Shown: piece after piece, positions 1 through 64,000 of the stretch
Numbering within the stretch: the first letter of the stretch is position 1
Layout: each line of letters starts with the position of its first letter
Source: a virus
Virus record (IMG/VR): IMGVR_UViG_3300042561_000572
Coordinates: 1-64,000 of that record
Length of the DNA stretch: 64,000 nt
Direction: 5' to 3' (one strand)
The notes under the pieces: model-generated
Seen by the model: only the letters and a program-made list of their open reading frames with translations
Database searches by the model: none
Told to the model about the DNA's origin: nothing
Position numbers and translations under genes: made by a program

Positions 1-60
1 TTAAATTAAATTAAATTAAATTAAATTAAATTAAATTAAATTAAATTAAATTATTAAAAG
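1..60. repeat. TTAAA pentamer tandem array
   Basis: About ten uninterrupted copies of a TTAAA pentamer open the window and decay at about position 52. It is not coding. It could be an intergenic microsatellite like others in this window, or sequence near a genome end; the window edge prevents a choice. Confidence 0.9.
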
Positions 61-476
61 TAATTATATTATTTATAAATAGTAATAAATAAAGACCTTA
101 ACATTACTCCTAAATAAAGATTGAAATGGAGTATGACAGATAGATTATTATTATTATTAATAGTATATATAGTTAATAATAATATTAATAAGAACTTATA
201 ACAACAATTAAATACAACATTAAAGAGTTTATAGAATATATAGACTAGTTTTACAATGTTTATAAAGCAGTTATATAGAATTATATAGCTGATTTTGCAG
301 TATATATTTAAATAAAAGACATATACCCCCAAAAAAGAGGAAAGAGTACTAACCTCCAAGTATTACTGTGTTATAACAATATATAGGGGAGATAAGTTAA
401 GTTATAAGTGTGTTTATATACTTATATATAAAGCCTGTCTAGGGCCAAAATAAAGGGTAATGTGTTGATGTTTTTA

Positions 477-660
477 ATACTGTCCTGTCCTGTTTAAATT
501 AAAAATTTAAAGTTAAGTTAAGTTATAAGTTATAAGTTAAGTTATAAGTTATAAGTTATAAGTTATAAGTTATAAGTTAAGTTATGTCCTGTCCTGTCCT
601 GTCTAAGTTAAAAATTTAAAGTTAAGTTATAAGGTATTATTTATCCTGTCTAAGTTAAAA
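477..660. repeat. Compound heptamer (TTATAAG) and CCTGT repeat block
   Basis: TTATAAG-type units alternate with TTAAG units from about 515 to 585, and clusters of CCTGT stand at 481-493 and 586-604. A longer block (CCTGTC followed by an AAATTTAAAGTTAAGTT-like string) recurs near 483-515, 590-625 and, shortened, 645-660. No gene is seen in 360-712. Confidence 0.85.
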
Positions 661-688
661 AATAATAGTTTAACAATAAACTATTATT
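661..688 (-). terminator. Hairpin after the membrane protein gene
   Basis: Arms 661-671 and 678-688 pair perfectly (11 bp, six-base loop). On the minus strand the stem is followed by a run of T, as expected for an intrinsic terminator of the gene ending at 713. Confidence 0.6.
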
Positions 689-712
689 TTATTTTATTTT
701 ATTTTATTTTAT

Positions 713-1666
713 TTAAAATAGTAAGTTAGTACTAAAGAAGAGACTAGTAACAACTTTAACTCTAACAAACATAAACAGTCCAATTATAATTACAAGTTTA
801 GTTATAAGCATATAATCAATTAAGCTATAAGAAGCTATTAAAGTACCAACTACAAGGCCCAATTCTAAATTAGTTACATCTTTGATGTTATTAGTATATA
901 CAGGAGGCCATACTTTATCACCTTCATCTATATACTTTAAGTCCTCATTATAGAAATATGTGATTGTAATTATGGCTATAAATATAATTGCAGACATCCA
1001 ATTAGTAACAATCACAGTAGTAGTACCTCTAACACTATCATTAAAGAGTAAGTTTATAATACATAAGATATCAGCTAAACCATCCATCATATCTTTATTA
1101 TTACTAATAACATCTGATGGTGGACTTATAAATGCTGCCTCTAAAAAACCACCAACTACAGTAGTTAATATACCTTTATTATCATAACTTTCTTTACTAA
1201 CTTTAAACTTATTAGTAGTTAGTTTTAACACTCTACTACTAACATAGGAACATAGAATATTACCACTTATTATAAATGATATTGGATTTTCCATATCTTT
1301 ACATAAGTAACATATTATTATTCCTATAACAACACTAATTGGCCCATCTTGTTTGTAATTAAATGCATATACAGTGATAGTTATGACTAAACTAAAGACT
1401 ATAACTGGAGCACCAATCATCTTCATTATAAACATTATTGGTAGTAATGCTGGTATGAATATAAAACATATATAATAGTCTTTATTCTTTACTCTATTAA
1501 GACTATATAACACTAATGATAAGATTGGTGCCAATGGTAATAATACTAAAGTTGTCATACTACTTAACTTATTTAATTCTTTATAACAATACTTATTTAT
1601 AACAAAACCAAGTATTATTTGACTCATTATAAATGAGTAGGATAGAAATGGATTATTACTAAACAT
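713..1666 (-). CDS. Multi-pass membrane protein, function unknown
   Basis: A 317-residue protein not recognised as a known family. About nine hydrophobic segments are visible, including stretches near residues 15-25, 38-55, 65-85, 88-105, 110-122, 130-145, 220-240, 270-290 and 290-310, so it should be an integral inner-membrane protein. The middle part (about 150-210) is soluble and contains a GGFLEAAFISPP segment. It is followed by a T-tailed hairpin at 661-688. The next gene upstream starts at 2167 on the same strand, and its N-terminus is also hydrophobic, so both products may act at the envelope. No catalytic motif is visible. Confidence 0.75.
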   Translation of the reverse strand: MFSNNPFLSYSFIMSQIILGFVINKYCYKELNKLSSMTTLVLLPLAPILSLVLYSLNRVKNKDYYICFIFIPALLPIMFIMKMIGAPVIVFSLVITITVYAFNYKQDGPISVVIGIIICYLCKDMENPISFIISGNILCSYVSSRVLKLTTNKFKVSKESYDNKGILTTVVGGFLEAAFISPPSDVISNNKDMMDGLADILCIINLLFNDSVRGTTTVIVTNWMSAIIFIAIITITYFYNEDLKYIDEGDKVWPPVYTNNIKDVTNLELGLVVGTLIASYSLIDYMLITKLVIIIGLFMFVRVKVVTSLFFSTNLLF

Positions 1667-1699
1667 GTAATAGTTTTATACCTATTATTAATTATTTAT

Positions 1700-2167
1700 T
1701 TATCTAACAGCAACCCAATCACCAACAGAAACATTATTACCACCAACAACATCACCATTACTTAGTATTGCCAATCTAGTTCCAGCTCTAACTTTAATAT
1801 CAACTACTTGCAACATAGTATTACTACTAATTTCAGTTGCAGTATAAATAGTAATATTACTATTATCAAGTTTAAACTTATCACTATTATAAGACCAACC
1901 AACCTTTAATCTCTTATCATCACTAGTATAACAAGGGCCAACATATTGACCTTGTATTGGTTGTTCTATAATAAACTTACAATAATCAAAACCACTATTA
2001 CTTCTACCCATATCAACCACTTTAATAGTAGTTGAAGTATCTCTTATAACACCTTTACTTTCTCTAGTTAATATAGATTTACTAGGTTGATTAAGTAAAG
2101 GGGCAAGTATAATAGAAGTAATACATAAAAAGGGGATAAGAGGTGATACTTGTTTCTTATTACTCAT
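1700..2167 (-). CDS. Small exported or membrane-anchored protein
   Basis: A 155-residue protein beginning with a short polar stretch and a hydrophobic run (about residues 9-24, rich in I, L, A), which suggests a signal peptide or signal anchor. The rest is rich in beta-forming residues and ends in a G-rich segment (residues 135-155, GDVVGGNNVSVGDWVAVR) resembling a small beta-barrel. Only 33 bases separate it from the multi-pass membrane gene downstream, so the two probably share a transcript. No family was recognised. Confidence 0.7.
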   Translation of the reverse strand: MSNKKQVSPLIPFLCITSIILAPLLNQPSKSILTRESKGVIRDTSTTIKVVDMGRSNSGFDYCKFIIEQPIQGQYVGPCYTSDDKRLKVGWSYNSDKFKLDNSNITIYTATEISSNTMLQVVDIKVRAGTRLAILSNGDVVGGNNVSVGDWVAVR

Positions 2168-2204
2168 TATATTAATAAACTCTATTATGTTCTACATCTT
2201 TTAT

Positions 2205-2274
2205 AGCCCTATCTGGTACTGACCCAGAATAAACCCCTTATAAGGAGGCGGCTCTGCCATTGAGCTATAGGGCC
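2205..2274 (-). tRNA. tRNA-Ile (anticodon UAU)
   Basis: The minus strand folds as a 70-nt cloverleaf: acceptor GGCCCTA with TAGGGCT, D stem GCTC/GAGC with a GG-containing loop, anticodon stem GCCTC/GGGGT around loop CTTATAA, and T stem TCTGG/CCAGA. Position 33 is T and the anticodon is TAT, which reads AUA, a very common codon in this genome. The T loop (GTCAGTA) departs from the usual TTCRA pattern. Confidence 0.8.
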
Positions 2275-2320
2275 TTATATGTTATAACAATATTTATTAT
2301 ATATAACATATATGTTAGTT

Positions 2321-2396
2321 ATTGTATATAACTAGTAATACATTACATTAGCACTTAATAAAAAGAGCCAAATACTTCTTACTAGTTATATACAGT
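2321..2396. repeat. Inverted repeat, 15-bp arms
   Basis: Arms 2324-2338 and 2379-2393 are perfect complements with a 40-base spacer. The element lies between the tRNA-Ile gene and the larger palindrome at 2463-2584 and could form a hairpin in either strand. Confidence 0.8.
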
Positions 2397-2462
2397 TGTT
2401 ATAGGCTTGTTATTACACACTAATTAAGGATTGCTACTTTAAAGCATACCACCTATAAAGGG

Positions 2463-2584
2463 TTATATAACTATATGTAACACTTGTATTAACTCTAATG
2501 TAACTATTAATAATTAAAGGTTTAAACCTTATTAATTCAATAGTTACATTAGAGTTAATATAAGTGTTACATATAGTTATATAA
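2463..2584. repeat. 122-bp near-perfect palindrome
   Basis: The two halves are inverted copies about a centre at 2523/2524. The outer 44 bp pair with a single G-T mismatch and the core is a 14-bp AAGGTTTAAACCTT palindrome; only about eight central bases per arm do not match. It sits between a tRNA and a very small gene. It may be a strong terminator, a cruciform, or a replication or recombination site. Confidence 0.9.
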
Positions 2585-2589
2585 AGTCA

Positions 2590-2715
2590 TCACATCTTAC
2601 TAATCCAACTACCAACAACACATAATAATTGTATAGCTATACTTCTATCAAAAGGCCCAGCTATAATAACTTCTTGTGATAATAAATCATCACACCAATC
2701 CATTACATAATACAT
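2590..2715 (-). CDS. Very small protein (41 aa), unknown
   Basis: ATG at 2715 gives a 41-residue protein ending with TGA at 2590; an internal ATG four codons later is an alternative start. The sequence begins MYYVMDWCDDLLSQE and continues with a hydrophobic second half. It lies 19 bases after the HNH gene on the same strand and directly before the large palindrome. No family was recognised; its length and position make it plausible but not certain. Confidence 0.45.
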   Translation of the reverse strand: MYYVMDWCDDLLSQEVIIAGPFDRSIAIQLLCVVGSWISKM

Positions 2716-2734
2716 AAGTTTATATCTTTATTAA

Positions 2735-3361
2735 TTAAAAGTTATTTAGATTCATAGACAGATCATAAGACCAATTCCAATATTTATTAAATACTTTCTT
2801 TAACTCTTGTTTAGCCATTTTAACAATATTAAAGTCAGTAACAAAGCTAATAGCTTCTAGAAAGATGGTCCAAGTTTTCTTATCATTCAGCTTAGCAATG
2901 AAACTAATAGTAAGACTAATGATGTTAGCTAAAAACCTATTATGACCAAAGACTTTTTTACCTCTCTTATTAAAAGGAGTAGCAATTCTTTTATTAGAAG
3001 GCTTTTCATAGAATGGAGTCTTAGAAGCCATGCTAACAACTTGATGATCAGCACAACTAAGATAGACTAGATTATCTGGTTCATTTGACATTGGGTTATT
3101 ATTAATATGATGTACTTCAATCTCACCATACTTAGCAGTAAAACCATTAGCAAGGGCTTTATATCCATAACTACAAAAGGCTACAACTTGATGGACCCCA
3201 ACAACCCAACCAGAATTAGTACAATGAAAATCAAAGAAGCCATTAGTATTTAAAAAGCTAAACAAGGCCTCTTTATTCTTCTTATAACATACAAGGTAGC
3301 CATCAACAGTTTGATGAGGCACACCAATTAATTCTTTTAAATCTTTTAATTCAATTAACAT
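2735..3361 (-). CDS. HNH homing-type endonuclease
   Basis: The likely start is the ATG at 3361 (MLIELKDL), preceded by an AAAGGGAA ribosome site; an upstream in-frame start would add a hydrophobic tail without a ribosome site. The 208-residue product has an HNH core at about residues 80-106: paired histidines at 84-85, an NNNP turn, Asn97-Leu98, and Asp105-His106, matching the V-H-H-I-(D/N)-x-N...N-N-L...H pattern of phage HNH homing enzymes. The C-terminal half is basic. It probably nicks DNA and moves itself. Upstream lies a structured non-coding stretch (3362-3863), so an intron-borne origin should be considered. Confidence 0.75.
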   Translation of the reverse strand: MLIELKDLKELIGVPHQTVDGYLVCYKKNKEALFSFLNTNGFFDFHCTNSGWVVGVHQVVAFCSYGYKALANGFTAKYGEIEVHHINNNPMSNEPDNLVYLSCADHQVVSMASKTPFYEKPSNKRIATPFNKRGKKVFGHNRFLANIISLTISFIAKLNDKKTWTIFLEAISFVTDFNIVKMAKQELKKVFNKYWNWSYDLSMNLNNF

Positions 3362-3536
3362 AATAATTCCCTTTTGATTAGAGTAAATAATAATAAATAA
3401 AAACAGCAAAGCTAGGCTTCCTTACAAAACCTAGTGTGTTCTAGTTACCAACTAGACTCTTCCCAACATAAAAATAATAACTAGGTGTTTTAAGTCTAAT
3501 TATTATTTTTAATATTGAGTCAAAAGGGGCGTTAAT

Positions 3537-3640
3537 GCTAGAGCTCACTCTAGTCAGGCATAGGGTAAAAACTCATTTATAATCCCTATTTAGGTTCAAG
3601 GTCTTACACTAAAATGCCTATCCTCCTGTGGAGTGCCAAC
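3537..3640. other. Structured non-coding stretch, possible RNA
   Basis: Several nested pairings fall within 100 bases: a CTAGAG/CTCTAG hairpin near 3537-3552, an outer AGGCAT/ATGCCT stem (about 3556 with 3619) enclosing an AGGG/CCCT stem and a TTTAG/CTAAA stem, then a CTCC/GGAG hairpin. This is compatible with a three-way junction. Further downstream, 3729-3742 and 3777-3790 form a 14-bp inverted repeat. No reading frame is present between 3362 and 3863. Confidence 0.4.
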
Positions 3641-3863
3641 TACCAATTACACTGTTGCAGCTTATTTACAACCTAAGTTATATCATCTACTTCAATCAAT
3701 GGACAAATCCGCTATACCTCTTTAACACATAGAGTTAATTAAATAATCTCACTACCTCTTCAGGGGGAAACATTTACTTAATTAACTCTATATATACTAT
3801 AGCAGACATTTAACACAAATGACAACTTATTTAATATTGTTACATTTGTGATATTTATATTAA

Positions 3864-3938
3864 CCCCTCAACTTGGGTATGATCCAAGAAGTCTTTCCTT
3901 TAGAAGAGGAAGATTTTATCCAGTTAAACTATTGAGGG
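3864..3938 (-). tRNA. tRNA-Arg (anticodon UCU)
   Basis: The minus strand folds into a full cloverleaf: acceptor CCCTCAA/TTGAGGG (7 bp), D arm with AACTGGATA loop, anticodon stem TTCCT/AGGAA (5 bp, perfect) with loop CTTCTAA, and T stem CTTGG/CCAAG. The anticodon TCT reads AGA, the preferred Arg codon in the neighbouring genes. Confidence 0.88.
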
Positions 3939-4022
3939 AAATAAGGTAATCTATTTAAGATTATAGGGTAAATATACACATTGTATAAAGCTATTTATAT
4001 AGCATAGCTCTCTAATTAAGTA

Positions 4023-4211
4023 TTAACTATAAGCCTTTTTAAACTTATTGTCAACTCTCTCTTTAGAGTCTTGTAAGTCCTGTTGAATCTCCATCTTAAA
4101 CTCCTTATAAGAGTTAAGTTCACTATCAATATGAGCTAGAACAATCCTTGCTTGTTGTTCCAGATAGTCATTATCAACAACAACACCATTAACTTTAAGA
4201 ATAGAAGACAT
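4023..4211 (-). CDS. Small helical protein, unknown
   Basis: A 62-residue protein, mostly helical and charged from residue 15 onward with heptad-like spacing, consistent with a short coiled coil. The ATG at 4211 follows a GAGAGAGA ribosome site by about eight bases. It lies between the tRNA-Arg and tRNA-Leu genes on the same strand. No family was recognised. Confidence 0.7.
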   Translation of the reverse strand: MSSILKVNGVVVDNDYLEQQARIVLAHIDSELNSYKEFKMEIQQDLQDSKERVDNKFKKAYS

Positions 4212-4379
4212 ATGTTTCTCTCTCTCTTTACAATATAAATAAAATAAACTAAAAAAGGTAATTGGCGGCTTACAAATGTTCTCAAGTCACAACCAACAAG
4301 ACTCAACAATTATACCTTTATTAAAACTTATATATTAGCCGCCACTAATAGTTTTAATAGAATATAAAAGAGAGTCAAT

Positions 4380-4452
4380 AATGCTAGTGGGATTCGGACC
4401 CACACTGTACAGATTTTAAGTCTGTTGCCTCCTACCGTTGGGCTATAGCATC
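4380..4452 (-). tRNA. tRNA-Leu (anticodon UAA)
   Basis: The 73-nt minus-strand cloverleaf has acceptor GATGCTA/TAGCATT, anticodon stem ACAGA/TCTGT with loop CTTAAAA, and T stem GTGGG/CCCAC with loop TCCGAAT. The anticodon TAA reads UUA, abundant here. The variable region is only five bases, whereas cellular bacterial tRNA-Leu usually has a long arm; short-armed UAA tRNAs occur in phages. Confidence 0.85.
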
Positions 4453-4611
4453 AAAATAAATATATATTACACATATAACAAGTTAAGTGAACTCTCACAA
4501 ACTCTTAACTTATTATAATGTGTAACATATATAAGAGATAACCCTAACATCAGGGCATTACATCCCTTTTAACTATATAGTATTTACTACTATACAGTTA
4601 GAAGAGGTGTT

Positions 4612-4908
4612 TTAAATAAATGCATAATTACTTGCTAAGAGGGCCTCATCACCAGTTACAACCCAATGCATAGCATCAGCTAATAACTCAGGTGTAATAG
4701 CATATTCATCAAGTACAGTCCTTTCATTTGGCTCACCAACATTATCAATTAATAACAAGTAGGTTCTTGTATAATCAGCACCAACTGCTTGTAAATTATT
4801 ATCACCAGCTAGTGACAACAATCTATTATCAACTTTAACCTGTAAAGGATGGGCATTAAAAGGAATACAACTATATTTAAACTCTACATCGCTAATTAGA
4901 TTACTCAT
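4612..4908 (-). CDS. Small protein, unknown
   Basis: A 98-residue acidic protein beginning MSNLISDVEF at the ATG at 4908. A longer in-frame start at 4965 would overlap the upstream gene by 53 bases; the ATG at 4908 sits four bases past that gene's stop and is the better choice. The two genes look like a translationally coupled pair. An inverted repeat with 12-bp inner arms lies downstream at about 4468-4533, before the tRNA-Leu. No family was recognised. Confidence 0.7.
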   Translation of the reverse strand: MSNLISDVEFKYSCIPFNAHPLQVKVDNRLLSLAGDNNLQAVGADYTRTYLLLIDNVGEPNERTVLDEYAITPELLADAMHWVVTGDEALLASNYAFI

Positions 4909-4912
4909 TGTT

Positions 4913-5173
4913 TTAAGGTCCGTTATAATAAATAACTTGAGCTTCCTCATTATCTTTAAGTTCAAATACTTTAGCTAAATTAATAGCTTTAACAAATGTA
5001 TCTATAGCGTAATCCATAAGAAATGAATCATCACAAAAAGTAGAAGTTGATAGATTAATTAAATGTCTACTTAAGACATTTAAACAACTTTCATTAGATT
5101 CTGCAATTACAGTTGCAATAATAGGAATCTCAAGGCCTAATTTTGTTCTATAGTTAATACAATATAATTTCAT
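4913..5173 (-). CDS. Small protein, unknown
   Basis: An 86-residue protein with a central hydrophobic/helical segment and a YYNGP C-terminus. The ATG at 5173 stands between the tRNA-like gene at 5203-5295 and the coupled gene beginning at 4908. No motif or family was recognised; the call rests on frame length and clean spacing. Confidence 0.7.
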   Translation of the reverse strand: MKLYCINYRTKLGLEIPIIATVIAESNESCLNVLSRHLINLSTSTFCDDSFLMDYAIDTFVKAINLAKVFELKDNEEAQVIYYNGP

Positions 5174-5202
5174 TGTTATACCAATATAGTTTTATTTGAA
5201 AT

Positions 5203-5295
5203 AGCCCCACTCAGAGTTGAACTGAGATTGCTCCCTAATCTGGGGACACATATGCTGCGTATAAAGCAGGTGTTTTACCATTAAACTATAGGGCC
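5203..5295 (-). tRNA. tRNA-like gene with long variable arm, anticodon loop TTTATAC
   Basis: The 93-nt minus-strand fold has acceptor GGCCCTA/TGGGGCT, a D arm with an AATGGTA loop, anticodon stem CTGC/GCAG with loop TTTATAC (TAT if numbered normally), a long variable region holding a TCCC/GGGA stem, and T stem CTCAG/CTGAG with loop TTCAACT. A long variable arm normally marks Leu, Ser or Tyr tRNAs, so it conflicts with an Ile-type UAU anticodon. Amino acid identity is uncertain. Confidence 0.6.
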
Positions 5296-5354
5296 ATGTT
5301 ATCTACTTTTATTATAAGGTGTAGATAAAACCTTTTCTTTTAAACAAACATTAT

Positions 5355-5696
5355 TTAGTTTTTTTGTTCCAAGTTATAACAATATTCTATAAGATATCTA
5401 AAATCTTCAGTTGATTGTTTAATAGTATTAATAGTAGTTTCTTTACCTTTATCAGCTATCATCAAATCAATTGCTGCTTTGATAATCTCATCTGTTATTT
5501 TGACAATCTCGGTACCTTCTCCGTCAACTATCCACTTCCTCATATATGTTGGAAGTGTTTTAAGATATACACTTTCCTCTTGTAATGATGCAGATAAAGA
5601 CTTATTACCTTTATAATAAAGAGCCTTCCATCTGCACCAAGATAGTAGATTCATTTGTATAACATTATTATCATTTTGACTATTATTGCTTGTCAT
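5355..5696 (-). CDS. Small protein, unknown
   Basis: A 113-residue protein with a polar N-terminus (rich in Asn, Gln) and a helical remainder. The ATG at 5696 follows an AAGAAC stretch rather than a strong ribosome site. It is the first of three well-separated single genes between the tRNA at 5203 and the divergent promoter region at 7140. No family was recognised. Confidence 0.7.
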   Translation of the reverse strand: MTSNNSQNDNNVIQMNLLSWCRWKALYYKGNKSLSASLQEESVYLKTLPTYMRKWIVDGEGTEIVKITDEIIKAAIDLMIADKGKETTINTIKQSTEDFRYLIEYCYNLEQKN

Positions 5697-5792
5697 TTGT
5701 TCTTGTTTGTATAAGTGTTTATAACTTAAAATACAAACTTAAAGACACAACTTATTTCAAATGTTTATAATACACAAATGAATCTCAACTTA

Positions 5793-6347
5793 TTAACCAA
5801 AGAAGTTCTTAGCAACTGCTTTAGCGTTGGCAGCAGTAGTAGCAAGCCAAGTATCAGTACCACCTTTAGTAGTAACTGCAACATTACCAGTATTGCCAAG
5901 ATTAATATTCTTAGCAAGTCTAGCTTGTTCCCTTGTCAACTTCTTATTAGCTTCAGGGAAAGCCATAACAGATGAGTTGAGACCAGTAGATTCCATCAAA
6001 GCAATAGCAGTTTGTTCAGGCAACCATTGATAGTTAGAACCATTACTCAACTTAAAGTAGTAGCCCAAGTCTTGAGCCTTGCTACCATCAATGACAGCAC
6101 CAGCTTGAAACTCTTGCAACAAAGCTTCATCTTGACCATAAGGGGCAAAGATTTGAATGGTGCCAACACTTTCATCTTGAATGGCTGACTCAAGGATTAC
6201 CTTAGCCCTTTTACCATCAGTGGTTCTACCATGTGAGATGGTGAATACACTTGTAGGAAATGTATAAACATTCAAGGTGCCAGTTGCATTAGCAGCATTA
6301 CCAAGAGCAGAAGAAACAATAGAAGCAGACTTAGTTAGCTTAGACAT
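5793..6347 (-). CDS. Hypothetical protein, 184 aa, Ala/Thr-rich
   Basis: The ATG at 6347 is preceded by a GGAAAC ribosome-like site and opens MSKLTKSASI. The product is rich in Ala, Thr and Gly with no visible signal peptide or catalytic motif, and it is noticeably less AT-rich in composition than the adjacent spacers. The same opening style (a short M-x-K-L-T-K-S-A-S run) recurs in the 430-residue protein at 18930-20222, which starts MAFLTKSASS. This may hint at a shared N-terminal signal or a family of abundant early proteins. Confidence 0.75.
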   Translation of the reverse strand: MSKLTKSASIVSSALGNAANATGTLNVYTFPTSVFTISHGRTTDGKRAKVILESAIQDESVGTIQIFAPYGQDEALLQEFQAGAVIDGSKAQDLGYYFKLSNGSNYQWLPEQTAIALMESTGLNSSVMAFPEANKKLTREQARLAKNINLGNTGNVAVTTKGGTDTWLATTAANAKAVAKNFFG

Positions 6348-6511
6348 GATTTTAGTTTCCAGATTAATTAGATAATTTGTTAGTTAGATGTATCATCTTA
6401 TTCAGACAATAGCTGCAAATTAGAGTGCAGCAGGTGATGTTGTTAGTAGTATACCAACAACAATCATTGCAACAATCTACAATTTATTCATCATTAAAAG
6501 AAGTGTTTTAG

Positions 6512-6817
6512 TTAAATTAAAGTAACTTCTCCCTTGTTACAGGGCAGTATTAACTGATTAATTTTAGAATATAATTCCTCTTTATTCTTTTTATAAAGTA
6601 GATTGTTATGTGATCCTGGAGGACCATCATTTCTAATAAAAGAATAATTTTTAATCATATAATCTAATATAGATTGTACAGCTTCATCTTCATTAGTAGC
6701 TTGAGTAATAAGAATATTCTCATTTGTAATAGCTACTTCTAAACCATACATCTTATTACCAACTACAATATAGATACTAGTATTTGGTGTAGTATTTGAA
6801 GATTGTAAAATAGTCAT
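6512..6817 (-). CDS. Small protein, unknown
   Basis: A 101-residue product starting MTILQSSNTT at 6817, with a GGAG site nine bases upstream. An upstream in-frame TTG would add five residues but would overlap that ribosome site. The central segment contains a VVGNKMYGLEV strand-like region and the C-terminus is basic. No family was recognised. It is the last minus-strand gene before the purine tract and divergent promoter region. Confidence 0.7.
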   Translation of the reverse strand: MTILQSSNTTPNTSIYIVVGNKMYGLEVAITNENILITQATNEDEAVQSILDYMIKNYSFIRNDGPPGSHNNLLYKKNKEELYSKINQLILPCNKGEVTLI

Positions 6818-6964
6818 TGTTTTATTCTCCAATTTAATGATTTTAGATTTATTTTAGCTATGTTTAGAAATGTTAAGGGGCATAATAAAACCTAATTAAT
6901 TTCTAATTAAGAGTTAAATTAATTTCTTATTGGTACTGGAGCGCTAGCGGAGTAATTCTCTCAA

Positions 6965-7034
6965 AGTAGGAAAGGGTTAGGAAGGAGGCAGGTGGTAGAA
7001 GGGAGGAAGGAGGAAAGACAAGGAGAGAAGAGTA
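6965..7034 (+). other. Purine-rich, G-rich tract upstream of the polymerase operon
   Basis: About 70 bases are almost entirely A and G, with ten or more GG or GGG runs, in a genome where G runs are rare. The strand asymmetry is extreme. It lies between minus-strand genes and the + strand polymerase operon, where an origin or regulatory region would be expected. It could form triplex or G-quadruplex-like DNA. An open frame on the minus strand here is probably not a gene. Confidence 0.6.
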
Positions 7035-7198
7035 GTATAGGTGACTATTCACAAAGGCTACAACCCTTTCACCATATACATTACAAGGCCAAAACAAGGT
7101 GATCAAATACCCGACAAATTTCATACTTGTTACAACCAATTTAATTAGTAATAACTAGTGATATGTAGATACATTATGTGCACATATATATAAATGTA

Positions 7199-7227
7199 TT
7201 GACATATATTTAAATGTGAGGTAATAT
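7199..7227 (+). promoter_or_regulatory. Sigma70-type promoter for the polymerase operon
   Basis: A perfect TTGACA (-35) at 7199-7204 is followed after exactly 17 bases by TAATAT (-10) at 7222-7227, 32 bases before the ATG at 7259. A CAGGAAATACA ribosome site precedes that ATG. This is the clearest host-type promoter in the window and suggests early transcription by the host polymerase. Confidence 0.72.
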
Positions 7228-7258
7228 AAAAAGTATAAATAAGATTTCAGGAAATACA

Positions 7259-7462
7259 ATGGTTAAGCTAGAGATAAATGATTCATACTGCCATTTTAGA
7301 GCGCCTAGAGAGTTATTAGAAGTACTTAAGGCAACAGGTGCTCCAAATACATATGCAAGAGAAGTATTAATGAAACACTTCAAATTAGATATAGAAGCTA
7401 TTAAAGCAACTAGAAGACAAGAAATGATTGAGCAGCTACAACAACTACAAGAAGCTAACTAA
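7259..7462 (+). CDS. Small protein leading the polymerase operon
   Basis: A 67-residue, mostly helical protein. The C-terminal third is Glu/Gln-rich (ending EMIEQLQQLQEAN) and may be a short coiled coil. The first half (PRELLEVLKATGAPNTYARE) could be a small DNA-binding fold, but no family was recognised. It starts 32 bases after a sigma70-type -10 box and its stop overlaps the leader of the polymerase-like gene, whose ATG is one base further on, so the two should be translationally coupled. A role as copy-number or expression regulator of the next gene is inference from position. Confidence 0.7.
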   Translation: MVKLEINDSYCHFRAPRELLEVLKATGAPNTYAREVLMKHFKLDIEAIKATRRQEMIEQLQQLQEAN

Positions 7463-7463
7463 T

Positions 7464-8966
7464 ATGTCAAAAGCATACCTAATAGACTTCTATAAAGTTA
7501 ACAAAGCACAATTAGATCTAATTAATGATTTAGATTTGTCCAAAGATTCAAGAACATTCTTATGTCATACGTTAGTTAGCAATCTAATTAAATGGGGTGA
7601 AAAAGCCCCAATTGGTTGTGAATTAATTCAAGCAAAAATACCTCAAGCAAAGTGGAAATCATTAGTTGATAGAGGTCTAATAGAAGCAACTGATTACTCT
7701 TACACAGAACATAAGTCAAGAGAGTTTACAGTTAACTTAGAACTAATAGATCTTTTCTTAGAAGCTGGTAAACTGCCATTAGCAGAAGATATAGAAGCCA
7801 CCAAGTATAATTTATTCACTGGTAAAGTTGTTAATACAAAACAAGTAAGTAGTTTTAAATTACCTAATGACACTCATCAAGCACCACAATTAGTAAAAGA
7901 TGCAATAAACTCTATACCTTATTGTCTAATTAGATTAGAGTCTTTAGAAGTCTACATTAAAAAACAAGAAGCATTATACATTCAAGCCAAAGAAGATTAC
8001 TTCACAAACTCAACCATCACTAAGGATCAATTCAACACTATTAGAGGTCAATATTATAGCTCTGAAACTGCTTATAATTTAGTAGTTGCTCAAAAGCCAA
8101 TAAAGATTGAAGATGATTTATATAGTTATGTTCCTGCCTATCAAGTACAAATGAGTGGTAGAATATGTCAAGTATTTGGAGCAATGACTAATGCTTGTAG
8201 AGAGATGAAAGAAATAGCTTATAAAGACATTAAAGACTTACACAACTATGATTTACAAGCCAGTCAGGTTAATGGTCTTATACAGCAATTTGAAGCTGCT
8301 GAGATTGATACTACCTGGCTAGAAGCATACAAAGCAAACCCTAATTCTAAGTATGAGTATGCAACCCTTGTTGGAGTAAGTGTTGATTGTTGGAAGCAAC
8401 TATTAATTGGCACTATTATGGGTTCCTCATTACCAACCGACCTTAAAAAAGCACAAGCTAAATTAGACAAAGAAGGTGGTCCCTTAGCAGCAGTATTAGC
8501 TACACTAAACAAAGAGTTTTTAGGTGACATTGATAAAGTTATCTCTGCATTAAAAGCTTATGCTGAAGCTATTAAACCCCTCAAAGAATCACTTGATAAG
8601 TGGCACAACTATTTAGTTACAACCCACATCCTATTAAATAGTTTTAAAGTTGGTGCCAAGGGTCACAGATATATTACAAATCCAACTGGAATGAGAATAA
8701 ATGTAACTGAGTTGCTAGGTAATAACACTAACAAGGACATATGGAAAGCAAAAGCTACCTTAGCTCATTTTATTTTAGCAGGTCAAGAGAGTGCATTTAT
8801 CCATCATCTAAGTGTACTTGGTAAAGTAAAAGAAGAGTTTGTAACATTAGGTTCAGAGTATGATGGACTCATTACACTGCATAAAGTATTAGAACCAACA
8901 ATCAAACAAGCAGGATTAACATCAGGCTTAAAAAATCCAATCCTAGTAGAAAAACCATTTAACTAA
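7464..8966 (+). CDS. Polymerase-like protein, family A DNA polymerase / T7 RNA polymerase superfamily
   Basis: A 500-residue protein from the ATG at 7464, one base after the preceding stop. Motifs in order fit a right-hand polymerase: MSGRI at 230-234 (compare TGR/RGR), motif A NYDLQASQ at 261-268 with candidate metal ligand Asp263, motif B WKQLLIGTIMG at 310-320 with the K-x8-G spacing of the O helix (Lys311, Gly320), and motif C YDGLIT at 466-471 with candidate Asp467 (a Tyr stands where His is usual). There is no visible exonuclease domain and the protein is far shorter than Pol I or T7 RNA polymerase. A replicative polymerase or plasmid-type Rep polymerase is most likely; an RNA polymerase or primer synthase cannot be excluded. 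Confidence 0.62.
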   Translation: MSKAYLIDFYKVNKAQLDLINDLDLSKDSRTFLCHTLVSNLIKWGEKAPIGCELIQAKIPQAKWKSLVDRGLIEATDYSYTEHKSREFTVNLELIDLFLEAGKLPLAEDIEATKYNLFTGKVVNTKQVSSFKLPNDTHQAPQLVKDAINSIPYCLIRLESLEVYIKKQEALYIQAKEDYFTNSTITKDQFNTIRGQYYSSETAYNLVVAQKPIKIEDDLYSYVPAYQVQMSGRICQVFGAMTNACREMKEIAYKDIKDLHNYDLQASQVNGLIQQFEAAEIDTTWLEAYKANPNSKYEYATLVGVSVDCWKQLLIGTIMGSSLPTDLKKAQAKLDKEGGPLAAVLATLNKEFLGDIDKVISALKAYAEAIKPLKESLDKWHNYLVTTHILLNSFKVGAKGHRYITNPTGMRINVTELLGNNTNKDIWKAKATLAHFILAGQESAFIHHLSVLGKVKEEFVTLGSEYDGLITLHKVLEPTIKQAGLTSGLKNPILVEKPFN

Positions 8967-8979
8967 TTAATATAAAACA

Positions 8980-9369
8980 ATGAAAGCACCCACATTAAAA
9001 AGAATAGAAATACCTTCAGACTTTCATAGATCACTAACCAATCTAAGTATTAGACAACACCTAAAATTTAGTGAAGTATTAATAGATGCAATAGATCGTG
9101 GAATATATTATTCAATTAATATTGAAACAACTTCTCCAGTAAATAAAGTAAAAGGAGTAAATATACCTATTGAATCCTATCAAAAACTTGTTGATATAAG
9201 TAAAAAGCAGAACATAAACATTATTGATGTGATAGTTTCTGTTATAGAATTTGGTATTCAAGACCTAGAAGAAGAAGAGTGGTCTGAATCTCCTTTAGGT
9301 ATAGCCTTTGAAAGAGAAATAATGGAGGAAATAGATAGAATGGTTTATTGTGGTTATGGTAGAGATTAA
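8980..9369 (+). CDS. Probable DNA-binding protein (two ribbon-helix-helix-like repeats)
   Basis: A 129-residue protein 13 bases after the polymerase-like gene. It contains two similar stretches, residues 6-43 (IEIPSDFHRSLTNLS...FSEVLIDAIDRGI) and 59-92 (VNIPIESYQKLVDIS...IIDVIVSVIEFGI): a short strand followed by two helices, the layout of ribbon-helix-helix or CopG-like domains. An acidic linker and tail follow. Acting as operon repressor or partitioning factor is inference from fold and position. No close family member was recognised. Confidence 0.6.
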   Translation: MKAPTLKRIEIPSDFHRSLTNLSIRQHLKFSEVLIDAIDRGIYYSINIETTSPVNKVKGVNIPIESYQKLVDISKKQNINIIDVIVSVIEFGIQDLEEEEWSESPLGIAFEREIMEEIDRMVYCGYGRD

Positions 9370-9431
9370 CACATAACTAAGAACAGACTCATTATCAATT
9401 CCAACACACTTAGAACTAGAAATACTTTAAA

Positions 9432-9507
9432 TGGTGCATCTTAGATTTGAACTAAGGATTCCTCTCAATAATAGGGAGAGTGGCTTGGACCGCTAGCCTA
9501 ATGCACT
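9432..9507 (-). tRNA. tRNA-like gene, nine-base anticodon loop
   Basis: The minus strand folds as acceptor GTGCAT/ATGCAC, D stem GGCT/AGCC, anticodon stem CTCTC/GAGAG, a five-base variable loop and T stem CTTAG/CTAAG with a canonical TTCAAAT loop. The anticodon loop reads CCTATTATT, nine bases unless a C-T mismatch closes it to seven. Possible anticodons are ATT or TAT; neither numbering is clean. The 3' end carries an encoded CCA-like CACCA. Confidence 0.6.
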
Positions 9508-9540
9508 AAGGATTTTGATAAAGGGCCACTTACAATCTAA

Positions 9541-9596
9541 CATATAGTAATGTAATAACAACTATATAAACAAGTTACTATTACATTACTAATGTT
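9541..9596. repeat. Intergenic hairpin, copy 1
   Basis: A stem built on AGTAATGTAATA and its complement, with outer TAACAT/ATGTTA pairing. The left arm string ACATATAGTAATGTAATAAC recurs at about 10578-10597, where it again pairs with a downstream complement (to about 10630). On the minus strand it follows the gene whose stop is at 9602. Confidence 0.75.
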
Positions 9597-9601
9597 AAAC
9601 T

Positions 9602-9805
9602 CTAAACAGATCTCCAGAAATCAGCCAAAGCTTTCAATTCCAAAGCATCAGCAACTGCCTTCTTAGCATCATACTCATCACTGCTTAAACCATTGGCCCA
9701 ACCAATAGGATAGTTAGAATAAGCACCAAAATGCTTTCTAACTTGTTGAGCAAAGTCTAAGAAGTTATCCACCTCCCAGACTTTACCAAGATAATTAACA
9801 ACCAT
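9602..9805 (-). CDS. Small protein, unknown
   Basis: A 67-residue protein beginning MVVNYLGKVWEVDNF. The ATG at 9805 is preceded by AAGGAG, one of the strongest ribosome sites here. The sequence is acidic and helical, with FAQQVRKHFGAY near the middle. It lies 12 bases after the repeat-containing acidic gene and is followed by a hairpin. No family was recognised. Confidence 0.7.
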   Translation of the reverse strand: MVVNYLGKVWEVDNFLDFAQQVRKHFGAYSNYPIGWANGLSSDEYDAKKAVADALELKALADFWRSV

Positions 9806-9816
9806 TACATTACTCC

Positions 9817-10278
9817 TTAATCAAAGAATACACATCTATCTTCAATGACTTCCTTATCTCCATCCAAAAACCTATCAAATGCATCTTCTTCATCAGATGC
9901 AAAGGAGGCCCAACCATCTTGAATATAGACAACACCCTCATTGTCCTCTTCAATGACTTTATGAAAGCCATTGGTATAAGGAATAGAGGCACTAGCTTCC
10001 TCTTTATCAGCATCAATGCCATTGTAGTAACGCCAGAATACAGTTACTGTATTACTAGCTGCTACTGCTTCTGAGATAGTAGCAACTTGCTCCATCTCCA
10101 AGTTTTCCCAAGCAATGATTTGGGCTTCTTGTTCAGAACTAGTGTAAGACTCTATTGCTTGTCTAGCCATAAAAGCCATATCTTCTAGTTCCAACTCTTT
10201 ATACTCTTCTTCAGAGACAGTAGACTTTGCAATAAAAGCCATATCTTCTAGTTCCAAGTTTTCCCAAGCAATAGACAT
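9817..10278 (-). CDS. Acidic protein with internal repeats
   Basis: A 153-residue, strongly acidic protein. Three related helical units are visible in the first 70 residues: AWENLELEDMAFIAKS (4-19), KELELEDMAFMARQA (27-41) and AWENLEMEQVATISEA (55-70). The second half contains aromatic-rich strands (FWRYYNG, VVYIQDGWASF) and ends with acidic residues. The ATG at 10278 has a GGAG site. Repetition of short acidic helices suggests a protein-binding or DNA-mimic role, but that is inference. A second frame inside (ending 9810) is a shadow. Confidence 0.7.
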   Translation of the reverse strand: MSIAWENLELEDMAFIAKSTVSEEEYKELELEDMAFMARQAIESYTSSEQEAQIIAWENLEMEQVATISEAVAASNTVTVFWRYYNGIDADKEEASASIPYTNGFHKVIEEDNEGVVYIQDGWASFASDEEDAFDRFLDGDKEVIEDRCVFFD

Positions 10279-10286
10279 AATAACTC

Positions 10287-10553
10287 CTACAAATTAATTG
10301 TTAAATCAGCAGTCCAGTGAATCTCACCAACATACTTACCAACTTGATAGTTGGCATTAAAAGACTTAATAACACAACCATTAACAATAATGGCTTGATT
10401 CATATTACCCAATACACTGACTAATGCTGCACTAATAATAGGATTATTAGTAACAACATAAACAATAGATCCCATTACTTTGAGATCATTAATAGCATTA
10501 AACAAAGAGTGAGGACTCTCTGTTTCTGCTACTTCAATTAATACTTTTTGCAT
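10287..10553 (-). CDS. Small protein, unknown
   Basis: An 88-residue product from MQKVLIEVAETESP at 10553; a longer upstream frame to 10604 lacks a ribosome site and reads through the repeat hairpin, so it is less likely. The sequence alternates beta-type segments (GSIVYVVTNN, QAIIVNGCVI) and could be a small alpha/beta fold. The gene stops nine bases before the repeat-containing gene on the same strand. No family was recognised. Confidence 0.6.
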   Translation of the reverse strand: MQKVLIEVAETESPHSLFNAINDLKVMGSIVYVVTNNPIISAALVSVLGNMNQAIIVNGCVIKSFNANYQVGKYVGEIHWTADLTINL

Positions 10554-10567
10554 ATAAAAGGGCCTCT

Positions 10568-10630
10568 TAGAATACAACATATAGTAATGTAATAACAACA
10601 ACAATCAAGTAGTGTTATTACATTACTAGT
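10568..10630. repeat. Intergenic hairpin, copy 2
   Basis: Second copy of the AGTAATGTAATAAC-type stem-loop seen at 9541-9596, here pairing with GTGTTATTACATTACT. It lies downstream of the gene ending at 10642 on the minus strand and so could act as a terminator or processing site. Confidence 0.7.
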
Positions 10631-10641
10631 GTAAGACTCTA

Positions 10642-11094
10642 TTAGCCAGCAGCAAAATATCCAAAAGCACCAATAGTAAATCCAGTTTCAGGATCAGCAA
10701 TTGTATTAGGACTTACTACATCAGACCGCTTAGCAGCTTGTGCTGTGGGATAAGATGTAATGAAAATCACATCCTCTTGTGGCTCTGGCAATCCTTCAAC
10801 AACGGTCATACCACCAATAGTATGAGTGATGATAGTGCCATCTTCTAGCACCTCATCAAAGGTTGTTGAATCCAATTGCTTTACCTCTGGATTGGGATAA
10901 ACAGAGTTGTCATTGGCTGGCAATACAAACTGTGTATAAACTGCCAAATAAGCAGCAACAGTTGATTCAGACAACTCTTCATTGCTTAGATCAGCAACTT
11001 TGATCTCTCTACCATTCTTTGCTTTACCTTCTACCCAAGGCGCATTAGGAAGTAACTTAACAGAAGGATGGCCAGACAAATTGATGTATTGCAT
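10642..11094 (-). CDS. Hypothetical protein, 150 aa
   Basis: A 150-residue protein with opening MQYINLSGHPSVKLLP and a proline-rich acidic middle (residues 70-115). It has a TTHTIGG segment and ends in a Gly/Phe/Ala-rich tail (FTIGAFGYFAAG). It shows no membrane helix or catalytic motif and was not recognised. The ATG at 11094 is not preceded by a clear Shine-Dalgarno site; the leader (11095-11651) is long and hairpin-rich. Confidence 0.7.
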   Translation of the reverse strand: MQYINLSGHPSVKLLPNAPWVEGKAKNGREIKVADLSNEELSESTVAAYLAVYTQFVLPANDNSVYPNPEVKQLDSTTFDEVLEDGTIITHTIGGMTVVEGLPEPQEDVIFITSYPTAQAAKRSDVVSPNTIADPETGFTIGAFGYFAAG

Positions 11095-11651
11095 AAGTTT
11101 TATATCTCTATTGTAGAATTGAATAAAAGCTTATCTAACTTCTTAAACTCTATAGTCATATATTTTATACAACTATAGAGTTCAAAGGTATATAACAGTG
11201 TTTGCACCCACCATTACTTTAGCACCTAACCCATTCATCCTTTATGGTGGTCATCTCCATAAATTAGTAACTTTATTTACTATTCAATCAAATATAGGCA
11301 GTTACCTTCTACATTGATTGGCCTCTGCTATAGGTTTGCAAACGACATATCTCTTCACAGAGTTGAAGGTGTGAAGCCCACCTACTTTACCTAAGTAGTT
11401 ATACATTTATACAGATTAACTCACCAAGTTATACAACAGTTATGTGTTATACAGAGCTTAGATATATTGTTAATAAGGCTTATAACTAGCATTAATAGCA
11501 ACAATAACATAGACAATACTAACTATCAGCATCTCGCTTGTTGAAATATTATCTATGTTATTACTACTAAACATATCTCTCACTGATTCCTACCAGTTTA
11601 TAAATTCTGCCAACATTAAGCATTAAAGCTAAGGGCCTCAAGAGATAATAT
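11095..11651. other. 557-base non-coding spacer with hairpins
   Basis: No reading frame of note. A CTTCAC/GTGAAG stem near 11354-11377 and a CTACTT/AAGTAG stem near 11384-11399 are visible, together with several CC/GG-rich islands unlike the AT-rich spacers of the late region. It may hold a long leader or small RNAs; no known RNA family was recognised. Confidence 0.4.
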
Positions 11652-11885
11652 TTATTTAACCTGCCAACCAAGAGGAGTCTTAATTGCAACTGGTGCTTTA
11701 TCCTCATCAGTATAAACAGCAACCATCCAAACAGGATCTCTGCCAAGATATAGATCTAGCTCTTCAGCTTCATCAATCATATCAATGACTTGTTGAATAT
11801 TATCAACTGTTGTTTTTTCAAATGGACAGTACTTGGCCCATCCATTATAACCAAGATAAATAGCTCTGATTGTATAAGTAGACAT
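11652..11885 (-). CDS. Small acidic protein, unknown
   Basis: A 77-residue protein starting MSTYTIRAIYLGYNGW, with an acidic helix (about residues 30-47) and WMVAVYTDEDKAP near the end. The start at 11885 directly follows GGAGATAAACTCAC, the same leader string as the gene starting at 12589. No family was recognised. A tRNA-like element lies just upstream. Confidence 0.7.
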   Translation of the reverse strand: MSTYTIRAIYLGYNGWAKYCPFEKTTVDNIQQVIDMIDEAEELDLYLGRDPVWMVAVYTDEDKAPVAIKTPLGWQVK

Positions 11886-11921
11886 GTGAGTTTATCTCCA
11901 ATATAAAGAGTTTATTACAAT

Positions 11922-12073
11922 GATAAGAGTGGGATTTGAACCCACACAAGTTATTCCATTATAGCTTAGTCATCTTGTGACTCTGTACCTTTCTAGGGCC
12001 TTTTTTCAGCTTATAAGTAATATTACCTTGGACCAACATTCACGATGGTTGGGATACCAAACCCATTCTTATC
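11922..12073 (-). tRNA. tRNA-like element with unusual ~75-base insertion (degenerate or split)
   Basis: On the minus strand GATAAGA (12073-12067) pairs perfectly with TCTTATC (11928-11922). The first arm is followed by a D-arm-like GGG-TTTGGTAT-CCC, and the second is preceded by a textbook T arm (GTGGG-TTCAAAT-CCCAC). Between them lie about 100 bases instead of the usual 40 and no clean seven-base anticodon loop. Options are a tRNA with an insertion or intron, a decayed tRNA, or chance pairing around a T-arm remnant. Confidence 0.4.
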
Positions 12074-12079
12074 TAGCAG

Positions 12080-12292
12080 TTATAGCCAATTATCAATGAA
12101 TTGTTTACATTCTTGCTGACTACCAACAAAAAGCTTTGTATGCCTAAACTTCTTTTGTGTGTGCCACTTAGAAGAATCAACAATAGATAAATTATCAAGC
12201 ACTACAAAAGCTTCAGTTGAAGTTGTAATGTGCCTCTCATTAGAGATATTAGGATCTCTATGAGGATTTTTAACAGTGTAACTACTTCTCAT
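12080..12292 (-). CDS. Small basic protein, unknown
   Basis: A 70-residue protein rich in Lys, Arg and His, starting MRSSYTVKNPHRDP at 12292 behind a GAGGTAAGT ribosome site. The spread of basic residues would allow nucleic acid binding, but no motif is recognised. It is 12 bases downstream of the gene ending at 12305, so the two are probably co-transcribed. Confidence 0.65.
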   Translation of the reverse strand: MRSSYTVKNPHRDPNISNERHITTSTEAFVVLDNLSIVDSSKWHTQKKFRHTKLFVGSQQECKQFIDNWL

Positions 12293-12304
12293 TACTTACC
12301 TCTA

Positions 12305-12589
12305 CTAATTAGGAAAATCAAACTTCAAACCAGAATTAATTGCTTCCCATGCATTAGCATACAAAGAAGATCCTGCCTCTTCAATGCCAGCACTTGTTTC
12401 AACTGAACCATCAATCATCTTGAAACAAATGATTGACTTTGAAGTGTGTAGTATCTGTTTTACAAACATATTATGAACCCACTCTTCAGTATCTTTCAGT
12501 TGATGATCAGCTTCAGATATCCAAGCTTTAACAATTAAGTCAGTGTTAATGTATACATTTTCATCAATCTCTACAAATTTAGCAGACAT
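12305..12589 (-). CDS. Small protein, unknown
   Basis: A 94-residue acidic protein, MSAKFVEIDENVYINTDL, with alternating strand-like segments (VYINTDLIVKAWI, IICFKMIDGSVE). It may be a small beta-rich fold. The start at 12589 follows AGGAGATAAACTCAC, a leader string shared with the gene at 11885. No family was recognised. Confidence 0.7.
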   Translation of the reverse strand: MSAKFVEIDENVYINTDLIVKAWISEADHQLKDTEEWVHNMFVKQILHTSKSIICFKMIDGSVETSAGIEEAGSSLYANAWEAINSGLKFDFPN

Positions 12590-13026
12590 GTGAGTTTATC
12601 TCCTATTACAAATATTTTATTGAGGGCCAATTACTCTCATCACCAGCTTAACAGTATAGTATATACATACATGCATAACATACATACATATATACACTGT
12701 TACTCAGTCCTTTGAACTGCTGAGTGGGGGTTTAGAGTTGTAAAGACACATAAAATGTCTTTACTACTTTTGTGATAGGGAATTTGCTATAAACTGACAT
12801 AGTTTATTCCCTGTTTTCTTACAGTTACATACCAGCTATTTATACCCTGTTAGATAAGGGGCCCTATATAAATACTACTAACTATAAGCCAGTAAAAGTA
12901 TAAATAGGTTGTAACTGTCCTGCTACCATAGAACCAGGAGGTAATTAAATACTGTAACATACTTAATTAAAAGAGTTTATAACTCCACTAGATATAGGTA
13001 TCTAATAGAGTTATAAACTAGAATTG
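12590..13026. other. Non-coding spacer with several hairpins and a terminator
   Basis: Visible stems: ACTCAG/CTGAGT (about 12704-12727), GTAAAGACA/TGTCTTTAC (about 12739-12763), AGGGAA/TTCCCT enclosing ATAAACT/AGTTTAT (about 12776-12811), and AGTTTATAACTC/GAGTTATAAACT at 12974-12985 and 13008-13019. On the minus strand the last is followed by CTTTT and probably terminates the gene ending at 13027. An alternating ATACATAC tract lies near 12660-12690. No gene is seen. Confidence 0.5.
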
Positions 13027-13833
13027 CTAAACGTTTACTTCAGACTCTTCTTTTAAAGTTTCTTCTGCGGTTTTATCACCTTCAGAAGTTTCATTTTTTG
13101 CCCTACTTGCAGTCCATTGAGCAAGATTATGTGCATCAACTTCTGCTTGATTTTCTTCACCCTGCTTCAGCCAAGCCAAAGGATCAGCAGGAACAATTGA
13201 ATTTGCTGAAGCGGCATTAACCACAACAGAGTCAATCAACTGTTGTGCTTTGACTTCTGAATAGATGTTGCTCATATGAGCAACCCAGCCTTCACCTGGA
13301 CATTCTTCAGCAATCTCTTGCTTTTTACCTTTAACCCAAACTGGATTTGTATCTCCAGTTTTAGGATGCTTTTTCAAGGTTTGAATCTCGCTGGCTTGCA
13401 AGATGTAAGAGGTTTCAGTTGTAGGATGCTGACTGAAAGCAACTTTGAAAGTGGCATGTTGACCCTGACCAAAAGACATGTCACTTAAAATATATTCATC
13501 CACAAAGATGAATATAGTCAGTTTTGCAGTGTCCTTGATCGCACCAAATCCAAAAGTGATCTCACCATCATAGTTCAGCGCTTTCACCTTGATCAACTTG
13601 CCAGTCAATCTATAACCCAAGAGTTCTTTCTTGGTGTTGTAAACTGGCTTAGGCTTGTGATTTTTTGTGAATTGCACTGTAACGTAAGCTTCTGGTTGAT
13701 CCTTAGACTTAAGTGCTTCTTGGCATTGAGCAATCACTTGGGGATTACTTGTCACACCCAAAAGCGCCTCAATATCCTCTTTAGGCATAGCCATGTAAGG
13801 ATTTGAAGCTAGCTGTTTATTTAGGCCTAGCAT
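13027..13833 (-). CDS. Hypothetical early protein linked to the RNA polymerase gene
   Basis: A 268-residue protein (MLGLNKQLASNPYMAMP). Residues 50-165 are beta-rich with repeated hydrophobic/charged alternation, compatible with an OB-like or other beta-barrel fold; the last 60 residues are acidic. Near the C-terminus lies DPLAWLKQGEENQAEVD (about residues 219-235), which matches NPMDWLNASNKQAEADD near the end of the protein encoded at 18930-20222. The two genes flank the large RNA polymerase gene. A single-strand DNA-binding protein or polymerase partner is a reasonable guess only. Confidence 0.7.
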   Translation of the reverse strand: MLGLNKQLASNPYMAMPKEDIEALLGVTSNPQVIAQCQEALKSKDQPEAYVTVQFTKNHKPKPVYNTKKELLGYRLTGKLIKVKALNYDGEITFGFGAIKDTAKLTIFIFVDEYILSDMSFGQGQHATFKVAFSQHPTTETSYILQASEIQTLKKHPKTGDTNPVWVKGKKQEIAEECPGEGWVAHMSNIYSEVKAQQLIDSVVVNAASANSIVPADPLAWLKQGEENQAEVDAHNLAQWTASRAKNETSEGDKTAEETLKEESEVNV

Positions 13834-14168
13834 AATTAACTCTCAAACTAATAAATTAATGAATTGATTTTGTAAGTACTAATTAAAACTTTCCTTACTT
13901 CTTGTAATAGGTATCTCTTAAATTTCTTTAAGATTATTTATTACTTCTCGTAATGGGTATCTATATAACAACAACCAGAACAGCTATGCTGCAAAACTTA
14001 GGGAGGAAAATAATATCATATAATACTAACCACTCCTACTAACTCAATAAATAATTTATAAATCTACTAGGTTCCCCTTTTAAAATATAAACTATTTATA
14101 AACCGCTTTTAGAGTGTTTTTCTTATTGGTTTATTATTAAATAATTTATTAGTAAATAAATTACTAAT
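13834..14168. promoter_or_regulatory. Leader with a direct 22-bp repeat
   Basis: Between the RNA polymerase stop and the start at 13833, TTACTTCTTGTAATAGGTAT (13895-13914, continuing CT) recurs as TTACTTCTCGTAATGGGTAT (13941-13960, continuing CT), a 46-base period with two or three mismatches. It may be an operator or a phage promoter element for the minus-strand gene. Nothing else is seen in this 330-base stretch. Confidence 0.4.
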
Positions 14169-14192
14169 AAAAGGGGCTGTTAAACCCCTTTT
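14169..14192 (-). terminator. Terminator after the 1546-residue polymerase gene
   Basis: AAAAGGGG (14169-14176) pairs with CCCCTTTT (14185-14192). On the minus strand the stem is immediately downstream of the stop at 14200 and is followed by TTATTAG. Confidence 0.7.
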
Positions 14193-14199
14193 ATATTAT

Positions 14200-17100
14200 C
14201 TACTTGCTAGAATATTGATCATTGATCATATCCTGTTGAGCAGCTTTAAAGATATAACTGCTTACATTATTGTGAATGTAAACACCATTATCCAACATTT
14301 CTTTCAACCAAGGATTGTGCATAGTTTCACTTGCTTTAGATTTATCCAAAGCAGCAAACAAGCTCAAAGGAGAAATGTGATCTTCATCATCCATTTCACT
14401 TGACTCCATCATTTCAAGTTTGGATTCTCTCATGGCTACACCAGCAGGATCAGCGCCTTGACCCATTCTTCTTAAACCACCATAGATATAGGATTCAAGA
14501 AGTTCAGTCTCAGTTTTAATGAGTTTAGTAACCTTACTACCTTTCTCCATACCAGTAAAGAATGTTCTAGTACGTTCAGCTTCTAGAATAAAGCTCATAG
14601 CTCTATACATTAGATTGTAATAAGAGTTAGAACCATCTTCTTTAGTCTTACCAACCCAGAATTTAGACAATCCATTGCCATCTTCTTCTTCTTCACCTAG
14701 ATAAAGAAGAGTCTTAACAGCATCAATGACTTTATCTTCTTTAGTAACACGTTGGTCAGATGGATACATATATTCTCCATCTTTATAAACAAATGTACCA
14801 GTCATTTTAGAAGCACCAAGAATGGCAAACCATTTAGTTGCAGCAGCAGAATAACCTGCAAGACCTAAGCCTTCATATAAGGCCCTCCAAGCAATGACAA
14901 CTGCCAATTTCAAAGCTTTAACATTGGCTAGATCTTCTGCTTTATTAGAGTACAAGATGTTAGCAAGCTTAAAGGTTAAAGCAGATGCAATACCATAGGC
15001 AATACCAACAGCAGCAACGTAGTGCTTTTGTACCAACTCACCAGACTCAAAGTAACCAATATGTTCTTTACCATCTTCATCAGTATAAGAATACTTAGAA
15101 ATAGTAGAAACATAAGGCTTACAATACTTAGCTTTATCAGCAGCATTGTCCCACTTGAGCCATTTCTTCTTAGGCTTTTCAGAGAACTCAGCATAAGGCC
15201 AGTTAGAAACATCTTCTCCATAAACAATCTTGTAGCCCTTAAGACCAACCCAAGAATCATTCATTTCATTGACATCTTTAGCACCTAAACCTCTAATACC
15301 AAGATTCAATACTGATACACCATCACCATCAGTATCACCTTCATTAGCCATAGACCAAAGATAAGGTAATAGAAACATGTGGCTTCTACCAACCTTCTCA
15401 GTCACGACAAGTTTAGCACCTAGACCCATAAACATAGGAATACGGAATGCAGCTACAAACTCACCATTTAGAAGATAGGGATTAAAGTAGAGAGCAACTA
15501 AACCATCTTTAGTCTTCTTGCATCCAACATAAATACAAGATTTATTAGGTTTATGATCTTCAGTTTCAAAGGCATCACCATTAGTATCACCCTCAGCACC
15601 AAAGTTGTTAAGTACAACTTCTTCTATATACTTAGAGTAGAATCTACCTTTAGCATCCTTAGCAAGAAGATGAGTAGCCATACAATCAGGATTCATAGCT
15701 ACCTTTGGAATACCATCAGCATCAGATTGCAAGAAGATATAATAAGCAGTTCTAACCTTCAAGTTGACTAAACACTTGCTAGTTCTAGCAGCACGTTTTA
15801 GTACACCCTTAGACTCAAATGCTTGTCTCAACCAACCCTTCAAAGACTTCTCAAGTTTACAAGTCTTCTTGTAAAAGTAGCTATCATATCCAGACTTAGG
15901 AGGATTAACAATAGCTCTTAAAAAGCCAACAATCTCTTGAGCCATTTGATCAGCAGAGCCACTGATCCATACCATTGTAGATCTAATGATATCAAAGTCT
16001 AAATACAAGATAGAATTACTACCTTCATGATTATTAGCTTTCAAATATAAACCATTAGGATACAACAGCTTATAAGCATCAAGAACTTTAGAGTCAGAAA
16101 GTCCATCCAAAGAACCAATTTTAGCCATCAATTCCTTCTGCTCTTTAGAATCATTAAGATTAACAGAGTTGTTAATAGTAACTTCCTTAGACTTAGTTAC
16201 CATATTAACTAAACCTAGAACAGCTTTTCTAGCTTCTTTGGACTCAAGATATAGCACTTCTGCCAATCTTCTAGACTGAATAGAGATACCAGCTTGCATC
16301 TCAGGAGTCATACCAGAAAGAGATATTGATTCATCAGGTGTGCTAATTTCAACCTCAAAGTTGAGATTACAAACAAGAATTTGAATGTGTTCTCTAACAG
16401 TAACATATCCATCATGTTCAATGACAGACACAATACCAGATAGTTTATCTTGTTTGTCAGATTTGGTAGCATGAGCAGCTACAAGCATATCCCATTCATC
16501 TCTAGCAATGTCAACCTCTAGTAAAACATCTTTAGCTTCAGACTGAACCCAATCAGAGATGATGTTATCCGCTAATGTAACATCTACATAATGTTCTCCA
16601 CCTTCAATAGAAACAAGAGCATCATTAGGGAAATAAACAGCGTCAACACCAACTGTATTAGCAAAAGCATCAATGTGAACACTTCTACCCTTGATAGTCT
16701 CGTTGTTAAACAACATTTCAACATTAAGATCAATGGCATTACCTTCCATGTCATAGAAGTTAAAGTCCATTGGAGTAGTAGTATTCTTAGTGAAATACCT
16801 TCTATTCTTTACAAGCTGAGTAGATGATAAAGCTTCTACTTTGAATTCAACATTGAAATAGGCAGGTTCATAGTCTGCATCAGCCACTTCAACATGTCTT
16901 ACACTTGCAGAAATAACTCTAACAGGAATGTTAGGAAAGTCATTTTTAACAACAATCTTAGTGCCTGGAAATGTTTTGACATCTAAAATAGTTTCACCAG
17001 ATTCAAACAATCTATCTTTATCAATTGCTTCAATCTTAGCAGCAACTCTAGATATGAGATAGTAAAAAGCATGATGCTTTTTAAATCCATGCTTAACACC

Positions 17101-18840
17101 CATATCTTTAAACTTGGCAATAGTTTGAGTATTAAAGTCATGTAGAGAGATTCTACCTTTTAGAGTCTTTTCAATACCACAATGACATTCAACATCAGGT
17201 CTTGTAAATACACCACCTGAACCTGCACTAAGACCAGAATTGGATATACCAATAGATCTTAATACACCTTCTTGTCTAAGAATAGTTCCATCAGGGAGCA
17301 TAGTACCAAACAAGGATTTAGTTCTAGCTTTAATAGCATAATTATTAGAAGTGTATTGTTCAGCTTTCAAGAACTTGCAAGATTGCATTGGTCTATTCCA
17401 CAATTTAGATGGTTTGCCTGCATCATGTAGAGTATAAACCCATTTACCACCATCACCAATCAAAGCAGCATTAGCAGCAGTTCTACCTCCAAAGAATTTA
17501 AGAAGATACTTGTCACCAGTAACAATACCTTCTTCTTCTAAACAAGCTTTAACCGCTTGCATATCTACCTTTTTAGTAGGATTACCTACCACAAGCCAAG
17601 GGAAACATGAATTAAATGTTCCTGCAAAGTTAGAATACATTTGTAAAGCGTTAGAAGCATTCATAGGGATTGCAACTGCTGGATCAGTCTCCTCAGTTTT
17701 AACCCCATAATTAGGATCTTCAACCCACAAAGTAGGAGTTTTATTGACAAGACCAGCAACTTGCCAAGTAGATATATCAGGTCTAGCAATAGCTTGTGCA
17801 AAGTAGAATAAACCTACTAAACCTTTAACAGTTGCACCTCCAAGTACTACATTGTTAACAGAGTAATAGGAGTCTTCAGAGGTATGTAGTATACCTTTAT
17901 TGAAGTCAACACTGAACCCACCGCCAGGTTTAGTTACGGTTGCAACACCTTCTTTGTGTGTAGTATTAACACTAAGAATAGAGAACAGTTCAGCCATTTT
18001 ATCTGAAGATAAATCAGACATCCAAGAAGCAGCATGAGCAGCAACAAAGTCAGATACTTCATGTGTATATAACACATTAGTTACATCTTCATGTTCATCT
18101 TTGTTGTAGGGAATAAGATAAATTTCTGAATCACCTTTATGTCCTACAACCTTTTGATATCCATCAAGATATCTATATTTAAACTTAGAACCTACCAGTT
18201 TAACTTCTTTACCATTAGGTGTAACAGTGGTAGATTCTGTAGCATGATAGATTTCAACACCAACAGAAAGTAGGAAGTTAATCCAAGGATATACCAAAGA
18301 AGCAGACTTTTTGGTAGACACCAACAACAACTTTTTATTAGCTGGAAGAGCCAAAGGACAAATGCTATTAGTATGGTAGAAATCAACCAACTTATTAGCT
18401 TGCATAGTCCATGCATCGGTTTCCTTATAGGGAATAGAGTATAGAACCGCAGCTTCCAATTCACTAGTTTCACCAGCAACTGAAGTCAAGTTATTAACTT
18501 TTGACAGTTGAGTTGCAGCATCAATCTTAGAAGGAACGACCTTCTTATCAGTTCTAATAACAGGAGAATAAACAGCAGGCGTTCTGACTGATTTAGGCCA
18601 CATAGTATCAGGTTGTAGTAGATCTTTACAAGCAGAAACCACAGCAAAGAAAACATTCAAAGCAAGCTTAGAAACTTGAGCAGGTTGAGTAACCTTCTTC
18701 ATAGCTTTAGCAGCCTTTTTAGCAGCTTCAGCCTTAAACTTAGCTTCATGGTGAGCAGTCTTTTCTGCTCTCAAAGCATTAGCCTGTTCAATCAAAGTAG
18801 AAGACATACGAGGATTCTTGGTCTTGTTCTTAGTAGACAT
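14200..18840 (-). CDS. Large DNA-dependent RNA polymerase-like protein (beta-prime double-psi barrel)
   Basis: A 1546-residue protein. The catalytic signature is at the C-terminal third: Arg1133-x-Pro1135, Gly1141, Pro1159, Asn1166 and Asp1169-Thr-Asp1171-Gly-Asp1173. The spacing reproduces the R-x-P...LG...P...N-A-D-F-D-G-D block of bacterial beta-prime almost position by position, with one inserted residue before the Asp triad. Those three Asp residues should bind catalytic Mg2+. The N-terminus (1-60) is basic and helical. A beta-type double-psi barrel is expected upstream; a candidate lies at about 620-720 (VKNRRYFTKN), but this is weak. No T7-type polymerase motif is present. It probably transcribes middle or late genes from the infected cell's cytoplasm. 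The ATG at 18840 follows an AAACTCACA leader and a hairpin. Confidence 0.82.
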   Translation of the reverse strand: MSTKNKTKNPRMSSTLIEQANALRAEKTAHHEAKFKAEAAKKAAKAMKKVTQPAQVSKLALNVFFAVVSACKDLLQPDTMWPKSVRTPAVYSPVIRTDKKVVPSKIDAATQLSKVNNLTSVAGETSELEAAVLYSIPYKETDAWTMQANKLVDFYHTNSICPLALPANKKLLLVSTKKSASLVYPWINFLLSVGVEIYHATESTTVTPNGKEVKLVGSKFKYRYLDGYQKVVGHKGDSEIYLIPYNKDEHEDVTNVLYTHEVSDFVAAHAASWMSDLSSDKMAELFSILSVNTTHKEGVATVTKPGGGFSVDFNKGILHTSEDSYYSVNNVVLGGATVKGLVGLFYFAQAIARPDISTWQVAGLVNKTPTLWVEDPNYGVKTEETDPAVAIPMNASNALQMYSNFAGTFNSCFPWLVVGNPTKKVDMQAVKACLEEEGIVTGDKYLLKFFGGRTAANAALIGDGGKWVYTLHDAGKPSKLWNRPMQSCKFLKAEQYTSNNYAIKARTKSLFGTMLPDGTILRQEGVLRSIGISNSGLSAGSGGVFTRPDVECHCGIEKTLKGRISLHDFNTQTIAKFKDMGVKHGFKKHHAFYYLISRVAAKIEAIDKDRLFESGETILDVKTFPGTKIVVKNDFPNIPVRVISASVRHVEVADADYEPAYFNVEFKVEALSSTQLVKNRRYFTKNTTTPMDFNFYDMEGNAIDLNVEMLFNNETIKGRSVHIDAFANTVGVDAVYFPNDALVSIEGGEHYVDVTLADNIISDWVQSEAKDVLLEVDIARDEWDMLVAAHATKSDKQDKLSGIVSVIEHDGYVTVREHIQILVCNLNFEVEISTPDESISLSGMTPEMQAGISIQSRRLAEVLYLESKEARKAVLGLVNMVTKSKEVTINNSVNLNDSKEQKELMAKIGSLDGLSDSKVLDAYKLLYPNGLYLKANNHEGSNSILYLDFDIIRSTMVWISGSADQMAQEIVGFLRAIVNPPKSGYDSYFYKKTCKLEKSLKGWLRQAFESKGVLKRAARTSKCLVNLKVRTAYYIFLQSDADGIPKVAMNPDCMATHLLAKDAKGRFYSKYIEEVVLNNFGAEGDTNGDAFETEDHKPNKSCIYVGCKKTKDGLVALYFNPYLLNGEFVAAFRIPMFMGLGAKLVVTEKVGRSHMFLLPYLWSMANEGDTDGDGVSVLNLGIRGLGAKDVNEMNDSWVGLKGYKIVYGEDVSNWPYAEFSEKPKKKWLKWDNAADKAKYCKPYVSTISKYSYTDEDGKEHIGYFESGELVQKHYVAAVGIAYGIASALTFKLANILYSNKAEDLANVKALKLAVVIAWRALYEGLGLAGYSAAATKWFAILGASKMTGTFVYKDGEYMYPSDQRVTKEDKVIDAVKTLLYLGEEEEDGNGLSKFWVGKTKEDGSNSYYNLMYRAMSFILEAERTRTFFTGMEKGSKVTKLIKTETELLESYIYGGLRRMGQGADPAGVAMRESKLEMMESSEMDDEDHISPLSLFAALDKSKASETMHNPWLKEMLDNGVYIHNNVSSYIFKAAQQDMINDQYSSK

Positions 18841-18865
18841 AATAATTAGGTTGTGAGTTTATTAA

Positions 18866-18888
18866 TTAAGATGCTGTATTGCATCTAA
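18866..18888 (-). promoter_or_regulatory. Leader hairpin of the polymerase gene
   Basis: TTAGATGC pairs with GCATCTAA around loop AATACA on the minus strand, 25 bases before the ATG at 18840. The next gene's leader hairpin (20247-20272) has the same AATACA loop. Confidence 0.6.
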
Positions 18889-18890
18889 GA

Positions 18891-18918
18891 AAAAGGGGGC
18901 CAATTAAGGCCCTCTTTT
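18891..18918 (-). terminator. GGGCC-type hairpin after the 430-residue gene
   Basis: Arms 18891-18901 and 18908-18918 (AAAAGGGGGCC with GGCCCTCTTTT) pair with one G-T; the minus-strand product ends in TTTTTC. It is the first of a family of similar hairpins between 18.8 and 25.5 kb. Confidence 0.65.
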
Positions 18919-18929
18919 AACTATAATGT

Positions 18930-20222
18930 CTATAGATCTACATCAGCAAATTCATCATCTGCTTCTGCTTGTTTATTGGATGCATTAAGCCAATCCATAG
19001 GATTAGCAACAGCAACAGGTTGTACAATCAATTCTTCTTCAAATGCAAGAGCTTCATCTACCATTTCATCAGAAGAGACAACAGAATCTCCAAGAGCTTC
19101 GTTTACCAATTCATCAGATGAAGGAGTAATAGCAACAGAAGGAGAAGCTAATAATGCTTGAGCAGCATCACCAACCTTCTGAATCAGTTGCACTCTCAAA
19201 GAGCCCATAAGAAGTTCATGATTACTCATTGTGTAATGAGCATTGAGTCCACGCTTAGCAATGTAGCTGAGTGAAGCTTCATAGCCGTGGTCCCAATTAC
19301 CTGCTTCAACAGCAGCAATCAAACCCTTCTTGGCATCAAGATGAGCCTTTTTGCCAGTGCCAATCTTAGCAAGAGACATCTCTTGTTTGATTTCAATAGC
19401 TTCAAAGAAAGCATCAGGCAATGTTTTATTGCCATCGGCATTCAACTCATCTTCTGCCATTGCAGCAAGACCAGCAGCAAAGCCTCTTTCAAGTCTTGCA
19501 TTGCTGACCACATTTCTAGGTTTAGGATTGTAGACAGTCTTGCCTTCTTCAAAGACAACAGCAATGATTGCTGGCTCCAAGAAGACCTTGTAACCACCTC
19601 CACCTTCACCTTCATGGCGCTTGTCAAGTTCCACAGTGTCTCTCACATGAGTTTTATTCATGGAAAAGTAAACAGTGAGAAGACCCTTTTCAGTCTTCAT
19701 AGTGTCAACAAGATTGTCCAAAGAACCATCATCATTGAAGGTCAGCTTGGCGTAGTTAGCACCATAAGTAGTCTGAAAGAAAGCACGTTGAAACCTGCCA
19801 TTGAGCTTAGTCTCTTTCAAAACTGCTCCAGAAAGAGGAGGACAAGGCTTGTTTTGAGAAAGAAACAAAGCCTTGATAGCCTTATCATCTTCACTCTCTT
19901 CAAGCTGAAGAACTGACAGATTAAGTGCAAAATCGGTATCAGGAATGAATTTGTCTTGATCATCATAACTGCCAATTGTATTGTCAATCTCCCAAAACAG
20001 ACGCTGATTTTTGGCGTTGAGCTTCATCATGCCACAACCACCAAGACCAGTGATTGTTCTCATCCACCTGCCTTTAGCCTGTTCTTTAAGAACAGAGGAA
20101 GGGTTAGCATTGAGATCAAGTTTAAACACCCTTGCACCAGATGCAACTTCATCCTTGACCTTCTGAAGGTAGTCAGCAGTAGAAGCATCAGAAGAAGAGG
20201 CAGACTTAGTTAGAAAAGCCAT
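18930..20222 (-). CDS. Hypothetical early protein, 430 aa, linked to the RNA polymerase gene
   Basis: A 430-residue protein (MAFLTKSASSSDAST). No known domain was recognised. The central part (about 50-260) is a mixed alpha/beta region with a Gly-rich GEGGGGYKVF segment near 205; the C-terminal 80 residues are acidic and low in complexity. The end carries NPMDWLNASNKQAEADD, matching the gene at 13027. Its G+C content is visibly higher than that of the late genes. The ATG at 20222 has an AGGAT site and a leader hairpin. Location just upstream of the RNA polymerase gene suggests a replication or transcription partner; T4-like single-strand binding proteins also end in acidic tails, but this is only analogy. 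Confidence 0.7.
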   Translation of the reverse strand: MAFLTKSASSSDASTADYLQKVKDEVASGARVFKLDLNANPSSVLKEQAKGRWMRTITGLGGCGMMKLNAKNQRLFWEIDNTIGSYDDQDKFIPDTDFALNLSVLQLEESEDDKAIKALFLSQNKPCPPLSGAVLKETKLNGRFQRAFFQTTYGANYAKLTFNDDGSLDNLVDTMKTEKGLLTVYFSMNKTHVRDTVELDKRHEGEGGGGYKVFLEPAIIAVVFEEGKTVYNPKPRNVVSNARLERGFAAGLAAMAEDELNADGNKTLPDAFFEAIEIKQEMSLAKIGTGKKAHLDAKKGLIAAVEAGNWDHGYEASLSYIAKRGLNAHYTMSNHELLMGSLRVQLIQKVGDAAQALLASPSVAITPSSDELVNEALGDSVVSSDEMVDEALAFEEELIVQPVAVANPMDWLNASNKQAEADDEFADVDL

Positions 20223-20246
20223 GATATTAATTATCCTGTCAGATTA

Positions 20247-20272
20247 TTATCTACACTGTATTGTATAGATAA
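20247..20272 (-). promoter_or_regulatory. Leader hairpin
   Basis: TTATCTATAC pairs with GTGTAGATAA (10 bp with one G-T) around loop AATACA on the minus strand, 25 bases before the ATG at 20222. Confidence 0.6.
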
Positions 20273-20276
20273 TAAA

Positions 20277-20298
20277 AAGGGCCCAAGATAAGGCCCTT
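20277..20298 (-). terminator. GGGCC-type hairpin
   Basis: AAGGGCC pairs with GGCCCTT; on the minus strand the stem is followed by TTTATTAT. It follows the gene ending at 20307. Confidence 0.6.
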
Positions 20299-20306
20299 AA
20301 TACTAG

Positions 20307-21185
20307 TTAGCTTAAAGCATCAGCAAGCGCTTCATCAAGATTGACAAAGCTTTGGTTCATAATACCATTAGCAGTACCGCTATCATTAATATGACACCAT
20401 TCAAAATTATAATAGCCACCATCAACATAAGCACTAACCCCATCTGTCAGAAAAGGAGAGTCATGAACAATAGATTGCCAATGAATCCTTTCAACATAGA
20501 CATCCCTATGTAAGCATCTAGTCAACATAGAGCTAGGGAATACAGTGGCAGTCCACCCATCAATCCTACCACTATTAAACAAACGGTGAATTAAACACTC
20601 AAAGTTGTTTAATGTCTCTTGAGTCACTTCATTAGTAACTCTATCCAACAACACAGACTTAGCAAGTCTAATTAAAGACTTAGAGAAAGGCTCAGGTCTA
20701 TTGTCATCTTCCATGAAATCATTGTGTGATTCATAGCCAAAGAAACAATTAGGAAAAGGAAGATCAGTGTACAAAAACTCCAAATCACCGTCATCATCTC
20801 CACCATTAGCATAGTTGTTAGTAGTAGTTTCAGGATTAGACCAACCACCTGTCAGATACAATTCAATCTCATTGGTCTCTTTGAAAATCCTCCATTGAAT
20901 GTAATGATCAGGGTGATAACCTAATGCCAATCTAGAATCATTCTCCCAATCAGAAGTGGGTTTACAACCAGCAAGCCAAGTAGCTTGTCTAGCCAAATGT
21001 GGTGGAAAGTTACACATATGAGAACAAAGAAGTGTACCCTCTTCACCAGTTACTGAATCTCTAACATCAATCAAGCTGTCAAAAACATCACTAGCTGAAG
21101 TGATGTTGATCATGTCATTATACTCTTGATCAGGAGTATTTACATTAGAAGCAAGGACAAAGCGGCGTGTAGTAACATAAGACAT
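20307..21185 (-). CDS. Hypothetical protein, 292 aa
   Basis: A 292-residue acidic protein, MSYVTTRRFVLASNVNTP. Aromatic and Cys/His residues are spread through the chain (CSHMCNFPPHLARQ at about 54-67; W and Y in the 80-115 and 245-275 regions), which could support metal binding, but no ordered zinc motif is clear. A GGDDDGDLEF segment (about residue 127) resembles the polymerase DxDGD triad but lacks its flanking residues. The start has a TAGGTAA ribosome site and a TAGCAC/GTGCTA leader hairpin. No family was recognised. Confidence 0.7.
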   Translation of the reverse strand: MSYVTTRRFVLASNVNTPDQEYNDMINITSASDVFDSLIDVRDSVTGEEGTLLCSHMCNFPPHLARQATWLAGCKPTSDWENDSRLALGYHPDHYIQWRIFKETNEIELYLTGGWSNPETTTNNYANGGDDDGDLEFLYTDLPFPNCFFGYESHNDFMEDDNRPEPFSKSLIRLAKSVLLDRVTNEVTQETLNNFECLIHRLFNSGRIDGWTATVFPSSMLTRCLHRDVYVERIHWQSIVHDSPFLTDGVSAYVDGGYYNFEWCHINDSGTANGIMNQSFVNLDEALADALS

Positions 21186-21195
21186 AGTAATTACC

Positions 21196-21225
21196 TAGCA
21201 CTTGTAATGAGTTTGTAATGTGCTA
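21196..21225 (-). promoter_or_regulatory. Leader hairpin
   Basis: TAGCAC pairs with GTGCTA; the 3' arm runs into the TAGGTAA ribosome site of the gene starting at 21185. Nearly the same stem and ribosome site precede the metalloprotease gene (22979-23012). Confidence 0.6.
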
Positions 21226-21230
21226 AATAA

Positions 21231-21252
21231 AAGGGCCTTATAATGGGCCCTT
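21231..21252 (-). terminator. GGGCC-type hairpin
   Basis: AAGGGCC (21231-21237) pairs with GGCCCTT (21246-21252); on the minus strand the stem is followed by TTATTTA. It stands about 55 bases past the stop at 21307. Confidence 0.55.
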
Positions 21253-21306
21253 AATACTATAAGTTAACTAATGTAATCTCAGGGAGCAAAACAATAGTTA
21301 ACATTG

Positions 21307-21924
21307 TTAATGTTGTCTAGGATAGTTTAAAATCCACTCTTTAAAGTCACTCCAATCCTCTTTATCTTTAACAAGACATCTATCAATGATGTCATTATCA
21401 TCATACTGCTCAAGCATAGAATAGCCCAAGTCAACAAGCCTAATAACACATCTTCCATTTACCTCTGTCAACATAATGTTGTTGTATAACCCGTCAACAT
21501 TATTACCTTCAACCTTTAACACACATGGTTGTCTTTTAATGTCTCCATGAGTCCAGCCAGACTCCCACAATTGCTGTAATTGTTCTTCAGCAACTTCAAT
21601 AGCTACTGTAATCTCCTCAACTGTAAAAGCAGTTGGCAAACATGGAAATAATCTTTCCATCATAATCAAATCACCAATGTCTTGCACAGGAATATGCTCC
21701 TTTATCTTAACAACCAAGTCATTAAAACTATTGGCCCATTGTAATGACAACACTTCTGCTAGCACATCACCATCTTTAAATGTACTCCAAACAGCACCAC
21801 CACAAGTCTCAATAGACTTAACAACTGTAACATCATTCAAAGCATACACACTGCCTTGAAAACCACTAGCTAATAGTTTAGCTTCAGGTAAAAATTCCAA
21901 TACAACTTGTTGGATATTAGACAT
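21307..21924 (-). CDS. Small protein kinase-like protein
   Basis: About 205 residues with kinase landmarks in the right order (numbered from the upstream ATG at 21945): glycine loop SGFQGSVY at 27-34, VVKS with candidate ATP-binding Lys43, candidate helix-C Glu64, hinge-like LIMMERL at 93-99, catalytic loop THGDIK at 132-137 (Asp135), NNIML at 155-159 (metal-binding Asn), and VDLG at 171-174 in place of DFG. HGD resembles the HGD/HxD loop of RIO, Bud32 and aminoglycoside-type kinases, and the domain is short. About 15 residues are inserted between HGDIK and NNIML. It should phosphorylate a host or phage protein, or possibly a small molecule. The start at 21924 (MSNIQQ) is preferred because the ATG at 21945 is buried in a leader hairpin. 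Confidence 0.7.
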   Translation of the reverse strand: MSNIQQVVLEFLPEAKLLASGFQGSVYALNDVTVVKSIETCGGAVWSTFKDGDVLAEVLSLQWANSFNDLVVKIKEHIPVQDIGDLIMMERLFPCLPTAFTVEEITVAIEVAEEQLQQLWESGWTHGDIKRQPCVLKVEGNNVDGLYNNIMLTEVNGRCVIRLVDLGYSMLEQYDDNDIIDRCLVKDKEDWSDFKEWILNYPRQH

Positions 21925-21937
21925 ATTACAAATAACT

Positions 21938-21970
21938 AACTGCATTTATATATTGTGAGTTTATGCAGTT
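21938..21970 (-). promoter_or_regulatory. Leader hairpin of the kinase-like gene
   Basis: AACTGCAT pairs with ATGCAGTT across a loop containing AAACTCAC. The 3' arm contains the upstream candidate start codon, which argues for the ATG 21 bases downstream. Confidence 0.55.
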
Positions 21971-22605
21971 TATACTCCTAAATAAAAGGGCTGAAGGCAG
22001 CCACATTTATCTAGTTATGATCATTTATTTATACTGGTTGTAACTCTCCAGATATCTTATTTAGTTGTATATTTAATTGTGTATTTAATTTGTATGTAGT
22101 AAACAACATCTTTTAAAATCAACTAAGAGAATGACCAGTCTTTCAGGCCACATGGTTATTGTTATTGATGGTATGAGGACCAACAACTACAGATTCAATA
22201 ACATTTAAGGAAAACGCTAAGTAACCCCTTTACTATTTCTCTTCTTAAGGATGAAGGAAAGCCACATTATTGCCTTTCTACTACTTGCGTTGGGACTATC
22301 AAGACTTTTAGATGCATTGCACTAGACTGTCACTCTATACATTCTAAAAGGTTCTCAAAGAGAAGCCTAAAAGGGCTTGTTAGGTAATAACAAGATAGTA
22401 GTTACAATAAGAGGTGACTCTCATTGGTGTAGTATTAGGGATTCTTTGTACTCATGCATAGTCCTACAGTCATCTAGCAATAACAAGGCGGTTAATCTTA
22501 TTACAGTACTATCTAGATAACATCTATACATGGGTCCTGCCAATTATCACTTGCAGTTTATATATTGTTAATTAAAAGGGCCATAGAATAGGCCCAATTA
22601 ACTAA
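21971..22605. other. 635-base non-coding spacer rich in hairpins
   Basis: No convincing gene. Local stems include CAATGAGAG/CTCTTATTG (about 22408-22430), AAGCC/GGCTT and TTCTC/GAGAA near 22352-22378, and a weak GGGCC/GGCCC stem at 22578-22595 that may end the metalloprotease transcript. Base composition is more balanced than in the late-region spacers. A structured RNA or decayed genes are possible. Confidence 0.4.
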
Positions 22606-22968
22606 TTAGTTATCATCATACCAATCAATGCCTTCACCATCATCTTGTTCTAAGAAAGAAAGATGTTGTTCAACCTTCTTGTCATAGAAAACTTGTGGAA
22701 TTGGAAAGCCCAACAGTTTATTCAACTTAGCTCCAATCTTCCAAGCTAGAGATTCGTCAGACCAATCCTTACCTTGTCTAAAGGCAAACATATGACCTAC
22801 TTCATGCAAAGTAGAACAAAACATGTCCATCCTACTTGTTGCAATGGTAGAGATGTAAATATAATCCTTACCAAGCAGTTGCATATAATGACTGTCTTCT
22901 GGCCCATAAACCAAAGTAAAGTTATAGCCAGAAGCAAGAGATTCATCCATTGTATTGAAATAAGACAT
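22606..22968 (-). CDS. Zinc metallopeptidase-like protein (HExxH)
   Basis: A 120-residue protein with LHEVGHMFAF at 54-63: His55, Glu56 and His59 form an HExxH zinc site, and Glu72 in DESLAW is a good third ligand, 13 residues after the second histidine, as in gluzincin-type minimal peptidases such as ImmA/IrrE. The N-terminal half is beta-rich and the acidic tail (residues 104-120) is short. It could cleave a host repressor or defence factor; the target is unknown. The start at 22968 follows TAGGTAA and a TAGCAC/GTGCTA hairpin. Confidence 0.72.
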   Translation of the reverse strand: MSYFNTMDESLASGYNFTLVYGPEDSHYMQLLGKDYIYISTIATSRMDMFCSTLHEVGHMFAFRQGKDWSDESLAWKIGAKLNKLLGFPIPQVFYDKKVEQHLSFLEQDDGEGIDWYDDN

Positions 22969-22978
22969 TGTATTTACC

Positions 22979-23012
22979 TAGCACTTTTGAGTTTTGATTT
23001 AAGTTTGTGCTA
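22979..23012 (-). promoter_or_regulatory. Leader hairpin of the metallopeptidase gene
   Basis: TAGCAC (22979-22984) pairs with GTGCTA (23007-23012). The arm sequence and its position relative to the ribosome site match those at 21196-21225. Confidence 0.6.
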
Positions 23013-23139
23013 AATAAAAGGGCCTCTTACTTAGGCTGTTGGTTATAGTATAAATATAGGGATAGGGAGCAAAGAGACTCAAACATAGAGTTAGTTCCAC
23101 ACCAACTGAATGCCATATGTTTAGAGTATCTCCAATCCA

Positions 23140-23169
23140 AATAAAAGGGCCAATTAAGACCCTTTTATT
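23140..23169 (-). terminator. GGGCC-type hairpin with AT stem
   Basis: AATAAAAGGG pairs with CCCTTTTATT around a short loop, just past the stop at 23174. Read on the minus strand it ends in a run of T-rich sequence, consistent with intrinsic termination. Confidence 0.65.
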
Positions 23170-23173
23170 TTAG

Positions 23174-23590
23174 TTATAGACCACGTTCAGCCATTTGCTG
23201 AACAAGGAAATTAGATAAGAAATCCAATTGATCTTTCACAATTAGATTGTCTTCTTGAACCTTTTTAGCAGCATCAAAGCTGTTAAGTAGATTCTGAGCA
23301 GAAGCAAAGTTAGTCTTCACTTGCTCAATGACAAAAGACTCTGCATCAGCCTTAGCTTTAGCAGAAGTAACAGCCTTTTCAAGTTCTACAAGTCTATCAG
23401 TTGAAGCAACATGAACTGCTTTGAATTGATCAGCAAGAGCCAAAGCATCAGCCAATTTCTTAGCCTCTGCCTCCTTAGCTTCTTGTTCTGCTTGAGCAGC
23501 CAATGTATCAGCTTCAGCCTTTGCTTTAACAGCATTAGCGTTAGCAATGAGCTGGTCAAGAAGAGCAGCAGGTGTTAATGTAGTAGACAT
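23174..23590 (-). CDS. Coiled-coil protein, paralog of the gene at 24077
   Basis: About 138 residues starting MSTTLTPAALLDQL; an ATG three codons earlier (23599) is possible, but alignment with the paralog favours 23590. Residues 15-110 are an Ala/Glu/Lys-rich coiled coil. The end (KDQLDFLSNFLVQQMAERGL) is nearly the same as in the paralog (KDQLDFLSNFLVDQMKSRGL). Conserved ends around a variable coil suggest a structural or scaffolding oligomer. No family was recognised. Confidence 0.72.
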   Translation of the reverse strand: MSTTLTPAALLDQLIANANAVKAKAEADTLAAQAEQEAKEAEAKKLADALALADQFKAVHVASTDRLVELEKAVTSAKAKADAESFVIEQVKTNFASAQNLLNSFDAAKKVQEDNLIVKDQLDFLSNFLVQQMAERGL

Positions 23591-23603
23591 GAGTTTCATT
23601 TAT

Positions 23604-23630
23604 AGTGAGAGGGTAAAGTAAATTCTCACT
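23604..23630 (-). promoter_or_regulatory. Leader hairpin
   Basis: AGTGAGA (23604-23610) pairs with TCTCACT (23624-23630), seven perfect base pairs, 14 bases before the start at 23590 and followed by AAATGAAACTC. Confidence 0.6.
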
Positions 23631-23631
23631 T

Positions 23632-23665
23632 AAATAAAAGGGTCATAGAATAGACCCTTTTATTT
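23632..23665 (-). terminator. GGGTC hairpin, 13-bp perfect stem
   Basis: AAATAAAAGGGTC (23632-23644) pairs perfectly with GACCCTTTTATTT (23653-23665), just past the stop at 23672. This is the best-formed member of the hairpin family. Confidence 0.75.
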
Positions 23666-23671
23666 ATTTAG

Positions 23672-24001
23672 TTATAGAAGACCCAACTTACGTTGTTCAG
23701 CTTCCATTGCAATAATCATCTGATCAATTGCAGCATTACCAGCAACTAGATCAGGCATTGTTGCCTTAGCAGCAACAAGCTTTTTATTGCTCTCAGTAAC
23801 AGCCAAGAAAGCAGCAGTTGCTTTCTCTTGTTCTGCCCTGATTTGCATGTTGTAAGCTTCATACTCAGCCTGCTTCTTAGCCATAACTTCCATTTTATCA
23901 GCCTTAGCCTTTGAAGCCTGCATTTCTGCAAGTTGCTCAGGTGTGGGTTGATAGCTAGGAGCTACAGTCTTAGAAGGAAACAACCAAGAAAAGATAGACA
24001 T
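23672..24001 (-). CDS. Small coiled-coil protein
   Basis: About 109 residues from MSIFSWLFPSKTVAP (24001); an ATG nine bases earlier is possible. A short hydrophobic N-terminus (IFSWLF) is followed by a long charged helix (residues 20-75). The leader AAATGAAACTC before the ATG is shared with the flanking coiled-coil gene at 23590. It lies between two paralogs and may belong to the same assembly. No family was recognised. Confidence 0.68.
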   Translation of the reverse strand: MSIFSWLFPSKTVAPSYQPTPEQLAEMQASKAKADKMEVMAKKQAEYEAYNMQIRAEQEKATAAFLAVTESNKKLVAAKATMPDLVAGNAAIDQMIIAMEAEQRKLGLL

Positions 24002-24037
24002 GAGTTTCATTTAACCTGGTGAATAAGAGATCCAGAT

Positions 24038-24071
24038 AAATAAAAGGGCCAAATTAATGACCCTTTTATTT
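24038..24071 (-). terminator. GGG-type hairpin
   Basis: AAATAAAAGGG (24038-24048) pairs with CCCTTTTATTT (24061-24071), directly before the stop codon region of the gene ending at 24077. Confidence 0.65.
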
Positions 24072-24076
24072 ATTAG

Positions 24077-24490
24077 TTATAGACCTCTAGACTTCATCTG
24101 ATCTACCAAGAAATTAGACAAGAAGTCCAATTGATCTTTAGTAGCAAGATTAGCTTCTTGCACTGCTTTTGCTTCATCAAATGAATTGAGAAGCTGTTGA
24201 GCAGAAGCAAAGTTAGACTTCACTTGTTCAACTACAAACACTTCAGCATCAGCTTTAACCTTTGCTTCAGTAGCAGCTTTTTCAAGCTCTACAAGTCTAT
24301 CAACTGATGCCTTGTGTAGAGGCTCAAACTGATCAGCCAAAAGCAATGCATCAGACAGTTTCTTGTCTTCAGCAGCTTTAGCCTCAGCCTTAGCTTTCAG
24401 GTCAGCAGCCTCTTGTTCTGCTTTTGCTTTAGCAGCATTAGCATTAGAGATCAACTGGGCCAAAAGTTCAGAAGGTGTTAGTACAGACAT
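24077..24490 (-). CDS. Coiled-coil protein, paralog of the gene at 23174
   Basis: 137 residues from MSVLTPSELLAQL at 24490, behind a GGAG site eight bases upstream; a longer frame to 24535 crosses that site and is unlikely. The layout is the same as the paralog: conserved N-terminus, Ala/Glu/Lys coiled coil (10-105), conserved C-terminus. The near-identity of the two termini indicates a duplication. Function unknown. Confidence 0.74.
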   Translation of the reverse strand: MSVLTPSELLAQLISNANAAKAKAEQEAADLKAKAEAKAAEDKKLSDALLLADQFEPLHKASVDRLVELEKAATEAKVKADAEVFVVEQVKSNFASAQQLLNSFDEAKAVQEANLATKDQLDFLSNFLVDQMKSRGL

Positions 24491-24558
24491 TTCATTCTCC
24501 AGGGTGTAAAGTATTTCCCTAAGTAAAAGGGTCAATTAAGACCACAATTACTTACTAT

Positions 24559-24879
24559 CTATTTAGATAGAAGATCAATCCACTTGTCTGCATTAGGTAC
24601 TTGACCCTTTGCATAACAATGTAAAACTGCATTAATACAGTTTATACAATTAATAGGATAATCTGGATCTCTGATAGACCAGTTCCTATTAATGTGGATG
24701 ATCAATTCTTCACACCAAGTGACATACATTGCTGCTTTAAGCTCAACATTTTCATGTTGAGGAAGCAGATTTGCAAATCCCTGGAATTTAGAATGACATT
24801 GAAGCTTATCTGAAACTGCCCTTAGAATGAGTCTAGAGGAGTAGATAAAGTTCTTTGTTTTCTTAGTTGAATTGAACAT
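24559..24879 (-). CDS. Hypothetical protein, 106 aa
   Basis: A helical protein with MFNSTKKTKNFIYSSRL at its start and several Cys and His residues (CHSKFQ, CEELIIHINR, CINCINAVLHCY). These could bind a metal, though spacing fits no standard zinc finger. The start at 24879 lies after a strong 12-bp leader hairpin (24887-24929). No family was recognised. Confidence 0.65.
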   Translation of the reverse strand: MFNSTKKTKNFIYSSRLILRAVSDKLQCHSKFQGFANLLPQHENVELKAAMYVTWCEELIIHINRNWSIRDPDYPINCINCINAVLHCYAKGQVPNADKWIDLLSK

Positions 24880-24886
24880 GTTTTTC

Positions 24887-24929
24887 TTTATTTATCTACG
24901 GTCATAGGTTATACACATAGATAAATAAA
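24887..24929 (-). promoter_or_regulatory. Leader hairpin, 12-bp stem
   Basis: TTTATTTATCTA (24887-24898) pairs perfectly with TAGATAAATAAA (24918-24929), eight bases before the ATG at 24879. It overlaps the next hairpin (24927-24952), so the two structures may be mutually exclusive. Confidence 0.6.
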
Positions 24930-24952
24930 AGGGCCATAGAATAGACCCTTTT
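24927..24952 (-). terminator. GGG-type hairpin
   Basis: AAAAGGG pairs with CCCTTTT just past the stop at 24957, as for the other members of this hairpin family. Confidence 0.55.
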
Positions 24953-24956
24953 AATT

Positions 24957-25403
24957 TTATCCTGTATAAAACTCACCAAACTCTTTAGTCAAGAGTTTAT
25001 GAGAGATCTGAAGCAAAGGCTCCCAGGACAATGATTTGTCCCAAAGAACCATTTGCATATGATCTTTAAGCATGGGAATTCCATGCTGACCATATTGATG
25101 CCAATCTCTATGATCAGCATTAAAACGGCCCCAAACATTCTTGTAAATGCAAATATCATCCACAAGAACCTCCCCAATAGGAGGTAAAATGCAGGCAAAT
25201 TTGCCTTGTAAGACTTTTGCGATATTAATAGCATTAGCCTTACTGCCACAATAAATTGTGACATCTTTGCCTTCTTGACCACTCTTGCCAACTTTGTAGT
25301 TGACATTAAGAGTTGCCAAAAACTGGCCAATCCTCTTACCTTCTTGAGTATGAAGATGAAGTTTCCAGCCACAATTGACAGAATGTTGTTTGAATTCTTT
25401 CAT
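24957..25403 (-). CDS. Hypothetical protein, 148 aa
   Basis: A compact alpha/beta-looking protein, MKEFKQHSVNCGWKLHLH. Notable ordered features are GWKLHLHT (about 12-19), YKVGKSGQEGKDVTIYCGS (about 36-54), an IGEVLVDD segment, VWGRFNADHRDWHQYGQHG (about 91-109) and a helical C-terminus. The dense His, Arg, Asp and Tyr residues around 91-109 look like an active or ligand-binding site, but the family was not recognised. The ATG at 25403 has an AAGGAG site and a short TTAGC/GCTAA leader stem. Confidence 0.7.
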   Translation of the reverse strand: MKEFKQHSVNCGWKLHLHTQEGKRIGQFLATLNVNYKVGKSGQEGKDVTIYCGSKANAINIAKVLQGKFACILPPIGEVLVDDICIYKNVWGRFNADHRDWHQYGQHGIPMLKDHMQMVLWDKSLSWEPLLQISHKLLTKEFGEFYTG

Positions 25404-25434
25404 TTAGTTTAGCTCCTTGCTAATAATCAAATAA

Positions 25435-25454
25435 AAGGGCCTATTACAGCCCTT
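25435..25454 (-). terminator. GGGC-type hairpin
   Basis: AAGGGC pairs with GCCCTT at 25435-25454, with AT-rich flanks extending it. It belongs to the same hairpin family, although the only gene upstream on this strand (25851) is some 400 bases away. Confidence 0.4.
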
Positions 25455-25850
<396 letters not shown>

Positions 25851-26024
25851 TTACTTCTTTAACACATTCAAATAGAATCTAGCTTGACTACCAGTTAAAC
25901 CCTTATCATTTTTATGTTGTCTAGCATATTGATTAATAGTTTGTCCAGCCTTTTTAGCTTTTGCAGATAAAGCTCCAGGTCTTTTAATAGCTTTATTAAT
26001 ATCTAATTTATTTTTATCAGCCAT
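25851..26024 (-). CDS. Small conserved phage protein (K-R-P-G-A-L family)
   Basis: A 57-residue basic protein from the ATG at 26024 to TAA at 25851. The sequence INKAIKRPGALSAKAKKAG followed by Q-T-I-N-Q-Y-A and, near the end, G-S-Q-A-R-F-Y-L-N-V-L-K-K matches a short protein found repeatedly in large phages and giant viruses (AI(K/R)(K/R)PGAL...A...AG.....A....). The family's function is not established to my knowledge. It is flanked by tetramer repeats on both sides and divergent from the two-HTH gene at 26214. Confidence 0.72.
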   Translation of the reverse strand: MADKNKLDINKAIKRPGALSAKAKKAGQTINQYARQHKNDKGLTGSQARFYLNVLKK

Positions 26025-26027
26025 ATA

Positions 26028-26066
26028 TTTAGTTAGTTAGTTAGTTAGTTAATTAGTTAATTATTA
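26028..26066. repeat. GTTA tetramer array
   Basis: About nine copies of TTAG/TTAA tetramers directly upstream of the small gene at 26024, in the divergent spacer before 26214. Confidence 0.8.
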
Positions 26067-26213
26067 TGTATATACATATAACAAGTTATTAACACATTAC
26101 AAATAATATAAAAAGAGCTAAATAAGTATAATAAAATATATAAACTAACATGTTATAATTAAAACAATACATACAATTAATTTATACAACCATCCATCCA
26201 TTATTTATAAACT

Positions 26214-27371
26214 GTGAAGATTAACTCAACACTCTATTTACAAAAGCCCAACTTAGCTACTCTCTACTATGTTATAAGACATTATGACAAGAAGGGGGCT
26301 GGTTGGGTTTGTGTAAGTATAAGTAAACTAGTTAAGATGAGCAAACTGTCTTTAAGTACTATTTATAAGTTATTAAAAGAACTATTATCTAGCAATTGGA
26401 TATATAACTATGAGTTAAAAGGTAATAGTAAAAACAGTAAAGGACAAGTATATATTAAATATGTAAGTGATATAAAAATACTAACTAACACATATAACAT
26501 AAAGGTTAAACCCCTCTACGTTGTAGCACCATACAAGTTGTTATATAACAAAGCAGCTATTAAGGGGCGTTGTTATTTGGGCCAAATGAATTTTAATCAG
26601 GCTGTAGTAGAAAACAAGTTAGATTATTCTATTGGTAAGAGAAAGATAAAGGGTGAACTACTTCCTTTATCTACTGTTAAAGCAGAAAACAAAAGACTTA
26701 GATATCCCACTAATAAGGCTAAAGTTGGCCCTCTAGATAGTACGAGTATCAACGACTTAAAATCAGCAATAACAGGTAAATGTTATGACAGCAATACTAG
26801 TAATTATGGCTCTGTTCAAGAACATATAAGCTATGCAATTAAAGGGCAGCATGGTGTGAAAGTTCTAAACAAAAGCAGTTACAAAGTAGCAGCTATAACA
26901 TCACAAACCTTAGCTAATAAGCTTAATGTTAACAGAAGAACAGTTGATAAGTATTTGAAACAATACTCTAATAATAGAGTTAAGTTATATAGAAGATGTT
27001 CTCTTATTGAAGCAACAACAGAAGCACCTTATGTTATTTGGGACATAGATGAAGACAGAGGTATATGTGATGCATATAGACCTTTACCATTCCTTTATAC
27101 AAAGAATGTTTTACACTCACATCAAAGAGCTTTAATTAAAAAGCCTCTTATCTCATATTTAAACAATGAGCAATTAGAAGTGGCTAAACTTTGTGCTATT
27201 ACAAAAGGTTTTAGTAATGATAATGAAGGTGCTGAAGCTTATTTAAAGAAGACAGGTTTAGTTAGATTTAAGAAAAATACTAACTCTCTATCTGACAAGC
27301 CAAAGATTTACAATAGTTATTACTTGTACAAGGGCCAACTAACAACTGAACCTGCTACTGTATACTTATAA
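26214..27371 (+). CDS. Two-HTH DNA-binding protein, possible replication initiator or regulator
   Basis: A 385-residue basic protein. A winged-helix-like HTH is visible at residues 31-66 (VSISKLVKMSKLSLSTIYKL) and a second HTH at about 225-255 (ITSQTLANKLNVNRRTVDKY). Two separated DNA-binding modules in a protein this size recall plasmid or phage Rep initiators, and tandem-repeat DNA lies just upstream (25738-26066). However, the repeats look like microsatellites rather than iterons, so a transcription regulator is equally possible. A 19-bp perfect hairpin downstream (27475-27534) would end its transcript. Expressed divergently from the small gene at 26024. Confidence 0.62.
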   Translation: MKINSTLYLQKPNLATLYYVIRHYDKKGAGWVCVSISKLVKMSKLSLSTIYKLLKELLSSNWIYNYELKGNSKNSKGQVYIKYVSDIKILTNTYNIKVKPLYVVAPYKLLYNKAAIKGRCYLGQMNFNQAVVENKLDYSIGKRKIKGELLPLSTVKAENKRLRYPTNKAKVGPLDSTSINDLKSAITGKCYDSNTSNYGSVQEHISYAIKGQHGVKVLNKSSYKVAAITSQTLANKLNVNRRTVDKYLKQYSNNRVKLYRRCSLIEATTEAPYVIWDIDEDRGICDAYRPLPFLYTKNVLHSHQRALIKKPLISYLNNEQLEVAKLCAITKGFSNDNEGAEAYLKKTGLVRFKKNTNSLSDKPKIYNSYYLYKGQLTTEPATVYL

Positions 27372-27441
27372 TAATAGACTCTATAATATAAAGGATTGCC
27401 CTTTATATGGCACACAAATAAGAAAGTAACAAAAGTTTAAA

Positions 27442-27475
27442 ATAATAATTAAATAATAATTAAATAATAATTAAA
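27442..27475. repeat. 12-bp AT-rich tandem repeat
   Basis: Nearly three copies of AATAATAATTAA between the two-HTH gene and its hairpin. Confidence 0.8.
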
Positions 27476-27540
27476 ACAAACTTATAGTAATTAAGGAAAA
27501 GAGATAACCTCCTACTAATTACTATAAGTTTGTTGTTTTT
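27475..27540 (+). terminator. 19-bp perfect hairpin followed by T run
   Basis: Arms 27475-27493 and 27516-27534 are exact complements with a 22-base loop; GTTTTTAT follows on the + strand. It separates the two-HTH gene from the baseplate-type gene set. Confidence 0.8.
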
Positions 27541-27606
27541 ATATAATTATAAAAATAACTAATAAAATAACTAATAAAATAACTAATAACATAATTAATA
27601 ATAAAA

Positions 27607-28029
27607 ATGGCAAAGATAACCCAACAAGAAGCAGAGATGACAGAAGACTTACAAAGTCTAGATAAGTTAATAGATTATAGTAAAGATCACATATTAAGAC
27701 AGGATATAGAATTAGATTTAGAAAGTAATGAGAAGGAGAAGACAGAACAAGTATTTAATGATATAAATAGATATACAAAGTTTTACATACCCAACTCATA
27801 TAGTGGCAACAACAAACTATATAACTTATATGTAAAGAAGTTTATAACAAAAAGAGCCAAACAAATATTCAACTCAACAAAGGTAATAATATATGCTCAA
27901 ATTCCTCAAAAACTGCAAGGAACTGTTTATACTTTTAACCCAGGTAAGTATAAAAAGGCACTCAAACGTCTTTTTGATAGACCTGCCAAACATCATTTTA
28001 ACTATAAATCCAAAGATTTTACTTATTAG
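27607..28029 (+). CDS. Hypothetical protein, probable tail/baseplate region
   Basis: A 140-residue protein with an acidic N-terminus and basic, aromatic C-terminal half. It opens a run of closely packed + strand genes that includes a PAAR spike protein, so a baseplate or tail role is inferred from context. Its end overlaps a second frame (27893-28228) by 137 bases. In the overlap both frames read, but downstream of 28029 only the second looks like protein. A +1 frameshift around 28026 (TAT-TAG-T) would fuse them. Confidence 0.65.
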   Translation: MAKITQQEAEMTEDLQSLDKLIDYSKDHILRQDIELDLESNEKEKTEQVFNDINRYTKFYIPNSYSGNNKLYNLYVKKFITKRAKQIFNSTKVIIYAQIPQKLQGTVYTFNPGKYKKALKRLFDRPAKHHFNYKSKDFTY

Positions 28030-28228
28030 TAGCCCCTTAGAACAAGCTCAACAGATAAGTGAATTAGAGTTATTATATGGGGATAAATGGTCCAATATAT
28101 ACAAAGAATTAATAACTAAACAAAGGTTAGAAAGCACTTTAAAACAAAGTAAAAATACAAATACAAATACAAAACCAACTAACAATAAATGTTGTTGTAA
28201 TAAGGGAATAACAGATGTTTGCAGCTAG
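27893..28228 (+). CDS. Overlapping frame, possible frameshifted continuation
   Basis: The convincing part begins after about 28026: PLEQAQQISELELLYGDKW then a Lys-rich tail and a CCCNKGI segment. The upstream 45 residues mirror the coding of the other frame and look like a shadow. Either translation starts at the ATG at 27893, or ribosomes shift +1 from the 27607 frame near its stop. It ends 14 bases inside the PAAR gene. Confidence 0.45.
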   Translation: MLKFLKNCKELFILLTQVSIKRHSNVFLIDLPNIILTINPKILLISSPLEQAQQISELELLYGDKWSNIYKELITKQRLESTLKQSKNTNTNTKPTNNKCCCNKGITDVCS

Positions 28229-28511
28229 AGTATTAGATACATGTTGTGGTTTAATAGGTCCTTCTTGTGGTAGTTGTGGAGGACCTAATTCATATGGATG
28301 TGGAGCTTCTATATGCACAGGATCATCTACATTTATAATAGAAGGATTACCAGTTGCAAGGTTATTAGATTTAACATATGTTGGACCAATAACAAACACT
28401 AAAAATACAATAATTTTAGCTGAAGGATTACCAATATCAACATTACTTGATACAACATCTTGTGGTTTTATAAACAATGTTAGTAATACAACTTTTTTAA
28501 TAATAAGTTAA
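28215..28511 (+). CDS. PAAR-like tail spike tip protein
   Basis: A 98-residue Gly/Cys-rich protein. CGGPNSYGCGASICTGSSTF (about 21-40) followed by IIEGLPVARLLD (41-52) and a second EGLPISTLLD (about 74-83) match the repeated loop pattern of PAAR proteins, which form the sharp tip of contractile tails and secretion needles. Cys and the scarce His could bind a metal; classic PAAR proteins bind Zn. Its place next to unrecognised baseplate-type genes fits. The start overlaps the previous frame. Confidence 0.75.
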   Translation: MFAARVLDTCCGLIGPSCGSCGGPNSYGCGASICTGSSTFIIEGLPVARLLDLTYVGPITNTKNTIILAEGLPISTLLDTTSCGFINNVSNTTFLIIS

Positions 28512-28578
28512 TAAATAAGTTAATAAATAAGTTAATAAATAAGTAAATAAATAAGTTAATAAATAAATTAATAAATAA
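28503..28578. repeat. 12-bp AT-rich tandem repeat
   Basis: Six degenerate copies of TAAATAAGTTAA fill the 67-base spacer between the PAAR gene and the gene at 28579. Confidence 0.85.
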
Positions 28579-29379
28579 ATGACAGTAGTATATTCAAACA
28601 TACCTCAAACAATTTCTTCTTATATACCCCAATTGAATAAAAATGCAATAGTATCAGTACAAACATTAGACAATAATAAACAAATAATATATAGAAGCTT
28701 TAAAGTATATTCATTTCCAAATAGCAAAGCCAAAGATATAAAATTAATACAACTACCATCATATAGTGAAGTATATAAAAGTAGCTCATATTATGAAATA
28801 ACAGAAGAGTTTATAGTAGATACATATTCATCTACACAAGAAGTTATAAATGGTACATTACAGCCTTCTTTTTACACTTGGGAACATACAACAACAACCT
28901 TAAACAATCAAAGACAATTAAGTAATATACAAAAGTTAGTTGTAAGTTGGATACCACCTACAGCATCATTAACACCTCAACAAATAGCACTTTTAACACC
29001 ACAACAAATACAACAATATTTACAACCATTTAACATACAAGTTGGAGATGTATATGGAGTAACAATACCTTCTAATTGTGAAGTAATAAGCCCTACTAAT
29101 TTAGATACATCCTTATTAAAAGATGTAGACATAATTAGAATTAAACCCTTAGCATTAGTGCAATTAAATTTTTCATTTAGAGGAGTAGATGTAGTATCAA
29201 TTGAATTACCCTACAAAATAGTAACAGATAACCCTAAGTTATTATATCCAAAGACTTTAACAGATCCACCAAAAGTACCACCTAATATAACAGGATTAAA
29301 CACTAACTTTCCAACTACAGAAGAAGTAGAATTAAGTAATTATGCAACCAGAAGAAACAGATCCACTTCAATTATTTAG
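28579..29379 (+). CDS. Probable baseplate or tail structural protein
   Basis: A 266-residue protein rich in Thr, Ser, Gln and Ile with many short strands and few charges, typical of virion structural proteins. It contains a duplicated LTPQQIALLTPQQI helix (about 134-147). It directly follows the PAAR gene. The last 12 codons overlap the next gene in another frame. A wedge or hub accessory role is inferred only from the neighbourhood. Confidence 0.6.
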   Translation: MTVVYSNIPQTISSYIPQLNKNAIVSVQTLDNNKQIIYRSFKVYSFPNSKAKDIKLIQLPSYSEVYKSSSYYEITEEFIVDTYSSTQEVINGTLQPSFYTWEHTTTTLNNQRQLSNIQKLVVSWIPPTASLTPQQIALLTPQQIQQYLQPFNIQVGDVYGVTIPSNCEVISPTNLDTSLLKDVDIIRIKPLALVQLNFSFRGVDVVSIELPYKIVTDNPKLLYPKTLTDPPKVPPNITGLNTNFPTTEEVELSNYATRRNRSTSII

Positions 29380-29914
29380 AAATAAATTTAAGTTAGAAGA
29401 AGAGGAAAGATTAAAAAAAGAACAAATTAAAAAAGAAGAAGAAAATACTATAAAGTATAAACCTGAACCAACATATTATCCTTTACAAACTGAAACAATA
29501 GAGCAATTATCATTATTCAAGAACTATAAATTTACAGAGGATAGTAATGTTGAATACTTACCACCTAAATATGATGGTAAGTATAAAAGAAAGAGAAAAG
29601 TATTAGCTTTAATTAATCCTTCTATTTATAGAAATGTATATGCTAAAAAGACATATAAAAATGACAAAAAGGTATCTATACCTATAAACTTATATAATGC
29701 TCTTATAACACTTAATCCTTATCACAACAATCCAAGAGTAATTATATATTTTTTACTTAATTATTACACTCTATCTAAACCTATATATATAAAAGAATTA
29801 AGAGATAGAATAAAAAGTAGAGTAAAAGAAGGGCCTGACTTTGCATTCTTTGTAGAGTTAAAAAACTTATACTATGACATTGAACAAATATTAAAACAAA
29901 CAAGATACTTATAA
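29342..29914 (+). CDS. Hypothetical protein, tail region
   Basis: A 190-residue protein starting MQPEETDPLQLFRNKF. Residues 10-40 are a charged helix (EEEERLKKEQIKKEEE), followed by a basic, Tyr-rich domain with a helical C-terminus. No family was recognised. It overlaps the preceding gene by 38 bases and is one base from the following gene, so it is translationally coupled within this tail-type operon. Confidence 0.68.
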   Translation: MQPEETDPLQLFRNKFKLEEEERLKKEQIKKEEENTIKYKPEPTYYPLQTETIEQLSLFKNYKFTEDSNVEYLPPKYDGKYKRKRKVLALINPSIYRNVYAKKTYKNDKKVSIPINLYNALITLNPYHNNPRVIIYFLLNYYTLSKPIYIKELRDRIKSRVKEGPDFAFFVELKNLYYDIEQILKQTRYL

Positions 29915-29915
29915 A

Positions 29916-30281
29916 ATGACAACAACACCAAAGCTAGGATATTTAATAATTAAAACCCCTATAGAAGAGGATGATATATATATAATTAAAGATGCTTTAC
30001 AAGAAGAAAATGATGAGAATATTATCTCCATAGAAGAGCAAGGAAATAAACTTATAATTACAATATCATATGAAGAAATAGAAGAAATAGCTCAAATTGC
30101 CTCTACAATAACTTATACTTGTATAAGCCTTGAAATATACTCAATAAGCATAAAATACTGTGGAAAAGAATCTAACACCAGAACAAATACAAATATTAAA
30201 GGAACATATAATAGTCTATCAACTAACAACAGTAGAAGCACCGCCTTTGATAGTTATCTCAGAAGCTCACTTACTATCTAA
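29916..30281 (+). CDS. Hypothetical protein, N-terminal part of a possible frameshifted gene
   Basis: Residues 1-80 form a plausible alpha/beta domain rich in Glu and Ile (KLGYLIIKTPIEEDDIYIIK). From about residue 82 the frame becomes low-complexity Thr/Asn/Ser sequence while the +1 frame (30160-30465) becomes clearly protein-like. The true product may therefore stop being read in this frame near 30160. Confidence 0.55.
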   Translation: MTTTPKLGYLIIKTPIEEDDIYIIKDALQEENDENIISIEEQGNKLIITISYEEIEEIAQIASTITYTCISLEIYSISIKYCGKESNTRTNTNIKGTYNSLSTNNSRSTAFDSYLRSSLTI

Positions 30282-30465
30282 ACATAGACAGTGGAGCTAT
30301 TTAAACTTGCCACAAAACATTGAATTATTTGAGGTAAGAGTAACAGTTTACACACTAGAAGGGGAACATATACAAATGATATCTGAGATATGTAATAAAC
30401 AAACAGTAAAGAATAGATTAAACTATATACCACTTAAACTAAAGGCTCAACTAATAGATTTATAG
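30160..30465 (+). CDS. Hypothetical protein or frameshifted C-terminal half
   Basis: A GTG at 30160 would give 101 residues (MEKNLTPEQIQILKEH...), an ordinary alpha/beta sequence. It overlaps the previous frame by 122 bases with no visible ribosome site. Either it starts at the GTG, or the preceding frame shifts +1 near 30160. It ends at the bidirectional hairpin at 30436-30480. Confidence 0.55.
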   Translation: MEKNLTPEQIQILKEHIIVYQLTTVEAPPLIVISEAHLLSKHRQWSYLNLPQNIELFEVRVTVYTLEGEHIQMISEICNKQTVKNRLNYIPLKLKAQLIDL

Positions 30466-30480
30466 TTGAGCCTTTAGTTT
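30436..30480. terminator. Bidirectional 17-bp terminator hairpin
   Basis: AAACTAAAGGCTCAACT (30436-30452) is the exact complement of 30464-30480, with an 11-base loop. It lies between convergent genes ending at 30465 and 30490 and includes the end of the former. A- and T-rich flanks on both sides suit termination in both directions. Confidence 0.85.
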
Positions 30481-30489
30481 ATTATTTAA

Positions 30490-30717
30490 CTAACCAATTA
30501 TAATACAACCGTTATCAGGATCATTAAATACATTTAAGTTACCAACATTTAACTCATAATCTTCAATCCAATAATCATTCTTTCTACTAAATCTAACCTC
30601 TGATTTTTTCCAATTAAGAACTACATCATTAGCAATATCTTCTGTTAAACATATCTCTATAATTCTATGTTCATCTACTTTACCTTCTTTGTCAGACATT
30701 ACAACATATACATTCAT
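30490..30717 (-). CDS. Small protein, paralog of the next gene
   Basis: A 75-residue protein, MNVYVVMSDKEGKVDEH then RIIEICLTEDIANDV. The pattern V-Y-x-x-M...R-x-x-x-(I/V)-C-L-T-E-x-I-A-N recurs in the gene at 30719-30889, showing a tandem duplication. The rest is acidic with two Asn-rich turns. One base separates it from the upstream paralog. Function unknown. Confidence 0.7.
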   Translation of the reverse strand: MNVYVVMSDKEGKVDEHRIIEICLTEDIANDVVLNWKKSEVRFSRKNDYWIEDYELNVGNLNVFNDPDNGCIIIG

Positions 30718-30718
30718 A

Positions 30719-30889
30719 TTATTCTTCTACCACATCATATTCTCTAATATCATACTCAACGCCAAATCTTTGGTCATCTTGTATGTATTCTTTTAACTTT
30801 CTGTTAGCTATTTGTTCAGTTAAACATACTTTTAGTAATCTACAGTCCGTCATCTCATAATTATAAAACATAATTATATATACTTTCAC
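30719..30889 (-). CDS. Small protein, paralog of the previous gene (GTG start)
   Basis: 56 residues if read from the GTG at 30889: M-K-V-Y-I-I-M-F-Y-N-Y-E-M-T-D then CRLLKVCLTEQIANRKL. The GTG overlaps the upstream stop as GTGA, and the homology with the neighbour extends to the GTG, which decides this start over the internal ATG. Function unknown. Confidence 0.62.
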   Translation of the reverse strand: MKVYIIMFYNYEMTDCRLLKVCLTEQIANRKLKEYIQDDQRFGVEYDIREYDVVEE

Positions 30890-31038
30890 TTAGTTTCATT
30901 CTCCTGTTTAAATCTATACAATCTACCCAATTCAGAACTCTTTAACCATTCTAATCTTTCTTTGTAGCTCATGATTCTGTGAGTGCCAACTCTAATTTGT
31001 TCTGGTCTTAAAGCTTTATTATCTGTTTGTTTACTCAT
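30886..31038 (-). CDS. Very small basic protein (50 aa)
   Basis: MSKQTDNKALRPEQIRVG from the ATG at 31038, ending at 30886 where its TGA overlaps the GTG of the next gene. Basic and helical, with an internal SYKERLEWLKSSEL segment. The stop of the upstream gene overlaps its start by eight bases, so four small genes here form a chain of overlaps behind the giant gene. Confidence 0.6.
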   Translation of the reverse strand: MSKQTDNKALRPEQIRVGTHRIMSYKERLEWLKSSELGRLYRFKQENETK

Positions 31039-31237
31039 ATACAACTTTACCTAATTCATAGTCAAATACTCTCCATCTAAGACTTCTTTTAAATTTAAAA
31101 GTATGAAGTCTATTATCATGAGCCATTTCTATAATACTTATGAAGTAATCTAAATCATTAGTTATTTTAAAAGTACCTTTATCAATAACCCAATGATTAT
31201 CTTGTAATGTTTGTATTCTATATCTAATTTTAAACAT
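31031..31237 (-). CDS. Small basic protein (68 aa)
   Basis: MFKIRYRIQTLQDNHW from the ATG at 31237, which overlaps the last eight bases of the 4035-codon gene; an ATG six bases earlier is also possible. Basic and aromatic, possibly beta-rich. Co-expression with the giant gene by reinitiation is likely. Confidence 0.62.
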   Translation of the reverse strand: MFKIRYRIQTLQDNHWVIDKGTFKITNDLDYFISIIEMAHDNRLHTFKFKRSLRWRVFDYELGKVVYE

Positions 31238-34200
31238 AAGCACTATCTCCTGAAACTAAATAAGTTTCACTTCTACTATCACTACTTAAGTTTTCAAACT
31301 CAACATCTGTTGCCCAAACACCAACTACAACTGGTGGTACATCTAACTTATCAGGCACATCTATAAAGTCACTGGACATTGGATCTATTTCAGCTTCACC
31401 TCTAGCAGCTATAGCATCAGATAAGTTATCTTGCATTTGAGCCAACTTATTATTTAAATTATTATCTCCTTGGTTGAAGTTGCTTTTTAATAAACCAGCA
31501 CTTTGTTGAATACTACTATCAAGCATATTCATAGCTAAAGCACCAACAAATGATCCAATAATAGCACTAACACCACTCTCTGCTATTGGCACATTATGTC
31601 TAAACAAAGGAGCAACAACATTTCTATTAAACAAGTCTGTTAACTTAGGAGTAACATAAGTACCAACTAGACTAAGTGAAGCTTCAGTTGATGCAGCTTT
31701 AGCTAAGTTAGTGGCCCAATCTTCATCAGGATTTCTATAAGCTTTACTTCTAAAGAGAGCACCAGCAGCATTAGCAGCACCTTTACCATGTGGCATGTTA
31801 TAACCCATTAAACTTAAAGTACCACCAATAACACCTGCTGCATCCATACCAGCTTGATCATTAGAAGTACCATATATAGCACCACCAATCATACTAAGTA
31901 AAGCAGGACCAACTATATTAAATATACCATCAGCAGCTTTAACTTTTAACTCTTGTCTAGTAGTACCATCATTACCTCTAGCAACATGTTCAGGTTTAAA
32001 GTAATCTTTACCCTCCTTACTTAAAGTACCTAACAATAAGCCATTTTCAGCTAACAATTCATCTGCTAATGCTTTAGCCTCTGCTTCATTTTTATTTATA
32101 TTTTTATGCTGACCTACAATCTGAGCATGTATCTTATTATAAGTAACATCACTTATTTCACCAGCTTGATTCATAGCAGCAGCAACTTCACTAATAGCTT
32201 GTAATTTAAAGCCTTGTGATGTTTTCTTACTTTGTCTATTAATCAAATCACTAACTAATTCATTCTTTCTTTCAACCTTACCATCAATGGTTACTTCATG
32301 TTGTATTTCAACATGTTTAAGATGCTTATACATTTCTGCCATTTCTTTAGCATTCTCCTCATCACCACTAAAGTTAGACATCATTTGTCCCATAGCATCA
32401 GCATTAGTCAATTTAGGATCATTAACAGCTTTAAACAGTCTGCCCATAACAGAAGCACCTTCCATGCTAAGTTTACCTTGAGCCATTAACCTATAAGCAG
32501 CATTAAACAAATCACCACCTAATAAGCTAGTACCAACCTCTCTAACACTAGAACTTGTAATGTTTCTTTGCATGTCCTTACTAGCTTTATTTAGATGAAC
32601 AAATCTATCTAAACCACTACCATAATCACCCATAAATGTCTTAGTTTGAGTGATACTAGCATGATGACTAAGTACTAATAGAGAAGCAGTTGATAAGCCA
32701 CCACTACTTTGTCTAACCTCATTAAGTTTAGCCATATTATCATCAGTCATAGCCATTCCCATATGTTCATAAAGCATAGTACCAAAAGCACCATTAGAGT
32801 TAGTAATCATCTCTGCTGAGAACCTGTTAACTTGTTCTACTACAGCCTTATCTCTATGTTGTTCTGATACATAACCAACACTATAACCACTGGCTCTTGT
32901 AGAAAATCCAACTCCTCTACTATTAATACCATCTATAGCATTATATAAACCTTCAACTGCTTTAACAGCATCTGCTTTATTCCCCATTGCTAGCTCAGCA
33001 AGAGTTAAACTAACACCTTTACTATCACTACCCTTACCTAAAAAGCCATGTAATCCTTCACTAATAGTCTTTTCCAAAGCTCTATTACTACTAGCTTTAT
33101 CATCAATCTTTAACTTACCATCCTTACCAATTTCTAATGAACCAAAGTTCTTTTCAAAGTTAAACATAGTAGTAATACTTCTAAGACTACTACTAACTTT
33201 AAACTTAATTAAAGAATCTTCATTTACATCAGACCCCATTAAAGCCATTCCAATATCTCTTTGATCTCCAGTTATGTTATAGTCTCCAATGCTGCCATAT
33301 CTACCTTCTCCATCTTTCCTTTCACCAGTAGAACCAGCAGCATGAATCATCTTATTTAAATCCATTAGACCCTTCATACCAGCACCAGGACCAATTTTAG
33401 AAGCCATATCATTAACTAAACTTTGTCTTTTACTCTCATCAGCAGTAGTATATTCTTCTGACATCTTAATAAGTTCAGCCATAACAGAACTAGAATCACC
33501 CTTTAGTTTTATACTATCTCTAAGCATCTGTTGAACTGCTTTATTCCAACCTTGCAATTGTTGTGCTTTATCATATGAAGCTTGTAAGTTAGCCATAAAT
33601 CTAGTGCCTTCATCTGATGGCATAACAACAGAGTTACTAGCATTATTAACTGGCCCATGTTGTCCAGTCATTCTGTTCATCTTCTCAGCAATCTGTGGAC
33701 TATCACCTTCTAATATGTGATACAAACTAACAATAGGAGAATCAGCAACAAAAGTGCCAAGTAAAGTGTTATAAGTCTTACCTAACACATCACTACCAGC
33801 CTCACCTAATGTTTTAGTTAATACATCATATGTTGATTCACCCATACCAATACCTAAGCCAGCATTAATCTTACTGTATAAAACATTACTAGCTTTACTA
33901 GTTGCATCTAACTTACTAAATAGAGTTGTAAAATAAGCCTCTTTATTAACCTCACCTTCAAAGTTATGTAAAGTATTACTGCTTTGTTTTAACTCATCCC
34001 AAGTAAGTCTCATACTGTTTGTTAAAGCTTCTTGTAACTCTTGTTGCATATCAGTATCTTGCAGTTGAGTTGAGTTTAAAGTCATACCAATAGCAGTAAA
34101 GAACTGATTCTTATCAGAACCTGTTTCTATGCTTTTTATCATATCATCTAAAGTATTCTTATCAAAGGTTAAACCAACAGAATGTTTACTGCCCAAAGAA

Positions 34201-37200
34201 GCATTTAACAAGTCCTCAACTCTAGTATTCATTTCACTATTAACACCTTGCATACCACCATATAAGCCTTTACCTTGATCTAACATAGCAGCCATAGAAC
34301 TAACATTAATAGTACCCTGACTTCTAAAACCACCTTCATTACTACCTCTAAAGAATCTACTATCAATACCCATATAAGAGGCCACATCTTTTGCCATCTT
34401 ACTTTGTTTATCAGGAGCATTCATATCCTTTTGCAATGACTTTAAAGCCATAGCATCTTCAAATAATTTAGCTTCTTCATTGGCTAATGTCTTCTCTAAT
34501 TTACTAAGAGCTTCTGTGTCTGATATAGGACCAACAAAAGCTTTCATTGAACTAATTTCTTTCTTTTTATGTTCAATTACAAATCTTCTATCATCAATTG
34601 TATTAATCTTTTCAGTAACCTTATGTAGCAACGTCATATAGTTATCACCATCAAAGTCACCTAAGTTACTAGTTAAGAATGACAAACCACTAAAGATTGA
34701 AATACTCTTACTTCTATCAACATCAAACCTAACAATATTGTCATCTATTGCTAAGTTATCAATCATTTTATTGAATTGATCAACACCTCTAATAGCCATT
34801 AAAGTAGCAAGATGAGATTCAGTTGAACCATATGGTGCTGATCTCCAGCTTTGATTTTGCATGTTATCAAGTTCACTCATACTATTATGAATGTAGCCTA
34901 ATTCTTGTAATGAATAGTGTAAGAACTTAGTACTTAAAGTGCCTCCTTGATCCTTATAAGCAGCCACTTGTTCTTTAATGTTAGTCATATCATTAATCAT
35001 ATAACCAACACTCTTTCTATTAGCAGCTACTATAAAGTGTTCTTGTTCTGACTTAGCATTCTTAGTAGAAGTAGGAGCAAAGCCCTCCATAAAGTTCTCT
35101 AAGTTCTTTATTCTATTGTCAATGTATTCAAGTGTAATCTGTCTAGCAGCTTCAAAGTTACCACCTGTTTTTGGATCAGCAGTGTCATTAATTAGATCTG
35201 TAATACTTTGATGAGTTTGCTTATACACAGTATGTTTACCTCTCATAGCACCCTCTAATTCCTTGCTATAATGATTAACAAGATCAAGGCCCATGCTATA
35301 TCTATTCTTCATAGTACTATTATGAATAAAGTCTCTAATCTCATGATTCTTACCAAGATATATAGCATCTTGGTAACCTCTTTCAGACATCCAATCATTA
35401 ACAGTACCTATTAAACCTTTATATTCTTCTCTCTTCTTAGGATTAAGACTGTTTTCAGCTAACTTTGTATCAGCTTTCAACTTAGCAAATTGCAGATTAG
35501 CTAATACATAACTAGCAACATATGCCTTATCATAAGCACCAGTTACATCTAAGTTTTTCTTAACAGTATTAAATGAATTTTGAGCCTTTTCAACAGCAGC
35601 ATCTAAATCATTTATATCAGTAGTCTTACCAGTTTGTACTTGATTAAGTAAATTATGAGCACCACCAATAACTTCAACACCATTCTGCAATTTTAATGCT
35701 GCCATAGTTGAAATACCTCTAACAAGCATTTGCTTTTGATAATCTAATACAGTACCTAATGACTGATTAAAATCTTGTAGTTGTTTATTACTTTGATAAT
35801 TCTTAAACTTAGTAGACATCTCACTACCAAGTGTTGTATATGTTAAATGTGCAGCAGCAGTAACCTCAAATAGTTTCTTTCTAAGACTAGCAATACCTTC
35901 AGGTGCTCCATACTTCTCATTAACAAATTGGGGCATAACATTCATGTTAGCAGCTAAACTTAAGTTAGGAATACCAGTACTAACATAACCTTCAAACTCA
36001 GTACCATGACCTGCAACTGCTTTTTGCATTAAAGTATCAGAACTAGCTTCTGATATAGCTTGTAATAACTCATCACCAAGATAACCTAATCTAGCAATCA
36101 TATCAGTCTCTTCAGGGCTTAAATTAACATTGAAGGTGGCACTATTCTTTTGTGCTGCTCTAGCTTTAGCAACTTTAATCATTACATCATTTTCAGCAGT
36201 ACCTGGTACAAAATAACTTTGCATATTTAATGTTTTACCAACAATATCACTAACAAAGTCACCAAAAGATGAACCAACTTGATTTAACAAATCAGCACCA
36301 GGCATAAATATATATGTGTTTTGAGTATTACTAAATACAGTATTAACATCTCCAGTCATTTGATCTACAAGTGGTCCACCAACTACTTTTGGCATTAATA
36401 TGTTATAAGTCCTATTACCAGTATCTTGTAACATTTGTAGCTTAGGTTGAGTTATATCTGTACCCATACCTTTACTTTGTTCTAAGTTATAAGTTATGGC
36501 AGACTTTCTTAAAGCTTCAATTATATGTTGACCAACACGCCTTAATTGACCAGCATAATCAGTAAGCTTAGCAGTAGGATCACTATTATGTTTATCCCTA
36601 TTTAACCCATCAACATATGTTGCTTCAGCAAGAGTTAAATCACCGTTATTATAGTAATCTTCTACTTTACTAACATCAAAGTTCTTTTTAATAGATGGTT
36701 TATAAATAGTTCTATATTCTTTTATTAACTCACTACTATTCTCATTAGCATTATAATAAACTCCTAAGAAGTCCCTACCAAAGAAGCCACTCATAGTTAC
36801 TGGATCTAATGCTTGAATTGCTTGTATACTCTTTAAATACTCTGCACTATCAGCCATACCAACACTAATAAGTCCAATCTCTTGAGCAGCAACAACAGTA
36901 CCTAACACATACGCTAAGTTACCCTTATTACCAGTTCTAGTAAACTGTTTAGATTGAGCTTCTAATGGTGCTAACAAGTGTTGCATTTCAGTCTTAGCTC
37001 TTAAGTTCTTACCAAGAGGATCTTTACTAGCAGAAGGTGATATAGACAATGATAATTGCACTGCATAGTTTTGTTGCAAGTATATACCCATTTGATTAGC
37101 AAGTTGTTCTTTCTCCTCATTAGTCATATTAAAAGCATTATCACTACCACCTAAAGCTGCTGCAATTTCCAACAATGGATCATTTAAAACTACACCACTG

Positions 37201-40200
37201 TATGCATCATAATTGCCTGTAACTGCATTAGGTGTAGCAGCTCTTGTTAAAGCTCCTATTTCTGATAGTGGACTTGTCTTTAAAGGACCAATAAAAGAAT
37301 CATCATTAAACTTACCAGTAGTACCATCATTTTGTCTTACCTTCATTTTAAGCATCCAATCAGTAACCATACTAATGTCACCTCTTTGATTCTTAAGCTG
37401 ACCAAACATATCAATAGCAGTTAACATAGCAGAGACACCTCTAGTATATAAGTCACTACTATTAATTACATAACCATCACCACTTCTACTACCAACAGTG
37501 TTAACATAACCTTGTAATAAGCCTGTTAAATCTCCACTATCAGTTAATATGGCATCTCTAATAGATCCTACAAGTTCCTTATTATTCATAATGAATTGTG
37601 GAATACTACCAAAGATATTATCCTTTGATCTAGTAGCTTTACCAGTAAGTACATTCTGCATTTCAGCCATTCTAATAAAGGTGCCAAACTCACCTTTAAT
37701 AGCAGCCTTCTTATAAGCTTTAACATATTGATCATTCAACATTAAAGCATCACCTGGTTTATTCCTTTCATATGAACCATCAGCTATAATGTCTAAACCA
37801 AACTGACTAATCAAAGCTGCTGCTAACATTCTATTAGTCTGTTTAACAAGAGTATTAGCAAGTTTAGTTCTAACTCCATCAGGACCAGTTACATCTTTAG
37901 TAAACAACATAGAAGCATGATCCATAAAGAAGCCACTCTTTAAGTTGTTAGGATTAATCAAGCCATAAACATCAGATACTTGATTCTTTAAAATACTAGC
38001 ACTACTTATACCTGCTTCAACTGTTTTAATAGCCCCCATATCATCTTTAAAAGTAGATTCATAGCCTAATGATTTCATAAAACTACTAAATACACCCTCA
38101 AATTGACTACCTTTTAAAGCAGCACCAACACCTTTAAATAAAAGACCAGCAGCAGTACCTTCATGTCTTCTACCAGAACCAGGTTGTAATATTGGCAAAG
38201 CACTTACTTGGTATTTTATTTCATTAGTGCCTGGACTACCACCTTCAACTCTACCAGCAGTAAGAATAAGATGAACTGAATCTTCACCAGGTCTATTACT
38301 AATTGACTTTTGTTTAACAGATGCTACAGGTTTACCAAATAAACTGAAGTTTTCAATCTGTCCAATTAAATAATCAGCACTACCAGTACCTCCAACATAA
38401 GTTACATTATCTCCACCATCTGCTCTAATTTGAACAACCTTATTAACACTTCTATCATATACAAAAGTATCACCTTCATTAATAACAAGGCCATTCTTTT
38501 GCAACATATCACCACTAAAAGTTACTTCACCAACATGTGTTCTAGCATCTAACATAGAAGCCTTAATACCAGTATTAGTAACAGTTGGCATACCAGCATA
38601 ATGTTGTGTTCTAAATTTAGGATTAGTATAGAAGTGATCACTATAACCACCATTAAGTTGTAATAATACAAACTGTTGTTTATCTCTTCTACCTCCAACA
38701 ACTGAACCAACACTATTAGCAACACTACTATAACTAATCATCTTCATTCTAAACATGTTGTTAAGTATTTGATTAGTATCTTCTCTCTCTGTCTCACTTA
38801 AGTTTAAATCTTTAAACTTATCAAATAATTCTTTTCTCTGCGCTAATACAAAGTTATAAGCACTTTCATTTAGCACTGTTCTAACATCAGTATCAAACAT
38901 AGAACCTAAGTTTACTTCTTCTGCTGTTAGATAATTATGTATAAACTTCTTAGCTTTATCATCAGTTAATAAAGATGTTAATTGAGCTATATTATCTGCA
39001 ATGCCCTTTCTTTGACCTGCATTATATTCTTTTAAACTACCCTTTTCTAATATAGTCTTAGAAGCCTCTTCAGATACTTCATACATTAATCTACTACCAA
39101 GAGCATTCTTAATTCTTTGGTTAATTTGTGCTGGTTTACTAGGATCAAGATTAAATAACATACCTCTTTGATTACCTTTAACATTTAACAATGTCATAAT
39201 CTCATCAACTTCACTGTCTTTAAAGTCACCACTATTAACAAGTTTATCCTTACTAATAAGAACACCAATACCAGTTCCTTCAAGGATATCAATACTATTC
39301 CTATCAGTTGGAAACTTATTTCTAACACCAAATGATTCTAGTTGATAACCTTTCTTATTCTGAGTAGAAACACCTTCAGCAACACCACCTAAATAAAACC
39401 TTTCATTACCTTCATAATCAGTACCAAAACCACTATAAACACTAACATCTCTAGCAAATGTTCTAGCATATTGTAATGTTTGTAGAAGAGGGTTCTTACT
39501 AACATCAGCAATGTTTAGTAAACTCATAGCTCTTTCATTACCAGCATCTAAACCATAATTAATATACTTACTAGCAGGAACACCTGCCGCATAACTAATA
39601 GCCTGGTGAGCTTGTAAATAAGGATCAAATATAGTTTTAGATAACTCTGTCATCTGACTATTTAAATCTCTTTCAGCATTATATTTACTATTAACTCTAA
39701 GAACATCTAAGGTTAAATCTTGATAACCTTCTTGACCTAATAGTTGACCAATAGCATGTATAGCTGTAAAAACATCATCACCACTTTTAGCATTTCTAAT
39801 ATTTTGTATTTGATCTGTTAACTTAATGCCAAACTTTGTACCTTCAACATTAACATTAACATTTAACCTGTTATAAACATCTACACCAGCTAACTGTCTA
39901 GTAGTATCTAAATAACTAATACCTTCAGCATTAAATCTACTTTCCAATGCATTAGCAAGGTCTTTATATCCACCCCTATCAAACAAGTTATTAGATCTAC
40001 CCCTATCAAACAAGTTATTAGAATAAGCTAATCCATCTGTATTTATGCCAACCTTATTATCAGCTAACATGTATCTAGTATCACCCATCAAAGAAATAGC
40101 AAAGTCTAATGCTAAACCTCTTTTAGTATCAGCATCAACACCTATTAACTTACTAGCAGGATTACTAATAGCTTGTTTATAAGCCATCTCACCAATCATA

Positions 40201-43200
40201 GTAGCAAAGATACTAGTAGTATTATCAATACTAGACATCTCAGCAGATTGACCATGTTCTAAAACACCAGGTCTATCCCCAAACTTCCAACTAATCTTTC
40301 CACCAGTATTATTAGTAAAGTTACTGTTATATATTAACTTACCTTCCTTTTGAAAGAACACAGGACCAGGTTGATTAGCAGTACCTTGTAACATACCAAG
40401 AGTATAAGTAAGCCTACTAGTATTAGTGTTTAAACCTAATAACTTACCAGGCATAATAGCAACTTCTAACATAAGAGGAGTGCCAAATCTATCATACTTT
40501 CTAGTAATAGACATAGCATCCCCTAACCCTTTACTCATCTCCCTTAAAGTACTTTCTAACTTTAAAAGATCACCAGTATTAGATTGTCTAGCCCAGTATG
40601 GTAAACCTTCAATGGAGGGTAACAAACCATTATCTAACCTATTACCATAGTTAAGTTGAGCATAAGACATAGTTACAGCCTTATTATTATCTTTTAACTC
40701 ATACATTTCTTCTTCTGCTAATAAAGAATATTCATTACTAAAGCCTAAGTTTAAAGCCTCAATGTTATCTCTAAAGTCTTGGTCATAGCCAGTATTACTT
40801 TCCTTAGCAGCATCAATGAATAACTTTCTATTAACATAAACAGCACCCATTTCATCACTAACATATGGATCATTACCTCCAACACCAAGATACTTATTAT
40901 CAGGTCTAATATCAACACCTAATGAGTTCATACTAAAGTTAGAAGAGTTAGCAGCAGTACCAGCTATTTGCTGAGTATATTTAACATATGTACTACCATC
41001 TTTTCTTGTTGCTGATTCATATCTATAAGCACTAAAAGACTTACTATGTTGTCTAGGAACATCAGCACCAGCCATATTACCACTAGCAATAGCAAGCATT
41101 TGTAATGCAGTTAAGTTCTTACCATCAGTAATATCTAATTGAGCATTAATAAGTTCAACCTTTCTATTTAGTGATTGATTACTCTCTGTTACAGCATTAA
41201 CAAAGCCACTAATAGAGCCACTAAATTCATTATGAAACCTAGCACCAAACCTATCATTTAAATAATTCCAAGTAGGTTCTATGACCTGTTTAGTAAAGTT
41301 ATTAGTATCAACTACAACCTTACTAATACCCATTGCTATCAAACTAAAGTTCTTTCTTTGTATGTCTCTATACAATTCATATCTAACATCTTGTCTTGAT
41401 CTAAACTGACCACTTCCAAGAGTATTGGAACTAAATTTACCCATTTCACCAATCTCTTGACTGGTAGCATCATTAAATCTATTAGCTCTATTATTAGGAT
41501 CACTACCATTAACATCTAAATGATTAACATGTAATAAGTATGCTTGATCAAGCACCATAGTCATACCTAAATCACCAGTATATTTACCCTTTAATTCGTC
41601 TAAACTACTATTCATTTCTCTACCACTTTCAGTGTGTAAATAGTCAACAGTAGCCTTCAATGTATACATAATATCAGTTGCAAACTTAATATTAGATTGA
41701 CTACTTATAGTTGTTATTTGTTGTTTTTGAGCAGCAACAACTTGTTCATACATAAGAGCAGATACAGTCTTCTTATATTTATTAACCTTATTATCATTTA
41801 ACTTTTGAGGATCAAACTTACCTAATAACAAATTAAGTTGTGCTAACCCAGAGAAGTCTTTAAAAGATGTCCAATTATTTAATAGTTCTGGTAACCTGTT
41901 AATATATTCTTGTCTCTTTTTAATTAAATCCTTATTACTATGAAACATGCCTAACATTTCATAGTTGGAGCCAGCTTTAAATATAGAATCACCAACAGGA
42001 CTAGTTAAGTTAATAGAGCCTAACACAGCAACCTGATCTGTTATATAAACCTTTCTATGATGAGCAGGGCCAGCAAGCTTAATGTTAAACACACCAGGAA
42101 CCCCATCTTTACCATTAACAATCTCTTCTGCTTCTTGTCTAGTTTTTTTCTTGCTATTAACAAGTTCATTGATAATAGTTTCTTTTAACTTCTCCATCTT
42201 TGCAACTTCAAGTATATTAGGCCCAAAGATAGCAGCACTAGTACCTTCATCACCTGGAATAGGAGAACCAACAATCATATTAACTTTAAAGCCATAGTTC
42301 TCATTACCTATGATTTCTCTATAGATCTTACTAACAACAACATCACTAATAGCTCTATTTTGATATTGGAAAGTATCAATTGTAATGCTTTCTTTAGCAG
42401 ATTCAAACATAGAAACAAATGGTAATATACCAGGTCTAGTTTGATACTTAACATCATCAATCACTTTAGCTGCTTTTTGTTTATAACTATTGTTAATACT
42501 AGTATCAATAGCTTTAATGTTTCTTCTATTTATACTAACACCACCCTTAGTTAACTCATTAACATAAGACTTACTTCTAACAAAGTCTAAGTCAGTAATA
42601 GTCTTACCAGCTTTACTTCTACTACTATTAAAAGTACCTTCATTAATTGCTCTAAGCTCATCTGCTGAGTTACCATCAACAGGAACAAGACCACTACCAA
42701 ATAGATCAGCATTAACTAATCTCTCTAATGTCTCTTGTCCTCTAGCTTCCATATCTCTAATATTAGAACTAGATTGAACACGACTAAAAGCATTAGCATA
42801 CTGATAGCTTTGATCTAAGTAATAATTATCTTTAGCTTTAGTAGGATCTTCAATGTATAAACCTTTTTTAGCTAAAACATTACCAAATATATTTTCAAAT
42901 ACCACTTGACTAGCATAAGCTTTAGTCTCAGTAGGATCAATTCTATAAGCTTCACCAACTAAGAACTTAAGACTCTTTCTACTATCTAATAAGCTATTAG
43001 AAACATTACTATCAAACTCAGTAAACAGTCTAGTAGTAACAGTTTGACTAAGACCTAATACAAACTTATTAGAGAATGCTTCTCTTTTACCAGTAGTAGT
43101 AACATGTTTAGGATCAAACATACCACCTGATATATCACTAGTCATACCAATAGCATTTTGCCAATCACTATTAGTTGAGCCTAACTCATTAGTAAAGACT

Positions 43201-43337
43201 TCACTGTTATACAAACCATAACCAACAGAAGTTGCAAGAGCACTTCTATTACCTTGTTCTATAAAACCATGAAGACTACTAACAGATTGTCTTCTATGTT
43301 CTAAATGATATTCAGTGTTTGAGAAATAACTTGACAT
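31230..43337 (-). CDS. Giant 4035-residue protein with PLD and RNA polymerase-like motifs; candidate virion RNA polymerase
   Basis: At 12.1 kb this is the largest gene here and the only long one running against the head-tail block. Residues about 300-480 resemble a phospholipase D/nuclease domain: AKESITIDTF helix-strand, then His427-x-Lys429-x4-Asp434-x6-Gly-Ser-x-Asn443, and NYEMLGMF after it. Residues 2885-2900 contain TSNLGDFDGDNYMTLL; Asp2894, Asp2896 and Asp2898 match the DxDGD metal triad of double-psi-barrel RNA polymerases, closest in style to the single-chain YonO/QDE-1/crAss-like form. The C-terminal 250 residues hold Gly/Ala-rich hydrophobic helices that could cross or sit in a membrane. 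Most of the chain is Ser/Asn-rich helix without known domains. By analogy with packaged polymerases of N4 and crAss-like phages it may be injected with the genome. A giant internal or ejection protein without polymerase activity is the alternative. Confidence 0.6.
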   Translation of the reverse strand: MSSYFSNTEYHLEHRRQSVSSLHGFIEQGNRSALATSVGYGLYNSEVFTNELGSTNSDWQNAIGMTSDISGGMFDPKHVTTTGKREAFSNKFVLGLSQTVTTRLFTEFDSNVSNSLLDSRKSLKFLVGEAYRIDPTETKAYASQVVFENIFGNVLAKKGLYIEDPTKAKDNYYLDQSYQYANAFSRVQSSSNIRDMEARGQETLERLVNADLFGSGLVPVDGNSADELRAINEGTFNSSRSKAGKTITDLDFVRSKSYVNELTKGGVSINRRNIKAIDTSINNSYKQKAAKVIDDVKYQTRPGILPFVSMFESAKESITIDTFQYQNRAISDVVVSKIYREIIGNENYGFKVNMIVGSPIPGDEGTSAAIFGPNILEVAKMEKLKETIINELVNSKKKTRQEAEEIVNGKDGVPGVFNIKLAGPAHHRKVYITDQVAVLGSINLTSPVGDSIFKAGSNYEMLGMFHSNKDLIKKRQEYINRLPELLNNWTSFKDFSGLAQLNLLLGKFDPQKLNDNKVNKYKKTVSALMYEQVVAAQKQQITTISSQSNIKFATDIMYTLKATVDYLHTESGREMNSSLDELKGKYTGDLGMTMVLDQAYLLHVNHLDVNGSDPNNRANRFNDATSQEIGEMGKFSSNTLGSGQFRSRQDVRYELYRDIQRKNFSLIAMGISKVVVDTNNFTKQVIEPTWNYLNDRFGARFHNEFSGSISGFVNAVTESNQSLNRKVELINAQLDITDGKNLTALQMLAIASGNMAGADVPRQHSKSFSAYRYESATRKDGSTYVKYTQQIAGTAANSSNFSMNSLGVDIRPDNKYLGVGGNDPYVSDEMGAVYVNRKLFIDAAKESNTGYDQDFRDNIEALNLGFSNEYSLLAEEEMYELKDNNKAVTMSYAQLNYGNRLDNGLLPSIEGLPYWARQSNTGDLLKLESTLREMSKGLGDAMSITRKYDRFGTPLMLEVAIMPGKLLGLNTNTSRLTYTLGMLQGTANQPGPVFFQKEGKLIYNSNFTNNTGGKISWKFGDRPGVLEHGQSAEMSSIDNTTSIFATMIGEMAYKQAISNPASKLIGVDADTKRGLALDFAISLMGDTRYMLADNKVGINTDGLAYSNNLFDRGRSNNLFDRGGYKDLANALESRFNAEGISYLDTTRQLAGVDVYNRLNVNVNVEGTKFGIKLTDQIQNIRNAKSGDDVFTAIHAIGQLLGQEGYQDLTLDVLRVNSKYNAERDLNSQMTELSKTIFDPYLQAHQAISYAAGVPASKYINYGLDAGNERAMSLLNIADVSKNPLLQTLQYARTFARDVSVYSGFGTDYEGNERFYLGGVAEGVSTQNKKGYQLESFGVRNKFPTDRNSIDILEGTGIGVLISKDKLVNSGDFKDSEVDEIMTLLNVKGNQRGMLFNLDPSKPAQINQRIKNALGSRLMYEVSEEASKTILEKGSLKEYNAGQRKGIADNIAQLTSLLTDDKAKKFIHNYLTAEEVNLGSMFDTDVRTVLNESAYNFVLAQRKELFDKFKDLNLSETEREDTNQILNNMFRMKMISYSSVANSVGSVVGGRRDKQQFVLLQLNGGYSDHFYTNPKFRTQHYAGMPTVTNTGIKASMLDARTHVGEVTFSGDMLQKNGLVINEGDTFVYDRSVNKVVQIRADGGDNVTYVGGTGSADYLIGQIENFSLFGKPVASVKQKSISNRPGEDSVHLILTAGRVEGGSPGTNEIKYQVSALPILQPGSGRRHEGTAAGLLFKGVGAALKGSQFEGVFSSFMKSLGYESTFKDDMGAIKTVEAGISSASILKNQVSDVYGLINPNNLKSGFFMDHASMLFTKDVTGPDGVRTKLANTLVKQTNRMLAAALISQFGLDIIADGSYERNKPGDALMLNDQYVKAYKKAAIKGEFGTFIRMAEMQNVLTGKATRSKDNIFGSIPQFIMNNKELVGSIRDAILTDSGDLTGLLQGYVNTVGSRSGDGYVINSSDLYTRGVSAMLTAIDMFGQLKNQRGDISMVTDWMLKMKVRQNDGTTGKFNDDSFIGPLKTSPLSEIGALTRAATPNAVTGNYDAYSGVVLNDPLLEIAAALGGSDNAFNMTNEEKEQLANQMGIYLQQNYAVQLSLSISPSASKDPLGKNLRAKTEMQHLLAPLEAQSKQFTRTGNKGNLAYVLGTVVAAQEIGLISVGMADSAEYLKSIQAIQALDPVTMSGFFGRDFLGVYYNANENSSELIKEYRTIYKPSIKKNFDVSKVEDYYNNGDLTLAEATYVDGLNRDKHNSDPTAKLTDYAGQLRRVGQHIIEALRKSAITYNLEQSKGMGTDITQPKLQMLQDTGNRTYNILMPKVVGGPLVDQMTGDVNTVFSNTQNTYIFMPGADLLNQVGSSFGDFVSDIVGKTLNMQSYFVPGTAENDVMIKVAKARAAQKNSATFNVNLSPEETDMIARLGYLGDELLQAISEASSDTLMQKAVAGHGTEFEGYVSTGIPNLSLAANMNVMPQFVNEKYGAPEGIASLRKKLFEVTAAAHLTYTTLGSEMSTKFKNYQSNKQLQDFNQSLGTVLDYQKQMLVRGISTMAALKLQNGVEVIGGAHNLLNQVQTGKTTDINDLDAAVEKAQNSFNTVKKNLDVTGAYDKAYVASYVLANLQFAKLKADTKLAENSLNPKKREEYKGLIGTVNDWMSERGYQDAIYLGKNHEIRDFIHNSTMKNRYSMGLDLVNHYSKELEGAMRGKHTVYKQTHQSITDLINDTADPKTGGNFEAARQITLEYIDNRIKNLENFMEGFAPTSTKNAKSEQEHFIVAANRKSVGYMINDMTNIKEQVAAYKDQGGTLSTKFLHYSLQELGYIHNSMSELDNMQNQSWRSAPYGSTESHLATLMAIRGVDQFNKMIDNLAIDDNIVRFDVDRSKSISIFSGLSFLTSNLGDFDGDNYMTLLHKVTEKINTIDDRRFVIEHKKKEISSMKAFVGPISDTEALSKLEKTLANEEAKLFEDAMALKSLQKDMNAPDKQSKMAKDVASYMGIDSRFFRGSNEGGFRSQGTINVSSMAAMLDQGKGLYGGMQGVNSEMNTRVEDLLNASLGSKHSVGLTFDKNTLDDMIKSIETGSDKNQFFTAIGMTLNSTQLQDTDMQQELQEALTNSMRLTWDELKQSSNTLHNFEGEVNKEAYFTTLFSKLDATSKASNVLYSKINAGLGIGMGESTYDVLTKTLGEAGSDVLGKTYNTLLGTFVADSPIVSLYHILEGDSPQIAEKMNRMTGQHGPVNNASNSVVMPSDEGTRFMANLQASYDKAQQLQGWNKAVQQMLRDSIKLKGDSSSVMAELIKMSEEYTTADESKRQSLVNDMASKIGPGAGMKGLMDLNKMIHAAGSTGERKDGEGRYGSIGDYNITGDQRDIGMALMGSDVNEDSLIKFKVSSSLRSITTMFNFEKNFGSLEIGKDGKLKIDDKASSNRALEKTISEGLHGFLGKGSDSKGVSLTLAELAMGNKADAVKAVEGLYNAIDGINSRGVGFSTRASGYSVGYVSEQHRDKAVVEQVNRFSAEMITNSNGAFGTMLYEHMGMAMTDDNMAKLNEVRQSSGGLSTASLLVLSHHASITQTKTFMGDYGSGLDRFVHLNKASKDMQRNITSSSVREVGTSLLGGDLFNAAYRLMAQGKLSMEGASVMGRLFKAVNDPKLTNADAMGQMMSNFSGDEENAKEMAEMYKHLKHVEIQHEVTIDGKVERKNELVSDLINRQSKKTSQGFKLQAISEVAAAMNQAGEISDVTYNKIHAQIVGQHKNINKNEAEAKALADELLAENGLLLGTLSKEGKDYFKPEHVARGNDGTTRQELKVKAADGIFNIVGPALLSMIGGAIYGTSNDQAGMDAAGVIGGTLSLMGYNMPHGKGAANAAGALFRSKAYRNPDEDWATNLAKAASTEASLSLVGTYVTPKLTDLFNRNVVAPLFRHNVPIAESGVSAIIGSFVGALAMNMLDSSIQQSAGLLKSNFNQGDNNLNNKLAQMQDNLSDAIAARGEAEIDPMSSDFIDVPDKLDVPPVVVGVWATDVEFENLSSDSRSETYLVSGDSAYV
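39971..40026. repeat. 27-bp tandem duplication inside the giant gene
   Basis: Two copies of a 27-base unit starting CCCCTATCAAACAAGTTATT at 39973 and 40000 give a nine-residue tandem repeat (NNLFDRGRS / NNLFDRGGY). The near-identity suggests a recent in-frame duplication. Confidence 0.85.
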
Positions 43338-43504
43338 TTAATGCTTACTTATAATATATATTTGACTATTATTAATGTATATACTAGTATAATTACAGTT
43401 AATAAATAAATATAAGTAAGCAGTTAATATAACAGTGCTTATAAGTTATTTATAATAAATAATTACAACAATTAAAACAATAACAAACCTTAATAACAAC
43501 TAAT
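43338..43504. promoter_or_regulatory. Divergent spacer with a 12-bp inverted repeat
   Basis: TGCTTACTTATA (43342-43353) and TATAAGTAAGCA (43411-43422) place the same TATAAGTAAGCA string upstream of both divergent genes, facing each. It could be a pair of promoters or operators for the giant gene and the head-tail block. A TTGACT...TATAAT pair exists (43371-43402) but its 20-base spacing is long for sigma70. Confidence 0.45.
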
Positions 43505-43906
43505 ATGTCCACAGCATCAACAGTATTTGAAATTCCTCTTCCTTCTGGTAAAGTTATCTCTTTTAGACTTCCTACATACAGAGATAGACAAGCAGCAGTT
43601 AAGAGATTTAGACAACAACAAAATGAAGTAGGTTGGTCAATTGAAGAGTTTTTAGCATTTGGTATGCTTGAATTTGTAGATGGACTGCCTTTGCAAGCTG
43701 GTCTTGACCCTATTGATCAAGTATCTGAATGGTCATTGAAAGATGTAAATATTTATCTAGAAGTATTTATGCCCTTAGTATTTCCTGATGATGTTGCTAA
43801 GCAAAGAGCACAAGACATGGTTAAGGCACTTCTTGAGGGAAAGTCAGTAGTGAAACAAGTGGCCTCACCTATTACTTCAGCCCCTACTACAGCTATAACC
43901 GCATAA
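43505..43906 (+). CDS. Tail assembly chaperone, short form (gpG / T4 gp26-like)
   Basis: A 133-residue protein. FEIPLPSGKVISFRLPTYRDRQ (about 8-29, opening with an LPSGK turn) and a helical AFGMLEFVDGLP region resemble the small chaperone-type or baseplate-hub-assembly proteins of contractile-tail phages. The C-terminal 20 residues are Thr/Ala-rich. A GGGAAAG slippery site at 43837-43843, in the correct frame, would let a fraction of ribosomes continue in the -1 frame to 44334. This is the hallmark of lambda gpG/gpGT tail chaperones. It is the first gene of the + strand virion block. Confidence 0.7.
   Translation: MSTASTVFEIPLPSGKVISFRLPTYRDRQAAVKRFRQQQNEVGWSIEEFLAFGMLEFVDGLPLQAGLDPIDQVSEWSLKDVNIYLEVFMPLVFPDDVAKQRAQDMVKALLEGKSVVKQVASPITSAPTTAITA
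43837..43843 (+). promoter_or_regulatory. -1 ribosomal frameshift site GGGAAAG
   Basis: Read in the frame of the 43505 gene the bases are G-GGA-AAG, a canonical X-XXY-YYZ heptamer and the same heptamer used by lambda gpG/gpGT. The -1 frame has a TGA at 43834-43836, immediately before the site, and is then open to 44334. The stop-site-open order fits programmed shifting. Confidence 0.7.
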
Positions 43907-44334
43907 CAGATGTTGCAATATCGTTGGCAGTATTATATAAACTGCCAATGGTAACAACTAGAAAGTGTATATATAACTATGACTCTAACTATCCTGAAAA
44001 GTATTATAGAGACATACCAATATCAGAAGATTTAATATTATTAAGAGAGTTAACGTTTGAGGGTTATGCCAATCACTTCATAGAAGCATACAACTTAAAT
44101 AACTACATACAAATTAGTGGCACTATACAGATACCCTATGGTAATGACTGGCTAGACTTAGATGAAGTTGAGAGAAGAGCATTTGAAATTGTAGTTAACA
44201 AAGTAAACATTGAAAGACACAAGGCAGCTCAAGCAGAAAAAGAAGAACTAAAGAAAAACCTTCAATCTTCAACTCAAAATCATTCTAGGTCAATGTTTGA
44301 TGGTATACCAATGTCTAGTATAAGTATGAGATAA
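43843..44334 (+). CDS. Tail assembly chaperone, frameshift extension (gpT-like)
   Basis: The -1 frame runs open from 43837 to 44334. A shift at GGGAAAG would fuse 113 residues of the upstream frame to 163 residues here (about 276 in all). Independent initiation at a TTG (43924) or ATG (43948) is possible but neither has a clear ribosome site. The region from about 43948 reads MVTTRKCIYNYDSNYPEKYY and ends in a Lys/Glu-rich helix. The long product would bind the tape measure during tail assembly, as in lambda; no tape measure gene is yet visible in this window. Confidence 0.62.
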   Translation, partial: VSSETSGLTYYFSPYYSYNRITDVAISLAVLYKLPMVTTRKCIYNYDSNYPEKYYRDIPISEDLILLRELTFEGYANHFIEAYNLNNYIQISGTIQIPYGNDWLDLDEVERRAFEIVVNKVNIERHKAAQAEKEELKKNLQSSTQNHSRSMFDGIPMSSISMR

Positions 44335-44343
44335 CAACACTAA

Positions 44344-45813
44344 ATGGCAACAAATAATACAAAAGCAACTACATCAACTAAGAAGGAGGAGACTAAACAA
44401 AAAGCATCATCTCCTCCTTCTAGTGGAGAAATAAACTTCTCTAAATACAAAACAAATCCACCATTACAAGTGTTTGGAGATACTTCTAACAAAGTAAGAC
44501 CAAACACTTACAAACAATTAGGTAGAGCCACCTCATTTGTAAGTAATGGTGATTCTTTGTATGTAAATACAGGGCCACATCAATATGCTTTAGCAACATG
44601 GGACTATGCTAGAAAGAATGAACCAATAATATCTGATGGTTTAGATAAGATAGTATTATCAGTTTTGGCTAAGATAGGTTCCTATAATCATCCTAATCCA
44701 GACATAAGAAAGTTTATAAAAGCTAACTTAAAACATAAGATTAGACACTGGATTGAAAATATAACATATTCTATGTTGTGGTCAGGTAAGTCTGTATCAG
44801 AGATAATATGGGAAAAGAAGTGGGATGGTGACACCCCTCAGTTATGGGTAAAAGATTTAATAAACTATCATACATCTCAAGTTATATTAAGATTAAATAA
44901 CTATGGTACTTTAACACATGGAGAACAAGTGTTAAATAGCCAATTTAATACAGGTGTTTGGGTTCCTAGACCTATTTTAACTGAAGATAAAAAGATGTAT
45001 AAAGTTGATAGAAACAACACAGGATCACATATAAGACTTGCTAAAGACAAGTTAATTATAGCTACATATAAAGATGAAGGTAATAATCCTCATGGCACAC
45101 CAGCTTTATATGCAGCTATTCAATGGTCTTTATACAAAGCAGCTTTTGTTGATATGTATTCTATAGCATTAGACAGATATGGAACACCTTTAATGTATTT
45201 TATAGTGCCAGCCACACAAACAACTGAAGACATGGAAGAAGTTGATGGTACTATTAGAAAAAAGATGTTTAGAGAAGCATTACAAGATGAACTACAAGAC
45301 TTAAGAAGTGGTTCTGTTTTAATACTTGAAAGACAAGGAAACAAAGATGCACCAGAACCAAAAGTAGAGTCATTAACAACTGGTAATAACTTTGGAGATT
45401 CATTTATAACAGCCATTGATAAGTGTGATCAAAACATGTTACATGCTATGGGAATACCTAACTTACTTATAAAGAATCAAGACTTAGGATTAGGTTCTGG
45501 TGGAACAACTGAAAAGCAAGTTGAAATGTTTGAAATGTCTATTGAACAGATAGCTATAAAAGTAAGTGAAGTATTAATTGATCAACTTATAAAGACTTTA
45601 ATAACTTATAACTTTTCACCAAAACTAGTAGATCATGCTGATAACTATGGAGAATTTATAATCAAACCAATAAGATATGTTGATTATAAAGTAATGGCAG
45701 AAAGTGCAAAGATATTAACAGAAGCAGGAGTTATAGCACCATTAGTAAGTGAAATGGATAGAAAATTTATTAGAAATCAACTAGGAATACCTAATGATCA
45801 TGAGGATGTATAA
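44344..45813 (+). CDS. Portal protein (DUF935 / Mu gp29-like)
   Basis: A 489-residue protein. After a polar N-terminus (1-60), the family's features follow: repeated WDYARKNEPIISDGLDKI near 80-97, an ENITYSMLWSGKSVSEIIWE helix-strand near 139-158, and YKDEGNNPHGTPALYAAIQW with DRYGTPLMYFIVPA near 240-295, where the stem and crown strands are expected. Length and the YG-P-L / GN-P-G-T elements match Mu-type portals. It forms the dodecameric DNA entry ring at one capsid vertex. The stop overlaps the next start (TAATGAG). Confidence 0.85.
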   Translation: MATNNTKATTSTKKEETKQKASSPPSSGEINFSKYKTNPPLQVFGDTSNKVRPNTYKQLGRATSFVSNGDSLYVNTGPHQYALATWDYARKNEPIISDGLDKIVLSVLAKIGSYNHPNPDIRKFIKANLKHKIRHWIENITYSMLWSGKSVSEIIWEKKWDGDTPQLWVKDLINYHTSQVILRLNNYGTLTHGEQVLNSQFNTGVWVPRPILTEDKKMYKVDRNNTGSHIRLAKDKLIIATYKDEGNNPHGTPALYAAIQWSLYKAAFVDMYSIALDRYGTPLMYFIVPATQTTEDMEEVDGTIRKKMFREALQDELQDLRSGSVLILERQGNKDAPEPKVESLTTGNNFGDSFITAIDKCDQNMLHAMGIPNLLIKNQDLGLGSGGTTEKQVEMFEMSIEQIAIKVSEVLIDQLIKTLITYNFSPKLVDHADNYGEFIIKPIRYVDYKVMAESAKILTEAGVIAPLVSEMDRKFIRNQLGIPNDHEDV

Positions 45814-46343
45814 TGAGTATTGCACATAAAGATGTAACAACAATTGATAATCACACACCTTACAGATGGGTATTTAACAATGTTACAGAAAGATTAGCCT
45901 TAACCTCTATTAACTCATCTGAGTTATATAAAAGAGCCTTACAATTAGATAATGAGTTAGAATATACATTAATATCAACATCACCTATTAGATGGAAGGA
46001 ATATGGTACAACTAACTCAATACCTACAACAACGGTAGCAAGACTTAATCCAAGTCCAATTATAACTGTTGTAGAAGATTTATCTATTAATCCAACATAT
46101 TCTTGTTTAAACTTAACATCAACTGCTAATGTAACTATAATATCAACTCCTAGTATCATAGGAGCAACAAGCAATGCACAAGAACTAACTCTAGTAAATG
46201 TTGGTAATTATAATATAGTATTTCAAAATAAAACTGCATTAGTAGGATCACTAATAGATACATCATTTACCTTAACTCCAACTGCTAGAATAGTAAAACT
46301 AATATACATAAAACAAGGTTTAAACTTATGGTTTAAATACTAA
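45813..46343 (+). CDS. Virion structural protein, probably head or fibre associated
   Basis: A 176-residue Thr/Ser/Asn-rich protein. The opening YRWVFNNVTERLALTS, then a SPIRWKEYG segment, resembles short domains found on phage fibres and head-decoration proteins where a residue pair near the N-terminus is followed by a W-x-E turn. The C-terminal half is a repeating beta structure (VTIISTPSIIGATSNAQELT). It is coupled to the portal gene and closed by a strong bidirectional terminator. Confidence 0.6.
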   Translation: MSIAHKDVTTIDNHTPYRWVFNNVTERLALTSINSSELYKRALQLDNELEYTLISTSPIRWKEYGTTNSIPTTTVARLNPSPIITVVEDLSINPTYSCLNLTSTANVTIISTPSIIGATSNAQELTLVNVGNYNIVFQNKTALVGSLIDTSFTLTPTARIVKLIYIKQGLNLWFKY

Positions 46344-46355
46344 ATACAATTTAAA

Positions 46356-46414
46356 TATAAACAATAAAAAACAACATTAGATATACTTCCAATGTTGTTT
46401 TTTATTGTTTATAT
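46356..46414. terminator. 24-bp bidirectional terminator hairpin
   Basis: The left arm ends at 46378 and the right begins at 46391; at least 21 consecutive pairs (46358-46378 with 46391-46411) are perfect, with three more at the base. It lies between the convergent genes ending at 46343 and 46429; A- and T-runs in the arms suit termination both ways. Confidence 0.85.
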
Positions 46415-46428
46415 ATATATATATATAA

Positions 46429-46845
46429 TTAGTTTTTAGCTTTATGTAACAACTTAACTTGATTCTTTCTGAAGTTCATATACCATTGTGTAAACAATAC
46501 ATGTTTACACGGACTAAACCTATCAGCACAGTCACAAGAGTTACCTTGTATAAAGTATGTATCACCCTTATCATTGCTAACAACAAAGGTATCTTCTAAT
46601 GAATTAATAACACAATAACCTTCCATGATTAACATACCAGCAATAGTGTTATTAACAATAGTATGAGGATCAGCTATAGGTGCAATCTTATTAGTACTAG
46701 AACTACTTCCTAATGCTACATCATAATAAATATAACCATCATTAGGACCTCCATCTTTTAACACATTAACATTCTTAAAAGCACCACCAATAATTAATTT
46801 AGACATGTAATTATTAATAGCTAAATATAGTAAAGGATTCTTCAT
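46429..46845 (-). CDS. SWIM-type zinc-finger protein
   Basis: A 138-residue protein (a later start at 46806, MSKLIIGGAF, is possible). NSCDCADRFSPCKHVLFTQW near the C-terminus gives Cys104-x-Cys106-x6-Cys113-x-His115, the C-x-C-x(n)-C-x-H pattern of SWIM fingers, with the expected hydrophobic helix after it. SWIM domains bind DNA or proteins. It is the distal gene of a minus-strand islet inserted among + strand head genes. Confidence 0.72.
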   Translation of the reverse strand: MKNPLLYLAINNYMSKLIIGGAFKNVNVLKDGGPNDGYIYYDVALGSSSSTNKIAPIADPHTIVNNTIAGMLIMEGYCVINSLEDTFVVSNDKGDTYFIQGNSCDCADRFSPCKHVLFTQWYMNFRKNQVKLLHKAKN

Positions 46846-46879
46846 TTATTATTTAATTGATTCTTTATTTGTATATACA

Positions 46880-47422
46880 TTATATAGGAATGTTATCAGC
46901 AAAATCTTGATATAGTATTAACATTTTAGGTAAGAAATCTCCATTCATTTGTGTATCTTTAATACTAATACCATGTTCAACATTACCAAATACTTCTATT
47001 AATGATCTATCAATTCTGTCTCTTATCTTGATAGAGTTTTCATATGCAGTGGAAAAATAATAATTATAATCTTTAGGTATTTTAGTTTCTTCATTTAAAT
47101 AATTTAAAGGATAAATCTTTAACCAAAGATCTTCTAATACCAACACCACATCTTGTTTATCAAAAGTTGTATAATGTTTAAACATTAAACCTTCATAGAG
47201 ATTATAAGCTATTAGATTTAATATAAAATTATAAACACCCATTAATGTTATGTTATTAAAAAGCCCTCTATTATCTTGATTCCTTAAATCATAACTTATC
47301 AACTCATAAAAGATACTTTTACTAGATAGACTATCAACAAACTGCTTAGCATTAATAGATAGTAAATAATCTTTTTCTTTATCTAATATTCTAATTTGAT
47401 CATATAGGGATTGCATTTGCAA
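46880..47422 (-). CDS. Paralogous family member 1, unknown function
   Basis: A 180-residue protein, part of a tandem family. Shared features: ILDKEKDYLLSINAKQFVDS near the N-terminus, FYEL, a hydrophobic VYNFILNLIAYNLYEGLMF helix, an FxPKMLILYQDF block close to the end and a final NIPI. It starts inside the end of its upstream paralog (ATG at 47422 or 47416). Function unknown; a small structural or assembly factor is possible. Confidence 0.72.
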   Translation of the reverse strand: MQMQSLYDQIRILDKEKDYLLSINAKQFVDSLSSKSIFYELISYDLRNQDNRGLFNNITLMGVYNFILNLIAYNLYEGLMFKHYTTFDKQDVVLVLEDLWLKIYPLNYLNEETKIPKDYNYYFSTAYENSIKIRDRIDRSLIEVFGNVEHGISIKDTQMNGDFLPKMLILYQDFADNIPI

Positions 47423-47936
47423 AGTCCTGATATAATATTAACATTTTAGGTAGAAAGTCATCAGGCATATCTTGAGCCCATATAGTTATAGTATGCTCAA
47501 ATACTTGTAGTTTTAGATTGCCAACAGATATATTATCAAATAATTTGATGGAGTTCCTAGACCTATAAGGATAAGCAATTAAGTATTCATATTCTAAAGT
47601 TGTTTTATCTGGTTGATAATTTACATTATTAATGTGTAAACCAAAACTTCTTAGATCAATTTGTTTATCCTGTTTGTTATAAATAAGATGATGTCTAAAA
47701 ACTAATGCCTCATATAAATTATGACATATTACATTCAAAATACCATTATAAATACCTACCAAAGATATATTATTATAACTTAGTCTAACATCTTTTAGAT
47801 CCCTCTCAATTGCTAATTTATCAAAGCTTAATAACTCATAAAAGATACTAGCACTACTTAAACTGTCAACAAACTGCTGAGCATTAACATTTAATAAGTA
47901 ATCCTTTTCTTTATCTAATATTTTAATTTGGGCCAT
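47400..47936 (-). CDS. Paralogous family member 2, unknown function
   Basis: A 178-residue protein, MAQIKILDKEKDYLLNVN. Very similar at both ends to its downstream neighbour (LDKEKDYLL, QQFVDSLSS, DFLPKMLILYQDFANAIPI) with a divergent middle that includes a hydrophobic GIYNGILNVICHNLYEAL helix. Clearly a duplication product. Function unknown. Confidence 0.72.
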   Translation of the reverse strand: MAQIKILDKEKDYLLNVNAQQFVDSLSSASIFYELLSFDKLAIERDLKDVRLSYNNISLVGIYNGILNVICHNLYEALVFRHHLIYNKQDKQIDLRSFGLHINNVNYQPDKTTLEYEYLIAYPYRSRNSIKLFDNISVGNLKLQVFEHTITIWAQDMPDDFLPKMLILYQDFANAIPI

Positions 47937-47940
47937 TTAT

Positions 47941-48492
47941 TTATACTGGAATATTATCTACAAAGTCATTATAAAGCACTAACATCTTACTTATAAACTC
48001 ACCACAATCTTGTATATAAAAGTTAAATTTATTATTAACACTAAGTACATCTTTTAATACTAAAAAATCCTTTATTACATAGTTAATAGGAGCAGGATGA
48101 AAAGGACTTAGAGGCATCATATTTTTAGTTTCTAATACATATTCATAATCTTTTTGAAAATGTTTATTAGGATTAAACTGCCAACAATCATCTTCTGGTC
48201 TAATATAAAAAGTTATAATTAAACCTTTATATAATGTAATTCTAATATCATTATTAGGATGTCTTAAATTTAAAGCCTCTTGTACGTTGGAGTTAATAAT
48301 ATTTACAATAAAATTATAAAGACCTATTATAGTAACAATACTAAAATTATATTGTATTGCATCCTTGTTAGTAAGTAAGCTTTCAGCACCTAACATCTCA
48401 TAAAATAAGCTTTTACTATATAACTTATCTATAAATGTTTCAGCATTAACATTTAACAAGTACTGTTTCTCTTTTTCAGTAATAGTAATCAC
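47941..48492 (-). CDS. Paralogous family member 3, unknown function
   Basis: A 183-residue protein, MITITEKEKQYLLNVNAE. It keeps the family signature (EKEKQYLLNVNAETFIDKL, FYEML, IGLYNFIVNIINSN, FISKMLVLYNDFVDNIPV) but is more diverged than members 1 and 2. Its start overlaps the stop of the 219-residue gene upstream by four bases. Confidence 0.7.
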   Translation of the reverse strand: MITITEKEKQYLLNVNAETFIDKLYSKSLFYEMLGAESLLTNKDAIQYNFSIVTIIGLYNFIVNIINSNVQEALNLRHPNNDIRITLYKGLIITFYIRPEDDCWQFNPNKHFQKDYEYVLETKNMMPLSPFHPAPINYVIKDFLVLKDVLSVNNKFNFYIQDCGEFISKMLVLYNDFVDNIPV

Positions 48493-49148
48493 AAAAAAGC
48501 ACCTTCTAAGTCCAATTCCTCTTGTGGCATCAGTTCAATAAACTCATCATATATAGTACAAACTTTAAATAGAAACTCATTTAAGTTATCTACTCTATAA
48601 TTAATCTTATTAAACAGAGATGTAGCTTCTTTGTCATAAGATCTAGTATAAGTTAATTGTAAAGTAAATATATCAAACTGTAACTTAACTGTTTGTTTAT
48701 TAGGATTAATTCTATAAGTAATCCAGATACATTCATTGTCTTCATAACTGCTAAGGCCTAACTTTTTACTTATAAAGTTTGTATTAGCCTTCTTATTTAA
48801 AGTTGGAATTATCTTATCAACTTCAAAGATGTATAAATACAAATTAACAAGCTCAAATATACTACAAAGGAATATAGAATCATCTATTGGAATATTCTTT
48901 TCATCAGCTTTAAATATCTCTCTAATAAAAGTATAAGTGGCACTTTCCTTGTCAAATATAGATAATGTATTAGACATTAGAAAGTCTAGTTGTTTGTCTG
49001 TTAAATAGTTTTGTATTGTAATAGCCATAGGATTAAAGTAGTTAAGTTCTAATAGAGCATATAATATATCTTCATTGCATTCTTTTATTAGATCTGCAAA
49101 GTTATAATCATTTGATTTTGTATGATAAGGAAAATTATAAATTGCCAT
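48489..49148 (-). CDS. Probable distant paralog 4, unknown function
   Basis: A 219-residue protein, MAIYNFPYHTKSNDYNF. The order of hydrophobic helices and the C-terminal FLFKVCTIYDEFIELMP block resemble KMLILYQDFADNIPI of the three downstream genes, so it is probably a distant member. The N-terminal half is different. Function unknown. Confidence 0.62.
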   Translation of the reverse strand: MAIYNFPYHTKSNDYNFADLIKECNEDILYALLELNYFNPMAITIQNYLTDKQLDFLMSNTLSIFDKESATYTFIREIFKADEKNIPIDDSIFLCSIFELVNLYLYIFEVDKIIPTLNKKANTNFISKKLGLSSYEDNECIWITYRINPNKQTVKLQFDIFTLQLTYTRSYDKEATSLFNKINYRVDNLNEFLFKVCTIYDEFIELMPQEELDLEGAFL

Positions 49149-49209
49149 AAAAATAGGCTCAACAAGGAGCCTAAATAAGTTAATTATTAAGTTGTAACAG
49201 TGTTATGTA

Positions 49210-49719
49210 TTAACTATTAAACAAGTTACTTTGAAGTAAATATATATACTTATCAACAGCTAATGAGTGTTCTTGCAACATATTACTAGTAGTCTTATCT
49301 ATACTATCTAATCTATTAATATACATATATAACAAGCCACTAATAGTTTTTAATGCATTAACAATAAGAGTAATGTTACTTTGTATATCATTAGATATTT
49401 CATTTATATCATCTAATAATGTATTCTCAATACTAAATTTTAGATTAACTCTAGCCATAGCACCAAATGATCTAATTCTTTCAGCAAGAGGATCAATAAA
49501 ACCACCAATAGTATCTAGAATCTCTTCAAATAGTTTATGAATAGAAATAAAACTACTACCTTCACTATTCCAATGAGCCTCCCAAACTCTACCATGAGCA
49601 TCATTATAAGTAGCTATTAAACTATAAAGTACTGAACTAACTTCTGCTCTAACTTCTTCTGCTAAAGCATGTGTTCTAGTAAATTTAATATCTAACAAAT
49701 TTGTTGTATTATCTTCCAT
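49210..49719 (-). CDS. Dps-family ferritin-like protein
   Basis: A 169-residue protein. His49-Trp50, His61, Asp76 and Glu80 stand at the spacing of the Dps ferroxidase ligands (12, 15 and 4 residues, as in E. coli Dps His51, His63, Asp78, Glu82). The surrounding text, AHWNSEGSSFISIHKLFEE and FIDPLAERIRSFGA, fits the family closely. The length matches bacterial Dps (about 160). Dps dodecamers oxidise and store iron and protect DNA from Fenton damage. A role in the virion or in the infected cell is unknown; the gene is divergent from the protease gene at 49875. Confidence 0.82.
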   Translation of the reverse strand: MEDNTTNLLDIKFTRTHALAEEVRAEVSSVLYSLIATYNDAHGRVWEAHWNSEGSSFISIHKLFEEILDTIGGFIDPLAERIRSFGAMARVNLKFSIENTLLDDINEISNDIQSNITLIVNALKTISGLLYMYINRLDSIDKTTSNMLQEHSLAVDKYIYLLQSNLFNS

Positions 49720-49874
49720 TTTAATTTAAGGTATTATATATTATGTATATTACCTTATATAACACCTATTTAGTTATAATAAGTAAACATAAATGCCTAC
49801 AAATATATACAAATAAGATATAATATTAGGTTTATAAAAAGTAAATAGTAATACACTAAACAGTAATATAAATA
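49720..49874. promoter_or_regulatory. Divergent promoter spacer
   Basis: 155 bases between divergent genes. TATAATATTA near 49828 resembles a -10 box for the + strand protease gene, but no good -35 box was found. Otherwise it is AT-rich repeat-like sequence. Confidence 0.35.
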
Positions 49875-51104
49875 ATGCAGTATCCTGTATTAAACACTAA
49901 ATCTATTGAAGCTAATATATCAGAAACAAAAGCAAAGATACCTCTCTTAATAAAAGGTAATTGGCATGTTCCTGGATATGGTTTAATGAGAGTTACAGAT
50001 AGCTATATTGAAAAACTTAAAGATAACTACAAATCAAATGTATTAGGTTTTAAACCATATGCAACCCTAGGTCATCCAACTGATTCACCTGATCCAGCAA
50101 GCATTGATGGAGAAAGAAAAAGAGGAGACTTAGAAGATATAGTAGTAGAGAATGATATAGTATATGGAGTATATGATATTAACTTAGAAACATATAATCT
50201 TATTAAAAATGGGGATTATGAATATAGTTCACCTGAGATTCAACAAAACTTTAAAGATAAAGTAACAGGAGAATCAAAAGGACCTACTTTACTAAGGACA
50301 GCATTAACAAATGCACCTTTTATGCCTTTCAATGATAATAAGATAGTAGCTTTATCACAAAGTAATAATACTAATAATGAAGAGATTATAAGTCCAATAT
50401 GTATTAAACTATCAACTACTATTAGTGTTAATACACAAACAATAGAACCAACAATAGAAACAAAAACAGAACAAGAATATATAAAAATGTCAACCACTCC
50501 AATTGAAGTAACAACTCCTTCTGTATCTACCCCTTCTGAAGTTAAACAATCTGTAGATATTGAAGCAATTCTAACTAAAGTATTAAGCACTCAAGCAGAA
50601 ACATTTACTAATACTATTAACAGTCTTACAACTAAGTTTGATGAAAGTGTAAATAATGTTATTAGTCAAACATCTGAGACTGTAGCTGCACTAGCAAGTG
50701 AAGTTCAAAGCATGAAGAGTCAAGTATCTGATGTACTAACTAAAGCAAATGAATTTGATAAGACTGCACAATATGTAACTAGTCTATCTAGCAGTGATAA
50801 AGCAAGACAACTTAATAGTAAACTAAAGGGTTTGTTTGATTCTGGTGTTACTCCTGCTGCAATTTCTCTAACTAAGAAGCTAATTGAAAATGAAGGTAAT
50901 TCTGTAGTTAAGTTATCTATTAATGGTGCAGAAACTGATGTATCATTTGAAGATTCTTTAATTGAATTAGTTAAACTAAGTTCTACTAGTTTTCAAGATG
51001 AGTTTCAAGTAGGTGCTCAATCTACTCCTGTTAAAGCAAACTATATTAATCAAGTAATTGAAGCTAATAGAGCTAAAGCAGAATCTGGTAAGATTAAGAA
51101 ATAA
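49875..51104 (+). CDS. Prohead protease/scaffold (Mu gpI-like)
   Basis: A 409-residue protein with a protease-like N-terminal 160 residues: GNWHVPGYGLMRVTDSYIE near 28-46, FKPYATLGHPTD with His67, DLEDIVVENDIVYGVYDI near 85-102, and EYSSPEI with Ser118-Ser119, the layout of Mu gpI-type prohead proteases (His and Ser are candidate catalytic residues). A low-complexity linker and a coiled coil (about 220-300) follow, then a helical C-terminal domain, consistent with a fused scaffold. Immediately upstream of the capsid gene, as expected. Confidence 0.78.
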   Translation: MQYPVLNTKSIEANISETKAKIPLLIKGNWHVPGYGLMRVTDSYIEKLKDNYKSNVLGFKPYATLGHPTDSPDPASIDGERKRGDLEDIVVENDIVYGVYDINLETYNLIKNGDYEYSSPEIQQNFKDKVTGESKGPTLLRTALTNAPFMPFNDNKIVALSQSNNTNNEEIISPICIKLSTTISVNTQTIEPTIETKTEQEYIKMSTTPIEVTTPSVSTPSEVKQSVDIEAILTKVLSTQAETFTNTINSLTTKFDESVNNVISQTSETVAALASEVQSMKSQVSDVLTKANEFDKTAQYVTSLSSSDKARQLNSKLKGLFDSGVTPAAISLTKKLIENEGNSVVKLSINGAETDVSFEDSLIELVKLSSTSFQDEFQVGAQSTPVKANYINQVIEANRAKAESGKIKK

Positions 51105-51145
51105 ATATAAACTAATAAATAATAATAATAAATAAGAGAATATAA

Positions 51146-52465
51146 ATGGCATTACAACAAATTCCTTCTTTTAATATGGATGCATATGCATCTCCTTGGG
51201 AAACAGTAAGTACTAGTGAAAAACCAGGTGTACCTACTTATTTAGAACTAGCTAAGTCTTTCTTACCTTTAGTTGGTTCAACTCCCCTAAAAGAACTATT
51301 TCCTGATCAAACCATCAAACAACCTATTGTTGCAATTGAACAAAGATTTGAAACAAGTGGTACTTTACTTCCTCCTGTTAAATTTGGTGAACCAGATCAA
51401 CTATTAGGAGTTTCTCAATACACAACTCAAAGAAGATATATTCAACCTTTATACCTTAGAGGATCACATTATATTAGTTGGGGTGATGTAAACATTAGAA
51501 TCAAAGATGGCACCTTAAATGACTTTGAAGATCCACAAGCTTATGTTACAAAGCAAGTTGAAAAGCTAGTTGAAACACATAACCTAACATGGGATGTTTA
51601 TAGAGGTCTAACTCTTCTTGGTGGTATTAATTATACTGATCCTAGAAGTGGTCAACCAGTTAGTGTTTCTGCTCAGATTCCTGCTCATAACTTCTGGTCT
51701 TATAACAATGTAAATGGTTATAGAGGAAGAAATGAAGCTAACTTGTTTAGAGGTTTGATTGATTATAATACTCCTCAAGCTTCTACTGCTGGTGTACCTT
51801 GGACTGAGCCAGATGCTGCTATTGTAAGTTGTATTCAAAAGTTTGTTTATTGGTTTAAAACCACCAATAAAACTAGAGTAACTGCTATGTATATTCACCC
51901 TGACTTGAAGCAAATCATTAGTGAAAACAATGAAATTAAACTTCAAACTGGTGGTCTTATTCCTAGATTTGGTGCTCAAACTGGTGATAAGCAAGTTATG
52001 ATTAATAACACTGGTGGTGGCTATCAAGTTGAAGCTAATGAACTAGCTGCTAATGCATTTGGTTCTATTGGTGTGGGCCCCGAAGGTATTATGTCCATTG
52101 CGGGTGTACCTATTAGAACAGTTGAAACTTGGTATAGAGATCCTGTAGATGGTGTAAGGAAGTATCTATGGCCTAGAAATAAGGTTGTATTTGTATCTGA
52201 AGTTAATCCTGATGGTACTTATGAAGCTCCTGGTAGAACACAATATTGTGTATCAGAAGAAAGTGGTGGTGAACCTGGACTTTGGATGAGAGAGCAAAGA
52301 GATACTCCTATTCCTGCTGCTCCTGGTATGTACTTGCAACTAGGTAATGCTGGCCTTCCTTATCTCCTATATCCTCATAGAGTTGCTCATATGACTGTTG
52401 GTACAATTCAAGATATTAATACTAGAATTGGTATTTTAGGCGATTTGGGCTATGGCAGTATCTAA
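51146..52465 (+). CDS. Major capsid protein
   Basis: A 439-residue protein in the correct place after the protease. TYLELAKSFLPLVGSTPLKE near 25-44, YTTQRRYIQPLYLRGSHYIS near 92-111, FWSYNNVNG and a Gly-rich C-terminus ending in MTVGTIQDINTRIGILGDL resemble the phage major capsid E family (HK97 fold). The gene is less AT-rich and uses more CCT/GGT codons than its neighbours, as expected for a highly expressed protein. It ends with two hairpins, 52470-52506 and 52563-52598. Confidence 0.8.
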   Translation: MALQQIPSFNMDAYASPWETVSTSEKPGVPTYLELAKSFLPLVGSTPLKELFPDQTIKQPIVAIEQRFETSGTLLPPVKFGEPDQLLGVSQYTTQRRYIQPLYLRGSHYISWGDVNIRIKDGTLNDFEDPQAYVTKQVEKLVETHNLTWDVYRGLTLLGGINYTDPRSGQPVSVSAQIPAHNFWSYNNVNGYRGRNEANLFRGLIDYNTPQASTAGVPWTEPDAAIVSCIQKFVYWFKTTNKTRVTAMYIHPDLKQIISENNEIKLQTGGLIPRFGAQTGDKQVMINNTGGGYQVEANELAANAFGSIGVGPEGIMSIAGVPIRTVETWYRDPVDGVRKYLWPRNKVVFVSEVNPDGTYEAPGRTQYCVSEESGGEPGLWMREQRDTPIPAAPGMYLQLGNAGLPYLLYPHRVAHMTVGTIQDINTRIGILGDLGYGSI

Positions 52466-52469
52466 CCTC

Positions 52470-52506
52470 TAAAAGATACACTTAAGTCTAAACCAAGTAT
52501 CTTTTA
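52470..52506 (+). terminator. Hairpin after the capsid gene
   Basis: TAAAAGATAC (52470-52479) pairs with GTATCTTTTA (52497-52506), five bases after the capsid stop. There is no T tail, so it may be an mRNA-protecting 3' stem rather than a terminator. Confidence 0.5.
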
Positions 52507-52562
52507 AAAACTGGGTTACGGTCCTTCATAATCTAGTTTACAAAAGATACATAATAGAATAT

Positions 52563-52598
52563 AATAAAGGGAGTAAACAACTACTCCCTTTATTTTTT
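52563..52598 (+). terminator. Intrinsic terminator abutting the endonuclease gene
   Basis: AATAAAGGGAGTA (52563-52575) pairs perfectly with TACTCCCTTTATT (52582-52594), followed by TTTT and then directly the ATG of the GIY-YIG gene at 52599. This would insulate the capsid transcript from the inserted gene. Confidence 0.85.
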
Positions 52599-53456
52599 AT
52601 GAGAAACAAATTATCTGGTATATATTCTTTTACAAATAAAACAACTGGTAAAAGATATATTGGACAAACAGTATATTTAAATGGTAGAAAAGGAGATCAT
52701 TTATTAAATCTTAGAAGGAATCAACATGATAATGATTATCTTCAAAAAGCTTTTAATAAATATGGTGAAAAAGACTTTATATTTGAAGTGTTAGAAGTGG
52801 TGCCAAAGTTAGAAGATGGTACTAATGATAAAGTTAAATTAACTGAAAGAGAGCAGTACTGGATGGATTTTTATAAGTCTTATGATAGAGATTATGGTTA
52901 TAATATTAATCCTTCAGCAAGTATGAATCCAATGCAGGGTAAAACACATACCCCAGAAGCTAGAAAGAAGATTAGTGAAGCAGCTTATAATAGACCTCCT
53001 AGAAAAGTAATTTTACCTACATATATTCCTAATCCTGATATTAAAGATAGTATAGACAGTAAATTTGAATATACTGTAGAACATATTAATGGTAATACAT
53101 ATATTTTAGATGATAATAGTTTTATAGATTTTTGCAGACAATTACATTTAGATGATGCTAGATTATTTAGATGTTTATACTTTAAAGAGTTTTATTATGG
53201 ATTAAAAGGCTCTATAAAAGTATTAAATAAGTGGGGAGAATATCATATACATCAGTGTAATACTCAACAGAAAAACGCCGTAGTATATAGATATTATTTA
53301 AAAGATGAAACTGGAACAGAACATATAACTGATAATCTAAATAATTTTTGTAGGATTAATAGATTAAGCAGAACACATATGGGAAATGTAGTAAATAAAA
53401 ACAAATACTATAAAGGATGGACTGGTTATAAAGTTTCTCTAAAAGATATAAAATAA
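52599..53456 (+). CDS. GIY-YIG homing endonuclease with NUMOD3 DNA-binding motif
   Basis: A 285-residue protein. GIY at 7-9 and YIG at 20-22 frame the catalytic module, with Arg30, KYGEKDF at 54-60 and a catalytic Glu in LTEREQYW (about 83-85). GKTHTPEARKKISEA at 114-128 is a NUMOD3-type DNA-binding segment, followed by an HTH-rich C-terminus. It should make a site-specific cut and promote its own spread. It is inserted between the capsid gene and the next virion gene and is bracketed by two T-tailed hairpins. Confidence 0.88.
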   Translation: MRNKLSGIYSFTNKTTGKRYIGQTVYLNGRKGDHLLNLRRNQHDNDYLQKAFNKYGEKDFIFEVLEVVPKLEDGTNDKVKLTEREQYWMDFYKSYDRDYGYNINPSASMNPMQGKTHTPEARKKISEAAYNRPPRKVILPTYIPNPDIKDSIDSKFEYTVEHINGNTYILDDNSFIDFCRQLHLDDARLFRCLYFKEFYYGLKGSIKVLNKWGEYHIHQCNTQQKNAVVYRYYLKDETGTEHITDNLNNFCRINRLSRTHMGNVVNKNKYYKGWTGYKVSLKDIK

Positions 53457-53458
53457 AT

Positions 53459-53500
53459 AATAAAAAGAGGTTAGATTTTATTTTCTAACCTCTTTTTATT
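53459..53500 (+). terminator. Terminator after the GIY-YIG gene
   Basis: AATAAAAAGAGGTTAG (53459-53474) pairs perfectly with CTAACCTCTTTTTATT (53485-53500), three bases after the endonuclease stop. Confidence 0.85.
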
Positions 53501-53539
53501 ATTTAAACTTAAGTGTATTTAACCTTTATTATTTAAAAT

Positions 53540-53839
53540 CTAACTATCATTTAAATGCTCTGATTTCCACATAATACTTAAGCTTGATAGATCTGCATGT
53601 ATAACAATATATCCTTTTTTAATTAACTCTTTATATATGTATATAGAATATGTTAAATCTTTAACTTGTAAGTCAAAATAAAACTGTTCTGCCCTTGATC
53701 TAATTAGATCTGCAACCTTTTGTAATTCCATTTCCTTAGTGCCAGTATTAGCTAATTTATTAGCTTCTTTAGCACTTAATAATGGCAGTATTTCCTTCTC
53801 TTTAACACTTGTATTAATACTACTATCTTTAACTATCAT
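53540..53839 (-). CDS. Small protein, unknown
   Basis: A 99-residue protein on the opposite strand to its neighbours, MIVKDSSINTSVKEKEIL. The middle is a charged helix (residues 20-48) and the C-terminal half alternates strands and helix. It lies between the homing endonuclease and a tandem repeat and may have arrived with the endonuclease. No family was recognised. Confidence 0.6.
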   Translation of the reverse strand: MIVKDSSINTSVKEKEILPLLSAKEANKLANTGTKEMELQKVADLIRSRAEQFYFDLQVKDLTYSIYIYKELIKKGYIVIHADLSSLSIMWKSEHLNDS

Positions 53840-53920
53840 TTATGTGCCTACTTTATGTTATAAAAGCCTACAATAATATAGCATTATAATATAAAGTATA
53901 ACAATATAAAGTAAGTTAAA

Positions 53921-53977
53921 AAAGAATACTTACAATAAATAAATATAAAAAGAATACTTATAATAAATAAATATAAA
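53921..53977. repeat. 28-bp direct repeat upstream of the next virion gene
   Basis: AAAGAATACTTACAATAAAT (from 53921) recurs with one change from 53949, a 28-base period. It lies 10 bases before the leader of the gene at 53988. It might be a late promoter element in duplicate. Confidence 0.75.
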
Positions 53978-53987
53978 AGAGAAATAA

Positions 53988-55145
53988 ATGGGTTTATACA
54001 ACATTAATCAAATCCTTAGAGGTGCTAGAAATGCTGGTGGTGTAAAGACTTACAACCAAGCATCAGTAACTACTAAGCCAACAGCAGCTATTGCTGGTAC
54101 TACTATTACTTTTAGTGGGGGTGCAATTGAAGTAGAGGGTAAAGAATATGGTTTTTCAACCTTTGATTTTAGTACCTTTTCTGCTCTTTTGAAAGCATCT
54201 ACAACTTATGTTTTAAGTGCTGTTCCTACTTATTTAGAGCCTGCTGATCAAAGTGCAGCAGTTTCTGCTGGTGTTAACTATGTTGTAACACAAACTGCTC
54301 TTGGTGAATCAGTATTAAATTACTTCATGAATCCATCTGCTATTAGTGGTATTAATGCTTTAGGCGGTGAACAAGCAGTAAGAGAAAGAGTACAATTAGG
54401 TACTGCAACCGAAGCAGATTATAGAGCTTTTAACTTCTTCTCCAGTGAAAGAGAAAAGCTAGCTGACCCTAGATATGGTACAGGTCTACAATTGCCTATT
54501 ACTGGTATTAAATATGTATTAACTGAAGTATCAGCACAAGATAATAGTTCTAAGTCTAATGTATTAAGTACTTTTACATATAATGATTTTGCTAAATTTA
54601 GAGCTACTCAAGGTGACATTCCTGCTGAATTTAAAGTATTAGCAACTGCTGCTGCTGTAACAGCTTATGAAACGCCATCTAAGACTTTCTTGTGTAAGAG
54701 AATCTTTGGTTATACTTCTTTAAACAATGCTAATGCAAACATTGGTGGTGTTGAAATTGCAGTTTATAATAAAACAACTGGTGCTCTTTTAGCTACTCCT
54801 TTTACCAATCCTACTAACATTTCAACTGAAGCTAGTGTAAGTTCTTTGACTCACTTTACAGTATATGAATATTATAGTCCTTCTTATATGGAACTAGGTA
54901 ATGTTGGAACTAAAGATAAAGTACTAAACATCCTATCTAATAAAGAAGCATCTGGTCTTGGTAGAATCAATCCTATTTACTTAGATAATCCTTTTAGTAT
55001 TCAAAGATCTTCACTAATGAATACTAAAGCTAGACCCGCTTTAACTCTTTATAACAATCCTTGTGATCTAGTTAAAGTAACAGTATCTAGTTTAGGTCCT
55101 GTAGTACTTAGCTCACTTGTTCCTGTATATGATACACTACTGTAA
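53988..55145 (+). CDS. Virion structural protein, probable head or connector component
   Basis: A 385-residue protein rich in Ala, Thr, Ser and Asn with little charge, typical of capsid or decoration proteins. Residues 1-60 start with a Gly/Asn-rich helix (MGLYNINQILRGARNAGG) and a TITFSGGAIEVEGKEYGF strand pair. No family was recognised. The capsid-like codon use (GGT, CCT, GCT) suggests high expression. It lies between capsid and the sheath block. Confidence 0.68.
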   Translation: MGLYNINQILRGARNAGGVKTYNQASVTTKPTAAIAGTTITFSGGAIEVEGKEYGFSTFDFSTFSALLKASTTYVLSAVPTYLEPADQSAAVSAGVNYVVTQTALGESVLNYFMNPSAISGINALGGEQAVRERVQLGTATEADYRAFNFFSSEREKLADPRYGTGLQLPITGIKYVLTEVSAQDNSSKSNVLSTFTYNDFAKFRATQGDIPAEFKVLATAAAVTAYETPSKTFLCKRIFGYTSLNNANANIGGVEIAVYNKTTGALLATPFTNPTNISTEASVSSLTHFTVYEYYSPSYMELGNVGTKDKVLNILSNKEASGLGRINPIYLDNPFSIQRSSLMNTKARPALTLYNNPCDLVKVTVSSLGPVVLSSLVPVYDTLL

Positions 55146-55181
55146 TAACTACAAATTAACAATAAATAGGTACATCTAAAC

Positions 55182-55838
55182 ATGTTTGATCCAAACATTA
55201 AAGTTAGAGTAGTAGCTGATTATAAATATAAAGATGGGAGTTACTTAGTTGCTAACTCCTATCTTTCCTTTGATATTTATGACAGTACTAAGATAGCAGA
55301 ACTAATTGATCTATATAATTCAAATTATGAATATAAAGATCATATTGAGTTACCTTCTATAGATTCTTTACCATTCCATGTAAAACAACAACTACAAGAA
55401 ACATATAAGTTTAATAAACCACAAGAAGCAGATGGTTATCTACCTCCTAGTGATAAACCTTTATATGAAACAGTTGATGATACATACTCTCCTTTTGCTC
55501 CTTCTCCTTATGAAGATAAAGATAACTTTGAAGTTCTAGCAGATAATACATATGAACCTAAAGTTGAAGAACCTAGATTTATAGAATTAACTCCTCCTTC
55601 ACCTTCAGTAGCAGAAGTAAAAGATGTAGTTAAAGAAGAAGTAAAAGAAGTAACTAAAGAAGAGCCAGTAGTTGAACAAGTATATAGTGTTTATATCCAA
55701 CAACTACTTAAACTAACTAAGGAACAATTAGAAGATAAAAGTGCTGCTGATATTAAAAAGGCAGTATTAGAAGTAGATTCTAAATATGAATATACTAACA
55801 AAATAGAAGCTATAAAATATTTATTAACTATTAAATAA
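55182..55838 (+). CDS. Hypothetical virion-region protein
   Basis: A 218-residue protein. Residues 1-85 form an alpha/beta head domain (MFDPNIKVRVVADYKYKDG), then a Pro/Glu-rich disordered segment (90-165) with repeated E-V-x-x-E heptad-like units, and a helical C-terminus (EDKSAADIKKAVLEVDSKYE). Head-completion or neck protein is possible from its position, 36 bases downstream of the previous structural gene. No family was recognised. Confidence 0.62.
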   Translation: MFDPNIKVRVVADYKYKDGSYLVANSYLSFDIYDSTKIAELIDLYNSNYEYKDHIELPSIDSLPFHVKQQLQETYKFNKPQEADGYLPPSDKPLYETVDDTYSPFAPSPYEDKDNFEVLADNTYEPKVEEPRFIELTPPSPSVAEVKDVVKEEVKEVTKEEPVVEQVYSVYIQQLLKLTKEQLEDKSAADIKKAVLEVDSKYEYTNKIEAIKYLLTIK

Positions 55839-55847
55839 TAAACAATA

Positions 55848-57773
55848 ATGAACTTTGCACAAGACATACAAAGTAGTCTTGATACAGTCAACTTTATAAA
55901 ACTAGTAAGGCCTCTATGTGTATTAACACAAGGGGCTTCTTTTATAACTGATGATGACATATTGTTTCAAGGCTACAATCAATTTAATAACATAGGGCTT
56001 GTATTATCTGCTGCTAAAGATAAAGATAATACACAATTATTTAAAATACCAACAACATATCAAGCTGTATTAGGTTTAATGACAAACTCTGAATATAGTT
56101 CAGGTTTAGTCAATGTAGCAGCAGAATTAACAGCAGCTAATATTATTAGATCATTACCACTCAATGACTCTTTAAAGTTAATTGAAAGAGGAAACACATT
56201 AGAAACAAGAGCATATTCTAACTTAGATAGAATTATATTCTTATATACATCTGCATCAGCAGTATCAACAAATGTATCAATTAGTACATCTAATGATTTC
56301 TTTTTCTTCTCACCTGATATAGATAGAACAACTATTTTAGATAGTCAATTTGATGTTGGATTAGAAACAGAATCAGTTAAGTTAACAGGTGTTAAAACAG
56401 TTAAAACATTATCAGTTGATCCTAATCAAGTCTCCTTTATATACTACAACATATTAAAGTCTGAACCAGGAACACCACCATTATTAAATGAAGGTATAAC
56501 TATAGTAAATAATGGACAAGATATAGAGAACTTTATATATCAATTATCATCTGATATAAACACTTTATGTACTAATGTTTATTCAACTGGAACAGCAACT
56601 TATCCCTTCTCTAACTTAATAGCAGAACCAACAAGAACTCAAAATATAGACTCAAATATATCTATAAAGAAAAGTAACTTTTATACAAACACTGCTACAT
56701 TTTTAAATAAGACAGCAACATTTACTCTTAGAACATTTAGTGTTTATTTAGAGTTTGCAGCTAGAAGATTATCTACTACTGTATCAAGAGAAGCTATTAC
56801 TATTAGACCTTTAACAATCCATAAAGCTGCTTTATTAACACCTTATACATCCTATAAAGGAACATATAGTACAACTACTTTATACTCTTTAAATGATGTT
56901 GTTATAAGTAATAATATAGGTTATAAAGTAATACTTGCATCACCTCCTGTAAACAGTATAACTAACACTACTTATTGGCAACAGTTAAATGTATCTAATG
57001 TAAGTTATACATCTAATGATTTATTAGTTAGAAAGTCCACTTATATAAAGAATTATGTTGATGGTTTATTAATTGGTAAACAAACATCAAACTATTTTAA
57101 CTATCAATCATTACAGCTAGAAGGGCCTTTATCAGCCATTATTGATGTTAATAAAGGTACAGTTAGTTCAGCTTCAGCTACAACAACAGGATCAACTTCA
57201 ATTGATCACAAAGTTGAAATAGATACCTTTTACTTTAGTTATTCAAATCCTTTAACACCCTATTGTACTTCTGCTGGAACTCTTCTATTTAGAATATCAA
57301 CTTTATTTGAAGATGTTCCTTGGATACCAATAAACATAGAACTTGGAGATCAGCCAGAAGATGTAGCATTTAAGTTATTACAAGGTATATTAGAGTATAG
57401 AGTAGAGCAAGATACTAAAGTAGTAGGTGCTCAAATATATAAAGATGCAGTTTATATAAATGCTTATAAGATTACAAATCCAGAAGTAAGAGTAGTAGTT
57501 GATATTAAATTTGAAAATGTAGAAGGAATAACAGTTGCATCTTATTATCATTTAGTTGCACCAGCTATAACAAGTTATGCTACAGCACCTAGATCTGTAG
57601 CAGTTACAACTGTGTTAAGAGTAACTAATAATCCCTCAACAGATCAAACAATAAATAAAGGAGCATCCGCTATTGATTTTGGAAGTAGAAGTAATAGTAC
57701 TATGAATAGAGTAAAAGATAAGATAGCTTTATTAAATGATGTTATAGGAAGTCAATATGCATGGAGTAGATAA
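55848..57773 (+). CDS. Large virion-region protein, 641 aa
   Basis: A 641-residue Thr/Ser/Asn-rich, beta-rich protein without recognised domains. A repeated pattern of short strands runs through 160-560. Its place before the sheath, next to a 224-residue gene, is where neck, collar or tail-completion proteins are usually encoded. The last 17 bases overlap the next gene. Assignment is from context only. Confidence 0.65.
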   Translation: MNFAQDIQSSLDTVNFIKLVRPLCVLTQGASFITDDDILFQGYNQFNNIGLVLSAAKDKDNTQLFKIPTTYQAVLGLMTNSEYSSGLVNVAAELTAANIIRSLPLNDSLKLIERGNTLETRAYSNLDRIIFLYTSASAVSTNVSISTSNDFFFFSPDIDRTTILDSQFDVGLETESVKLTGVKTVKTLSVDPNQVSFIYYNILKSEPGTPPLLNEGITIVNNGQDIENFIYQLSSDINTLCTNVYSTGTATYPFSNLIAEPTRTQNIDSNISIKKSNFYTNTATFLNKTATFTLRTFSVYLEFAARRLSTTVSREAITIRPLTIHKAALLTPYTSYKGTYSTTTLYSLNDVVISNNIGYKVILASPPVNSITNTTYWQQLNVSNVSYTSNDLLVRKSTYIKNYVDGLLIGKQTSNYFNYQSLQLEGPLSAIIDVNKGTVSSASATTTGSTSIDHKVEIDTFYFSYSNPLTPYCTSAGTLLFRISTLFEDVPWIPINIELGDQPEDVAFKLLQGILEYRVEQDTKVVGAQIYKDAVYINAYKITNPEVRVVVDIKFENVEGITVASYYHLVAPAITSYATAPRSVAVTTVLRVTNNPSTDQTINKGASAIDFGSRSNSTMNRVKDKIALLNDVIGSQYAWSR

Positions 57774-58431
57774 AGTATGTATCAGTATTGCTAAAGGTAT
57801 TGCAAGTCATCCTCTTATACTTGCAAATCTAATAGTTAATCCAATAACAAATGAACCTGTACCAATTTCAAGTTATAGATTATATGGTGGATTAGAGACA
57901 TCATCTAACACTTTAACATGTGCTGTATATCCAGCACCTATATCATCATTAACTGCAAAATCAGCATCATCACAAACAGCATCTATTGTATATAAACCTT
58001 ACAACTTAGGTAGTGAAACTGATGAAGTAATGTCAATGATACATATTAGTTTTTACTTTAATAGTGTTACCTCTGGCTCTCAATCAACCCCTTTAATTCT
58101 AGAAAATATGCCTACACAATTACCTATTAGTAATGATGAAATAGTAATAGAAAATAGCACAAATATAGAATTATATACAGATGTAGCTTTACATATATTA
58201 AGTCAATGTATTGAGTTATTAAGACTAATAATATATGAAATTAAAATAGATGACTTAAAGACTAAAGTAGAACTACTAAGATCATCATTTATTGGAGGTG
58301 AGTGGGAAAAAGATCCATACTTTAAAGAGGTAATGACAGCTTGTTTAGTTACCACTTATCTACCAAAAGCAGCAAAAACAAATCCAATAATACAAGATAT
58401 AAAATATAACATAAACAATGAGAATTCCTGA
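57757..58431 (+). CDS. Possible tail terminator/completion protein
   Basis: A 224-residue protein directly upstream of the sheath gene, overlapping both neighbours by 14-17 bases. Beta-rich first half, helical end (IELYTDVALHILSQCIELLR, and the segment after it). Position and size are those of a tail terminator in contractile-tail operons, but no sequence family was recognised. Confidence 0.55.
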   Translation: MHGVDKVCISIAKGIASHPLILANLIVNPITNEPVPISSYRLYGGLETSSNTLTCAVYPAPISSLTAKSASSQTASIVYKPYNLGSETDEVMSMIHISFYFNSVTSGSQSTPLILENMPTQLPISNDEIVIENSTNIELYTDVALHILSQCIELLRLIIYEIKIDDLKTKVELLRSSFIGGEWEKDPYFKEVMTACLVTTYLPKAAKTNPIIQDIKYNINNENS

Positions 58432-61180
58432 AGTTATTTTTAATGAGACACCCTCTTTAGGAGCCCCAATAAACACTACTGTTTCTAATAGAGTTGCTAT
58501 TGTAGGTGAGTTTACAAAAGGACCAACTAATACTATTTTACTATCAGAGTTTAAAGACTTTGCAAGGATATATGGTTATGATACTGGTACTGCAAACTTA
58601 TCCTTTCAAGCAGCATATGATCAAGGTGCTAGAGAATTTGGAATTAAAAGAGTAATTGGTCAAGCAGTTCCCCCAAAAATTGATTTATTAATTAGTGGTA
58701 TTGCTACAAAACAAAACAATTTAACAGTTAACTTAAAGTTTGTTGGACAACCAATAAGCACAGCAACTAGTTATATTGAAACATTTATTAGTTCTAGTGG
58801 TAGTTATACTGGTACAACTGATAAAAGATATTTGTTTAAAGTTACCCAAGGTCCTATTACACTTAATGCTACTTATAATCAAGCAACAGCAGCTTCCACT
58901 ATTACTACATCAATTGCTAATGCAGCTAAAGTAGTAATTGGCTCTAAGATTGCAAGTGCAGAATCTAATGTATTAACTACCCCAACAACTACCACTATAA
59001 CAGCAGTTAATCCTCTAACTGGAGTTATTACTTTATCAGCTCCTTTAGTAACAGGAGTAGCGGGTTATGGTGAGTTTACACTTACTAATAAAGCAACATT
59101 AAAGTGGGTTGTATTACCCATTAATCAATACCCATTTGCAACTAATCTACCTACTGTTAATTGGGGGGATGATAGTGCTGATATTCCTACTTATGTTAAT
59201 ACACTTGGTACAACAGTTACAGGTGCAGTATTAGGAAGTGCTTTAGATCTAACAACTGATGCAGGTATTTATAAAGTAATAGCTGAAGGTATATCTATTA
59301 GATTTAGTGTAACAGGAGTACCAATTGAAGTATATCCTGGAGAACAATTTACATTAAGAGTTAACTCTGCTGAGTATTTGATTCCAATTGCAGAAGGAGC
59401 AACTTCATCTGATGTTATTAATAACATTCAGGATATTATGGGAGGCATTGCACCTATTGGTCTAGTTAAAAGATTAGAAAATGAATTAGGTACATCCTTA
59501 TTCTTATCAGAAGAAATTGTTAGTCAACCTCTTGAGTTCTTTGACTTAGATGAACCTAATAGAGTAACAATTGCAAGTGGTTATAGTTTATGGGTTGATT
59601 TAGATGAACCAGATGGACAGGTAGTAGTTACAGGTTCAGCTACAAGTGCATCTACATCACTAACAGTTTCAGATGCAACTAACATTGCAATTGATAGTAT
59701 TGTATCTGGTACTAGTATTGTTCAAGGCACTACTGTTATTAGTAAAACTGGTAATGTATTAACACTATCAGATCCTGTATCAGCAAACATTGTTAGTGGT
59801 ACTATTACATTCTCTAACTTAAATGGTATTAACTTTAGTAATTATGGATCTCTTAATAAGAGTGGATTCTCTGCTACATCTAATAATGCTAGAAATGCAT
59901 TTGTAACTACTTATTCTTCTGATGGATATCCTTTAGTTAGATTTACTGCTATTAGTCCTGGTCAATGGGGTAATGGCATCTCATTATCTATCAACAGCAT
60001 TGGTGCTAGTAGATTTAATGTTGTAATTGAAGATACTAATACTAATACAAATGATAAAGAAATTGAATCATTTACAGTTAATCTATTAACGGATGTAGCT
60101 GCTGATGGCACAATTAACTCAATTGCATCTTCATATGTTAGAGCTGATTATATTCCAGTATCAGTTGGTAGTAATCAATTTCCTGCTCAAATAGTAAATA
60201 GAACTCCTCAAAGATTAGCACCTGCTAATCCTTTTATAACTACAGTAACAGACATTAGACATATTAGTTATGTAGGTAATAACAAGTTATCTAACATCTT
60301 CTTAAAGAGAGGTTATGATGGCCCAGTTCCAACTGAAACTGATTACATTAATGCTGTTAATTCACTCTCACAAGAAAGAGTTAACTTTATTGTAGTAGCT
60401 AATGAATTGGGAGCTAGAACAGCAGTAAGACAAGCACAATTATCAGTTGCTGGTAATAGTGGTGAACTAGAGGGTAGAAAGATTGCAATCCTAACATCTA
60501 CTAGAAACTTAACAGCAGCAAGAGCTAGATTAGAAACAGTTGGTATTAACACTGAAAGAGGTGTTTATGTTGCAGGTTGGGCTACATATAGTGGTGGTAT
60601 TGGAGCTAGTAGATTCTCTATTCCTTTAAGTGTATTTTATGCTGGTAAGTTAGGTTATATATCAGAGAACCTTAGTCCTAATGCTAGAACAAGTGCTGGT
60701 TCTATTCAAGGAATCATTGAAACTGATCTAGATCAATACAAATCTATTAGTTCTAAACAACAATTTATAGATACTAAAGTTGACATGATTTCAATTGATC
60801 CTGCATTATCTGGTTACTTTGTAGTACAAGGTAGAACACTAACTGATATTACTGGTAAAGATAGAATTAACTTAGTTAGAATTAATGACAAGATTAGAAG
60901 AGATCTATTCTTTAACCTACAAAGTTATAAAGGTGAAACCAATTCTAAAGTAGTTAGAACACAGATTGCATCTGCTATATCTGCTTATATGAGTACTCTT
61001 GCTAGAAGTGGTTATATTACTAGTTATAACCAACCAGTCATTGATGAAACAAATAATCCATCTAGTGCATATTACACAGGTACATTAAACATATCTTTAA
61101 GTTATAGTCCCATATATCCTATAGATGCAATAGTGATTACTTTAACCAGAGATGTGTCTGGTAATGTTTCAGTAGCTTAA
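58418..61180 (+). CDS. Tail sheath protein
   Basis: A 920-residue protein. The N-terminus PEVIFNETPSLGAPINTTVS, VAIVGEFTKGP and a Q-A-A-Y-D-Q-G-A-R-E-F-G helix (about 1-85) are the sheath family's opening. The C-terminal 140 residues (DKVDMISIDPALSGYF-type segment, GRTLTDITGKDRINLVRIND, RRDLFFNLQ, SGYITSYNQPVID) carry the conserved interlocking domain. Large beta-rich inserted domains (about 120-620) protrude from the tail. It forms the contractile outer tube around the tail tube encoded next. Confidence 0.88.
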   Translation: MRIPEVIFNETPSLGAPINTTVSNRVAIVGEFTKGPTNTILLSEFKDFARIYGYDTGTANLSFQAAYDQGAREFGIKRVIGQAVPPKIDLLISGIATKQNNLTVNLKFVGQPISTATSYIETFISSSGSYTGTTDKRYLFKVTQGPITLNATYNQATAASTITTSIANAAKVVIGSKIASAESNVLTTPTTTTITAVNPLTGVITLSAPLVTGVAGYGEFTLTNKATLKWVVLPINQYPFATNLPTVNWGDDSADIPTYVNTLGTTVTGAVLGSALDLTTDAGIYKVIAEGISIRFSVTGVPIEVYPGEQFTLRVNSAEYLIPIAEGATSSDVINNIQDIMGGIAPIGLVKRLENELGTSLFLSEEIVSQPLEFFDLDEPNRVTIASGYSLWVDLDEPDGQVVVTGSATSASTSLTVSDATNIAIDSIVSGTSIVQGTTVISKTGNVLTLSDPVSANIVSGTITFSNLNGINFSNYGSLNKSGFSATSNNARNAFVTTYSSDGYPLVRFTAISPGQWGNGISLSINSIGASRFNVVIEDTNTNTNDKEIESFTVNLLTDVAADGTINSIASSYVRADYIPVSVGSNQFPAQIVNRTPQRLAPANPFITTVTDIRHISYVGNNKLSNIFLKRGYDGPVPTETDYINAVNSLSQERVNFIVVANELGARTAVRQAQLSVAGNSGELEGRKIAILTSTRNLTAARARLETVGINTERGVYVAGWATYSGGIGASRFSIPLSVFYAGKLGYISENLSPNARTSAGSIQGIIETDLDQYKSISSKQQFIDTKVDMISIDPALSGYFVVQGRTLTDITGKDRINLVRINDKIRRDLFFNLQSYKGETNSKVVRTQIASAISAYMSTLARSGYITSYNQPVIDETNNPSSAYYTGTLNISLSYSPIYPIDAIVITLTRDVSGNVSVA

Positions 61181-61211
61181 CAATATATAAATAAGAGAAG
61201 ATAAACATACA

Positions 61212-62033
61212 ATGTTAGACATTTATAAAGCTCCTGTTAATAATATAGGATTGGACCCTATACAAGGTTTTGACATTGCTGCTTGGATGCAAGATTCAGC
61301 AAGCGGTCAAATAGCTTTGTTTGGTGACTTTCAATCTATTACATTAACAATTAGAGATAGTACAGAAACTTATTTACCATTAGGCACCAGATTTCCAGTG
61401 TACTTAAATGGTGAAATTCAAATAGCATTTGTTATTGAACAAGGTTTAGTTGATATGAACTTCATGCAAAGAACCTTTGGTGTTCAGAACATGGTAAGAG
61501 AACAACTTGTTACTAGAGGTCCTAGATTCCAACTTACATTTGATGCTAATGCCTATGAACTAAATAAAAATTATGTAGACATTGCTAATGAGAGTGGTAA
61601 AGTATCGACTGAAATAAACTATAGAACAGGTGGTACTACTTTTAATCAAATTGTAGGTGGATCAAATGCTAAATTTGCTAAAAGCAGCTTAGGGGGGTCT
61701 GGTAACGAAAAAGTTAATAAAGGTCAAGTTCCTCTTGCACAAGGTAGATATGAACTACAAAGATGTAAGATTGACTCTTTATCTGTTGGTATCATGCCTG
61801 GTAGAAGAGTTATAGCACAACGTTGGGAAGGAGTAGCAGAAGGTATTAGATTTATACCTGAATCTTTACAAGACTTTAGAAGTAATAATCCTGATAATCC
61901 TGGCCCTGCTTTTAGAGGCGGTAATTTAACTAGTGATGGTAGTGGTAATATTAGTGTTGGGCTTCCAGCTAATACAATTACTAATATTAATAATATTAAT
62001 ACTGGTGGTGGTATTGGTGGTATTTTAGTTTAA
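61212..62033 (+). CDS. Tail tube protein
   Basis: A 273-residue protein after the sheath, as is typical. QGFDIAAWMQDSASGQIALF near 19-38, FVTRGPRF-type segment (RGPRFQLTFD about 105-114) and a final GRYELQRCKIDSLSVG ... GRRVIAQRWEGVAEGIRFIP block match contractile-tail tube proteins with the hexameric beta-barrel ring fold. A Gly/Asn-rich tail follows. Two shorter related genes lie directly downstream. Confidence 0.82.
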   Translation: MLDIYKAPVNNIGLDPIQGFDIAAWMQDSASGQIALFGDFQSITLTIRDSTETYLPLGTRFPVYLNGEIQIAFVIEQGLVDMNFMQRTFGVQNMVREQLVTRGPRFQLTFDANAYELNKNYVDIANESGKVSTEINYRTGGTTFNQIVGGSNAKFAKSSLGGSGNEKVNKGQVPLAQGRYELQRCKIDSLSVGIMPGRRVIAQRWEGVAEGIRFIPESLQDFRSNNPDNPGPAFRGGNLTSDGSGNISVGLPANTITNINNINTGGGIGGILV

Positions 62034-62088
62034 TTTTATAACTTATAAAATTAAATTAAAAGTTTATATATAAATATATAAATATAAT

Positions 62089-62126
62089 AAAAAGAGTGTT
62101 ACTATATATTTAGTACACTCTTTTTT
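62089..62126 (+). terminator. Terminator after the tail tube gene
   Basis: AAAAAGAGTGT (62089-62099) pairs with ACACTCTTTTT (62115-62125), with TACTA/TAGTA inner pairing. It ends in TTTTTT and the next ATG stands at 62128. Confidence 0.8.
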
Positions 62127-62127
62127 A

Positions 62128-62586
62128 ATGAATAATATTAATAATATGTTTGATCAAATAGCTAAAGAAGTTATCTTATATACAGTTGCACATAACCAAC
62201 CAGATAAGATCATTGGAACATTTAAAGACATTAGCACTAAAATAAACACTAAATCAGGAGTGTTATTAGATGGTGAATGTTATATTACATTTCAGCTAAA
62301 AGATGGTAATTTAACATTACAAAACTTAAAAGATAAAGTGTTTTACATTACATTTGATCTTCAAAAGAATGATACAAGATGTGTTTTAAGACTTTGTAAA
62401 TTAATTGATGATCAATGTAATAATGAAGTATTAGCTGGTAATGCTGATAATATGGGAAGTATTCCACAATCAATACAAACTTTTAAAGATAACATTGATA
62501 AGATAAATAAAGCATTAGAACTAGGAATAGTTAAACTAGATCAATCATTTGAAGACTTTAAAACATTAATCAGTAAACAAAAATGA
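62128..62586 (+). CDS. Probable tail tube paralog or initiator, diverged
   Basis: A 152-residue protein. V-I-L-Y-T-V, FKDISTKIN, LLDGECYITFQLKDG and a CVLRLCKLIDDQ segment parallel the equivalent strands of the 148-residue gene downstream (VIVYTLQDDNKINIIGEF, LEGETRVAFVLYKG). The C-terminus is helical. It could be a tube initiator or baseplate tube protein. The start abuts the terminator. Confidence 0.6.
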   Translation: MNNINNMFDQIAKEVILYTVAHNQPDKIIGTFKDISTKINTKSGVLLDGECYITFQLKDGNLTLQNLKDKVFYITFDLQKNDTRCVLRLCKLIDDQCNNEVLAGNADNMGSIPQSIQTFKDNIDKINKALELGIVKLDQSFEDFKTLISKQK

Positions 62587-63029
62587 TAGAAACAACAACA
62601 AAAGATGTCATTGTTTATACTTTACAAGATGACAACAAGATAAACATTATAGGTGAGTTTGAAAATATAACTTTATGTGTTAGAACTACTACTAATAATA
62701 ATATTTACTTAGAAGGTGAAACAAGGGTTGCATTTGTATTATATAAAGGTGTTATTAAGTTTAATAATCAAGAACTAAAACCTAATACATTTGTAACAAG
62801 AGGCCCAAGATTTAATATTAGTTATGATTCTTATGAAATAAATTTTAATAATAATAAAGTTATAGGTGATGTAAAAGGTAGATATGAATTAGGTAGATGT
62901 ATGATTGATACTACATCTACAGGAGATATAGTTGGTAGAAAAGTTGTAAGTCTTAGAGTTGAAGGTGTAGCTGAATACATCAAATTCATACCACAAACAG
63001 TTGAAGACTTTATTACTAGTAATAAATAA
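62583..63029 (+). CDS. Tail tube paralog
   Basis: A 148-residue shorter relative of the tail tube protein: FVTRGPRFNISYD near 67, GRYELGRCMIDTTSTG near 99 and GRKVVSLRVEGVAEYIKFIP near 118, each matching the tube protein at 61212. It lacks the Gly-rich tail. It overlaps the previous gene by four bases (ATGA). It may form the tube-baseplate junction or the tail tip end, as duplicate tube genes do in T4-like phages. Confidence 0.75.
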   Translation: MIETTTKDVIVYTLQDDNKINIIGEFENITLCVRTTTNNNIYLEGETRVAFVLYKGVIKFNNQELKPNTFVTRGPRFNISYDSYEINFNNNKVIGDVKGRYELGRCMIDTTSTGDIVGRKVVSLRVEGVAEYIKFIPQTVEDFITSNK

Positions 63030-63048
63030 GCACACAATTACATATCAC

Positions 63049-63084
63049 AAAAGACTGTAGTATACTAATACATACAGTCTTTTT
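63049..63084 (+). terminator. Terminator after the tube paralogs
   Basis: AAAAGACTGTA (63049-63059) pairs with TACAGTCTTTT (63073-63083), followed by TAATG. It ends the 62128-63029 gene pair. Confidence 0.75.
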
Positions 63085-63139
63085 AATGCAAATAAATACA
63101 CAATATTAATACTTAAATTAATAAATACATAAATAATAT

Positions 63140-64000
63140 ATGTCTAAATTTTACTCAGATAAAGCGCCAACACCAGTCTTTGCAGTTACATTTGTAAGTA
63201 ATAGAGATGGTATTATACCTAAAGAAAAAGTACAAACTAGTAGCAAAAGTACTACTCCTCAACAAAATGAAGAAGATATTACTAATCCAAACTTTAAATC
63301 TAGTGATTATAAAGAGGGAATAGAAGCAGGAGAAAAAGATTTATTAAATAAGATTGCTTCAATTAAAAAGACTCAAAGGAATAATCCAACACCAGATGAA
63401 AAGAAAAGATATGATGAAGCTTTAACTGATTATAGAAAAGCTTTAAGAGAGTTTAGAGAAAAGAATATGCCAACCTTTTATGGACCTTCTAATTCTTCTA
63501 CTCCAACTATACCTACCAAAGATAGTGAATACTTAATTTATTCTAATTTACAAATACAAAAAACAGATGATCCAACTGACTTATCACAACAATCTAATTG
63601 GTATTTAAGAGAAGCTGAAGTTGAATTAACTAGAGATTGGCCCATTCAAAAGGCCAAGTTAATTGTAACTTGTAAGCTATTAGATAATGGCTCTATACCA
63701 CCTTTAGTTGAAGTTGAGAATGGTTTTGTATATGAGAAAAATAATCAGACTCAAGTGTTTACACCTGTCACTGGAGGGCGCTTCTTATCAGCAGATGATG
63801 AAGTGAGAATATATGCTGGTTATAAGAATGATCAATGTATTAGTATGAATGATTTAGATAAATATCCATTTGATTTTACTAACTTAGAAGCTACAAAACC
63901 AATACCACCAATAGTTGAAGCTCAAGTAAAGTTCCTAGAAAAGCAAGTAGTTGCTATACAAAATGCTATAGATGCTATAAACAATCCTCTAACAGATCCA
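63140..64000 (+). CDS. Tail baseplate/hub-like protein, incomplete at the window edge
   Basis: Open from the ATG at 63140 to the end of the window (287 codons seen). The first 120 residues are charged and helical, with an EKDLLNKIASIKKTQ-type segment. A beta domain follows: VELTRDWPIQKAKLIV, then GGRFLSADDEVRIYAGYKND, which resembles the D-x-V-x-I-x-x-G-Y strand turn of phage hub/gpD-type proteins. It comes after the tube genes where baseplate genes are expected. The missing 3' end prevents a firm call. Confidence 0.55.
   Translation, partial: MSKFYSDKAPTPVFAVTFVSNRDGIIPKEKVQTSSKSTTPQQNEEDITNPNFKSSDYKEGIEAGEKDLLNKIASIKKTQRNNPTPDEKKRYDEALTDYRKALREFREKNMPTFYGPSNSSTPTIPTKDSEYLIYSNLQIQKTDDPTDLSQQSNWYLREAEVELTRDWPIQKAKLIVTCKLLDNGSIPPLVEVENGFVYEKNNQTQVFTPVTGGRFLSADDEVRIYAGYKNDQCISMNDLDKYPFDFTNLEATKPIPPIVEAQVKFLEKQVVAIQNAIDAINNPLTDP

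Follow-up and report, generated by a model that had tools for sequence, protein, structure and literature searches.

Introduction

The known RNA polymerases (RNAPs) that hold two catalytic barrels in a single chain lack significant sequence similarity among themselves (PMC10770324). One of them, gp96 of phage P23-45, is a giant virion RNAP fused to tail tape. It was spotted by a lone DFDGD motif and then shown to extend RNA; it transcribes the pre-early genes, including the gene of a separate non-virion polymerase, gp64 (PMC10770324). YonO of the SPbeta prophage shares just a few two-barrel catalytic residues with multi-subunit RNAPs, and its Asp triad is essential for activity (PMC5467207). 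Other relatives are gp66 of the crAss-like phage phi14:2 (PDB 6VR4), which is a virion protein, and the RNAPs of the jumbo phages phiKZ and AR9, which are split into several subunits.

Ma-LMM01 is the model phage of bloom-forming Microcystis. All phases of its transcription were ascribed to host sigma70, only sigma70-like promoter motifs were seen, and the same study asks how three temporal classes come from such uniform promoters (PMC5780444). Phage MaMV-DH01 was stated to have no RNA polymerase (PMC9927357). Our full-text search of open-licence papers turned up no RNA polymerase reported for Ma-LMM01-like phages.

We analyzed a stretch of 64,000 nucleotides of viral DNA (the window), which is the first part of a 94,155-base IMG/VR virus record. 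Judging by conserved residues and a structure model, its 1546-residue protein is very probably a single-chain two-barrel RNA polymerase with a beta-like and a beta-prime-like half. As in P23-45, there are two candidate polymerases per phage, one of them in a giant protein with DFDGD (5002 aa in P23-45, 4035 aa here). P23-45 gp96 (FRNPVMG...DFDGD) and the 1546-residue protein (FRIPMFMG...DTDGD) are also alike in the layout of R-x-P and D-x-D-G-D. On the other hand, the P23-45 proteins have no significant sequence similarity with the window proteins. The giant of the window is fused to a PLD-like domain and carries the motif in its C-terminal half, whereas gp96 is fused to tail tape. P23-45 infects Thermus, whereas the host of the window virus would by kinship be a cyanobacterium.

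The remaining systems resemble our protein in fewer respects. YonO, which we compared by its published description, is likewise a single chain but is smaller. The phi14:2 gp66 is also a large single-chain two-barrel RNAP, but it has DFDID where the window family has DxDGD, and sequence similarity was not detectable. The RNAPs of phiKZ and AR9 have the same two-barrel core, whereas in the window virus both halves lie in one chain.

Results and Discussion

Origin of the window

From its sequence, the virus is a tailed phage, kin to the Microcystis and Microcoleus cyanophages, because its structural module (portal, capsid, sheath) is homologous to and collinear with those of Ma-LMM01 and Microcoleus phage My-WqHQDG. 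Judged by phage kinship alone, the host would be a cyanobacterium. The features discussed below are listed in Table 1.

Table 1. Features of the polymerase locus and of the giant gene, with their positions in the window.
Feature	Position	Strand	Basis
Candidate single-chain two-barrel RNA polymerase, 1546 aa	14200..18840	-	ORF, ATG start; PHROG_30979; tblastn homologs; AlphaFold/Foldseek
Beta-like barrel region (DPBB-B candidate), residues 617-696	16753..16992	-	Alignments; six/seven model strands; putative barrel
Beta-prime-like barrel region (DPBB-A candidate), residues 1103-1179	15304..15534	-	Model; region profile vs P23-45 gp96
R1133-I-P1135, counterpart of beta-prime R425-x-P427	15436..15444	-	R and P invariant, nine rows
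Asp triad D1169-T-D-G-D1173, predicted catalytic	15322..15336	-	Triad invariant across all homologs seen
Bridge-helix-like long helix (HYxxxVGxxYG), residues 1263-1296	14953..15054	-	Model helix 914-947; alignment conservation; putative identity
Giant 4035-aa protein, candidate second (virion) RNAP with PLD-like domain	31230..43337	-	DFDGD; PHROG_31006; homologs
D2894-F-D-G-D2898 of the giant	34644..34658	-	D, D, G, D invariant, 11 giants; middle F, W or Y
PLD-like domain of the giant (HRKxxxxD...GSIN), residues 309-481	41895..42413	-	Pfam PLDc_2; 11-giant alignment
Terminator-like stem-loop just upstream of the polymerase gene	18897..18912	-	
Terminator-like stem-loop (AAAAGGGG...CCCCTTTT) just downstream of the polymerase gene	14168..14193	-	Read from sequence

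Conserved residues of the 1546-residue protein

The original prediction had compared this protein with the catalytic block of E. coli beta-prime, and all the residues it listed (R1133-x-P1135, L1140-G1141, P1159, N1166 and D1169-T-D-G-D1173) are present. We aligned the protein with its homologs (nine rows, 18-32% identity to the window protein) and observed 43 invariant positions, including K678, K685, R1133, P1135, W1162, N1166, G1168, D1169, D1171, G1172 and D1173. R1133, P1135, N1166 and the triad are therefore conserved in the family, while L1140-G1141 and P1159 are not and add nothing. The one extra residue reported before the triad is a family trait, as N-x-G-D replaces N-x-D in all members. 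Calling DTDGD an unusual variant has little force, since the middle residue drifts between T, A, S and G; relatives have NEGDADGD, NEGDGDGD or NSGDSDGD, and the window protein has NEGDTDGD.

We take R1133/P1135, N1166 and the triad to occupy the sites of beta-prime R425-x-P427, N458 and D460-x-D-G-D464. Likewise, K678 and K685 presumably correspond to K1065 and K1073 of bacterial beta (in KMAGRHGNKG), the nucleotide-contacting pair. These lysines form K-x-R-x4-K in the window protein (KNRRYFTK) and KLRGxGxK in relatives (KLRGLGKK, KLRGPGVK or KFRTAGLK).

We read the protein as a polymerase because the triad, R-x-P and N stay invariant while the middle residue of the triad drifts, as for a metal site. 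The composite pattern R.P..N..DxDGD appeared in 1 of 20,000 shuffles of the protein, and DxDGD occurs three times in the predicted proteins of the window (0.2 expected from shuffles). It is very unlikely that the protein is a degenerate, non-catalytic two-barrel protein or a regulator of host RNAP. Its polymerase activity is predicted, but at 18-30% identity, with most of the remaining sequence altered, the homologs still retain the triad, R, N and the two lysines.

The third DxDGD of the window (GGDDDGD, in 20307-21185) has no R-x-P/N context and was set aside as chance.

Distribution of the family

The 1546-residue protein matched PHROG_30979 ("unknown function") with E=2e-86. Among phage records, tblastn found homologs only in Ma-LMM01 (gp064), MaMV-DC, -DH01, -CH01/02 and -DL01/02, and weakly in the Microcoleus phage. 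All are annotated as "hypothetical protein", and PHROG_30979, which covers them, has no function assigned. Iterated IMG/VR scans added numerous Ma-LMM01-like copies as well as divergent ones, the latter on contigs G002/L081 (107 kb), G004/L098 (252 kb), G014/L097 (65 kb), G015/L100 (200 kb), G016/L101 (85 kb) and G012/L038 (169 kb). No relatives were found in bacterial or archaeal genome contigs; therefore, at the sensitivity of this search, the family seems confined to viruses. It is unnamed in the main text of PMC10770324. The enzyme class is known; what is new, within the reach of our searches, is the family, the host group and the PLD-fused giant partner.

Some homologs carry additional segments. 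The polymerase homolog of Microcoleus phage My-WqHQDG (OR578708; L002:5434-15666) is 3410 aa long and has a NADAR-like domain, resembling phage NADAR proteins, inserted just after the bridge-helix-like region. The L101 homolog has no such insert at the same place. N-terminal extensions of Ma-LMM01 gp064 (L001:10420-15441) and of the L101 protein (L101:1-9090) have no Pfam match and contain a metallopeptidase-like motif (HELVHH and HELMH, respectively), which is absent from the window protein.

Structure model

We modelled residues 350-1546 with AlphaFold2 from the nine-row alignment, without templates. The model had a pLDDT of 61.8 and a pTM of 0.61, with 75-90 pLDDT in the core. Strands crowd in two places: at residues 617-696, where the two lysines lie, and at residues 1103-1179, where six strands were seen and the DxDGD loop of the triad precedes the last one. 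A long helix occupies residues 1263-1296, where a bridge helix would be expected.

When the model was compared with the PDB using Foldseek, the best 50 of 543 matches were all RNAP chains, mostly beta subunits; similarity to beta had played no part in the choice of the query. The best match was 8syi_C, from a cyanobacterial RNAP elongation complex (E=8.9e-4, prob 0.99), and phiKZ nvRNAP was among the matches (prob 0.98). In BFVD, which holds predicted viral structures, the MaMV-DC homolog came first (1e-42), viral RNAP subunits also ranked, and Ma-LMM01 gp080, named there PLD phosphodiesterase, was sixth (E=7.5e-4, prob 0.54). Whole-chain TM-scores were low (0.1-0.14), as the model does not arrange its domains reliably. 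Therefore, the matches support domain identity and not the overall architecture. As to the two double-psi barrels that had been expected here, the strand order fits and RNAP chains stand at the top, but with a pLDDT of 61.8 and low TM-scores the barrels stay putative.

The two-barrel core is common to PolD and RNAP, and the protein could be a PolD-like DNA polymerase or a primase. We consider this reading extremely improbable and set it aside. The top 50 structural matches were RNAP only, the D-x-D-G-D spacing is that of RNAP, and a separate family-A DNA polymerase was found in 5 of the 5 large relatives tested (Ma-LMM01, the Microcoleus phage, G004, G012 and G015), so there is no need for a DPBB replicase.

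In Acinetobacter phage ME3 (L118:2615-3616 and 4954-7350), ME3_309 (798 aa) lies near ME3_307, which contains HSDVDGDHSP. ME3_309 has the same length as one of the Foldseek matches to the polymerase model. The two proteins are possibly a split, unannotated RNAP of this jumbo phage.

Searches against known polymerases

In sequence-profile searches, the 1546-residue protein matched no solved structure significantly, and nothing significant came up among Pfam families or in hhalign against the three known single-chain polymerases. This missing similarity is not decisive, because the characterised members lack it among themselves. A profile of the DPBB-A region was run against a set of known polymerases to which 180 background ORFs and 900 shuffles had been added, and P23-45 gp96 came out on top. 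It was aligned at its DFDGD, with a score of only 7 bits.

PF00562 and PF00623 were detected in 14 of 14 control genomes and in 0 of 9 records (the window record and eight relatives), a search that distant split genes could escape. A split multi-subunit RNAP was set aside for this reason. PF00940 (T7-like RNAP) had no match in the records, in the 1546-residue protein or in the controls. The original prediction of a stand-alone, single-polypeptide polymerase is thus supported. The single chain is supported by the conserved catalytic signatures, by the RNAP-like model and by the lack of a detected multi-subunit RNAP gene, the sought beta subunit gene included. It is, however, not the sole candidate, as the window also encodes the giant with DFDGD.

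The giant protein

The giant matched PHROG_31006 (E=2.7e-48), and gp080 of Ma-LMM01 is its homolog. It has NLGDFDGDNY at residue 2894; NLGDFDGD is found at residue 2537 of gp080 and at residue 1509 of a truncated ORF in the Microcoleus phage. A giant with D[FWY]DGD accompanies the 1546-residue homolog in every sufficiently long relative. On the divergent contigs the motif is DFDGD in G002, G004, G012 and G015, DWDGD in G014 and DYDGD in G016. The PLDc_2 match (E=1.8e-5, 25 bits) is just below the Pfam cut-off of 27, and the PLD residues H427, K429, N443, N458 and E460 are invariant in 11 giants. A QQxxRDxIKxK segment at residues 3270-3280 is also among the invariant positions.

We propose that the giant is a polymerase, and that the two proteins divide the work, because the pair shares its anatomy with the P23-45 pair. 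By this analogy the giant is somewhat more likely to be a second, probably virion, RNA polymerase than to be something else. It is quite possible, if less so, that its DFDGD is coincidental and that the giant, with its PLD nuclease, is ejected or structural. The model of residues 2560-3345 was too poor to show the fold (all helical, no barrel visible, pLDDT 49.8, pTM 0.34), and hhalign between the two families was insignificant, though its best segment was the DxDGD region. Against coincidence, D2894, D2896, G2897 and D2898, with F, W or Y in between, belong to the only 40 or so invariant positions in about 4000 columns of the 11-giant alignment, and the model of the first polymerase matches the predicted structure of gp080. 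The same kind of clue also revealed P23-45 gp96, which proved active (PMC10770324).

The position of the genes bears on a further alternative, namely that the 1546-residue RNAP is itself packaged in the virion, like phi14:2 gp66, and that the giant does something else. The poor model of the giant speaks for this, and so does crAss gp66 as a case of a single-chain RNAP that is a structural protein (phi14:2 record, MS/MS annotation). We regard it as unlikely, since it is the giant gene that adjoins the portal/capsid(/sheath) module in the window, Ma-LMM01, the Microcoleus phage and G004, whereas the 1546-residue gene sits among small non-structural genes.

Proposed course of transcription

Overall, a predicted single-chain polymerase together with a giant second candidate in one virus is the best explanation, and we hold it with good confidence. 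In the single-chain enzyme, the beta-like double-psi barrel would supply two lysines for nucleotide phosphates, and D1169, D1171 and D1173 of the beta-prime-like barrel would hold the catalytic Mg2+. Both barrels together would make up the active centre, followed by the bridge-helix-like element.

More tentatively, and with slightly less than even confidence, we suggest two-stage transcription, first by an ejected giant PLD-nuclease/RNAP fusion and then by the newly made single-chain RNAP. By analogy with P23-45, the giant would be carried in the virion, ejected and act first, transcribing the first genes. Its PLD domain might cut DNA, perhaps host DNA, during genome entry. The 1546-residue enzyme would be made next, after infection, and most likely transcribe a set of phage genes. 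What we observed is that both catalytic signatures are conserved, that the model of the first protein resembles RNAP chains and that the two proteins occur together; from this we infer polymerase activity, template type, timing and packaging, as well as the fold of the giant. A point against phage polymerases is that the Ma-LMM01 transcriptome, with only sigma70-like promoter motifs, needs none (PMC5780444).

If true, two polymerases would contradict the supposed total dependence of this phage group on host RNAP. Two conserved candidates would reopen the question of how the temporal classes are controlled, and it could then be tested in a phage that grows in culture. The few single-chain relatives of cellular RNAP would also gain a divergent family, and there would be a second, unrelated case of a phage that pairs a giant-protein polymerase with another, separate enzyme.

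Flanking and regulatory elements

The 1546-residue gene is probably transcribed alone, as read from its flanks, because a terminator-like stem-loop lies directly downstream. Stem-loops on both sides fit a separately controlled gene. In the window, sigma70-like sites were no commoner than in shuffles. A search for phage-specific promoters by k-mer enrichment gave only terminator tails, A/T runs and ATAAACTCAC.

We observed five exact copies of ATAAACTCAC, at 11886-11895, 12590-12599, 18853-18862 and 21955-21964 on the minus strand and at 47993-48002 on the plus strand. Four of the five lie just upstream of minus-strand genes, the polymerase gene included. Near-identical terminator-like hairpins (AAAAGGG...GGCCCTTTTATTTA) occupy intergenic gaps in 20277-25459 (minus strand), and 23 terminator-like sites were counted in 9500-26300, with 9 expected.

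The proteins encoded by the neighbours of the polymerase gene (13027-13833 and 18930-20222, minus strand) share a C-terminal stretch (ADPLAWLKQGEENQAE and ANPMDWLNASNKQAEA), perhaps a common docking tail. In Ma-LMM01, seven head-to-tail 42-bp units, one of them partial, lie at L001:15701-15981 between gp064 and the early cluster gp063-gp054 on the same strand, and they may form a regulatory array.
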